Positions 1-39,246 of a stretch of 39,246 bases of DNA are shown here, piece by piece. Origin of the DNA: Oscillospiraceae bacterium (GTDB lineage: Bacteria > Bacillota > Clostridia > Oscillospirales > Acutalibacteraceae); NCBI GenBank assembly GCA_028706415.1, contig JAQWBK010000002.1, forward strand, positions 1 through 39,246, in the 5' to 3' direction. The position numbers and the translations under genes are program-made. The notes beneath the pieces are model-generated. The model worked only from the letters and a program-made list of their open reading frames with translations. It was not told where the DNA came from and made no database searches. The stretch's first letter is position 1. The number at the start of each line of letters is the position of its first letter.

Positions 1-297
1 CGTGATTGCCTGAGACGGTGACGAGCTTGTTGTCGTAGTATTCCCGGCTGCAGCGGTTACACTCCCGGCAGATGTAGCGATACTGATGGTAGTGGAGACT
101 TCCTGCGAGCCTTCGATTGTTACAATTACATCATCATCCAATACATCATTAGAAGTTGCGGTGGTTGCTGTTGTAGTTGTGGTTGGTCGTGTAAAAATCT
201 TGTCCTTTTCGTTTTCAGACTTAAACATAAAGGCATACAAAGCAATTGCAGCAATAACAGTTACAAGACATGATAATATTATTACATTTTTCTTCAC
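1..297 (-). CDS. Secreted or membrane-anchored protein with Thr-rich linker (partial, N-terminus)
   Basis: The first 99 codons of a minus-strand gene run off the left edge. The start is a GTG at 295-297, chosen because GGAGGAGG lies about 8 bases upstream; the overlapping ATG two bases away is in another frame and soon closes. The protein begins with two lysines and a hydrophobic segment (about residues 5-24), a signal peptide or signal anchor without a lipobox cysteine. It continues with a low-complexity Thr/Ser/Ala stretch (about 38-49 and 84-97) like the linkers of the wall protein at 24772-26910. It starts 25 bases after the iclR-like stop codon, so it is probably co-transcribed. The functional domain lies outside the window and the role is unknown; a surface protein of the same sugar system is likely. 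Confidence 0.7.
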   Translation of the reverse strand, partial: MKKNVIILSCLVTVIAAIALYAFMFKSENEKDKIFTRPTTTTTATTATSNDVLDDDVIVTIEGSQEVSTTISIATSAGSVTAAAGNTTTTSSSPSQAIT

Positions 298-322
298 TAT
301 TCATCCTCCTCCGCACAATGCA

Positions 323-1102
323 TCAATCGTTTTTTTCTATAGCGTAGGTTAACCGTCTGTTGATTTCCTTGGTACATGCTTTCAAATGATTGATTACTAA
401 TTTGTGTTCTTTATCATCCGGGTCAACAACCGTATTGTAAAATTTACTTAGCCCTACTGCACCTATACTTTTGTGACCATTATTGATATCGCTTGCATAG
501 CTGATATCAAACAGATTTCCAACCTCTTTTGTAACAATGGCAATGCCTTGGTTTTTTATGATATCCAGCTCTTTGAATAGCTTTTTGGATGAATCAATGT
601 TCGGCCACTGCTCTTGAGTCGGCAGGCCGTTTGTTTTGTAAAAATCCAGGATACCTCTTTTGTCCATATTTGCCAGCATAACCCGGCCGGTTGCAGTTGA
701 ATAAATATTTCCGAGTATCAGATTTGTCTTTCTTTCTGAAAGCTTGCGCGAGCCTTCTACAAAATGGATTATAAATTTCTTGTTTTCGTGTATAACAGCC
801 AGCAGTGATGTCTGACCAACCTTTAGATTAAGCCATTTTAACATGGGATGGCAGATTTGAATTAGATCCTCCTGAAATCTGCCATACCTTGTTAAATAGA
901 AGGTGGCGGGACCGAGACGATATCCTTTCATGCGTGATATTCTTTCAACGAATCCCGATTCCCTCAGGGTATTCAAGACATGAACGCAGGTACTCTTGTT
1001 GATATTAGTTTTCCTATACAGCTCATCAAGTGTAATACTATCACCATAAACATCCGAAATAGCAGTAAGAATGGTCATGGTTTTTTCCACAGAGTTTAAC
1101 AT
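323..1102 (-). CDS. IclR-family transcriptional regulator
   Basis: A 259-residue protein of typical IclR length. Residues 1-65 form the winged helix-turn-helix: a start like SVEKTMTIL, the recognition region NINKSTCVHVLNTLRESGF and the wing ending in YRLGP. Residues about 75-250 form the IclR effector-binding domain, with an SYASDIN-type segment and a closing GAVGLS region. The family often controls aldonate, uronate and aromatic catabolism (KdgR is a relative). The ribosome site AAGGTGAG precedes the ATG. The gene is fifth in the leftward run of catabolic genes, 124 bases after the RraA-like gene, so it may have its own promoter (see 1163-1171) as well as read-through. It is the natural candidate to bind the palindrome at 4655-4689; that link is inference. 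Confidence 0.93.
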   Translation of the reverse strand: MLNSVEKTMTILTAISDVYGDSITLDELYRKTNINKSTCVHVLNTLRESGFVERISRMKGYRLGPATFYLTRYGRFQEDLIQICHPMLKWLNLKVGQTSLLAVIHENKKFIIHFVEGSRKLSERKTNLILGNIYSTATGRVMLANMDKRGILDFYKTNGLPTQEQWPNIDSSKKLFKELDIIKNQGIAIVTKEVGNLFDISYASDINNGHKSIGAVGLSKFYNTVVDPDDKEHKLVINHLKACTKEINRRLTYAIEKND

Positions 1103-1162
1103 TTACTCACCTTTATAATATTTACCGAATATATTCACATGTAATAAACTTGCTGAATTTAT

Positions 1163-1171
1163 ATTATATCA
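1163..1171 (-). promoter_or_regulatory. Possible extended -10 promoter for the iclR-like gene
   Basis: On the minus strand the sequence TGATATAAT (TG-n-TATAAT) lies about 60 bases upstream of the regulator's start, inside the 124-base gap. No good -35 box is found at 16-18 bases, which is tolerated for extended -10 promoters. The surrounding DNA is very AT-rich, so a chance match is quite possible. Confidence 0.35.
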
Positions 1172-1226
1172 TAATATTATCGCTAAACATAGGGTAAGAA
1201 TTGGTTATACTATCAATAACATACTT

Positions 1227-1943
1227 TTAAAAGCGCCCATACGTGTTGTAAACTTCGAATGGATCCATACCTTCTGCCATTGCTTTACGACTTGCCTTCT
1301 CACTTTCAAACCAATTTTCGGCGGTTTCAAGCACCTCGACCGTTTTGTCCTTAGGTACAATAACCACACCGTCATAATCTCCGAAAATAAAGTCGCCGGG
1401 ATCCACTCGCAACATACCATCGATCCCGTTTATGTAAATCGGAATCATATATTCTATGATAACCGAGCGTCCCAATCCTTCGACCGGATTGCGAAATCGG
1501 CAAAATGTCGGGAAGTTCATATTAATCAAATAGTTTGAGTCGCGGGTAGAACCGTCAATAACAGCGCCGGAGCAGCCTGCCGCCCGCATGGCCGTTGCTG
1601 TTATTTCACCGAATTGACCGCAGTTTTTATTTCCCTGTACATCAGAAAGCATCACACAGCCATCAATCATGCTTTTCATTAAGCCAAGGCGAATGTTGTG
1701 AGTGTAGGTGTCTGTTTTGGGGGTGGTCTGGCGTCTGATTGTGAATGCCGGTCCCGCCACCTTCATATCAACTGTCAGGGGATAAATCCCGCTATCCATT
1801 GATCGACCGGGCAATCCGATGGATTCCAGCGCGTCGTAGATTAAGGCAGTGTAGAGCTTCAGGTATCTATTACGGATATCCTCTATGTCATAGTCCACTG
1901 TCAGGGGCTTTCTTTCGTAGTTGTCAATGATTTTGTCTTGCAT
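1227..1943 (-). CDS. RraA-family protein, possible 4-hydroxy-2-oxoacid aldolase/decarboxylase
   Basis: A 238-residue protein with the RraA/HMG-aldolase fold signature: FGE at residues 111-113, the segment GAVIDGSTRDSNYL with the conserved Arg134-Asp135, and a C-terminal part VDPGDFIFGDYDGVVIVP. Members lacking RNase E partners are usually metal-dependent pyruvate aldolases or oxaloacetate decarboxylases, and catabolic operons of Gram-positives often carry them. The start has GAGGAG eight bases upstream. It lies 23 bases after the SDR gene in the same leftward operon, where an aldolase splitting a 2-keto-3-deoxy acid would complete the pathway. The family is firm; the substrate is inferred only from the neighbours, and a non-enzymatic role cannot be excluded. 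Confidence 0.85.
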   Translation of the reverse strand: MQDKIIDNYERKPLTVDYDIEDIRNRYLKLYTALIYDALESIGLPGRSMDSGIYPLTVDMKVAGPAFTIRRQTTPKTDTYTHNIRLGLMKSMIDGCVMLSDVQGNKNCGQFGEITATAMRAAGCSGAVIDGSTRDSNYLINMNFPTFCRFRNPVEGLGRSVIIEYMIPIYINGIDGMLRVDPGDFIFGDYDGVVIVPKDKTVEVLETAENWFESEKASRKAMAEGMDPFEVYNTYGRF

Positions 1944-1966
1944 TTCAAATTCTCCTCTTTACGCTT

Positions 1967-2731
1967 TTATAATAAATGTTTCCCGCCGTCAATAAAAATG
2001 TTTTCCCCGGTTATAAATCTGCTGGATTCAGAACAGAGCATGACAACCGTTCCGGTGCAATCTTCGGGACTTCCAATGAACTTTACCGGTATACCATTTA
2101 TGATTTTTTCATGGAAATCAGAATTTGCCAATACTTCTTTGTTCCTATCAGTATATATAGTTCCGGGAGCCACATTATTTACTGTTACTCCATATGGCGC
2201 GTACATTGGTGCAAGCAGCTTTACCATGTTAAGCACGGCATCTTTTGTAGCTGCATACACCAGCATTTCTTTATTGGGCTCAATTTGCTGAATGCTGCCG
2301 ATGGTAATCAATCTACCCCACTTGTTTTTCTGCATATGAGGGACGAAAAGCTGGGCAAGCTTCAGCGATGAACGCAAGTTAATGTTTATCTGAGAGTCAA
2401 ATTCATCATCTGTTATTTGTGTCCATTGATTTCTTATCTGCATTGATGCGTTTAATATAACGATATCGGGAAGTTTGAAGTCCTCAACGATCTGGTCATA
2501 TATCTGATTTGCCGAATTCAAGTTTGCAAGATCGGCATATACCCCTTTGACTTTTCTCCCCATATTTCTGATATCTGCAATAACCGATTCGGAATTCTCA
2601 CCGGGCTTTCTGCAATGCAGAATGACATCCGCTCCATATTCCGCCAATGAGTATAAAATCGCCTTGCCGATACCACGGTTTGATCCGGTTACCAGGGCGG
2701 TTTTACCGCTTAAATCAAACAATCCTTTCAT
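1967..2731 (-). CDS. SDR-family NAD(P)-dependent oxidoreductase
   Basis: A 254-residue classical short-chain dehydrogenase: cofactor motif TGSNRGIG at residues 15-22, LNAS in place of the usual NNAG, structural Asn118, catalytic Ser146, and Tyr159/Lys163 in YAATK; it ends with an FIDGG motif. The ATG at 2731 is preferred to a TTG six bases upstream because AAAAGGAG is spaced correctly for the ATG. The gene overlaps the end of the mannonate dehydratase gene by 17 bases, implying coupled translation. In this context it could oxidise an aldose to its lactone, or act as a fructuronate reductase (UxuB-type SDR), the usual partner of mannonate dehydratase. The sequence does not decide between these. 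Confidence 0.9.
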   Translation of the reverse strand: MKGLFDLSGKTALVTGSNRGIGKAILYSLAEYGADVILHCRKPGENSESVIADIRNMGRKVKGVYADLANLNSANQIYDQIVEDFKLPDIVILNASMQIRNQWTQITDDEFDSQININLRSSLKLAQLFVPHMQKNKWGRLITIGSIQQIEPNKEMLVYAATKDAVLNMVKLLAPMYAPYGVTVNNVAPGTIYTDRNKEVLANSDFHEKIINGIPVKFIGSPEDCTGTVVMLCSESSRFITGENIFIDGGKHLL

Positions 2732-3698
2732 GTGCAAGCTCCTTTTGGCTCATTTCATATAATCCCTTTAAATATCCGACCGCAAACAGCCGTCCCAAAT
2801 TGCAATATCCCGGATTGTCATTATCCTCTCCTGCTAAAGTCGGAACATGGTCAACGCGAACATACCCATCATAGCCAATCTCTTTGTAAGCGAGTATGCA
2901 CTGTGCCATATCGGTCATGCCGTTATCGTGGAAGGTTTCATGAAAATCATGTTTTGTTCCCGATATATCTCGAAAATGAACAAAGTTCAGCTTGCCCATT
3001 TTACCGAATTTTTTTATTGTTTCAAGAATATTCTCACCCATGGCACAGAAGGATCCCTGGCACATTGTAATTCCCATATTTGGACTGGGAACCAGATTCA
3101 CAGCCTTTTCCATTGCATCGTTGCTTGTTAAAATCCTGCCGATCTGCTGAATACTGTCTACCGGGGGATCGTCAGGATGAAGTGCCAGTCGCACACCCGC
3201 CTGTTCGGCTACAGGAACAATTGCCTCTTGCAGATATAGAAAATTTTCCCACAGACTTTCTTTTGTCAGAATTCCATCCTCGGTCAATTGACTGTGATCA
3301 ATGTCGGAATGCCGGTATCCCGTAACCAATGCACCGCCGCGTTCGGGAATATTCCTGCTGGTTCTCAACCAGCCGAAGTGGGCCATGAAGTTATAACATA
3401 AAACTTCAATACCCAGCATTCCCATATGGATGATTAAGCTGCACATCCTCTCAATTTCCACATCTCTGTTGGGACGACCGAATTTAATATTCTGGTTAAG
3501 CGGGGCAGGCTCGATTACCGCCAGCTTAAATCCGCCATCCTCGTATTTTTCTTTCATTTTTTTTAACAGTTCGAAGCTTTCGGCAGTTTCCTCCATGTGC
3601 CCGTCCGGCATTCTTCCTACCGCATATTTAATTCCTATCTGACGGGCGTATTCCCATTGTATATCCGGTTCGCATCTTAAATACTCAGCGATTTTCAT
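2715..3698 (-). CDS. uxuA: Mannonate dehydratase
   Basis: A 327-residue TIM-barrel enzyme resembling the UxuA family, which dehydrates D-mannonate to 2-keto-3-deoxy-D-gluconate with Mn2+/Fe2+. Family features include the HPDDPP motif, the run MCQGSFCAMG, NFVHFRD, HDNGMTDM and the late YVRVDHVP segment supplying metal and substrate ligands. The start is ATG 3698: an in-frame opening continues upstream but overlaps the lactonase gene out of frame, and AAGGAG lies 9 bases before this ATG. The start overlaps the stop of the lactonase gene by one base (TAATG). It is slightly shorter than the proteobacterial enzyme (about 390) but normal for Firmicutes versions. Activity on a closely related aldonate is possible. 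Confidence 0.93.
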   Translation of the reverse strand: MKIAEYLRCEPDIQWEYARQIGIKYAVGRMPDGHMEETAESFELLKKMKEKYEDGGFKLAVIEPAPLNQNIKFGRPNRDVEIERMCSLIIHMGMLGIEVLCYNFMAHFGWLRTSRNIPERGGALVTGYRHSDIDHSQLTEDGILTKESLWENFLYLQEAIVPVAEQAGVRLALHPDDPPVDSIQQIGRILTSNDAMEKAVNLVPSPNMGITMCQGSFCAMGENILETIKKFGKMGKLNFVHFRDISGTKHDFHETFHDNGMTDMAQCILAYKEIGYDGYVRVDHVPTLAGEDNDNPGYCNLGRLFAVGYLKGLYEMSQKELAHERIV

Positions 3699-4561
3699 TA
3701 ATAATTTCTCCTTTGAAACAGTCGATACATTTGCTTTCCCGGCACGTCTGTGCGAATCTTGAATACCGAACCGGCAAGCGGCTGCCGACCAAGGTCGGTA
3801 AAATGGCTTGAGGTGGTTATTATAAGATCGCGAAGATCTTCCCCTGCAAAAACACAACTTGCGACATTTTCCACAGGAATTATAACAGTTTCCAAAATGC
3901 TTCCCGTTTGTGGATCCACACGAACAATCCGGCCGCCACCCCACAATGCTGTCCAAAGCTTGCCTTCTATATCGATTGCCATTCCGTCCGGGCTGCCCAT
4001 GTTTTGGTATTTATAAGCAGTTCGTCGATTTGAAATATTTCCATTCTGCATATTAAAATCAAAAACATCTGTCTTCATGGTGGGGGTATCATTAAAATAA
4101 AATAAATTTCTTTGGGTATCCCAATCAAGTCCGTTGGAATTTCCTATTTCACCAAGCAGCTTATGCATGCCGCCCTCATAATCCATTCTGTACAAAGAGG
4201 CCTTACCTTCCCTGCTCATGGTTCCTAGATAAAACATTCCGTCAGGGCCTGCTTTTCCGTCATTAAAACGGATGCCCTCCATGTTAAAGGGCTTGTTGAT
4301 GATTTTGAGGCTTCCGTTTTTATCTATTCTGTATACACCGTCTTCAAGACCTCCCACAATATCACCATTGGCATCAAGTGCGATACAGCCAATCTGCTGG
4401 GGAATTACAAGATCTGAGATTTTTGCATTATTCCAGTCAAGTTTGCGCAGTCGCTTTCCCTGAATATCAACATAATAAAGCAATTTATTGTGTTGATCCC
4501 AAACCGGACTTTCCGCCACAATAGATAGAGCATCGGTAACAAGTTCGACATTTTTATTCAT
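3698..4561 (-). CDS. SMP-30/gluconolactonase-family lactonase
   Basis: A 287-residue six-bladed beta-propeller of the SMP-30/LRE family, which hydrolyses aldonolactones using a divalent metal. Expected ligands are visible: Glu17 in AESPVWD, Asn143 in GNSNGLDWD and Asp192 in GSPDGMAID; the RFNDGKAGPDG block (around Asn100) is also typical. The start ATG 4561 has GGAGGG about 13 bases upstream; a TTG 42 bases further out is in frame but lacks a ribosome site. It is the first gene of the leftward operon, about 65 bases from the predicted transcription start. It has no signal peptide, so it is cytoplasmic. Next to an SDR and an aldonate dehydratase, it likely opens the lactone made by a sugar dehydrogenase. 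Confidence 0.92.
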   Translation of the reverse strand: MNKNVELVTDALSIVAESPVWDQHNKLLYYVDIQGKRLRKLDWNNAKISDLVIPQQIGCIALDANGDIVGGLEDGVYRIDKNGSLKIINKPFNMEGIRFNDGKAGPDGMFYLGTMSREGKASLYRMDYEGGMHKLLGEIGNSNGLDWDTQRNLFYFNDTPTMKTDVFDFNMQNGNISNRRTAYKYQNMGSPDGMAIDIEGKLWTALWGGGRIVRVDPQTGSILETVIIPVENVASCVFAGEDLRDLIITTSSHFTDLGRQPLAGSVFKIRTDVPGKQMYRLFQRRNY

Positions 4562-4631
4562 TATCAGACACAAGCCCTCCAAAGTATTTACTAAAAGACT
4601 CAATTAATCATGTATGTTCATCCTGCATAAA

Positions 4632-4660
4632 ATTTAACCTCAGGAAGTGCGTTATGTCAA
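4632..4660 (-). promoter_or_regulatory. Leftward sigma-A-type promoter of the lactonase-uxuA operon
   Basis: On the minus strand TTGACA (4660-4655) is followed after 17 bases by TTAAAT (4637-4632), a 4-of-6 match to TATAAT. The -35 box lies wholly inside the left arm of the palindrome at 4655-4689. Predicted transcription starts near 4625, leaving a leader of about 64 bases. Confidence 0.6.
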
Positions 4661-4689
4661 CAAATTTCATACAGTCAAATTTGTTGACA
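4655..4689. promoter_or_regulatory. Perfect 13-bp inverted-repeat operator between divergent promoters
   Basis: TGTCAACAAATTT (4655-4667) and AAATTTGTTGACA (4677-4689) are exact reverse complements separated by 9 bases. Each arm contains the -35 hexamer of one of the two divergent promoters, so a dimeric protein bound here would block or control both. The IclR-family regulator encoded in the left operon is the best candidate ligand (inference). No second copy was noticed in the window. Confidence 0.75.
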
Positions 4690-4712
4690 ATTTTCTAGCC
4701 AGCAAATATAAT
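4684..4712 (+). promoter_or_regulatory. Rightward consensus sigma-A promoter of the GH2/transport operon
   Basis: TTGACA (4684-4689), a 17-base spacer and TATAAT (4707-4712) give a perfect consensus housekeeping promoter. Transcription should start near 4719, leaving an AT-rich leader of about 115 bases before the GH2 start. The -35 box is inside the right arm of the operator palindrome, consistent with a strong promoter held down by a repressor. Confidence 0.85.
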
Positions 4713-4834
4713 TCAAAGCAGTAAGGTCGTAATTTAGTTAAAATAATTAAATTATTCTGTATATTACTATATATTTCCATCAGAAATGTCAAAAATGTGT
4801 GTAATTTTAATAATTGGAGAACAGGAGAGTTCAT

Positions 4835-7618
4835 ATGGAGCTGAATCATCAATACTATATAGAACCTCGGGAGAAAAACCATATTGAATTATGTGATGAA
4901 TGGAGCTATACATATACCGACAAGCCTGTCGATGATATAGCAGAGCTTGAATGGAACCTGAAAACACAAATACCGAATTCTATATATTGGAGCTTATATG
5001 AATCGGAAGTTCTTCCACATCCGTATGTTGGCTGCAACAGCCGATTATTTTCATGGGTAGATGAAAAAGTCTGGTACTATCAAAAAAGATTTAGTTTAGA
5101 TGATTCCTTTAATATCGGAGACGCTTTTTTATGTGCTGACGGAGTGGCTTATTATTCCCGGGTCTGGCTGAACGGAGCATTACTGGGAAGTCATGAAGGA
5201 ATGTTTGGCGGGCCAATCATAAATGTAGCCGACCGGCTTAATTATAATGGTGAAAACGAGGTTGTTATTGAAGTAAAAGCCTGCAACTATGGCATAAAGG
5301 ATAGATGGAGCCCGCGTAATCACAAGGGTGAAAACACGGCGATTGTACCGTGGAATATTGTTCGAGACAAGGACTCAAGCACCGGAGATTTTATTGTAAT
5401 CGGGCTTTGGCGGGGAGTGCGCATTGAATTCTTGCCAAAACTCCACATAAGCCGTCCCTACCTAACAACAAAATCTATTGAGGGCAACAGTGCCGTACTT
5501 CATTTGGATATGGAAATTGCTGATGGGACAATCAACGAGCTTGAATCTGACCCGGGTTACGCGTCCGGCTGCTACGGTTATACAAGGGCGTTCGATGTCG
5601 GGATAACCGGAGTTAAGCAGAAGGAGCCGGTTGATATTTGTGTTGAGATTCGTGAGAAGCTCACTAATATACGGGTTTATTATAATCAAACTCAAATACA
5701 GTTATACGATCGTGAAAAGAGCTTTATCAATCCCAAGTATTACGAATGTCAATTTTATAATACCGACATTGTAATTGAAAATCCAAAGCTATGGTTCCCC
5801 GTAAACATGGGTGAAGCCTTTTTGTATAATGTTACAATTACTCTCCTTAAAGGTAACAGGGTATATGATACTCACTCCTTCGATTATGGAATAAGGACCA
5901 TCTGCCTGGAAAATACGGCAGGGGACAAATTCAGAAGCCGATGGGGAAAATTCCAATTTATTATAAACGGTAAGCCGATATTTTTGAAGGGTATGAACTG
6001 GGCACCTATTGACTACCTATATAAGTTCAAGAGTGAGGAATACCGTTGGAATCTGGAATTGGTTAAAAATGCTGGTATTCAGCTGCTTCGGGTGTGGAGC
6101 GGCGGAGGAATTCCGGAGAATGATGATTTTTACAGGATTTGCGATGAACTGGGTATTATGGTATGGCAGGACAGCTTTATTGCCAATATGGAAACACCCA
6201 ATTGGCCGCAGGACATACTGGAGCAGCAGGTTTCGATGAATATTTATCGCATACGCAACCATCCTTCACTGGCGGTTCACTGCGGGGGGAACGAGTTTAA
6301 TCCCTATTCATTTGGAAATGCAGCATCCATGTTTGTTATTCAACGCAGTATAGAGGATCTGGATTATTCCAGACCGTTCATACGAACAACCGCAGATATG
6401 GGAAGTGCGCATATCTACAAGGATTTTGAGCCTGTTTGGTATCGGAAAGCATATAAGCAGCTGCCCTTCGTGGGCGAAACGGGTATTCATAGCTTTCCAA
6501 ATTTTAAAACCATCAAGCAGCTTATATCAGAGAAAGAATTGAGCATTTTGCAGGAGCATATGCCGGATTTAAGCAATCCTGTGGTAAAGGAAAAATATCC
6601 GGAGCTGATAAATCACTTTTCAGAGTATGTTCCGAGTCGTGTGCCGCGCATGGTCAACAGAACCAGCCATATTAACGATATTGACAATATTTCTTTAGAG
6701 GATTTTATTGAAGCTACAAATATTGCTTCGGGCGAATTTTATCAAATTATGCTCGAATCCATGCGAGAGAATTTTCCTGTTACATCGGGGATTATGCCAT
6801 GGGTATTCAAGCGTCCGTGGACTACTGTAGCGATACAGTTGGTGGACGGCATGGGGTTACCGGTCGCCCCGTACTACTATGTGTTGAATTCCTATCGCCC
6901 GCTTTCGGTTATGGTTTGTCTGGAGCAGTTGAGCTTTGCTCCGGAGGAGGTCATTAATCTGCCGGTTGCCATTATAAATGACAGCGGCAACAAGCTCGAG
7001 GGGGTTATGCTTAAGCTGGAAATATTGGACCCTGAATTCAAAACAGTATATAAAAAGACCGAAAATGTTGAAATGTCAAGTGAGCAGTATAAAAAGCATT
7101 TTCACTTCCAAGACTTTGAAATTCCGGGTTGGTTCACAGAAAAATACTTTTTCATACATGTCGCGCTTATAAAGGATGACATTATGCTCGGTCAAAGCTT
7201 TTACTGGCCAAGGTGTTTAAAGTGCTTAGAAGACAAAGCGTTTTGTACCGAATTCCGATCTCGCCCGCATGAAAACCTTCGATTTACGGAAGGCCCCTAT
7301 TTAAAGCCGCAGATTGCAGCAGTCGCTTCCGGGGCATTGCTTGGTTGCAGGGTGCTGTCGGTTGAAAGAAAAAGCATTAGAACAGAGCTAAATATTCAAA
7401 TCAAAAACAACTCTGATGTGCCCGCGTTTCCCATCAGCATTAGCTTGGCAAACAGTAATGCACCATTTTACACCAGCGACAACTATTATTTTCAAAGCTC
7501 ACGGCAAACCAGAGATATCAAAATGGTTATTTATGATGAGGATCACACTTTAAATAGTTTTGATATCGAGATTTCGGCGTGGAACAGCAACAAGGAAAGC
7601 ATAAAAGTTGAAAGTTGA
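4835..7618 (+). CDS. Glycoside hydrolase family 2 protein, beta-mannosidase-like
   Basis: A 927-residue GH2 enzyme without signal peptide, so it acts in the cytoplasm on imported oligosaccharides. Order: N-terminal jelly-roll domain (about 20-210, with a WLNGALLGSHEGMF sugar-binding-type loop), an Ig-like domain, a TIM barrel from about 380 (KGMNWAPID, RVWSGGGIPE) and C-terminal beta domains. The acid/base is Glu487 in CGGNEFNPYS and the nucleophile Glu548 in FVGETGIHSFPNF; NWAPID and GGNE favour beta-mannosidase-like subfamilies over beta-galactosidases. ATG 4835 is chosen because AGGAGAG lies just upstream; a TTG 21 bases earlier is in frame. First gene of the rightward operon. Beta-mannosidase fits the mannonate pathway opposite, but specificity for another beta-glycoside is possible. 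Confidence 0.9.
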   Translation: MELNHQYYIEPREKNHIELCDEWSYTYTDKPVDDIAELEWNLKTQIPNSIYWSLYESEVLPHPYVGCNSRLFSWVDEKVWYYQKRFSLDDSFNIGDAFLCADGVAYYSRVWLNGALLGSHEGMFGGPIINVADRLNYNGENEVVIEVKACNYGIKDRWSPRNHKGENTAIVPWNIVRDKDSSTGDFIVIGLWRGVRIEFLPKLHISRPYLTTKSIEGNSAVLHLDMEIADGTINELESDPGYASGCYGYTRAFDVGITGVKQKEPVDICVEIREKLTNIRVYYNQTQIQLYDREKSFINPKYYECQFYNTDIVIENPKLWFPVNMGEAFLYNVTITLLKGNRVYDTHSFDYGIRTICLENTAGDKFRSRWGKFQFIINGKPIFLKGMNWAPIDYLYKFKSEEYRWNLELVKNAGIQLLRVWSGGGIPENDDFYRICDELGIMVWQDSFIANMETPNWPQDILEQQVSMNIYRIRNHPSLAVHCGGNEFNPYSFGNAASMFVIQRSIEDLDYSRPFIRTTADMGSAHIYKDFEPVWYRKAYKQLPFVGETGIHSFPNFKTIKQLISEKELSILQEHMPDLSNPVVKEKYPELINHFSEYVPSRVPRMVNRTSHINDIDNISLEDFIEATNIASGEFYQIMLESMRENFPVTSGIMPWVFKRPWTTVAIQLVDGMGLPVAPYYYVLNSYRPLSVMVCLEQLSFAPEEVINLPVAIINDSGNKLEGVMLKLEILDPEFKTVYKKTENVEMSSEQYKKHFHFQDFEIPGWFTEKYFFIHVALIKDDIMLGQSFYWPRCLKCLEDKAFCTEFRSRPHENLRFTEGPYLKPQIAAVASGALLGCRVLSVERKSIRTELNIQIKNNSDVPAFPISISLANSNAPFYTSDNYYFQSSRQTRDIKMVIYDEDHTLNSFDIEISAWNSNKESIKVES

Positions 7619-7672
7619 ACACACAAGACTTAACAAAGCAGCAACCTTGATATGAATTAGGAGGATATCGGC

Positions 7673-10486
7673 ATGGGACGCAAAGCTTCGGTTTATTTAA
7701 TAACGGCAGTCATGCTGGCGTCGATATTCGGTCAATGTTGGGCTTCCGCCCAAGCGGTTTTAATAGAAAACAGTGACATGAATGAGCCGCAGATAAAAAC
7801 AAATAAGATTACATATCAGGATTATGCCAAGCTGCATACCGATAAAAAATGGTCAGGAGAGATGGTGGATGTCCGACCTGAACCTGAAAAGGCAGATATT
7901 GAGGGGAAATACTGTATATCCGCTGACAAAACGCTTGACTTGAGCGTTGAGGTCAAAACAGCGGGACTGTATAAGGTGATATTAGAATATCAGGCTGCAT
8001 CCCAAGCCAAGAGTAACTTTACACTTGCTTTTTCCATCGACGGGAAGCAGCCTTTTAACGGGCTTTCCGTGCTGTTGCTTACAAGACAGTGGAGGCATGA
8101 AGCCGGAGCGGATTCCTTTATCGAAAATGGTAATGATTTACGCCCAACCATGATAGAGGATCTTTCGTGGCAACCCTATTGTGTGAAAGACAGAGAAGGG
8201 AAGTATGCCGAGCCCTATGCGTTTTACCTTGAGGCTGGAGAACATACCTTATCTTTTCGTAATAATAACGAGGAACTGTATATTCGCAATATCAGATTAT
8301 CGGGCGTAAGCCAGCAAAAAACATATGAACAGTATTTGAAAGAGCATCAAGACGCAACAAAATACGACGGCGAGGACATTTTTATCGAAGCAGAGAAAAC
8401 AGACAGGGTGTCTTCCAGAACGGTTATCGCCATAAACGATATGTCAAGCCCGTTTACAACCCCCTATGACCCGTATTACATAAAGCTGAATACCCTTGGG
8501 GGGAACAATTGGAAGCATGTGGGCGAGAGGGCAACCTGGAAAATAAACGTCCCGAGTGACGGTCTGTATCGAATATCCATGAGGTTCAGGCAGAATTATT
8601 ACAATGGGATTGATACACATCGCAGCTTATACATCAACGGAGAAATTCCTTTCGAGGAAGCAAAGAATATTTCCTTTGCTTACGGCATTGGCTGGCAGGT
8701 TAAAAACATTGGTGACTATTACTTATATTTGGATGAGGGTGAAAATGAAATCGCGCTTGAGGTGGTCCTCGGAGAAAACGGTGCGATACTCAAAGATTTG
8801 GAAAAGGTGATTTATAACCTTAATCGATTGTATCGTTTGGTCATAATGGTGACAGGTACCACGCCTGATATTTATCGGGATTATAATCTGGATAAAGAAA
8901 TCCCGGATCTGATGGAAATGCTTGAGCAGTACAAAAAAGAGATATGGGATTTATTTGATTTGATTGAGCAGAGTTATGGCGAGGGCGGAAGTGAATTATC
9001 CACACTGACCCAGATACGCCATCAGCTTGATGACATGTATAAAAACCCCTCCTCAATTACTCGGGGTTCACGACTTAACCGTTTCAAAACCAACATCAGC
9101 TCGCTGGGCGCATGGGCTAATAAGATCAGAGAGCAGCCTGTCGAAATTGATTCAATTTATTTGTTTGGGGAAGGTGCAAAGCCCCCTCAAGCGGAAACCG
9201 ACCTTTTTCATATAATAGCCCATCGTGCAAAGAGATTTTTGGCATCGTTTTTAATTGATTACAGTGTTATAGGTGATGGGAGCGCCCAATCAAGCATACG
9301 CGTTTGGGTGTCAACCGGTCGGGATCAAGCTCAGCTTCTTAAAAATATGATTGATGACACCTTTACGCCCAAGTTTCATGTTTCTGCACAGGTCGAATTG
9401 GTTCAGGGCGGTTTTATTGAAGCGGTTTTAGCAGGGCAGGGTCCGGATATTGCGTTGGACCGGCCGGAAACCGATCCGGTAAACTACGCGATGCGGAATT
9501 CACTTTATGATCTGAGTGCCTTTGAGGATTTTGATGAAGTAACATCCTGGTTTGAAAAGGAAAGCATAATACCCTTCCGGTATGAGAAAGGCTATTACGG
9601 TCTACCTGTAACCCAATCCTTCGATATGATGTTTTATCGTATAGATATTTTTGAGGAACTAGGGATGAAGGTCCCAAAAACATGGGATGAGCTGGTTTTG
9701 GATTTATTGCCCATATTACAGAGTAACAACATGTCTGTTGGTATAGGTATACTAAACGAGTGCACCGCCTTCAAGACATTACTTTACCAAAACGGCGGTC
9801 AGATTTATTCAGACGACCTGAAGACAGCTGCACTGGATACCCAGATCGCGTATCAAGCATTTAAAGATACTGTGGAATTATATACCGATTACGGGATGCC
9901 ACAGACATACGATTTTATGAACCGTTTCCGCTCCGGCGAGATGCCAATAGGTCTTGCAAACTATACCATGTACAACAATCTTAATATAGGTGCACCCGAA
10001 CTGAGCGGATTGTGGGAAATGGTCGAGATTCCCGGCATACTGGATAAGAACAGCAGCATTAACAATAAGCAGATAATGGCAAACACCGCTGCGATTATGA
10101 ATGCCGATTCAATAAATCCTAAGGCAGCATGGGCATTCTTAAAATGGTGGGTTTCCTCGGAGACGCAGAGTCGATATGGGAACGAGATAGAGTCCATCCT
10201 GGGTGTTGCGGGACGATATACACCTGCTAATGTTGAAGCCATGCGCCAGTTGCCTTGGGAGGTAAAGCAGCTTCAATTATTGGAAAAGCAGCGAAATAAA
10301 TCGATATCCCTACCTAATCTACCCGGCAGCTATTTCACCTCTCGTGCAATTCATAACGCCTTTGTTTCATCGGTAATAGATAGCAGGAACCCCAGAGAAG
10401 AATTGATGTACTGGAACGAAGAAATCAATATGGAGCTGGAAAGAAAGCGTAAAGAATTTGCCTTTAAACCTGAGTTACAGAGCTAG
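7673..10486 (+). CDS. ABC-transporter solute-binding protein fused to N-terminal carbohydrate-binding-like domains
   Basis: A 937-residue exported protein. Residues 1-27 form a signal peptide with a signal-peptidase-I site (CWASA-QA) and no lipobox, so unlike most Gram-positive binding proteins it has no evident lipid anchor. Two beta-sandwich segments follow (about 40-215 and 230-400; features such as AGLYKVILEY, FYLEAGEHTLSFRN and DGLYRISMRFRQNY resemble CBM6/CBM35-type folds), then a helical linker (about 405-480) and a C-terminal solute-binding domain (about 540-900; RVWVSTGRDQ, PDIALDRPE, KVPKTWDEL). Ribosome site AGGAGG. The next gene starts 12 bases downstream, so it probably serves the first permease pair. 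Whether the extra domains hold the protein to polysaccharide is inference. Confidence 0.88.
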   Translation: MGRKASVYLITAVMLASIFGQCWASAQAVLIENSDMNEPQIKTNKITYQDYAKLHTDKKWSGEMVDVRPEPEKADIEGKYCISADKTLDLSVEVKTAGLYKVILEYQAASQAKSNFTLAFSIDGKQPFNGLSVLLLTRQWRHEAGADSFIENGNDLRPTMIEDLSWQPYCVKDREGKYAEPYAFYLEAGEHTLSFRNNNEELYIRNIRLSGVSQQKTYEQYLKEHQDATKYDGEDIFIEAEKTDRVSSRTVIAINDMSSPFTTPYDPYYIKLNTLGGNNWKHVGERATWKINVPSDGLYRISMRFRQNYYNGIDTHRSLYINGEIPFEEAKNISFAYGIGWQVKNIGDYYLYLDEGENEIALEVVLGENGAILKDLEKVIYNLNRLYRLVIMVTGTTPDIYRDYNLDKEIPDLMEMLEQYKKEIWDLFDLIEQSYGEGGSELSTLTQIRHQLDDMYKNPSSITRGSRLNRFKTNISSLGAWANKIREQPVEIDSIYLFGEGAKPPQAETDLFHIIAHRAKRFLASFLIDYSVIGDGSAQSSIRVWVSTGRDQAQLLKNMIDDTFTPKFHVSAQVELVQGGFIEAVLAGQGPDIALDRPETDPVNYAMRNSLYDLSAFEDFDEVTSWFEKESIIPFRYEKGYYGLPVTQSFDMMFYRIDIFEELGMKVPKTWDELVLDLLPILQSNNMSVGIGILNECTAFKTLLYQNGGQIYSDDLKTAALDTQIAYQAFKDTVELYTDYGMPQTYDFMNRFRSGEMPIGLANYTMYNNLNIGAPELSGLWEMVEIPGILDKNSSINNKQIMANTAAIMNADSINPKAAWAFLKWWVSSETQSRYGNEIESILGVAGRYTPANVEAMRQLPWEVKQLQLLEKQRNKSISLPNLPGSYFTSRAIHNAFVSSVIDSRNPREELMYWNEEINMELERKRKEFAFKPELQS

Positions 10487-10498
10487 GAGTGCAGACAA

Positions 10499-11425
10499 AT
10501 GATTTTTGGCAGTAAAAAGGGTCCTGAGCTTAACAACAGAAGAGTACGATATAATGACCTTAGAAGCTATTTTACAAGCTATTCTATGCTCATACCTTTT
10601 TTATCAATGTTTTTTATTTTTACATTGGTGCCTATAGTTTCTGCAATTGCTTTAAGCTTTTCCGATTTCAATATGCTTGAGCTGCCAAGCTGGGTAGGGT
10701 GGGCGAATTATCGCCGTCTGATTTTTGAAGATGATGTATTACTGATTGCATTAAAAAACACCCTAATCTTTGCAATAATAACAGGGCCGGTAAGCTATAT
10801 TTTTGCCTTTGTTTTTGCATGGCTAATCAATGAAATGCCTTCAAAAATGCGGGTTCTGATGACAATAATATTTTATGCTCCCTCAGTTTCGGGAAATGTG
10901 TATTTCCTGTGGCAATATATTTTCAGCAGCGATAGCTATGGACTTGTAAATGGGATACTTATTTCAAACGGCATTATTGACGAGCCCATTCTTTGGTTTA
11001 CCGACCCGAATTATAATCTGATAATAATAATAATTGTTCAATTATGGTTATCGCTGGGGGTTAGCTTTCTTGCATTTATTGCAGGTCTGCAATCCATAGA
11101 CCGTACGCAATATGAGGCGGGCGCCATAGACGGCATTCGTAACCGCTTTCAGGAGCTTTGGCATATTACCCTTCCAAACATGAAAGCAATGCTGCTGTTT
11201 GGCGCGGTTATGCAAATATCAGGAGCATTTTCGGTTGGCACGATTACTCAGGCATTGTCCGGAGGCTATATGAGTGTAAGATATTCTACACTGACAATTA
11301 TTAACCACATGACAGATTACGGCACGGTTCGATATGAGATGGGATATGCATCGGCGATTTCAGTTATTCTGTTTATTATGGTTTATCTGTCTAAAAAACT
11401 AGTGTTTCGTCTGCTTAAGTGGTAG
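10499..11425 (+). CDS. Sugar ABC transporter permease (LplB/MalF type), pair A
   Basis: A 308-residue membrane protein with about six transmembrane segments and the ATPase-docking EAA loop at about residues 205-228 (YEAGAIDGIRNRFQELWHI). It belongs to the carbohydrate-uptake (CUT1) permeases and lies between a binding protein and its partner permease. AGGAG precedes the start by 8-12 bases, and the gap to the upstream gene is 12 bases. No ATP-binding subunit is encoded nearby, as in many Gram-positive CUT1 systems that share MsmX-like ATPases. Confidence 0.93.
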   Translation: MIFGSKKGPELNNRRVRYNDLRSYFTSYSMLIPFLSMFFIFTLVPIVSAIALSFSDFNMLELPSWVGWANYRRLIFEDDVLLIALKNTLIFAIITGPVSYIFAFVFAWLINEMPSKMRVLMTIIFYAPSVSGNVYFLWQYIFSSDSYGLVNGILISNGIIDEPILWFTDPNYNLIIIIIVQLWLSLGVSFLAFIAGLQSIDRTQYEAGAIDGIRNRFQELWHITLPNMKAMLLFGAVMQISGAFSVGTITQALSGGYMSVRYSTLTIINHMTDYGTVRYEMGYASAISVILFIMVYLSKKLVFRLLKW

Positions 11426-11466
11426 GTTTCGGTAATATTTAAACAAATAACGAACAGGTGAAAAAA

Positions 11467-12351
11467 ATGCTATCAGCAGTAAAGAGAAAGCGTATACGGG
11501 TTTCAAAAGTTAAACGACTCAGCAGGTCACCGGTCACCACATTTTTCTTGGCTTTCATGCTGTTTGTGGTGGGCGTATTTATGGCGTTGCCCATGGTCTA
11601 TGCCGTGGTATCTGCATTTAAACCCATGGAAGAGTTCTTTGTTTTTCCCCCTCGCTTTTTTGTAATTAATCCAACAACCGATAATTTTATATTAATGGGT
11701 CAACTAATGTCCAGCATGTGGGTTTCGTTTGAGAGATACCTCTTTAATACATTATTTGTGAGCGGTCTTTCCACCCTCATTTATACATTTATTGCTGTTT
11801 TGGCATCCTACCCCTTGGCAAAGCATCGATTCCCGGGTTCAAAAGTTATTCGGGAGCTGATTGTTACGGCTCTTATGTTCACCTCCGCGGTTACCGGTGT
11901 TGCACAATATATAATTTTAGCAAGACTGCGTCTTATCAATACATATGGTGCGTTATTGCTGCCTTCGCTAGCAAGCACCATGGGGGTGTTTTTATGCATG
12001 CAGAATCTTACCCTTGTACCGGACGAGATGCTGGAATCAGGCAAAATAGACGGTGCGGGGGAATATCGAATCTGGTGGAGTTTGGTTGTGCCCAATATAA
12101 AACCGGTTGTGGCAACAATCGTTATTTTTCAGTTTCAGAGCGTTTGGAACCAGACAGGGCACCATCTTATTTTTAATGAAGCATTGAAGCCGCTGGCGAC
12201 TGCTCTTTCCCAGATAACATCAGCAGGTATTTCACGAGCGGGTGCGGGTGCTGCGGCATCTCTATTGCTAATGATTCCGCCTATTCTTGTGTTTATCATT
12301 TCTCAGGGCAAGGTAATGGAGACGATGGTGAATTCGGGGATTAAGGGATAA
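11467..12351 (+). CDS. Carbohydrate ABC transporter permease (LplC/MalG type), pair A
   Basis: A 294-residue protein with about six transmembrane segments and an EAA loop near residues 190-212 (ESGKIDGAGEYRIWWSLVVP). ATG 11467 is preferred to a GTG nine bases upstream because that GTG is part of the ribosome site AGGTGA. It pairs with the preceding permease to form the channel of a CUT1 importer. The N-terminus is basic before the first membrane segment, as is usual for MalG-type subunits. Confidence 0.92.
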   Translation: MLSAVKRKRIRVSKVKRLSRSPVTTFFLAFMLFVVGVFMALPMVYAVVSAFKPMEEFFVFPPRFFVINPTTDNFILMGQLMSSMWVSFERYLFNTLFVSGLSTLIYTFIAVLASYPLAKHRFPGSKVIRELIVTALMFTSAVTGVAQYIILARLRLINTYGALLLPSLASTMGVFLCMQNLTLVPDEMLESGKIDGAGEYRIWWSLVVPNIKPVVATIVIFQFQSVWNQTGHHLIFNEALKPLATALSQITSAGISRAGAGAAASLLLMIPPILVFIISQGKVMETMVNSGIKG

Positions 12352-12412
12352 AATCTGGTTGAATCGTTAAGATCATAACCAAGCTAAAAGGGGCGAAGGG
12401 TGCTGTGGATAC

Positions 12413-14485
12413 ATGAAAAAATTAATAGTAGTCCTTTTGATGGTTTGTATATCGGTTTTTTCCCCATTAACGGTGTTGGGTAGTCCCGGAACAGGAAAAG
12501 CCTATACATATGACCACAAAGATCAAGCCACCGCGATTCCAGATCCCTATGAGGTTAAAACGGTACTGAACGGTGATAAATTTTCGTTTTCCAAGCCTGT
12601 TGATATGCTATATAAAGGAAATGAACTTTATATCCTTAATGGAGACACCAGTGGAAAAATTGTTGTATTGAATGAGGATTTTACCTTTAACAGATTTATT
12701 TCATTTATAAAAGACGGTAAGCCTTATAAGACGCAAGAGCCCAAAAGCCTATGGATTGATTCGGATGAAACCATACTTGTCGCCGACCGTAGTAGAAAAT
12801 TGGTTTTTCGCATTACTCCTCAGGGGGAGGTTATCAAGGAATACGAAAAACCCAAAACCGATTTGATGGATGAGAACACCGATTATCTTCCTTACAAAGT
12901 GATCACAGACCGTATGAGACGCATTTACATCATGTCCGAGGGTGAGTATCGCGGAATCATACAGCTGGACAAGGACGGCGAATTTGTCAGCTTTTTTGGA
13001 GCGAAATCTGTTGCCGTTACGGGAACTTTATTAATTGACATGCTTTGGAGAAATTTCATGACCGAAGCACAAATAAAAAACAGCAAGAGATACCTTCCTG
13101 TTGAATATAACAACATGACCATTGATGATAGAGGATTTATTTATACAACCAGCGGCTCTGCATCCCAACCTTCTAAATACATTTCAAAGATAAACTCAAA
13201 AGGCAGTGATGTTCTCGATAGCAGCGGTAATTTCGGTGACTATAATCTCGGTAGTTTTATGGGAACATGGTACAAAACCAACTTTAAGGCAATAACGGTA
13301 GATGACTACGGCTATATCTCGGTGTTGGATAAAACATGGAACCGTATTTTTCAATATTCCAGAGAAGGCGAGCTATTATATGTTTTGGGTGGAAACGGAA
13401 GTCAGGAGGGTACATTTTCGGAAATCACCGAAATTATAAGCAAGGATGACAAACTTCTGGTTTGTGATATTTCCTTAAATAATATTACGGTTTTAAAACC
13501 TACTTCATTTGGGAAAGACATACGCAAGGCTAACCTATTGTTTGAAAGCGGGTTATTCCAAGAGTCCATACAACCGTGGAAAAGTGTTTTAAAACAATGC
13601 AGTAATTACGAGGCGGCTTATGTGGGGATTGGCAAGTCACATTATGTCCAGAAGCAGTATAAGGAGGCCATGAAATATTACAAGCTGGGCTATTCGAAAG
13701 CCGACTACTCTCAGGCATTTCAGCGGTATCGTTCACAGGTAATGCGGGATTCATTTCCCACAGTGATGACCTTCTTGGTTGTTGCATTGGTAGCCGGAAC
13801 GATTATATTAAGGCTGGTAAGGAAAAAGTTTGGCTCCAGAAAGCTTGTCCTGGATGAATCGGGAAAGATTTTATATCTGTTTCATGTTTTGGCACACCCC
13901 TCTGACGGGTATCAGGAGCTTCGCTATAACAAAAAATACAGCCTGTTTCTTGCAAACTTCCTGGCACTCAGCTGGTTTATCATAGAGGCATGTTATTTTA
14001 ATTACCGGGGTTTTATTTTCAACAACAATACCCCAGATGATTTTAATCTGGTTTCATTATTTGCTACAACCGTTGGTATGGGTATGGTGTTTTGCTTGTG
14101 CAACTGGCTGCTATCCACTTTTTTTGAAGGAAAAGGCGGGCTAAAGCAGGTTTGGATATATTTTTGTTATGCTTTAGCACCTGTACTTGCCGCGATGATT
14201 ATCGAGATATTTCTATCCCGTGTGCTGACATTGGATGAGTCGATGTTTATCAATTATATCCATGTCATAGGGCTGGTGTGGACTGTATTACTTATTATGG
14301 TTGCGATGGGGCAGCTTCATCAGTATTCATTATCAAGAAATATATTTTCATTAGTGGCATCAGTAATAGGAATATTTGTAGTTCTGTTCTTGGTTTTTCT
14401 GATGTACAACCTGTTTATCCAGTTCAAGTATTTTATCGAGAGTTTTGTGAAGGAATTGCTTTATCGTAGCGAAGTCGGTTTTTAG
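12413..14485 (+). CDS. NHL-repeat, TPR and YIP1-like membrane protein
   Basis: A 690-residue protein. A signal peptide (about 1-23) is followed by an extracytoplasmic six-blade-like NHL propeller (about 50-365, blades such as IDSDETILVADRSRKLVFRI and VDDYGYISVLDKTWNRIFQY), a TPR-like helical stretch (about 370-442), a membrane helix (about 452-471) and a C-terminal YIP1-like module with four or five membrane helices (about 500-680). From memory, proteins of this layout sit beside DUF5696 lipoproteins and CUT1 permeases in Firmicutes sugar clusters; the same order is seen here. Its job is unknown; a sensor or accessory of the transporter is plausible because the propeller faces outside. The ribosome site is weak. 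Confidence 0.8.
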   Translation: MKKLIVVLLMVCISVFSPLTVLGSPGTGKAYTYDHKDQATAIPDPYEVKTVLNGDKFSFSKPVDMLYKGNELYILNGDTSGKIVVLNEDFTFNRFISFIKDGKPYKTQEPKSLWIDSDETILVADRSRKLVFRITPQGEVIKEYEKPKTDLMDENTDYLPYKVITDRMRRIYIMSEGEYRGIIQLDKDGEFVSFFGAKSVAVTGTLLIDMLWRNFMTEAQIKNSKRYLPVEYNNMTIDDRGFIYTTSGSASQPSKYISKINSKGSDVLDSSGNFGDYNLGSFMGTWYKTNFKAITVDDYGYISVLDKTWNRIFQYSREGELLYVLGGNGSQEGTFSEITEIISKDDKLLVCDISLNNITVLKPTSFGKDIRKANLLFESGLFQESIQPWKSVLKQCSNYEAAYVGIGKSHYVQKQYKEAMKYYKLGYSKADYSQAFQRYRSQVMRDSFPTVMTFLVVALVAGTIILRLVRKKFGSRKLVLDESGKILYLFHVLAHPSDGYQELRYNKKYSLFLANFLALSWFIIEACYFNYRGFIFNNNTPDDFNLVSLFATTVGMGMVFCLCNWLLSTFFEGKGGLKQVWIYFCYALAPVLAAMIIEIFLSRVLTLDESMFINYIHVIGLVWTVLLIMVAMGQLHQYSLSRNIFSLVASVIGIFVVLFLVFLMYNLFIQFKYFIESFVKELLYRSEVGF

Positions 14486-14498
14486 AGGGTGAAACAGT

Positions 14499-16778
14499 AT
14501 GATAATACGGCACAAGCATAATATAAAAGCATTTATCTACACAATAACAATTACCTGTATATTGCTATTTGGTGGACCTGTAGGATGTTCATCAAACACT
14601 GATAAGTCGATACCGTTCGAAAAAAAGAGTTTTGAAAAGGGCAGTATTACAAAATCAACCGAAACAATGGTGGTTGAAACAGAATCGCTGAGAATGAATT
14701 TCAATCCAGTCAAATGCACATTTGATCTTATTGTAAAGGATACAGAGGCTATATGGTCATCAAATCCGCCGGATGAATGGAAGGATCCCTATGCTGCCAG
14801 CATCACAAAAACCGATTTAAAATCTCAGTTACTTGTTACATATAAAATCGACAATACCAAGATGAGAAATACAAACAGCGTAGTTTCCTCCGTAAATAAA
14901 AAAACCTTTACCGTAGCAAGACTGAAAAATGGGATACGTGTAGATTACACATTTAGGGAAGGCTTTGTAATTCCGGTAATGTACGAACTCTTTGATGACA
15001 GCATGGAGGTAAGTATACTATTTTCAGAAATTGAGGAAACCACCGAACAACAAATAAATGAAATAAAGCTGCTTCCTTATTTCGGCGCTGCGTCCGAGTC
15101 CGAAAAAGGCTATTTATTTGTGCCGGACGGCAGCGGTGCAATTATTGATTTTAACAATAAGAAAACGGATTATCCGGTCTATGACAAGATGGTATACGGG
15201 AATGATCAGACCTTACCAAGCGACATTGTGACAACACGTGCGGAGCAGATTCATTTTCCCGTTTTCGGCATGAAAAAGGAAAACGGTGCCTTTGTTGCCG
15301 TCATTGAGGATGGGGATGGTTTTGCAAGAATTCAAGCCTCGGTGGCAGGGAAAAATGCAGCCTTCAATACCGTATACTCAACCGCGATTTATCGTGCCGT
15401 AGAAAGGCTGAATGTTCTGAACGGCAGTCTTGGCACTGCGGGGGCTGTCCTATATTCTGCGGAGGATCCCGTGCGCACAAACTCATACCGTGTAAGGTAT
15501 ACCTTTCTTTCAGGCCAGGATTCAAGCATCGGGGGGATGGCGAAATCCTATCGTAACCGGCTTATAGAGCAGAAAGCATTAACAGCATCAGAGAAGGAAA
15601 CCGCTTTATATATAGATATATATGGCGGAGTAAAAAAGGCGAAATCATTTCTTGGCATCCGATATGATGGAGGGGAGTCGCTTACCTCCTTTTCACAGAC
15701 CCGAGATTTGCTGGACGATTTGCGAAGAGAAGGGGCAGATTCACTGGTTGTGGGATTCCGCAATTTAAGCCGTGACTCGTATAAAGGCAAGCCGGAAACA
15801 TCATTTAAGCCACTTTCAGAGCTGGGCGGCAAAAAGGGTTTGGACAAGCTTCTTGATTATGTAAAGGAAAATGAAATTCCGTTTTATGCATATTCCGATT
15901 TTTATTCCTTTGAAAAAAGCGGGAACTCATTGTCTAAATATTTTAATGTTTGCAAAACCCTTGACCTTGGTGCTGCACAGGTCTACTACAAAAAGCTAAA
16001 CACGAATATTCAGAATAAAACGCGGGACCCATTCTATCTATTATACCCCACAGGCTATCAAAAAGCGGTAAGCAATATGATAAAATCTGCAGATAATAAC
16101 AAGATAGATGCAATTCATTTGGGGGATATCTCCAGTAGGTTGGCAGGGGATTATTCGCGGGGCGGGCTTCAGCGTGACCAGGCAATCAACGCTCTTAAAA
16201 GTGCGTTGGATATGGCAGCCGATAAATCACTTATGCTTAAATCTCCGAACAGCTATCTTCTTGAATATGCAGACTATATTACGGATCTTCCTATGACCTC
16301 CGAAAAGAATCTGTTGTTTGATCGAGATGTTCCGTTTTTACAAATGGTTCTGAAAGGCAGCCTTTCCTACGCTGCATATTCTGCAAATCTGAATAGCACA
16401 TCGGACGACCTGTTTTTGCATCAGGTGGAATCAATGAGCCAGATTCATTATTCATTTATATCGGATAATCCGTCTGATCTTTTAAATACCGACATGGTGG
16501 ATTTGTACGGTTTGTCTCTTGCGCAAAGGGAACTGGCAGTAGCGCAATATAAAGCAATGTTGGCCATTTCACAAACAGTAAATAATGCGTATATTGATGA
16601 ATATTCCGGTGATGGAAGTGTATCCGAGATAAAATACAGCAATGGAGTAACCATATATGTAAACTTTACAAATGAGAATGTTGAATTCGGTGAAATAAGC
16701 ATTCCATCCAGAGGATATGCGGTAGTACGCAATGGCAAAATGTTGTTGTCCGGGAATGAGGTTAGGCAAAATGATTAA
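14499..16778 (+). CDS. DUF5696-like lipoprotein
   Basis: A 759-residue predicted lipoprotein: signal peptide with lipobox ending at Cys30 (GPVGC). The N-terminal half is beta-rich (about 50-350, with FVPDGSGAIIDFNN and VFGMKKENGAFVAVI). The C-terminal half (about 365-700) has the alternating pattern of a TIM barrel: an IDIYGG strand, SLVVGFRNL, IPFYAYSDF, DAIHLGDISS and SLMLKSPNSY. This resembles DUF5696 proteins, which I recall beside YIP1-like proteins and sugar permeases; the family call is from memory. The barrel hints at an undescribed glycosidase or sugar-binding function, but no catalytic pair can be assigned. It follows the YIP1-like gene by 13 bases, and its last 8 bases overlap the next gene. 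Confidence 0.75.
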   Translation: MIIRHKHNIKAFIYTITITCILLFGGPVGCSSNTDKSIPFEKKSFEKGSITKSTETMVVETESLRMNFNPVKCTFDLIVKDTEAIWSSNPPDEWKDPYAASITKTDLKSQLLVTYKIDNTKMRNTNSVVSSVNKKTFTVARLKNGIRVDYTFREGFVIPVMYELFDDSMEVSILFSEIEETTEQQINEIKLLPYFGAASESEKGYLFVPDGSGAIIDFNNKKTDYPVYDKMVYGNDQTLPSDIVTTRAEQIHFPVFGMKKENGAFVAVIEDGDGFARIQASVAGKNAAFNTVYSTAIYRAVERLNVLNGSLGTAGAVLYSAEDPVRTNSYRVRYTFLSGQDSSIGGMAKSYRNRLIEQKALTASEKETALYIDIYGGVKKAKSFLGIRYDGGESLTSFSQTRDLLDDLRREGADSLVVGFRNLSRDSYKGKPETSFKPLSELGGKKGLDKLLDYVKENEIPFYAYSDFYSFEKSGNSLSKYFNVCKTLDLGAAQVYYKKLNTNIQNKTRDPFYLLYPTGYQKAVSNMIKSADNNKIDAIHLGDISSRLAGDYSRGGLQRDQAINALKSALDMAADKSLMLKSPNSYLLEYADYITDLPMTSEKNLLFDRDVPFLQMVLKGSLSYAAYSANLNSTSDDLFLHQVESMSQIHYSFISDNPSDLLNTDMVDLYGLSLAQRELAVAQYKAMLAISQTVNNAYIDEYSGDGSVSEIKYSNGVTIYVNFTNENVEFGEISIPSRGYAVVRNGKMLLSGNEVRQND

Positions 16779-17673
16779 AAGCACAAATCGGAAACCGAGG
16801 CCAATGTCCCTAGAGCGAAAAACCAAATGGTTTGGATGGGTGTTTATGGCCCCGTGGCTTCTGGGGCTTATCTACTTTTTCATTATTCCCTTTGCCTCCT
16901 CTTTCATATATTCAATTAACTTTGTCACAATAGGTGAAACCGGTCTGGATTACGAGTTTTTGGGTCTCAAAAACTATGCTTACATGTTGCAGGAGGATGC
17001 GAGTTTTGTAAGAGATGTGGTGGGAGAGGTAAAAAATGTATTGACCCAAGTTCCCATCATTCTTATTTATTCAATATTTGTTGCTCTTTTGCTGAACCAG
17101 AAATTCCCCGGTCGTTTATTTGCCCGCTCTTTATTTTTTATTCCGGTAATAATCGCATCCGGTCTGGTGATTCAGATTATCCAAAAAGATTTATTTGCGA
17201 ACACCAATATGAGGGCGGATGAAAGTTCGATATTCCAGATTGGGCTGATAAGCGAAATTCTGGGGAATCTAAACTTTGCCTCTGATTTGATAAATATAAT
17301 AACCACTGCGGTTGCTCAAATATTCGATTTGTCCTGGAAATCCGGGGTACAAATATTACTGTTCCTCAGCGCTCTGCAAAGAATTCCGCCAACATATTAT
17401 GAAGTGGCATCGGTAGAAGGTGCCAATGCTTGGGATGCATTTTGGAAAATAACATTCCCGGTTCTTTCACCGTCATGTTTATTAGTAGGTGTTTATACAA
17501 TCGTTGATTCGTTCACCAGTCAAACTAATCCAGTTATGAAAAATATCATCACGCGTTTTAATGAAGTCAAATATGGATATGCATCTGCATCTGCAATTAT
17601 ATATTTTATTGTTATCGGAGCATTTCTCGGGGCTGTTATGCTCCTTGCAAGAAAAAGGGTTCATTACACATAA
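16771..17673 (+). CDS. Sugar ABC transporter permease (LplB/MalF type), pair B
   Basis: A 300-residue protein with about six transmembrane segments and an EAA loop at about residues 210-232 (YEVASVEGANAWDAFWKI). ATG 16771 overlaps the stop of the DUF5696-like gene (ATGATTAA), with GAGG about 9 bases upstream; an in-frame ATG 39 bases earlier would add an unlikely Cys-rich N-terminus. It is a second MalF-type subunit in the same operon, distinct in sequence from the one at 10499-11425. Confidence 0.92.
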   Translation: MIKSTNRKPRPMSLERKTKWFGWVFMAPWLLGLIYFFIIPFASSFIYSINFVTIGETGLDYEFLGLKNYAYMLQEDASFVRDVVGEVKNVLTQVPIILIYSIFVALLLNQKFPGRLFARSLFFIPVIIASGLVIQIIQKDLFANTNMRADESSIFQIGLISEILGNLNFASDLINIITTAVAQIFDLSWKSGVQILLFLSALQRIPPTYYEVASVEGANAWDAFWKITFPVLSPSCLLVGVYTIVDSFTSQTNPVMKNIITRFNEVKYGYASASAIIYFIVIGAFLGAVMLLARKRVHYT

Positions 17674-17723
17674 AATCAACAACAAGCAGCGACACTATGA
17701 ATATTAAATGTCGAGGAGTTATT

Positions 17724-18713
17724 ATGGATTTGCAAAAAGCTCTACAAAATAAATCAAAATTGCATATAAGCACCCATAACAAACAACATATCGGAAATTT
17801 TCTCTTTTTTCTGTTTCGGACGGCGTTTTTTATTGGCATGAGCTATGTATTGCTTTTTCCGCTTATTGTAATGCTATCCCGTGCTCTTCGCCCATACAGC
17901 GATATGTACAACCCCAGCATTGTATGGATCCCCAGCAAGATTACATTTGAAAATTTCAGTTATGCACTCAAGGCACTGGGCGGTTGGAGCTCTATTTATA
18001 AAACATTACGTATTGTGTTTGTTAGTACGCTGCTGACCATGGTTTCCTGCTCTATGGCAGGTTATGGGCTTGCCCGATATCGCATTAAAGCGGTGCCGTT
18101 TCTGACAGCCATTGCCGTTTTCACCTTTATTGTTCCGATTCAGACCTATGTAATTCCTATATTTATACAATTTCGGTTTTTTGATTTTTTTGGAATCGGT
18201 TCTTTGATAGGACTGTTTACCGGCGAAAAGCTGGTAGTCAATCTCACCAGTTCAGAAGCCATATACTATATACTCAACATTCTCGGTAGTGGCACTCGTT
18301 CGGGACTGTTTATCCTGGTGTTCATGCAGACATTTAAAGGGATACCTCAGGAGCTGGAGGATGCATCACGCGTTGATGGCTCGGGGGAATTCAGAACATT
18401 TTTTCAAATAATGCTGCCAAATGCGGTTCCCGGCTTTATTGTAACCTTTGTAATGTCGATGGTTTGGCAGTGGAACGATTATTTCTTCCCATCAGTGGTA
18501 TACCGTCAGGACTTTTTCCTATCCAAAAACATGATGCAACTTCGGGTGCTCGCGACCAAAGCCCTTGGTCTCAATTCATATGCGACCAATCTTTCAGAAA
18601 CAGTGGTTATGTTCGCTGGTTGTTTTATTTATATTGCACCGCTGCTGTTAATGTATATGGTTGCACAAAGATACTTTTTGCAAAGTGTCGAAAGAACGGG
18701 AATTACAGGATGA
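17724..18713 (+). CDS. Carbohydrate ABC transporter permease (LplC/MalG type), pair B
   Basis: A 329-residue protein with about six transmembrane segments and an EAA loop near residues 210-235 (LEDASRVDGSGEFRTFFQI). Start 17724 is chosen for the GAGGAG five bases upstream; an ATG 27 bases earlier has no such site. It completes the second permease pair. Its binding protein is either the fusion protein at 7673-10486 or, more likely, the lipoprotein at 28398-29783, which has no other permeases near it. Confidence 0.92.
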   Translation: MDLQKALQNKSKLHISTHNKQHIGNFLFFLFRTAFFIGMSYVLLFPLIVMLSRALRPYSDMYNPSIVWIPSKITFENFSYALKALGGWSSIYKTLRIVFVSTLLTMVSCSMAGYGLARYRIKAVPFLTAIAVFTFIVPIQTYVIPIFIQFRFFDFFGIGSLIGLFTGEKLVVNLTSSEAIYYILNILGSGTRSGLFILVFMQTFKGIPQELEDASRVDGSGEFRTFFQIMLPNAVPGFIVTFVMSMVWQWNDYFFPSVVYRQDFFLSKNMMQLRVLATKALGLNSYATNLSETVVMFAGCFIYIAPLLLMYMVAQRYFLQSVERTGITG

Positions 18714-18760
18714 TTGGAAAATGAATTATAGATATAAATTATTAAAACAGGAGTGATTTT

Positions 18761-19582
18761 GTGAGAAAGCGAATTTGTCTAATACTAATCGCAGGACTGA
18801 CATTAACCATGATAATGTCGGGTTGCGGAAACGGGGATTCCGAGGTGTCAAGCGATTCAAAGGTCACTTCCACATCCGATACCAATCAGCAAACCGAGAC
18901 AACAGTTTCCGAAAGTACAACGGTTAAAAAGACCGTAACAAGCACGACAACAAAGCCCTCTAAGGGGGAAAGCATAATCGGTAATGTTTCAGATTTACGA
19001 ACAGAATATAAACGACTTCCGAATTTTGAGAAACTTTCACAAGCCCAATTAGAGCAGGTAATATCCAGAGCCGATATTACCAAGCTCAGCATAAGCAAGG
19101 ACAAGGCGCATATAGCAAAGGGTGCAAACGCCGCGATAAAATTCGAGTATATCAGCACATCATCATGGGCACAGACCATATTTGCCAAAAAACTTGATAA
19201 ACCTCTTTCCAATGGAGCTGGAGAAACTTTTATTATAGACCCGGTAGAGGAACCCCTTGACGGTTATAAAGGATTGCGCTTTTGGATAGATTTGACCAGA
19301 CCGGAAGGAAAAGCAACCGAGAAGATGGAGCTAGTTTTCTTTATGGGCAACTGGTCAGCAGGATATCGCAGCGATAATCAATATACCGTTACCCTTCCTG
19401 ATAACAACTATAAGGGGTATATTACTCTTCCCTTTGACAAGTTTGTCAACGGTTACAAACCCGACACCTTACAATGCAACAAAACCACAATTGATTATTT
19501 TGCATTTAAACTACTTACTCCGAATGTGAAAGACACAGTCATATATATATCCGGCTTTCAAGCATATCGTGAAGTCTTTTAG
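18761..19582 (+). CDS. Lipoprotein with Ser/Thr-rich linker and beta-sandwich (CBM-like) domain
   Basis: A 273-residue lipoprotein starting at a GTG with CAGGAG upstream. The lipobox ends at Cys22 (IMSGC), followed by a Ser/Thr-rich spacer (about 24-70), a short helical region and a beta-sandwich domain (about 120-273). That domain matches the threefold repeated domain of the wall protein at 24772-26910 in order and motifs: YKGLRFWIDL against YEGIRIWLQT, a FMGNW/YIGDM strand, GYITLPFDKFVNG against GYIDIPFASFVNG, and a closing VYIS...YRE. This points to a shared, probably carbohydrate-binding, surface domain. No catalytic residues are apparent. Confidence 0.8.
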   Translation: MRKRICLILIAGLTLTMIMSGCGNGDSEVSSDSKVTSTSDTNQQTETTVSESTTVKKTVTSTTTKPSKGESIIGNVSDLRTEYKRLPNFEKLSQAQLEQVISRADITKLSISKDKAHIAKGANAAIKFEYISTSSWAQTIFAKKLDKPLSNGAGETFIIDPVEEPLDGYKGLRFWIDLTRPEGKATEKMELVFFMGNWSAGYRSDNQYTVTLPDNNYKGYITLPFDKFVNGYKPDTLQCNKTTIDYFAFKLLTPNVKDTVIYISGFQAYREVF

Positions 19583-19621
19583 TTTACTGGAATTTCAAAA
19601 ACAATAGGGGAGGAAAACAGA

Positions 19622-22600
19622 ATGAATAAGAAAAAGAGTCTGGCGTTAATAGCGGCAATAGTTTTGCTTTTTACCATGGTTATGACGACGTCATTTATTG
19701 TGGCGGTTGCGGCAAACTACACGGTAGAGACTAATATTGATCAGGCTTATCTAACAGGCATGGGTTCGAATATATTAAAGGGAAAAACACTGCTAGAAGG
19801 AAGCGACTGGTCTGAGGCTAAATCCAGCAACTATAACGGCACCTATTATTTAACAGACGGGGTTCTTGTTCATAAAAAGGATCTCGGGAACCTGTACTAT
19901 GGCAATTTAGGCGTGCTGTTTTATAACAGCATAAATAAAATGTTTGTATACGATTTAGGCGCAAACTATACAGCAACCAAAGCCTTGGTTGCCGGCATCT
20001 ATGATGCTGCCGAGAACTATTGTATAAATGAATACAAGCTTTTTTTGTCTACGGACAAAAAAACACTGTTTACGGATGAGAGCCTGATTGTGCATTACAC
20101 TAATAACCAGTGGGTTGCAGGGGATGAAGTGAATTCACCCGGTGCGGCACAGGCATTTCTGTTCAATCAAGACACCCAACCAAGCGGACGCTATTTCGGT
20201 ATTCAATTAGTAGTCCCCAACAGCAGAACCATAGTTGACAAGACTGCTTACCTTAACCAGTTTGGTCTGTACGGCATGCCCGCGGATTATACGGTAAATA
20301 ACGAGGTCCAGCAAAGCGATGTTACCGCGTTGGGCGGCAACATCTTGAAGAATAACAGTAAATTGTATAATGCGGCAGATCCCGCAGCATGGGTAGAAAT
20401 TACTAGTTCTAGTAATTATAACGGAGTACCTTTTTTGAATGACGGAGTTCTGCGTCATTCCCAAAGCGGTGGCACCCTATATCGCGGTGAGGAAGGCTTG
20501 ATTTTCTGGGCCGGTTCAGGGAAGAAATATGCATACGATATGGAAATTTCATACTCGGCGGAGGATATACTGGTCGCAGGCGGCTATGATATGACCGGCG
20601 GCGGGGCGGATTACAGCATATCGGAATATAAGGTATTTTTATCGAATAACAAGGTTGATTTATTCAGTGATGCAAATTGCGTTATATACTACATAAACTC
20701 TGAAAAGGCTCCTGCACAATGGTTTGAGTACAATGACCTAGCTCAAAAGCCCACCGGACGATATTTCGGTGTTGAAATAATAAAAAGCAATGAAACCTCA
20801 ACCAATGTATACCTTAACCAGTTTGGCGTGTACGGATATCCGGCGGGATATACGGTGGTTGACGGTCTAAAGCAGAATACCACGATTGATGAGTTTGGAC
20901 AAAAGCTGGGTTCGAATATTTTAAGCAAGAAAACATTAGAGGTATATTCAGATGGTACCTATTCGGCCCCAACATACGGCAGCGATGGTTATTCATCGGT
21001 ATCAAGGTACACGGATAACACCGTCTATTCTGCCCACACTACTTTTTATGAAGGCAACGGAAAGATGCTTGCATACGACATGCAGGATACCTACCAAATC
21101 AGCAAGTTGATGGTTGCCGGCATTTACGACACTGCGGTAAATAAATGCATCGCGAAATATAAAATCTTCATATCAGATTCAAAGGATGCTTTATTTAATG
21201 ATGAAAATTGTGTTGTAAGTCACACAAACAACGCATGGGCGGCAGGCTCGGACAGCTTCTTGGGAGGGGCACAGGCCTTTCTGATAAATCATGACAGCTA
21301 CATTACAGGACGGTATGTTGGATTTCAGTTTGAGGATGCTTCTTGGACCGAAACCGTTGTGAGAATCAGTGAGCTGGGCGTATACGGTTCACCGGCAAAC
21401 GGCAGGTTTACGGTATCCCAAGGGGTCACTCAGCTGGAATATAACAAACAAGGTACGAATTTACTCACCGGAAAAGATATGTATAAGAATAATATTGATA
21501 CCAATGCATTCAGCCTAGTTACCAAGGATAGTACCGGCAGAGCGACTTCTGAGCTCGCCAACGACAATATTACCCAACAGCTTCGTTGGTATGATAATGC
21601 TAAAAATTATGGGACAATGCTCTATTACAACCTCGGTGATGCGTATGAAATTGAGAAGCTGGTGGTTGCGGGAATATATGATTCGGTAAACAACTATTCG
21701 CTGGCTCATTATGAGATCTACATTTCTAACAGCCTGGATACCCTCTGGAATTCTTCCAGCATGGTTATCGATTATTACAACACAGCCTATAAGCCGGGCA
21801 GCACCGGTGATCTCATGGGTGCCGTGCAATTGTTTGAATTCACTAATGGCAATCTGCCCAAAGGTCAGTATTACGGTATACATATTCCCGACTCGATGGC
21901 TCCGTTGTATCCGACAAGCCCGGCAAACTATTTTAAAGAGCTGCGTATCAGCGAGCTTGCGGTTTTTGCCAACAAAGCTAATGCGGGTTATACCGTAACC
22001 CAAAATATGACCCAAGAGGAATATGAAGCTCTTGGTAACAACATATTGAGCGGTAAAAAGCCTTACGACACGAACTGGTCGCTTATTGAATATGACAGCT
22101 CCGGTTATCGCAAGACCGAATGGCTTACAGACGGCACACTCGTGGGAGTCCCGCTTGACCTTGCGGTTGATTTCTGGAATGGTGACGGAAAAAAGCTTGC
22201 TTATGATATCGGGCATGGGGATTATATTGACAGGTTACTCGTTGGCAGCTGGTATTCACCCACCGATAATCAAACACCGGCAAATTATAAGATTTATGTT
22301 TCAAATACGCAGGAAACCCTTTGGAATACCGAGAATTGTGTAACGAATTATTATAACAACGCATGGAAGGCAAATTCCTCGGTGAATGCGGGCAGCACCC
22401 AGCTGTTTACCTATGGCGTAGCTGGGGCGGAGCTTCCATACGGACGATACATCGGCTTTGAGTTTGTGGATTGTAATGTCACCTCTGCAACGCTTCGGCT
22501 TTGGGAGATTGGCGCGTATACCATGACCGAGATTCCGGTTGCGGATAACGGTATTACCGCGATTCAAAGGGTGGCAAAGGATGGCGAGGCTTATGATGTT

Positions 22601-24361
22601 CCGGCCGGAAGCGGTTCGCTGAAGGTAGGAAATATATCAACCGGCAATCATACCCTGACGGTAACCGACCAAAATGGCGATAATCATGTATATTTTGTAG
22701 CCGATGGCACGGTTACATATCAGAGTCAGTTTACAAATTCCACCACATTCCTAGGCTCTGCTATTCGTGTGCAGAATCCGCAGGGATTGCGTTTCAAAAC
22801 CTCAATGACCAAATTGGCCAGAGATTCGGGTAAAATCATTGAGTATGGCACGGTTGTGGCAAAAAAATCGGCGCTGAACGGCAAGGAGCTGGTGGTCGAT
22901 TCACCCGATTATACAAGCATTAAAGCCGTTGCATTTAATGCCACCGACGGAACCGAAATTATCTATGGGGAAAATGAAACAACGGTAGAATATACAGTGG
23001 CTTTGTATAACATTGCCCAGAGGAACTACCGCACATATTATTCTGCAAGACCATATATGATTTGTGAGGATGCGAGTGGAAACCTATTTACAGTCTATGG
23101 TGAGACACAAACCAAGCGAATTCTTTCTGTTGCCGAACAAGCAAGCACCGAACTGGAAAAATACAGCCCGATTGTTCAGGAATATATTATGTCGATTGTA
23201 AACAACAGTGAAATAGCTACCATTTCTCAGGCATATGCAACATCCCTCAATGTGACACCGGAAATGCTGCAACAATCAGTTGTATCCGAAGGGAACAAGG
23301 CAAGAATTGCTAAGGTACTTAGAAAAGCTGCCTTGGGTGAGGATATTACCCTTGGGGTATTGGGAGGCTCAATCACTGCCGGTGCATCGGCATCTCCCGG
23401 AAGAGCATACGCTAATCGCGTAAGGGATTGGTTGCAGAATGAATTCCCGGATACCAATGTAAAATTGGTGAATGCGGGAATTGGCTCAACCACCTCTATG
23501 GTTGGGGTTCACAGAATTGAAGCCGATCTACTTAAATACGACCCCGACCTGGTTATTGTTGAATATTCGGTCAATGAATCGGATTCTCAGCTTACATTTG
23601 AAAATGTCATACGCCGTGTTATGTTGGAGGAACAGGAAATCGGGTTGATTATGCTGTTCACCATGAGGGATAACGGATGGAATAACCAGGATGCAGAGAT
23701 ACCGATTGGTACTCATTACGGTGTTCCTATGATCAGCTATCGCGATGCCATCTGGCCGGCCATTGAAGACCCGAATAATACCGATTTCGAATGGGGTACA
23801 GTCGGAGCAGACACTGTTCATCCCAATAATAAAGGTCATGAGATTATTGGTGCTCTAATCGGGGATTATCTCGCAAGGCTCTATTCCGAGATTGATACAA
23901 TCGGCACGACCGTTCCCGTATTGCCGGATGTTATGTTCACCGATATATACATGGATGCTATTCTTTATACCTCCGCAACACTTCCGAAGGATATGATCGT
24001 TTCTCTGGGAAGCATGGCGGTTAACACCAACGCTTTTCATCAGTTTAAGAATGGCTGGACGGCGACCTACGATGGCAATGCCGCCCAACCGATGGTACTT
24101 AATCTGGGGCCATGTCAGTCTGTAACCCTCCTAATCAGAAGAACGGCAAAGGCAGGTGCGGGCAAGGCTCTTGCACAGCTTGAAACACATTCAAGGCTGA
24201 TAACAAAAACATGTTCGAATGCCTACCCGGGATTGAACGCCGATTATGCCGATGCCATACAGCTTTTTACCACCGACACAGCTGAGGATATGGTTCTTAC
24301 TATTACACCTGAGCTTACAGAAGGCCAGTATTTTACTCTGCTTGGTATTATGATTGCTTAA
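19622..24361 (+). CDS. Large secreted SGNH-family esterase with five discoidin-like repeats
   Basis: A 1579-residue secreted protein; signal peptide with likely cleavage near VAVAA (about residue 31). Five repeats of about 185 residues span roughly 36-225, 226-412, 413-598, 599-793 and 794-972; each has a GxNIL-like start, a YDLG/YDM strand, a KLxVAGIYD motif, a YKIFxS strand and a GRYxGxxF...LGVYG end, resembling F5/8 type C (discoidin) domains. A beta-rich domain follows (about 973-1180; NPQGLRFKTSM). The SGNH hydrolase domain (about 1227-1427) has Ser1250 in GGSITAG, a NAGIGST block, VNES, and Asp1397/His1400 in DTVHPN. A beta domain ends the protein. It is probably a carbohydrate deacetylase or feruloyl-type esterase held on glycan; no wall-sorting signal is seen. 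GGGGAGG precedes the start. Confidence 0.88.
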   Translation: MNKKKSLALIAAIVLLFTMVMTTSFIVAVAANYTVETNIDQAYLTGMGSNILKGKTLLEGSDWSEAKSSNYNGTYYLTDGVLVHKKDLGNLYYGNLGVLFYNSINKMFVYDLGANYTATKALVAGIYDAAENYCINEYKLFLSTDKKTLFTDESLIVHYTNNQWVAGDEVNSPGAAQAFLFNQDTQPSGRYFGIQLVVPNSRTIVDKTAYLNQFGLYGMPADYTVNNEVQQSDVTALGGNILKNNSKLYNAADPAAWVEITSSSNYNGVPFLNDGVLRHSQSGGTLYRGEEGLIFWAGSGKKYAYDMEISYSAEDILVAGGYDMTGGGADYSISEYKVFLSNNKVDLFSDANCVIYYINSEKAPAQWFEYNDLAQKPTGRYFGVEIIKSNETSTNVYLNQFGVYGYPAGYTVVDGLKQNTTIDEFGQKLGSNILSKKTLEVYSDGTYSAPTYGSDGYSSVSRYTDNTVYSAHTTFYEGNGKMLAYDMQDTYQISKLMVAGIYDTAVNKCIAKYKIFISDSKDALFNDENCVVSHTNNAWAAGSDSFLGGAQAFLINHDSYITGRYVGFQFEDASWTETVVRISELGVYGSPANGRFTVSQGVTQLEYNKQGTNLLTGKDMYKNNIDTNAFSLVTKDSTGRATSELANDNITQQLRWYDNAKNYGTMLYYNLGDAYEIEKLVVAGIYDSVNNYSLAHYEIYISNSLDTLWNSSSMVIDYYNTAYKPGSTGDLMGAVQLFEFTNGNLPKGQYYGIHIPDSMAPLYPTSPANYFKELRISELAVFANKANAGYTVTQNMTQEEYEALGNNILSGKKPYDTNWSLIEYDSSGYRKTEWLTDGTLVGVPLDLAVDFWNGDGKKLAYDIGHGDYIDRLLVGSWYSPTDNQTPANYKIYVSNTQETLWNTENCVTNYYNNAWKANSSVNAGSTQLFTYGVAGAELPYGRYIGFEFVDCNVTSATLRLWEIGAYTMTEIPVADNGITAIQRVAKDGEAYDVPAGSGSLKVGNISTGNHTLTVTDQNGDNHVYFVADGTVTYQSQFTNSTTFLGSAIRVQNPQGLRFKTSMTKLARDSGKIIEYGTVVAKKSALNGKELVVDSPDYTSIKAVAFNATDGTEIIYGENETTVEYTVALYNIAQRNYRTYYSARPYMICEDASGNLFTVYGETQTKRILSVAEQASTELEKYSPIVQEYIMSIVNNSEIATISQAYATSLNVTPEMLQQSVVSEGNKARIAKVLRKAALGEDITLGVLGGSITAGASASPGRAYANRVRDWLQNEFPDTNVKLVNAGIGSTTSMVGVHRIEADLLKYDPDLVIVEYSVNESDSQLTFENVIRRVMLEEQEIGLIMLFTMRDNGWNNQDAEIPIGTHYGVPMISYRDAIWPAIEDPNNTDFEWGTVGADTVHPNNKGHEIIGALIGDYLARLYSEIDTIGTTVPVLPDVMFTDIYMDAILYTSATLPKDMIVSLGSMAVNTNAFHQFKNGWTATYDGNAAQPMVLNLGPCQSVTLLIRRTAKAGAGKALAQLETHSRLITKTCSNAYPGLNADYADAIQLFTTDTAEDMVLTITPELTEGQYFTLLGIMIA

Positions 24362-24580
24362 GCTAAAAGGGAAGCACTGTTAAGAAATGAGGAAGTTACA
24401 GGGGGAAATATCTGGTTGGATTACGATATGGGATCGGGTATTGATGACGCGATTTGTCTTGCCTGTTTTTTGCAGCAGGTCGACTGGCCTGATCCAGCGA
24501 CCTCAAATGCGGTACGCACAGTCATACATTCCCCCAAGCCGCGACAAGAGCAGGCTGAGAACTTCCCAGCTTTCATTTAA
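24362..24580 (+). pseudogene. Probable remnant of a nucleoside-hydrolase-type gene
   Basis: Directly after the SGNH stop codon the same frame stays open for 72 codons. It encodes a stretch GNIWLDYDMGSGIDDAICLA that resembles the N-terminal calcium-binding DxDxGxDDA motif of inosine-uridine nucleoside hydrolases, then degenerates and stops at 24580. No start codon with a ribosome site precedes the motif and the other 250 or so residues of the family are absent. A truncated, dead gene fragment is the simplest reading; chance resemblance over such a short stretch cannot be ruled out. Confidence 0.35.
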
Positions 24581-24617
24581 CTTTACAGAATGATGATAAT
24601 TTGAAGGAGGGAAAGAG

Positions 24618-24728
24618 ATGAATAAAAACTATCAGGCTCCAAGCATGGAAATTCAGCTACTCACCTTAAAGGACCATATTACAACAAACAGCGATGTTTT
24701 ACTCGACTCGGAAAACTTGGATGTTTAA
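24618..24728 (+). CDS. Small protein of 36 residues, unknown function
   Basis: ATG 24618 follows GAAGGAGGG at ideal spacing, one of the best ribosome sites in the window, and opens 36 codons ending in TAA at 24728. The peptide starts MNKNYQAPSMEIQLL, has a central HITTNS segment and an acidic end (LLDSENLDV). Small proteins with the same pattern (MKK/MNK-Y-x-AP-x-(M/L)-E-(I/V) start, ITTS-like middle) are, from memory, common beside surface-protein genes in Ruminococcus-type bacteria and usually missed. It lies 43 bases before the wall-protein gene. Unmodified small protein, export-related factor or RiPP-like precursor are all possible; no modifying enzyme is encoded nearby. Confidence 0.6.
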   Translation: MNKNYQAPSMEIQLLTLKDHITTNSDVLLDSENLDV

Positions 24729-24771
24729 TAGTACCAAAAATACAATTTAAAATGTGAAAGGGGTTAATCTT

Positions 24772-26910
24772 GTGAAGTACAAAAAAGTACTTGCAAACGC
24801 TTGTGTCTTATCATTGGTTTTGTGTCTTATCGTAGGTTCTATGGCATTTTCTATAATGGCGGCTACCGAATATGAATATGTAGAATCACAGTTCTTTAAC
24901 GAATCATCTCAGCAAATTTGGGATCTTTGCAAGCTAGAAGGAGCCGACACCACGGTAACGGCAGGAATTACAGATCCGACACATAAACCGGCAGGCGTTG
25001 CGTCCTCAATAAAGCTGCACTCTGCCGGGACAGCCAGTTATCCCGCTGTTTACTTCTGGAATGAGAAAAACACGGGCGGGCGTATACCTCACGGCAATCT
25101 GTTTGGAACTTCAAAAGCAATAGAGTATGAAGGTATCCGCATTTGGCTGCAAACAGATAGCACGAATTTCTATAGCAAAATTATGATTTATATCGGGGAT
25201 ATGTATACCGGATACTGGCCATCCAGTTTTTATCAGTACATGTATATTGTCCCCGAGGGCGGGCAGAACGGCTATATTGACATACCGTTTGCGAGCTTTG
25301 TCAACGGAAGCGGTGTTGCACTTCCTGTAGGCGATGTTCTGGACTTTATCACCATAAAGCTTAATGATTCGGCCAAAAAGGTGGAAACCGATGTCTATAT
25401 AGCCGACCTCAAGCTGTATCGTGAAAGTGATGTCACCACCACGTCAACAACAACTACTACGGCAACCACAACCACAGCTTCAGCTGCAACCACCACAGAT
25501 ACCACTACCTCTTCCGCCTTGGATGCAACCACAACAACTACTGCTAATACAACCACAACCGATCCTCAAGATAAGTATGAATATCTTAAATCCGATTTGT
25601 TTAACAATGCTACACAGGAGATGTGGGATAAAGTTAAATACGAAGGCACCAATACCAAGGTTACAGCCGGAATTACAGATTCTGCGCATAAACCCACAGG
25701 CGTTGCTTCCTCATTCATGTATCATACGGCGGGTACAACCAATTATCCAGGAACTTATTTCTGGGAAGAAAAAGCAGGTGGTACACGCGCACCCTTTGGA
25801 AGCTTGTTTGGAACAGCCAATGTAGCTGATTATGAGGGCATACGTTTATGGCTGCAAACCGCTGACAGTAATCAGTACAAGAAAATCATCATCTGCATTG
25901 GCACCATGAGTGGGAATAGCTACTGGCCAAGCAGTACAACAGGATTTTACACCTATACCTTAACCATTCCGGATGGTGGACTGGATGGATACTTTAACAT
26001 ACCATTCTATTCGTTTACAAACAATTTGGATGAATCAATACCGGTTGGAGATGCCCTGCATTTTGTCGCTTTCAAATACTCCGATTCTTCGATGAGAGTA
26101 TCTGACACATATTTTGCCGACCTCCAGCTGTACCGCGAAAAGGGTAATCTCCCCGACGACAATAATGACGATACCGATACCGAAGAGCCGATTATATATG
26201 AGTATTTGAGATCCGAATTGTTTAATGATTCTACCCAAGGCATGTGGGATAAGTCAAAGTATGAGGGCGAAGGCAATATCGTTACAGCAGGAATTACAGA
26301 CGCTGCGCATAAGCCTGCAGGAGTGGATTCGTCATTTAAATTCCATACAACCGGATCATCCTTTTATCCCGGAGTCTATTTTTGGGAAGAGAAGGCCGGA
26401 GGGCAGCGCGCACCTTTCGGAAATCTGTTTGGAACGGCAAAGGTCAGTGAATATGATGGCATACGGCTTTGGATACAAACAGCGGACAATAATGCGTTCA
26501 ACAAATTAATTATATACATTGGCTTTATGTCCGGTTCCACTTACTGGCCTAGCGATGCAGTAGGCTTTTATATGTGTAATGTAGTCTATCCGGCAGGAGG
26601 CCAGAACGGGTATGTAGATATCCCGTTTGAAAGCTTTAAGAACAAGCAGGAGGAGCCGATAGCGGTTGGAGACGCCCTTAACTTTATTGCATTTAAGTAT
26701 TCTGACAGCACTATGAGGGAGTCCGATACTTATTTTGCCGACCTGCAGCTTTATCGTCAAAAGGGTTCCGATTCCGGTTCGAAGTCTCCCGGAACAGGTG
26801 AAAGCAGTACATCAACCTTGTTTATTATACTGTTTGGTGCATTCATAGTTGGTACCGGCTCGTACATTTATGAAAGAAAAGTGAACAAACGCCGCAGAGC
26901 CGACAAGTAA
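24772..26910 (+). CDS. Wall-anchored protein with three tandem beta-sandwich (CBM-like) domains
   Basis: A 712-residue surface protein. GTG 24772 is chosen because AAAGGGG lies 8 bases upstream; a GTG 18 bases earlier is in frame. Signal peptide to about residue 31 (IMAA). Three homologous domains of about 190 residues (34-222, 267-455, 475-660) share YEYL-(S/K)(S/D)LFN openings, VTAGITD..HKP.GV, FYFWEEK-type strands, YWPS, and a final ADLQLYR. Domain 1 is joined to 2 by an almost pure Thr/Ala linker (about 222-266); an Asp-rich linker joins 2 and 3. The C-terminus has SPGTGE, a membrane helix and the basic tail KVNKRRRADK, a non-canonical sortase signal. Probably binds glycans at the cell wall. 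A terminator follows. Confidence 0.82.
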   Translation: MKYKKVLANACVLSLVLCLIVGSMAFSIMAATEYEYVESQFFNESSQQIWDLCKLEGADTTVTAGITDPTHKPAGVASSIKLHSAGTASYPAVYFWNEKNTGGRIPHGNLFGTSKAIEYEGIRIWLQTDSTNFYSKIMIYIGDMYTGYWPSSFYQYMYIVPEGGQNGYIDIPFASFVNGSGVALPVGDVLDFITIKLNDSAKKVETDVYIADLKLYRESDVTTTSTTTTTATTTTASAATTTDTTTSSALDATTTTTANTTTTDPQDKYEYLKSDLFNNATQEMWDKVKYEGTNTKVTAGITDSAHKPTGVASSFMYHTAGTTNYPGTYFWEEKAGGTRAPFGSLFGTANVADYEGIRLWLQTADSNQYKKIIICIGTMSGNSYWPSSTTGFYTYTLTIPDGGLDGYFNIPFYSFTNNLDESIPVGDALHFVAFKYSDSSMRVSDTYFADLQLYREKGNLPDDNNDDTDTEEPIIYEYLRSELFNDSTQGMWDKSKYEGEGNIVTAGITDAAHKPAGVDSSFKFHTTGSSFYPGVYFWEEKAGGQRAPFGNLFGTAKVSEYDGIRLWIQTADNNAFNKLIIYIGFMSGSTYWPSDAVGFYMCNVVYPAGGQNGYVDIPFESFKNKQEEPIAVGDALNFIAFKYSDSTMRESDTYFADLQLYRQKGSDSGSKSPGTGESSTSTLFIILFGAFIVGTGSYIYERKVNKRRRADK

Positions 26911-26922
26911 CAACAGCTTAGG

Positions 26923-26970
26923 ATAAAGGGGCGACCTACCTTGCGGTGTACGGCCGCCCCTTTATTTCTT
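26923..26970 (+). terminator. Rho-independent terminator after the wall-protein gene
   Basis: An 11-bp perfect stem, ATAAAGGGGCG (26923-26933) with CGCCCCTTTAT (26955-26965), encloses a 21-base loop and is followed by a short T-rich stretch (TTCTT). It lies 12 bases after the stop codon at 26910, so it should end or reduce transcripts of the upstream operon; the genes from 27022 on depend on read-through or an unseen promoter. Confidence 0.8.
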
Positions 26971-27021
26971 AAATTATTACTCTTAACGATTATTTGGTAA
27001 GCAGAAAGGTAAGACCATAGA

Positions 27022-28320
27022 ATGACAAAACGATGGGTGGCAATGCTCTCAATTGTTGCGCTACAGCTTTTTGTTTCGGCCTGTGCGAAAAGAGATGGGG
27101 CATCTGTTGTGTTAACAGAGTCTTCCCTTAATAAAACAAATCCGACCGCGGCGGTTACACACTCCAGTGAGGTTAAAAAGGATCACCTTATTCCGGCGGA
27201 GGTTACCATGGACAATATACAAGATACGGCGAAGCAATTGGGAATAACAAATGAAATGTTAATTAAATCAATTGTTTCCAAGGGGAATTCGGTTCGCGTT
27301 GCCAACGTGATTAGAAAAGGTATGCGCGCAGAGGATATTACAATTGGTGTTATTGGAGGTTCGGTTACGGCAGGCACCGCAAGTACACGCGGGAATGCGT
27401 ATGCGAATGTAATCCAAGAATGGTTGAAGAGCACCTTCCCGGAAAGTCGGATCAATTTGATAAACGCGGGGAAAGGCGCAACCAATTCGATGGTAGGCGT
27501 CCACAGAATCCAGCCTGATTTGCTCTCAAGAAAACCCGACCTGGTGGTAGTGGAATACGCTGTCAATGACGGCAGCAACACCGACATTCAGGAGGCTTAT
27601 GAGAACATTATTCGCAGGGTATTAAAATCAGGGGCTGCCGTCATACTTCTGTTTATTAACCGTGAGCATGGAGAAAGCGTTCAGGACACTCAGGAGAAAA
27701 TCGGTAAGCACTATGATCTGCCCATGATTAGTTTCAGGGATTCCGTTTATCCATTAATAAAGGATAGCACTATTGCATGGTCATATTATGCAGCCGATAA
27801 TGTCCATCCCAATGATACCGGACATGCCATGCTCGGAACGTTGGTCAATCATTACCTTGCCTTGGTATATTCTGATATTGAGAATGTCAAAACCGTGGCG
27901 CCTTCTATTGCCAACCCGTTAATCTCAGATAGCTATGAAAATGCTACAATGTACGGTGCCTCGGGATTAAAGCCGACTTCTATCGGAAGCTTTGAGGTGG
28001 TTCCTTCTCCTACATATCAGTTTAAAAACGGCTGGCAGACCATAGGTGGTACAAAGCCGATAGTGTTTGAGATAAGTAAATGCAAGATTTTGCATCTTAT
28101 GATACTTAAGAATCCTGACGAAAATGCGGGAAAGGTTCGAGTTACAGCGAATAATAGTACTACAATCATCAATTCCCGATTCCCTGGAGGTTGGGGGAAA
28201 TATGCGGAAGCAGTCAAAATTTACTCGGGCAATACAGAAGATAAGGTTATTGTAACGGTGACACCGGAGCCTACTGATGAGGAATCAACTCTCACGCTGC
28301 TTCGGGTCATGGTTTCATGA
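27022..28320 (+). CDS. SGNH-family esterase lipoprotein
   Basis: A 432-residue lipoprotein: lipobox ending at Cys21 (FVSAC), linker to about residue 60, SGNH hydrolase domain (about 85-280) and C-terminal beta domain. It is a clear paralogue of the C-terminal third of the 1579-residue protein: both have the lead-in EML..S(I/V)VS.GN..R.A.V.RK, a GGS(I/V)TAG Ser block (Ser114), the shared MVGVHRI, a VEY.VN block and D..HPN (Asp259, His262). Block I reads GGS rather than GDS. Likely a carbohydrate acyl-esterase tethered to the membrane; the acyl group is unknown. AGAAAGGTAAG precedes the start, and the gene is the first after the terminator. Confidence 0.88.
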   Translation: MTKRWVAMLSIVALQLFVSACAKRDGASVVLTESSLNKTNPTAAVTHSSEVKKDHLIPAEVTMDNIQDTAKQLGITNEMLIKSIVSKGNSVRVANVIRKGMRAEDITIGVIGGSVTAGTASTRGNAYANVIQEWLKSTFPESRINLINAGKGATNSMVGVHRIQPDLLSRKPDLVVVEYAVNDGSNTDIQEAYENIIRRVLKSGAAVILLFINREHGESVQDTQEKIGKHYDLPMISFRDSVYPLIKDSTIAWSYYAADNVHPNDTGHAMLGTLVNHYLALVYSDIENVKTVAPSIANPLISDSYENATMYGASGLKPTSIGSFEVVPSPTYQFKNGWQTIGGTKPIVFEISKCKILHLMILKNPDENAGKVRVTANNSTTIINSRFPGGWGKYAEAVKIYSGNTEDKVIVTVTPEPTDEESTLTLLRVMVS

Positions 28321-28397
28321 TTAATAGAAATATAGAATACGGATTTTGAATATAGGGCTTAACAGATATAAAACCAGGAAAGGAAATTGATAATAAA

Positions 28398-29783
28398 ATG
28401 AAAAAGATAATAAACATTTTAGCTGTTTGCTTTATTATTGTTGTGATAGCAGGCTGTAATGACAAAACTCCCAGCAGCAAGGTCACCAGCAACATATCAA
28501 GTGAAAACAAAGACGGCATTGCCGCCACCGGTTCGAAATATGCCCAGGGCATTACTATGTCAAAACTTGAAAACAAAAAAATAAAAATAATGGTTAACCA
28601 AGGCATGGATTTTCTTAAAAGTATGGATTCGGAGGATGCACCGAACACAACATTAAACACCCTAAATACATGGAAAGCTACCTATGGCACCGACGCCGAG
28701 CTTGAGGTTGTAAACTGGGACGATTTCAGCACCTACCTTGCGACAGCAGCGGCTGCGGATATGATGCCGGATGTCGTTATCGGTGGACAGGTTTGGTTCC
28801 CCTCTTGGCCTGCAAAAAACCTGGTGCAGAGCCTGGATGAGTTTGATGAATACCTGGATTTGGACGATCCGATGTGGCGCAAAGATATTATGGACCAGTT
28901 TAAATGGAATGATAAACACTATGTCGCGTATGCCCAGGTGCCTGAACACTTTTATATTTGCTACAATAAAACAAAATTTGAGTTGGTGGGTGAAACCACC
29001 CCGCTGGAGCACTGGAAAAACAAGAATTGGAACTGGACACAATTTGTTAAAACGGCGAAAAGCATGTCCGACCCTGATAATGATGAGTATGGTTATACCG
29101 GCTGGAATCTTGCGGCAGGTAAAGCGATCTATCCGATGATAAAAATAGACGGTAAAAACATCACTTCAAATGCAACCTCTCAGGAAGTGGTCAGATGGTT
29201 TACAGAGCTTAATAACCTCCATAAAACCGGTACTATCCGCACCGACAATGATCGAGCAAACTTCCTGCAACTCTTCCCGGCGGGGAAGGATGCGATGATA
29301 AGCATTTCTCCGGAAGAGTATATCCGCATGAGACTCAAGCTGGATATTACCGGCGGGGATGAGTTTGAGCTTGCACCGTTCCCGATATTTGATCCGAACG
29401 GAGAAACCATGTCAAAAACCACCGTAAACATCTATGGCTTATCAATTACATCAAAAGCGCAGAATCCCGAGGGTGCGGCGGAATATATCCGTCTAAACTT
29501 CAAGATCATCAACAATATTGAAGATTCATTCGGTGAATTGGGACGCTTTGGCAAATTACTTAACAAGGATGAAAAATCAGCTATTATCGAAGCGAATAAA
29601 ACACCGGTTATGGCTAATTACCTTTCCGGTTTTGGTAAAGCATACTTATTGTTTCAGGATAATGTGGGTGAAACAATTTATTCGCCAACCAAGGAAGGCT
29701 CCATAAAGTCGCTATTAGACGCATATGACCCGTTGCTCAAAGCGGAAATAAAAGAGTTTACAGATTCCTTGACCGCAAAATAA
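28398..29783 (+). CDS. Extracellular solute-binding lipoprotein (family 1, sugar ABC importer)
   Basis: A 461-residue binding protein with lipobox ending at Cys20 (VIAGC) and a short Ser-rich spacer. The family-1 fold is supported by the IKIMVNQG first strand, a MMPDVVIGG segment, WNDKHYVAYAQVPEHFYICYN (hinge strand then a typical CYN), an NWTQFVKTAKSM helix, and a late YGLSITSKAQNPEGAAEYIRL. Length and layout are those of CUT1 oligosaccharide-binding proteins. It has no permeases adjacent, but two permease pairs lie upstream on the same strand; pair B at 16771-18713 lacks its own binding protein and is the likely partner. Confidence 0.9.
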   Translation: MKKIINILAVCFIIVVIAGCNDKTPSSKVTSNISSENKDGIAATGSKYAQGITMSKLENKKIKIMVNQGMDFLKSMDSEDAPNTTLNTLNTWKATYGTDAELEVVNWDDFSTYLATAAAADMMPDVVIGGQVWFPSWPAKNLVQSLDEFDEYLDLDDPMWRKDIMDQFKWNDKHYVAYAQVPEHFYICYNKTKFELVGETTPLEHWKNKNWNWTQFVKTAKSMSDPDNDEYGYTGWNLAAGKAIYPMIKIDGKNITSNATSQEVVRWFTELNNLHKTGTIRTDNDRANFLQLFPAGKDAMISISPEEYIRMRLKLDITGGDEFELAPFPIFDPNGETMSKTTVNIYGLSITSKAQNPEGAAEYIRLNFKIINNIEDSFGELGRFGKLLNKDEKSAIIEANKTPVMANYLSGFGKAYLLFQDNVGETIYSPTKEGSIKSLLDAYDPLLKAEIKEFTDSLTAK

Positions 29784-29795
29784 CAGGAGGGATTG

Positions 29796-29819
29796 CGGGA
29801 AACAATTTATGGTTTCCCG
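29796..29819 (+). other. Stem-loop between the binding-protein and SLH/barrel genes
   Basis: CGGGAAAC (29796-29803) pairs with GTTTCCCG (29812-29819) around an 8-base loop, 12 bases after the binding-protein stop. It is followed only by AATTTCTC, so it is a weak terminator at best; such hairpins often protect binding-protein mRNA and so raise its level over downstream genes. Confidence 0.45.
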
Positions 29820-29853
29820 AATTTCTCTCCATCAGGCTGAAAGGAAGAATCTA

Positions 29854-32076
29854 ATGAAAATAAAGCATTTTCGATGGTTGAGCTTTGTCTTGGCGGCAGC
29901 ATTGTTATTCACCGGATGTGGTTTGGGAAAAGAGAACAGCAGCGACATTTCCACCAATTCGTCGGTAAAATCTTCACAAACCACCACGGTACCCACTAAC
30001 AGCTCAGAAATTATTATTGACACACCGGATATTAGTAGTGAAGAGGTGAGTGGGAATAAGGAAAAGGGTAAATTCCCGCTGTTTTCGAATCAGATCGATT
30101 ACTCTAAAGGAGAAAATATTCCTCAAGAAGAAGAGTATCTGAGTTATCTTGCAATGCTAAAGTTTAGGCATGAATTCAAGGACATGATTAACCATAAATC
30201 AGAAGTCGCTGCAGTCCGATTGGTTAAATTAGGCGTGTTTGACAAGACCAAAAATTTTTATCCGGATAAAACATTAACGGTTATCGAATTTTTTAAATAT
30301 TTATTTATAACAGCCGGATTGGATATAAAGAACAAGGATGACGCTGCTTTAATTGAATTGGCAAAAAGCTCTAAGCTGATTGAGGATGATGATTTCAAAG
30401 ATTTCAATCATGAGCTTACCAACCAAGAGCTTGCATATTTGGTCGATAAGGCGGTTGCTGACCGCTCCAACACCGGGCAATTTGCAATGATGATCAGCGA
30501 TTTCAGCAGCGTTTCAGATAAAATGAAGAGAAGCGTACTGCAGGTGGTTGGTCTTGGTATTCTCGAGTGTAACGGTAAATTTCAGCCAAAGAAGGCAACA
30601 ACCAGGGCGGTTGTGGCGGATGCTTTATACAGGCTGGTCAATACAGGTTATCGTGTAGTCCTCCCTTATGAATTGGGTGAAAGCTATAATGAGGATACAG
30701 ATATCCTTTTAGTAAAATCCGAATATATAGAGAATCCGGGCGGAATACAGCTTGGTCTTTCATCGGGTTATAATAAACAGGATATTACATTTGATTTATT
30801 TGGCAAGCGCCCCATCGACCGTGTTGAGTTTTATAAATGGAGAACCATCGAGACCAAAAAAGGGAAATACAACTTTGGGACATTTTACAATGATCTGGAG
30901 GCTCATAAGCTGGGGAGTACCGTTATTTCCTGTGTGGATATCAGTGCCAATTTGAACTGGAATCCCGATTTTGCAATGAGCAATATTCCCGAGTTTTATG
31001 AGCAGGATATTACAAATAAAGCAACCCGTACAGCCGCAAAGCAATTTCTTTATTCTTTTGTACAGGAAATGATGAAGGCGGTTTATGGCGATGTTATTTT
31101 GTCAATTGATTATGAGCTTGACTGGCAGCAAAGATTGTCGGGAGTTTCTGAAGCTCACAGAAGCCGTGCGGCTATATTTGCGGACTGGTATGTTGAAGCT
31201 TGCAATGTCGCAAGAGAAGCCGCCAAAGCAGTGGGTGCGGCAGATCGTCTTAAGCTGATGGTCATTTATAACAATGTCACGGATCATCATAAGCTTGGTA
31301 TCAAGGAAAATGAATGGATGAAAAAACTGGGGCAAGCATCCGATTATATCGGGATTGATAGCTATCAGTTCCCTCAGGATAAAAGTGACCCATCAATAAC
31401 TCTGCAAAACATCCGTTTCCTTATAAATAACTATTCGTACGGTAAACCGGTCATGATGGTGGAGAACGGACTTGTTGCGAAATGGGATGAGACGGAAAAG
31501 AATAAGACGACGGGTTTATCCACCCTTCAAGAACAGGCTAAATATTTTCAAAATCTGTTTCGAGAATTCCAGTTTGCGCTGGAAAGAGGAGATTTCATAA
31601 ATAAGAATTTATCCGGTTTCCTCATATGGCAGCTCATGGATACAACCGAAGTCGGAGCACTCGGACTTCTCGACATCAAAGGAATCGAAAAACCATCTGT
31701 TAAAACAGTGCAGGAAGGTTTTAAATCCATAGAAAAGCAGAGACAGTTTAACCCATCTGTCCTAACCAAAGTTACGGATGCTACATACGGGGCGGATATT
31801 AAGGTTGAGAGCGGAACAACTTATGAGAAGCTTACCTATATAACACGCAACTGGAATGGAAAAGAGAATGGGACCTTCCGCATTAAGCTGAAAAACCCGG
31901 GTACAGTTTTTATAACCGTCAACGGTGACAACCATTATGTAATTGACCGTATGGCAGATATCCATGAAATCCCTATTAAGGACGCCCTTAAAAAGGGAAA
32001 TAATGTTATTGACATTTATTTTGGCTCGGAGAAAACACCATTTGAACAGTCAGTTTTAAAGGTATTGCTGCATTGA
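29854..32076 (+). CDS. Lipoprotein with three SLH-like motifs and a clan GH-A-like barrel (paralogue 1)
   Basis: A 740-residue lipoprotein; start 29854 has GAAAGGA upstream, and 15 codons of in-frame opening before it were discarded. Lipobox ends at Cys22 (LFTGC), then a Ser/Thr-rich linker. Three SLH-like motifs: about 107-156 (FKDMINHKSEVAAVRL...F.P), 165-203 and 214-263 (GKFQPKKATTRAVVADALYRL). A TIM-barrel-like domain (about 296-630) shows FYKWRTIETKKGKYNF, LSIDYELDWQQ (Glu421, candidate acid/base), ASDYIGIDSYQ, KPVMMVENG (Glu537, candidate nucleophile) and a GFLIWQL...D end, the general pattern of clan GH-A. A small beta domain closes it. I cannot place it in a named GH family. It is one of three tandem paralogues. 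Confidence 0.78.
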   Translation: MKIKHFRWLSFVLAAALLFTGCGLGKENSSDISTNSSVKSSQTTTVPTNSSEIIIDTPDISSEEVSGNKEKGKFPLFSNQIDYSKGENIPQEEEYLSYLAMLKFRHEFKDMINHKSEVAAVRLVKLGVFDKTKNFYPDKTLTVIEFFKYLFITAGLDIKNKDDAALIELAKSSKLIEDDDFKDFNHELTNQELAYLVDKAVADRSNTGQFAMMISDFSSVSDKMKRSVLQVVGLGILECNGKFQPKKATTRAVVADALYRLVNTGYRVVLPYELGESYNEDTDILLVKSEYIENPGGIQLGLSSGYNKQDITFDLFGKRPIDRVEFYKWRTIETKKGKYNFGTFYNDLEAHKLGSTVISCVDISANLNWNPDFAMSNIPEFYEQDITNKATRTAAKQFLYSFVQEMMKAVYGDVILSIDYELDWQQRLSGVSEAHRSRAAIFADWYVEACNVAREAAKAVGAADRLKLMVIYNNVTDHHKLGIKENEWMKKLGQASDYIGIDSYQFPQDKSDPSITLQNIRFLINNYSYGKPVMMVENGLVAKWDETEKNKTTGLSTLQEQAKYFQNLFREFQFALERGDFINKNLSGFLIWQLMDTTEVGALGLLDIKGIEKPSVKTVQEGFKSIEKQRQFNPSVLTKVTDATYGADIKVESGTTYEKLTYITRNWNGKENGTFRIKLKNPGTVFITVNGDNHYVIDRMADIHEIPIKDALKKGNNVIDIYFGSEKTPFEQSVLKVLLH

Positions 32077-32091
32077 AAAAATAACCATTAA

Positions 32092-32139
32092 ACATACAAG
32101 GTTGGGGTGGACATATGCATCCATCCCAACCTTGTATGT
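32092..32139. repeat. Long perfect-type hairpin after paralogue 1
   Basis: A 20-bp stem (32092-32111 with 32120-32139, one G-T pair) around an 8-base loop, 15 bases after the stop codon. There is no T-run on the plus strand; on the minus strand the stem would be followed by a T-rich stretch. It may slow or stop transcription between the first two paralogues, or be another small inverted-repeat element next to the MITEs. Confidence 0.6.
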
Positions 32140-32156
32140 CAGAGCGACAACTACTA

Positions 32157-32260
32157 ATACCAATTTCAATTAGAAAGACGACAAGATAAAATGCTTAACA
32201 AAAACTATATACGCAAGTTTTTGCTGACATTTTGCCTTTCTTTCTAATTTGGATTGGCGA
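32157..32260. mobile_element. MITE-like element, copy 1 (degenerate)
   Basis: About 104 bp with imperfect terminal repeats: CCAATTTCAATTAGAAAG (32160-32177) against CTTTCTAATTTGGATTGG (32240-32257), 15 of 18 positions pairing. Its left end and the ATAAAATG that follows match the left end of the cleaner copy at 32272-32375, and the lengths agree, so both belong to one family. No coding capacity. Together with copy 2 and the hairpin at 32092-32139 it fills the 325-base gap between paralogues 1 and 2. Confidence 0.5.
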
Positions 32261-32271
32261 AATAGAATTAA

Positions 32272-32375
32272 TACTAATCTCAATAATAAAAGCCGATAAA
32301 ATGGAGTGATGCGTTCTTTAAAGAAGAACGCGACTTGAGCGACAATTTTATCGATCCTTTTATTTGAGATTAGTA
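32272..32375. mobile_element. MITE-like element, copy 2, with TA at both ends
   Basis: A 104-bp element whose roughly 31-base ends (32272-32302 and 32345-32375) are near-perfect inverted repeats, starting TACTAATCTCAA and ending TTGAGATTAGTA. The centre holds a second hairpin (GCGTTCTT, 32311-32318, with AAGAACGC, 32324-32331). The TA at each end looks like the target duplication made by Tc1/mariner-type (IS630) transposases, so a non-autonomous element is likely. It ends 26 bases before the start of paralogue 2. Confidence 0.65.
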
Positions 32376-32401
32376 TAACAGTGAATACAGGGAGGAATAC
32401 C

Positions 32402-34396
32402 ATGTTTACAAATCATATAGACTACAGCCGTGGTGGAGACTTACCAAAGTTTGAAGCATATCTCAACTATAATTTGTATGTGAACCAGCGGCATGAATAT
32501 CAGGATATGCGGGGTAATGACGCCGAGGTGGCGGCTGTCAGATTGGCTGAAAAAGGGATAATTAAAAAAACCAGTTGTTTTCGTCCCAACGACCCGGCAA
32601 CTGCAACCGAATTTCTTCTCGGAATACTCAAGCTGAAAGGACTCGCTGCCCGGGAGCTTGAAGCAAACAAGGTTGTCCAATTGGCCACACTTTGTGGTTT
32701 GGTGGATGAGGGAATGTTTGATAAGCCCGGCTTGCACCTACTTACAATGGAAGAACTTGCTGTTATCATAGACCGCGCCCTTGAGAAATTAGAAAATGTT
32801 AATCAATATGCCATGATGCTGGCGGATTATTCGGAAATTGCGGATGATAAAAGGGAAAGCGTATTGCAAGCCATCGCACACGGAGTGTTGGAGTGCTCCG
32901 GTGTATTCCACCCAAAGGAGTACGCTTCAAGGGCGAATGCCGCCAATGCCCTTTATCGGCTTGCCAATCCCGGGGCAAGGGTCATCTTACCCTATGATAT
33001 TGGTAACGGGTATAGGGAAGATACGGATGCCTATCTTGTAAAATCGTCATATAAGCAGAATCCCGGGGGCATTCAACTTGGTACTTGGTCAAGGTATAAC
33101 CATCAGGATCAAACCTTTAAGCATTTTGGCAAGCGCCCGATTGACAGGGTGGATTTTTATAAATGGGTAAATATCGAAAAAGAAAAAGGCGTCTATACAA
33201 TGCCTTCATTCTTCAATGATAAAAAAGCGCACAAATTTGCAAATACCATTGTAACCTGTCTTGATTTAACGGCAAATCTTGTATGGAACGAGAGGTTTTC
33301 TAAAAGCAATATTCCGGAGTTCTACGAACAGGATATCACAAATCCGGAAACCCGTGCCGCAGCTGGAAAAATGCTTTATACCCTGGTGCAGGAGTTGATG
33401 AAGGCGGTAAAGGGCGATGTAATTTTTACATTTGACTATGAGTTGGATTGGCAACAGATGTTTGAGGTGGTTTGTGATGATACCTTCAAGCGCATGGAGA
33501 TTTGGGCAGATTGGTATGTGGAAGCTTGCGGCATTGCACGTCAGGCAGCAAAGTCGGTTGGCGCCGCAGATCGCTTTAAAATAATAATAATATATAATAA
33601 TATTACAGAAGTCTGCAAGCTGGGCGTTAAATATAACGAGTGGCGGTTAAAATGTGCCGCAGTATCAGATTTCGTGGGGATCGACAGCTACAATTACTTT
33701 CCAGCCGACCGTACCGATCCGGCGGCGACCATTCAAAACGCTCGCTTTTTAATTAACAACTATTCCGGTGGTAAGCCGGTCATGATGATCGAAAATGGTA
33801 CCAGAGGCAATTCCGACACAATGGATGAGTTTTTGGGTATAACAACGCTTGAAGTACAAAAGAGATATTACGAAAATCTGTTTCGGGAATTTCGTTTTGA
33901 ATTGGAAAAGGGCAGGTTTCTCAACCACAATCTCGCCGGGTATCTTTTCTGGGATCTGATAGATGGTGCCGAGCAGGGAGAGTTCGGTGTGCTGGACTAT
34001 TCCGGGAAAGAGAAGCCGGCAGCCCGAGCAATTCGTGGCGGAATTCGATTACTGGAAAAGCAAAAGCAATTTAATCCGTCGTTACTTATTTGCACCCAAC
34101 CTGCCGGAGATAAGCCAACGATTGCGGTTGAAAGCGGCTGTACTTATGAGAAGCTTACATATGTAACTAAAAGCCTGCAAGGTAAGAAAACGCTGAAAAT
34201 TGAATTGGAAGATCCCGGAACGGTGCTTATTTCTATTAATAACACGGTTAATCTGTCAAGCAGTCAGATGCAGACAACCCACATATTTAGTCTGAGCGAG
34301 GGTATTGATAAAAGGTTTAATGTTATCGATGTCTACTTTGGCGCTGAGCAGATACCCATGAATCAGAAAGTTTTGCTGTTTGAGCTGAGCGATTAG
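32402..34396 (+). CDS. Signal-less SLH-like/clan GH-A-like barrel protein (paralogue 2)
   Basis: A 664-residue paralogue of the neighbours, similar along its whole length but lacking signal peptide, lipobox and linker: the ATG at 32402, behind GGGAGG, starts exactly where the SLH-like region begins in the others (FTNHIDYSRGG against FSNQIDYSKGE). SLH-like motifs at about 31-78, 90-128 and 138-188; barrel about 222-560 with FDYELDWQQ (Glu347) and KPVMMIENG (Glu464) retained, plus the C-terminal beta domain. It should stay in the cytoplasm, where SLH modules have no wall ligand, suggesting that here they are structural. A cytoplasmic counterpart working on imported oligosaccharides is plausible. 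No frameshift is visible upstream that would restore a signal peptide. Confidence 0.78.
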   Translation: MFTNHIDYSRGGDLPKFEAYLNYNLYVNQRHEYQDMRGNDAEVAAVRLAEKGIIKKTSCFRPNDPATATEFLLGILKLKGLAARELEANKVVQLATLCGLVDEGMFDKPGLHLLTMEELAVIIDRALEKLENVNQYAMMLADYSEIADDKRESVLQAIAHGVLECSGVFHPKEYASRANAANALYRLANPGARVILPYDIGNGYREDTDAYLVKSSYKQNPGGIQLGTWSRYNHQDQTFKHFGKRPIDRVDFYKWVNIEKEKGVYTMPSFFNDKKAHKFANTIVTCLDLTANLVWNERFSKSNIPEFYEQDITNPETRAAAGKMLYTLVQELMKAVKGDVIFTFDYELDWQQMFEVVCDDTFKRMEIWADWYVEACGIARQAAKSVGAADRFKIIIIYNNITEVCKLGVKYNEWRLKCAAVSDFVGIDSYNYFPADRTDPAATIQNARFLINNYSGGKPVMMIENGTRGNSDTMDEFLGITTLEVQKRYYENLFREFRFELEKGRFLNHNLAGYLFWDLIDGAEQGEFGVLDYSGKEKPAARAIRGGIRLLEKQKQFNPSLLICTQPAGDKPTIAVESGCTYEKLTYVTKSLQGKKTLKIELEDPGTVLISINNTVNLSSSQMQTTHIFSLSEGIDKRFNVIDVYFGAEQIPMNQKVLLFELSD

Positions 34397-34420
34397 TATA
34401 AAATATCGCAAGGGATTATA

Positions 34421-34453
34421 GGTTGAAAGAAATTCTTCTTTCAACCGGGTTTT
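34421..34453 (+). terminator. Possible intrinsic terminator after paralogue 2
   Basis: GGTTGAAAGAA (34421-34431) pairs perfectly with TTCTTTCAACC (34436-34446) around a 4-base loop, followed by GGGTTTT. The T-run is short and set back by three Gs, so termination may be partial. Confidence 0.5.
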
Positions 34454-34540
34454 GTGCTCTTCTGCTGTAAATCGTGGCAGAATCTTTGGCGGCGCCGAAA
34501 TCGCACAACTCCCCAACGGCTGAAAGGAATGGAGCTTTCT

Positions 34541-36820
34541 ATGAATAATAATGCTAAAAGGTGTTTGGTGATTGTTCTATCTATGATACTTTTGTTTGCA
34601 GCATGCCACGCCGGAGAGCAGGTATCCGATACCGATTCTTTCTCCTCCAAAACCCCTAATACCGTAAACACCTCGGTCAATTCAGGAATTTCTACTTCAA
34701 CTTTTTATATGGATGAATCAACTGCATCATCCGGCAGTACAGGTGGTTCAAGTGGTATAGATGTAAGCACAAGCCGGTCGGTGACAGGCACCGGAATCAA
34801 TACAAACCGAGGAACAGCAGATTTCAGGCAGTTTTCAAACACTATTGACTATACCGGCGGCGGTAAGAGCAAAAAAGGCGAGGACTATTTAGATTACAAG
34901 AAATATGCAGCCGGTCGCCATGAGTTTAAGGATATGATAGGGCACGAATCAGAGGTTGCGGCGGTGCGGCTGACCGATATGGGAGTTTTCCCAAAAACAA
35001 CGAATTTCGGGCCATCCGGTTCGGTTACAGTCGTAAATTTTATAAGGTATTTGTTCGCAGCCGCCAATATTACCAAGGGTTCGGCCACAGACAGCCAACT
35101 CATAAAGCTGGCAGAGAGCAACAAGCTTATTGAAAAAGGTATTATAGGCGACTACAACATCAATATTACCAATGAACAGCTGGCGTATATTATCGACAGG
35201 GCAGTGGCCGACCGGGATAATGTCAGCCAGTATTCCATGATGATAAAGGATTTAAGCAGTATTGACAGCCGCTTAAAGCAGGGAGTATTGCAAGTGGTCG
35301 GCTTGGGCATAATCGAGTGCTCAAACGGGTTGTTTCAGCCTAAAGCCGCCGCTAAAAAATCTGTTGTTGCGGATGCATTATACCGCCTTGTAAATACCGG
35401 AGCCAGGGTCATAACACCATACGATCTCGGGGAACTGTATAAGGACAACAAAAATTCATACCTTGTAAAATCATCATATAAGCAAAACCCCGGCGGCATA
35501 CAGTTGGGGTTCTATTCCAATTATAATTTTCAGGACATGACCTTTACCACTTTTGGTAAAAGGGCGGTTGACAGGGTTGAGTTTTACAAGTGGACAGCCA
35601 TGGAAACCTCAAAAGGCAATTATAATTTCAAGACTTTCGGAAATGATCTGGCAGCTCATAAAATGGGAAACACCGTTATATCCACAATTGATATTAGTGC
35701 AAATACTACTTGGAATTCCCAGTTTGGAGCAAGCAATATTCCATCGTTTTATCCTCAGGACATTACTAACAGCATCACGCGCGCCGCTGCAAAAAAGTTT
35801 TTATATGCGTTTGTGCAGTCCATGTTGAAAGCAGTTCACGGCGATTATATTCTCGCAATAGATTACGAGCTTGACTGGCAGCAGGCGCTTTGGAATACCG
35901 AAGCCGGAATCAGGCGAGCAAAATTATTTACAGAATGGTATGAGGAGGCATGTTCGGTTGCCAGAGACGCGGCAAGAGATATCGGCGCCAGCGATCGACT
36001 AAATATTATTGTTATCTACAATAATATTACATCGCTTCATTTGCGAGGAGCAAATAAAAACAGTTGGATGCTAAGGCTTGCGGCTGCGTCGGATTATGTT
36101 GGTATCGACAGCTATCAATTTTATGACGATAAAACCGACCCGTCTTATACATTGCAGAATATCCGCTTTTTAATTAATAACTATTCTCTGAAAAAGCCGG
36201 TGATTATGTGCGAAAACGGGTTGGACGGTATTAAAAATCAAACCGATTCTGTGACCGGACTTTCATCTCTTCAGGTGCAGGCAAACTACTACAGGAACTT
36301 ATTCCGAGAGTTTCGCTTTGCTTTAGAAAAGGGGGATTTTCTCAACAAAGACTTGAGCGGGTATCTTGTCTGGGAGCTTAAAGATAAAAATATCACCAGC
36401 GGGAAAGGAATAAAGGATTATAAAGGGGGCGACAAACCTGCCGTGCTGACCGTCAAGGAAGGGATAAAATCTATAGAGAAGCAAAAGCAATTTAATCCCT
36501 CGATATTGAATTCGGTCAGGGATGCTACTAGCGGTGCAGACATAGCCGTAAACAGCGGGGCGGCTTATGATAAGCTAACCTATATTACTCGTAACCACCC
36601 AAGCTCAAATGGGGGATCCCTTAATATCAGGCTTAAAAAGCCCGGCACAGTGTTCATTACAGTGAACGGCGAGGTTCATTATGTCAGCAAAACAATGAGC
36701 AGTTCACATTCCATATATATCTCTAAGGGTCTAGAAAGTGGATTCAATGTAATTGATATATATTTTGGATCTGAAAAAACGCCATTCACTCAACGAGTCG
36801 AATCAGTATCGTTGATATAA
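34541..36820 (+). CDS. Lipoprotein with three SLH-like motifs and a clan GH-A-like barrel (paralogue 3)
   Basis: A 759-residue lipoprotein, closest in layout to paralogue 1. Start 34541 has GGAG 7 bases upstream; 29 codons of in-frame opening before it were rejected. Lipobox ends at Cys22 (LLFAAC), followed by a long Ser/Thr/Gly linker (about 30-92). SLH-like motifs at about 128-176, 186-222 and 235-285; barrel about 316-655 with AIDYELDWQQ (Glu443) and KPVIMCENG (Glu558), then a beta domain with VFITVNGEVHYV and NVIDIYFGSEKTPF. The candidate catalytic glutamates are conserved in all three copies, so all are probably active or share a binding site. Enzyme activity itself is inference. Confidence 0.78.
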   Translation: MNNNAKRCLVIVLSMILLFAACHAGEQVSDTDSFSSKTPNTVNTSVNSGISTSTFYMDESTASSGSTGGSSGIDVSTSRSVTGTGINTNRGTADFRQFSNTIDYTGGGKSKKGEDYLDYKKYAAGRHEFKDMIGHESEVAAVRLTDMGVFPKTTNFGPSGSVTVVNFIRYLFAAANITKGSATDSQLIKLAESNKLIEKGIIGDYNINITNEQLAYIIDRAVADRDNVSQYSMMIKDLSSIDSRLKQGVLQVVGLGIIECSNGLFQPKAAAKKSVVADALYRLVNTGARVITPYDLGELYKDNKNSYLVKSSYKQNPGGIQLGFYSNYNFQDMTFTTFGKRAVDRVEFYKWTAMETSKGNYNFKTFGNDLAAHKMGNTVISTIDISANTTWNSQFGASNIPSFYPQDITNSITRAAAKKFLYAFVQSMLKAVHGDYILAIDYELDWQQALWNTEAGIRRAKLFTEWYEEACSVARDAARDIGASDRLNIIVIYNNITSLHLRGANKNSWMLRLAAASDYVGIDSYQFYDDKTDPSYTLQNIRFLINNYSLKKPVIMCENGLDGIKNQTDSVTGLSSLQVQANYYRNLFREFRFALEKGDFLNKDLSGYLVWELKDKNITSGKGIKDYKGGDKPAVLTVKEGIKSIEKQKQFNPSILNSVRDATSGADIAVNSGAAYDKLTYITRNHPSSNGGSLNIRLKKPGTVFITVNGEVHYVSKTMSSSHSIYISKGLESGFNVIDIYFGSEKTPFTQRVESVSLI

Positions 36821-36858
36821 CATCAAAGTATAATATGTAACGGAAGAGAGTGTATGAT

Positions 36859-38220
36859 ATGAGCTTTTCAAAAGATTTTGTCTGGGGCGCAGCCACTGCC
36901 GCATATCAGATTGAAGGAGCAATAGAAGAGGACGGCAAGGGCTTATCCGTATGGGATGTTGCATGCAGAAGAGAGGGCTATGTCAAACAGGGGCATACAG
37001 GACAGACTGCCTGCGATCATTATCATCGTTTTGATGGCGATGTGGATATTATGAAGCAAATCGGGTTACATGCATATCGGTTTTCCGTATCCTGGCCGCG
37101 GGTACTACCGGAAGGGATAGGGAGGGTTAATGAGAAGGGTCTGGATTTTTATGATCGATTGGTTGATGAACTTTTAAAGCATGACATAGAACCCTATCTA
37201 ACGCTTTTTCATTGGGATTACCCTCATGAGCTGTTCAAAAGAGGCGGATGGTTGAATCCGGACAGCAGCCAATGGTTTGCCGAATATACCCGAGTTATTG
37301 TTGACAGGTTATCTGATAGGGTACATAACTGGTTTACTCTTAATGAACCGCAGTGTTTTATAAACTTTGGACATTTAACCGGAAGGCATGCACCATGTTT
37401 AAAACTAGAGCTTGGAGAAGCACTCTTGGCCTCTCATAATGCCCTACTTGCCCATGGTAAAGCCGTCCAAACCATTCGCCAATACGGAAAAACCCCCGCT
37501 AAAATCGGTTGGGCACCACAAGGGCATATTTCTTATCCGATCTCGGACAGCGAGGAGGATTTAAATGCGGCAAGAAAGAATATGTTTGCAATAAAACAAA
37601 AAAACCTGTCATCTAATACCTGGTGGATGGATCCTGTTTACAAGGGAGAGTATCCGGCGGACGGGCTGGAGCTGTTTGGAAATTCTATGCCGACCATCAG
37701 ACAGGATGATATGAAGATAATTTCACAGCCTTTGGACTTTTTCGGTGCCAACTGCTATAATGGCTATCCGGTAAAAAGCGATGAAAACGGAAATTCGGTC
37801 TTTGGGGGCCGTGAGGTAGGACATCCTGAAAGTGTCGGGGAATGGCCGGTTACTTTTGATTGCCTGTATTGGGGTGCAAAATTCTTTTATGAAAGGTATG
37901 GCCTTCCGTTTGTTGTTGCAGAAAATGGCATGCCCAATTGCGATTGGGTTGCCACCGACGGGCATGTACATGATGGACCAAGGGTCGACTTTTTATACCG
38001 CAATATAGCAGGGCTTATGAAAGCAGCGAATGAACAAATACCATTGGGTGGATATTTCTGCTGGTCGTTGATGGATAACATGGAGTGGATGCACGGCTAT
38101 ACAAAACGTTTTGGATTAGTTCATGTTGATTATATAACCCAAAAAAGGACCATTAAGGATTCCGGTCATTTTTATAAACAGATAATTGCATCAAACGGTG
38201 AAATATTATGTAACCCGTAA
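36859..38220 (+). CDS. Family 1 glycoside hydrolase, beta-glucosidase-like
   Basis: A 453-residue GH1 enzyme of standard length with no signal peptide, so cytoplasmic. N-terminal signature FVWGAATAAYQIEGA; acid/base Glu163 in FTLNEPQ; nucleophile Glu355 in VVAENG; C-terminal CWSLMDNMEWMHGYTKRFGL aglycone/glycone loop. The WSLMDNMEW pattern with Glu fits beta-glucosidase/beta-galactosidase-type rather than 6-phospho enzymes, in line with ABC rather than PTS uptake. ATG 36859 has GGAAGAGAG upstream; a GTG nine bases earlier is in frame. It follows paralogue 3 by 38 bases and is the last gene of the rightward cluster. Confidence 0.95.
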   Translation: MSFSKDFVWGAATAAYQIEGAIEEDGKGLSVWDVACRREGYVKQGHTGQTACDHYHRFDGDVDIMKQIGLHAYRFSVSWPRVLPEGIGRVNEKGLDFYDRLVDELLKHDIEPYLTLFHWDYPHELFKRGGWLNPDSSQWFAEYTRVIVDRLSDRVHNWFTLNEPQCFINFGHLTGRHAPCLKLELGEALLASHNALLAHGKAVQTIRQYGKTPAKIGWAPQGHISYPISDSEEDLNAARKNMFAIKQKNLSSNTWWMDPVYKGEYPADGLELFGNSMPTIRQDDMKIISQPLDFFGANCYNGYPVKSDENGNSVFGGREVGHPESVGEWPVTFDCLYWGAKFFYERYGLPFVVAENGMPNCDWVATDGHVHDGPRVDFLYRNIAGLMKAANEQIPLGGYFCWSLMDNMEWMHGYTKRFGLVHVDYITQKRTIKDSGHFYKQIIASNGEILCNP

Positions 38221-38262
38221 TGCACTGAAGGCATCGTGATGCGTTATGCCGGAGAAACCACT

Positions 38263-38301
38263 TGCATCTTAAAAGAATGCTTTCCTTTCTTTTAAGATGC
38301 A
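38263..38301 (+). terminator. Perfect 15-bp hairpin after the GH1 gene, probable terminator
   Basis: Bases 38263-38277 pair perfectly with 38287-38301 around a 9-base loop, 42 bases after the GH1 stop. No proper T-run follows, but position and stability suggest it marks the 3' end of the rightward transcript, possibly acting as an mRNA end-stabiliser. Confidence 0.5.
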
Positions 38302-38346
38302 CAGCTTTATAAGCATTTTATAATAAATTCTGGGTAGTATTTATTG

Positions 38347-38545
38347 TCTCAACTATTGGTTTAAAACTTTCGCCTTCCAGGCGAAGAATTTGAGACGGTG
38401 TTGACCGAAAAATTCTTCGCGCCCTTTGGAAGCGTAGGTTTTAAACGTTCGGCTGACAGCTGGCGCACAAAGGTTAGTAAAAGAACTTTAGACGGCTTCC
38501 AGCCGCCAGCCGAACCCCTCGGCTTTCAGCCGAGGGTGGTTGAGT
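38347..38545. mobile_element. Palindrome-rich non-coding element, possible IS200/IS605-type relic (PATE)
   Basis: About 200 bases with no credible gene but dense pairing: TTCGCCT/AGGCGAA (38369-38385), an 11-bp stem 38381-38391 with 38410-38420, a long-range 9-bp stem 38447-38455 with 38507-38515, CGGCT/AGCCG (38493-38505) and a 9-bp stem 38516-38536 with loop TTC followed by TGGTTGAG. Outer CTCAAC and GTTGAG could close the whole. Subterminal imperfect palindromes and a GGTTGAG-like end recall the ends of IS200/IS605 elements; a structured RNA is the alternative. No TnpA or TnpB is encoded. Confidence 0.4.
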
Positions 38546-38624
38546 TAAATGGGGATACCCATCTGCTTAATGTTATGCGATCGTTTACTTGGAAAACAGG
38601 AACAAAACTTAACAGTGTACAGCC

Positions 38625-38660
38625 TACCAAAGAAGCCGCAGTAATGAGGCTTCTTTGGTA
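38625..38660. terminator. Hairpin between the palindromic element and the queG-like gene
   Basis: A perfect 13-bp stem (38625-38637 with 38648-38660) around a 10-base loop. It lies 110 bases beyond the stop of the leftward queG-like gene and may end that transcript, but no clear T-run follows on either strand. The remaining sequence 38661-38770 shows nothing recognisable. Confidence 0.35.
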
Positions 38661-38770
38661 TAACAAAGAGGGCTGAACTAGACCGCTGACCTGGATCGTC
38701 TGCCTTGACAACCAAAATATATCCCCTAAAACTCAATGGTGGCAATCGTACTTTATACTGTTCTCACCTT

Positions 38771-39246
38771 TTACTTGAGAGCAGTACTATACAAATTCAG
38801 ATTGCGTTTGAGCACATTAACTCCTCGCCAAGCATATGCCCTGTTTTCAAGGTCATTAAGCGAATCATGGGTAAGGCAGGGTGGGAATGCTTTGTCGAAG
38901 CAGGGGTGGGGTTGGATTTTTACGCCCAAATTTTGGGGGCAAGCCTCCTGACATTTGTCACAGCCCCATACCATACCGCTTTTACGCAAAACCACCGCCT
39001 GCTCGGGATTTAATTCACCTTTTAACTGTGAAATGCGGGATGCACAGGCTTCCCGCGAGGAGCTTCCGACACATTCACCGGGGCAGGAGGCGGAGCAAAT
39101 TCCGCAATGATTGCATTCTTCAATGGTTTGAACCGGCAGATCCAGCCACAGATTTGTAACAATGGTACCAATGAAAACCCATGAGCCGAAATCGGGATTG
39201 ATAAGAAGACCGTGCTCCCCAATACAGCCCAGTCCCGCCAAGGCGG
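38771..39246 (-). CDS. queG: QueG-like epoxyqueuosine reductase (partial, C-terminal part)
   Basis: The C-terminal 158 or so residues of a minus-strand gene that starts beyond the right edge. Visible features are the ALAGLGCIGEHGLLI block followed by an FGSWVFIG strand, a first Fe-S motif CNHCGICSASCPGEC, a second motif CDKCQEACPQN, and the closing YAWRGVNVLKRNL, all in the order of the QueG/iron-sulfur family that reduces epoxyqueuosine to queuosine in tRNA. The N-terminal B12-binding part is outside the window. Related clostridial iron-sulfur proteins of uncertain role share this layout, so the symbol is tentative. It is unrelated to sugar use and probably marks the boundary of the island. 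Confidence 0.75.
   Translation of the reverse strand, partial: ALAGLGCIGEHGLLINPDFGSWVFIGTIVTNLWLDLPVQTIEECNHCGICSASCPGECVGSSSREACASRISQLKGELNPEQAVVLRKSGMVWGCDKCQEACPQNLGVKIQPHPCFDKAFPPCLTHDSLNDLENRAYAWRGVNVLKRNLNLYSTALK

Follow-up and report, generated by a model that had tools for sequence, protein, structure and literature searches.

Gram-positive glycan importers are usually described as containing one solute-binding protein (SBP), two permeases and a shared ATPase. The locus considered here encodes four CUT1-type permeases with two accessory proteins between them, which raises the question of whether these genes specify one transporter or two, and what role the intervening proteins might play.

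Organization of the locus

The window, by which we mean the entire 39,246-nt stretch of DNA that was analyzed, comes from a 1.56 Mb MAG that is 79% complete. Its ORF list contains six co-directional and closely spaced ORFs at 10499-18713, encoding permeases A and B, a membrane protein that we call Y, a DUF5696 protein, and permeases C and D. A preliminary description had proposed that two permease pairs flank Y and DUF5696 and that no ATPase is encoded. The ORFs and their domain matches bore out this arrangement, and none of the window ORFs that were scanned encoded an ATPase. The operon extends beyond the six genes in both directions, with a GH2 glycosidase gene and SBP1 upstream. The features are as follows.

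4684..4712, + strand: sigma-70 consensus TTGACA-17-TATAAT, likely operon promoter; perfect 12/12 match
4814..7618, + strand: GH2-family glycosidase, first gene of the operon; Glyco_hydro_2 domains
7673..10486, + strand: SBP1, 937 aa; SBP_bac_1 (1e-16), weak CBM_35 and Golvesin_C matches
10499..11425, + strand: permease A, MalF/UgpA-type CUT1 subunit; BPD_transp_1 (1.4e-10), EAA loop, clade support 100
11458..12351, + strand: permease B, MalG/UgpE-type, partner of A; UgpE (4e-22), EAA loop, partial mirror-tree r of 0.78 with A
12413..14485, + strand: Y, NHL-TPR-Yip1 membrane protein; Yip1 (6e-13), NHL/TPR in relatives, transmembrane prediction
14499..16778, + strand: long form of DUF5696, GH129 fold, probable pseudo-enzyme; PF18952 (2e-152), AF2 model, Foldseek
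16771..17673, + strand: permease C, UgpA-type; UgpA (2e-12), EAA loop, clade support 100
17697..18713, + strand: permease D, MalG/UgpE-type, partner of C; BPD_transp_1 (3e-10), EAA loop, clade support 100
28398..29783, + strand: SBP2, lipoprotein whose CUT1-type solute-binding domain is divergent; 118 bits, lipobox IAGC

The sigma-70 sequence precedes the GH2 gene and is the sole 12/12 match in the region, where promoter-like sites as a whole are about as frequent as expected by chance; it is likely to be the operon promoter. No homologue of the GH2 gene was found in the other loci searched, and this gene is substrate-specific cargo that lies outside the conserved core. The permease C coding sequence more likely begins at the ATG at 16771, which overlaps the DUF5696 stop codon, than at 16732. 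Downstream from D are genes for a Thr-rich lipoprotein and GDSL-type proteins, followed by the likely SBP2 gene. SBP2 had no Pfam match. A model of second SBPs from elsewhere, from which this protein was left out, gave it a score of 118 bits; judged from its sequence, this protein is likely the second SBP of the operon in a displaced position.

Permeases A, B and D matched BPD_transp_1, with B falling slightly under the Pfam cut-off, and C had no Pfam match. NCBIfam UgpA or UgpE models matched all four permeases (UgpA in the case of C). The EAA loop, through which a permease contacts its ATPase, was retained in A, B, C and D, with its Gly present in 98-100% of 90 loci. Thus, the locus contains EAA-loop permeases of the BPD_transp_1 type as well as sugar-type SBPs (SBP1 and SBP2), as is characteristic of CUT1 importers. 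A solitary 325-aa gene that precedes a D-like permease gene in the same genome was considered as a C permease and rejected, as it encodes a Thr-rich surface protein.

Conservation of the gene order and probable pairing of the permeases

The six genes had been proposed to form a conserved unit. We surveyed DUF5696 in 391 genomes of the class and 399 genomes of the phylum and retrieved about 110 neighborhoods. Genes in these neighborhoods were labeled with models that were first built on the proteins of the window and then improved with the surveyed loci. The strict order SBP1-A-B-Y-DUF5696-C-D was present in 80 of 108 loci containing the long form of DUF5696, which upheld the proposal and extended it to SBP1. 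Y adjoined DUF5696 in 105 of these 108 loci and permease C was directly 3′ of DUF5696 in 106, with the C-D pair next in 100. SBP1 headed the unit in nearly all intact loci, and a second SBP gene was found immediately 3′ of D in about half of loci (43/87), so that the conserved unit is larger than six genes. Departures from the strict order were mostly contig ends or swapped modules. Because this order recurred at both sampling levels, class and phylum, it is not due to chance. Conserved gene order alone could be explained by co-regulation.

The unit was present in roughly a fifth of the sampled class genomes as well as in other lineages of the phylum, and loci of this type are common to many Firmicutes-type bacteria. 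A search of a genome collection with a single DUF5696 protein returned matches only from Caldicoprobacter oshimai, C. algeriensis and one MAG. Of the 391 class genomes, 80 contained long DUF5696, 81 contained Y and 79 contained SBP1, which was counted as present in its fused form at an E value below 1e-80; 77 had all three. DUF5696 and Y occurred together in 78 genomes and alone in 2 and 3, respectively (Fisher 7e-76), and the corresponding value for SBP1 and DUF5696 was 7e-79; both tests ignore relatedness, and the genomes span many families. The few mismatches were mostly contig-end fragments or weak NHL-only matches. The preliminary description had also named two patterns that would argue against a unit, permease pairs that usually occur apart and middle genes that are widespread without permeases. 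The pairs were rarely separate, and neither Y nor long DUF5696 was found to be widespread without permeases.

The exceptional loci were informative with respect to the substructure of the unit. Four loci (L111, L112, L115 and L116) had the swapped order Y-DUF5696-C-D-SBP1-A-B, and another four (L101-L104) contained Y-DUF5696 with no SBP1-A-B next to it; C and D came next in three of these, and the fourth was cut by a contig end. From these two sets of loci we conclude that the unit consists of two modules, SBP1-A-B and Y-DUF5696-C-D. In addition, B was displaced downstream in L056 and L059, which belong to one genus.

Permeases A, B, C and D were each recovered as a single clade (support 98-100) in a tree that included 37 other CUT1 permeases; therefore, the unit was probably assembled once and then inherited. 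We also carried out a mirror-tree analysis of 90 loci in which the average tree was controlled for. The partial r was 0.78 for A-B, 0.33 for C-D and about 0 for A/B against C/D, and values of 0.36 and 0.38 were obtained for Y-DUF5696 and SBP1-DUF5696, respectively; the C-D and Y-DUF5696 correlations are modest. We read this pattern as reflecting A/B and C/D heterodimers, a subunit pairing that we infer from these correlations.

These results bear on the earlier suggestion that the locus encodes one transporter. In such an arrangement A, B, C and D would form one enlarged importer that either SBP could serve, as might be thought from permeases that are co-inherited, have a single origin each and are nearly always adjacent. 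The lack of residual co-evolution between A/B and C/D and the existence of Y-DUF5696-C-D loci without SBP1-A-B alongside both argue against it, as does the fact that known CUT1 importers have two permease subunits, and we consider a four-permease transporter highly improbable. Because A and B co-evolve apart from C and D, a second SBP follows C/D in about half of loci, and the modules can swap or part, we favor two importers with a shared surface module over one transporter.

The surface proteins

SBP1 consists of two CBM35/CBM6-like β-sandwich domains, a helical stretch and a C-terminal CUT1-type solute-binding domain. The β-sandwich domains gave weak CBM_35 or CBM_6 matches in some relatives, and the AF2 model of SBP1 (pLDDT 86.5) matched the SBP fold. 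According to transmembrane prediction and domain matches, Y has an N-terminal signal, an NHL and TPR region, one transmembrane helix and a five-helix Yip1 domain, such that its NHL β-propeller and TPR are predicted to be extracellular. NHL was found in 27 of 29 relatives and TPR in many. In 47 of the 80 strict-order loci, the NHL and Yip1 parts of Y are encoded by separate genes.

The DUF5696 protein showed distant sequence similarity to GH129 glycosidases. The top Foldseek hits of its AF2 model (pLDDT 89.8) were all GH129 proteins (5opq and 5wzn; E 3.7e-33), followed by GH101, indicating that the modeled protein has a GH129 fold. A short DUF5696 subfamily of about 565 aa could be aligned across the catalytic domain with NagBb, a GH129 enzyme (2e-34), with Asp361 and Glu404 invariant in 13 of 13 members. 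None of the 13 loci read for this subfamily had the unit beside the short gene. The possibility that DUF5696 is widespread without the unit was rejected, as only the short subfamily occurs in this way.

Catalytic positions of the long form were inferred by alignment to NagBb through the short subfamily. The nucleophile Asp was present in 14 of 55 long proteins, the acid/base Glu in 8 and both in only 2; the window protein retains Asp543, and Lys581 occupies the acid/base position. Thus, long DUF5696 does not conserve the two catalytic residues of GH129 enzymes, the Asp of strand 4 and the Glu of strand 5. Most of the other polar residues that do not vary in the short form were also lost, whereas the likely structural residues Tyr158, Tyr165, Arg166, Asn455 and Glu469 were retained. 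In a minority of DUF5696 proteins, both catalytic positions are acidic or have an acidic residue close by. Because its active-site residues are mostly lost, the long form most likely does not act as an enzyme of the GH129 type, and we rejected that role as our main reading on the basis of the alignment through the short subfamily. Its probable role is that of a pseudo-enzyme that binds sugar or serves as a scaffold, where sugar binding is suggested by the fold and genomic context. The preliminary description had raised the possibility of a processing complex and had called DUF5696 a lipoprotein. Processing by DUF5696 now appears unlikely, as the catalytic positions are not conserved, and its assignment as a lipoprotein is doubtful since the motif preceding Cys30 in the window protein is PVGC and a lipobox was found in only 19 of 108 relatives. 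An N-terminal hydrophobic segment was present in 88 of the 108, and the long form is predicted to be N-terminally anchored or secreted.

Two other explanations assign different roles to these proteins. In the first, two ordinary and independent CUT1 importers would simply share an operon and a regulator, DUF5696 would be a genuine GH129-type enzyme, and Y would be unrelated. The Caldicellulosiruptor (Anaerocellum) bescii operon was in effect annotated in this way, as two transporters plus X and GH129 (PMC8579813), and the separate pairing of A/B and C/D in the mirror-tree analysis and the changeable module order are consistent with it. However, Y, long DUF5696 and SBP1 occur together with almost no exceptions, and the sporadic occurrence of the catalytic Asp and Glu in the long form contrasts with their invariance in the short subfamily, which makes this explanation unlikely. 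In the second, which is the sensing role raised in the preliminary description, Y and DUF5696 would bind glycans outside the cell and transmit a signal through the membrane, thereby controlling importer expression or gating. Y does join an extracellular propeller and TPR to a multi-pass Yip1 domain, and DUF5696 resembles a binding protein more than an enzyme. Against this, no recognised signalling domain was found in Y by domain search, and conventional regulators exist: in L027, D is followed by what reads as a LacI-type regulator gene, and the LacI-type XynR acts on the C. bescii operon (PMC8579813). We regard a sensing function as less probable still than independent importers.

Proposed uptake mechanism and comparison with known systems

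Our preferred reading, to which we assign a probability of roughly 0.6, is that the genes constitute a conserved glycan-uptake unit in which two CUT1 importers share a surface module, one component of which is a probable pseudo-enzyme. Importer 1 would consist of SBP1 and permeases A/B, with the CBM-like domains of SBP1 probably keeping longer oligosaccharides near the membrane. Importer 2 would consist of permeases C/D, often together with SBP2. Y and DUF5696 would form an extracellular platform, most closely tied to C/D, that binds oligosaccharides or passes them on; both the platform and the direction of hand-over are deduced rather than observed.

ATP for both importers would be provided by a shared MsmK/UgpC-type ATPase encoded elsewhere in the source organism. 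An OB_MalK ATPase of this type, in most cases encoded by a single gene, was present in all 24 nearly complete genomes checked, of which 20 carry the unit; none was found in the window's own MAG, which is 79% complete. Deletion of msmK in C. bescii, a species other than that of the window, impaired growth on cellobiose, cellulose, xylan and pectin (PMC8579813).

The substrate would be set by the variable neighboring enzymes. These include GH9 and GH10 in Caldicoprobacter (L022 and L092), GH26 mannanases (L105 and L108) and a GH106-like rhamnosidase (L101). The companions of the unit in the window are GH2, GDSL esterase-like and GH1 genes, and its divergent genes include those for a UxuA-like mannonate dehydratase and a gluconolactonase; a uronate-containing glycan is a possible substrate in this case.

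Our search of the open-license literature identified no paper on the recurring unit, a name for Y or the degenerate active site, and the open-license full text contained nothing for DUF5696 or for Yip1 with NHL and an ABC transporter, which is weak evidence of novelty. The breadth of the unit and the loss of the active site appear to be undescribed. Comprising seven or eight genes for two importers and two accessory surface proteins, the unit appears to be a standard apparatus for glycan uptake that has gone unrecognized as such. Should these accessory proteins act together with the importers, proteins of the long type that are predicted as "GH129" enzymes would be mis-annotated, and the role of the DUF5696 and NHL-Yip1 families would become testable, for instance in C. 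bescii, which is amenable to genetics.

The closest known system is the xylan degradation locus of C. bescii (Athe_0174-0185), where the xylan-induced genes xloEFG-X-GH129-axoFGE were described as encoding two CUT1 transporters controlled by XynR and AraR (PMC8579813). On the basis of gene order alone, it resembles the unit in having an SBP, a permease pair, X, a GH129-type gene, a second permease pair and an SBP; the C. bescii locus has its ATPase, MsmK, in trans and is induced by polysaccharide. In contrast, SBP2 is displaced in the window and the window cargo is not xylan-specific, and the C. bescii locus was described as two transporters plus X and GH129 rather than as a recurring unit.

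CUT1 importers with a shared MsmK/UgpC ATPase likewise have an SBP, MalF/UgpA and MalG/UgpE subunits, EAA loops and no local ATPase. Here, however, two pairs are locked together with Y and DUF5696, and the long CBM-like N-terminal part of SBP1 is unusual. Similarly, DUF5696 shares its fold and distant sequence similarity with GH129 (NagBb, 5wzn; ZgGH129, 5opq) and GH101 proteins, whereas the unit-associated long form lacks the conserved catalytic Asp and Glu and most polar active-site residues of GH129 enzymes.

A bolder and tentative proposal is that Y and the pseudo-GH129 protein might form a membrane-anchored glycan-docking complex that physically couples the two ABC importers, a functional analogue of SusCD in Gram-positive bacteria that would serve as a constant machine re-used with different enzymes for different polysaccharides. 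The likeness to the SusCD core of Bacteroidetes is one of analogy, in that a constant uptake core is combined with variable enzymes, and not of homology, as SusCD is a TonB-dependent channel whereas the unit encodes ABC importers.

Genes flanking the unit

Upstream of the conserved unit (the gene block with permease pairs A/B and C/D) lies a divergent cluster of five gene types, including an IclR regulator and a UxuA-like mannonate dehydratase. This gene content suggests that catabolism of sugar acids is linked to the importer locus. Genes for a Thr-rich lipoprotein, two GDSL proteins and other large proteins lie downstream of permease D.

Flanking features in the window
323-4603, minus strand: IclR regulator, RraA-like aldolase, short-chain dehydrogenase, UxuA-like mannonate dehydratase and SMP-30/gluconolactonase
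18761-19582: Thr-rich lipoprotein
19622-24361: secreted protein, 1579 aa, carrying a GDSL esterase domain as well as F5/8-type-C-like repeats
24754-26910: larger protein downstream of the lipoprotein
27022-28320: second GDSL protein, related to the 1579-aa protein
29809-32076, 32381-34396, 34454-36820: three large neighbouring proteins, mutually similar

The Thr-rich lipoprotein matches part of the larger protein (phmmer, 2e-21). No convincing Pfam family was found for either of these proteins, or for the three mutually similar proteins.

Variation around permease D

A second copy of the unit is present in the same genome (L011; G000:C11:18500-36500), in which two Thr-rich surface proteins sit between permeases C and D. 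Adjoining this copy, a D-type permease is encoded together with a solute-binding protein and a surface protein (L184:9006-12415). This permease is 67% identical to D of the second copy, and no C permease accompanies the three genes. Thus, the module of D and the solute-binding protein SBP2 can duplicate on its own. At two loci of G186, a genome of the same family (L013 and L014), the gene after permease C encodes, in place of D, a secreted protein of very large size (1611 or 1864 aa), and the 1864-aa protein contains CBM_4_9.

Two forms of DUF5696

Proteins of two kinds are combined in Pfam DUF5696: one is short, the other long and degenerate. The short form (loci L121-L133) is located outside of the unit and retains the GH129 active site; it may constitute a family of uncharacterised GH129-like enzymes.
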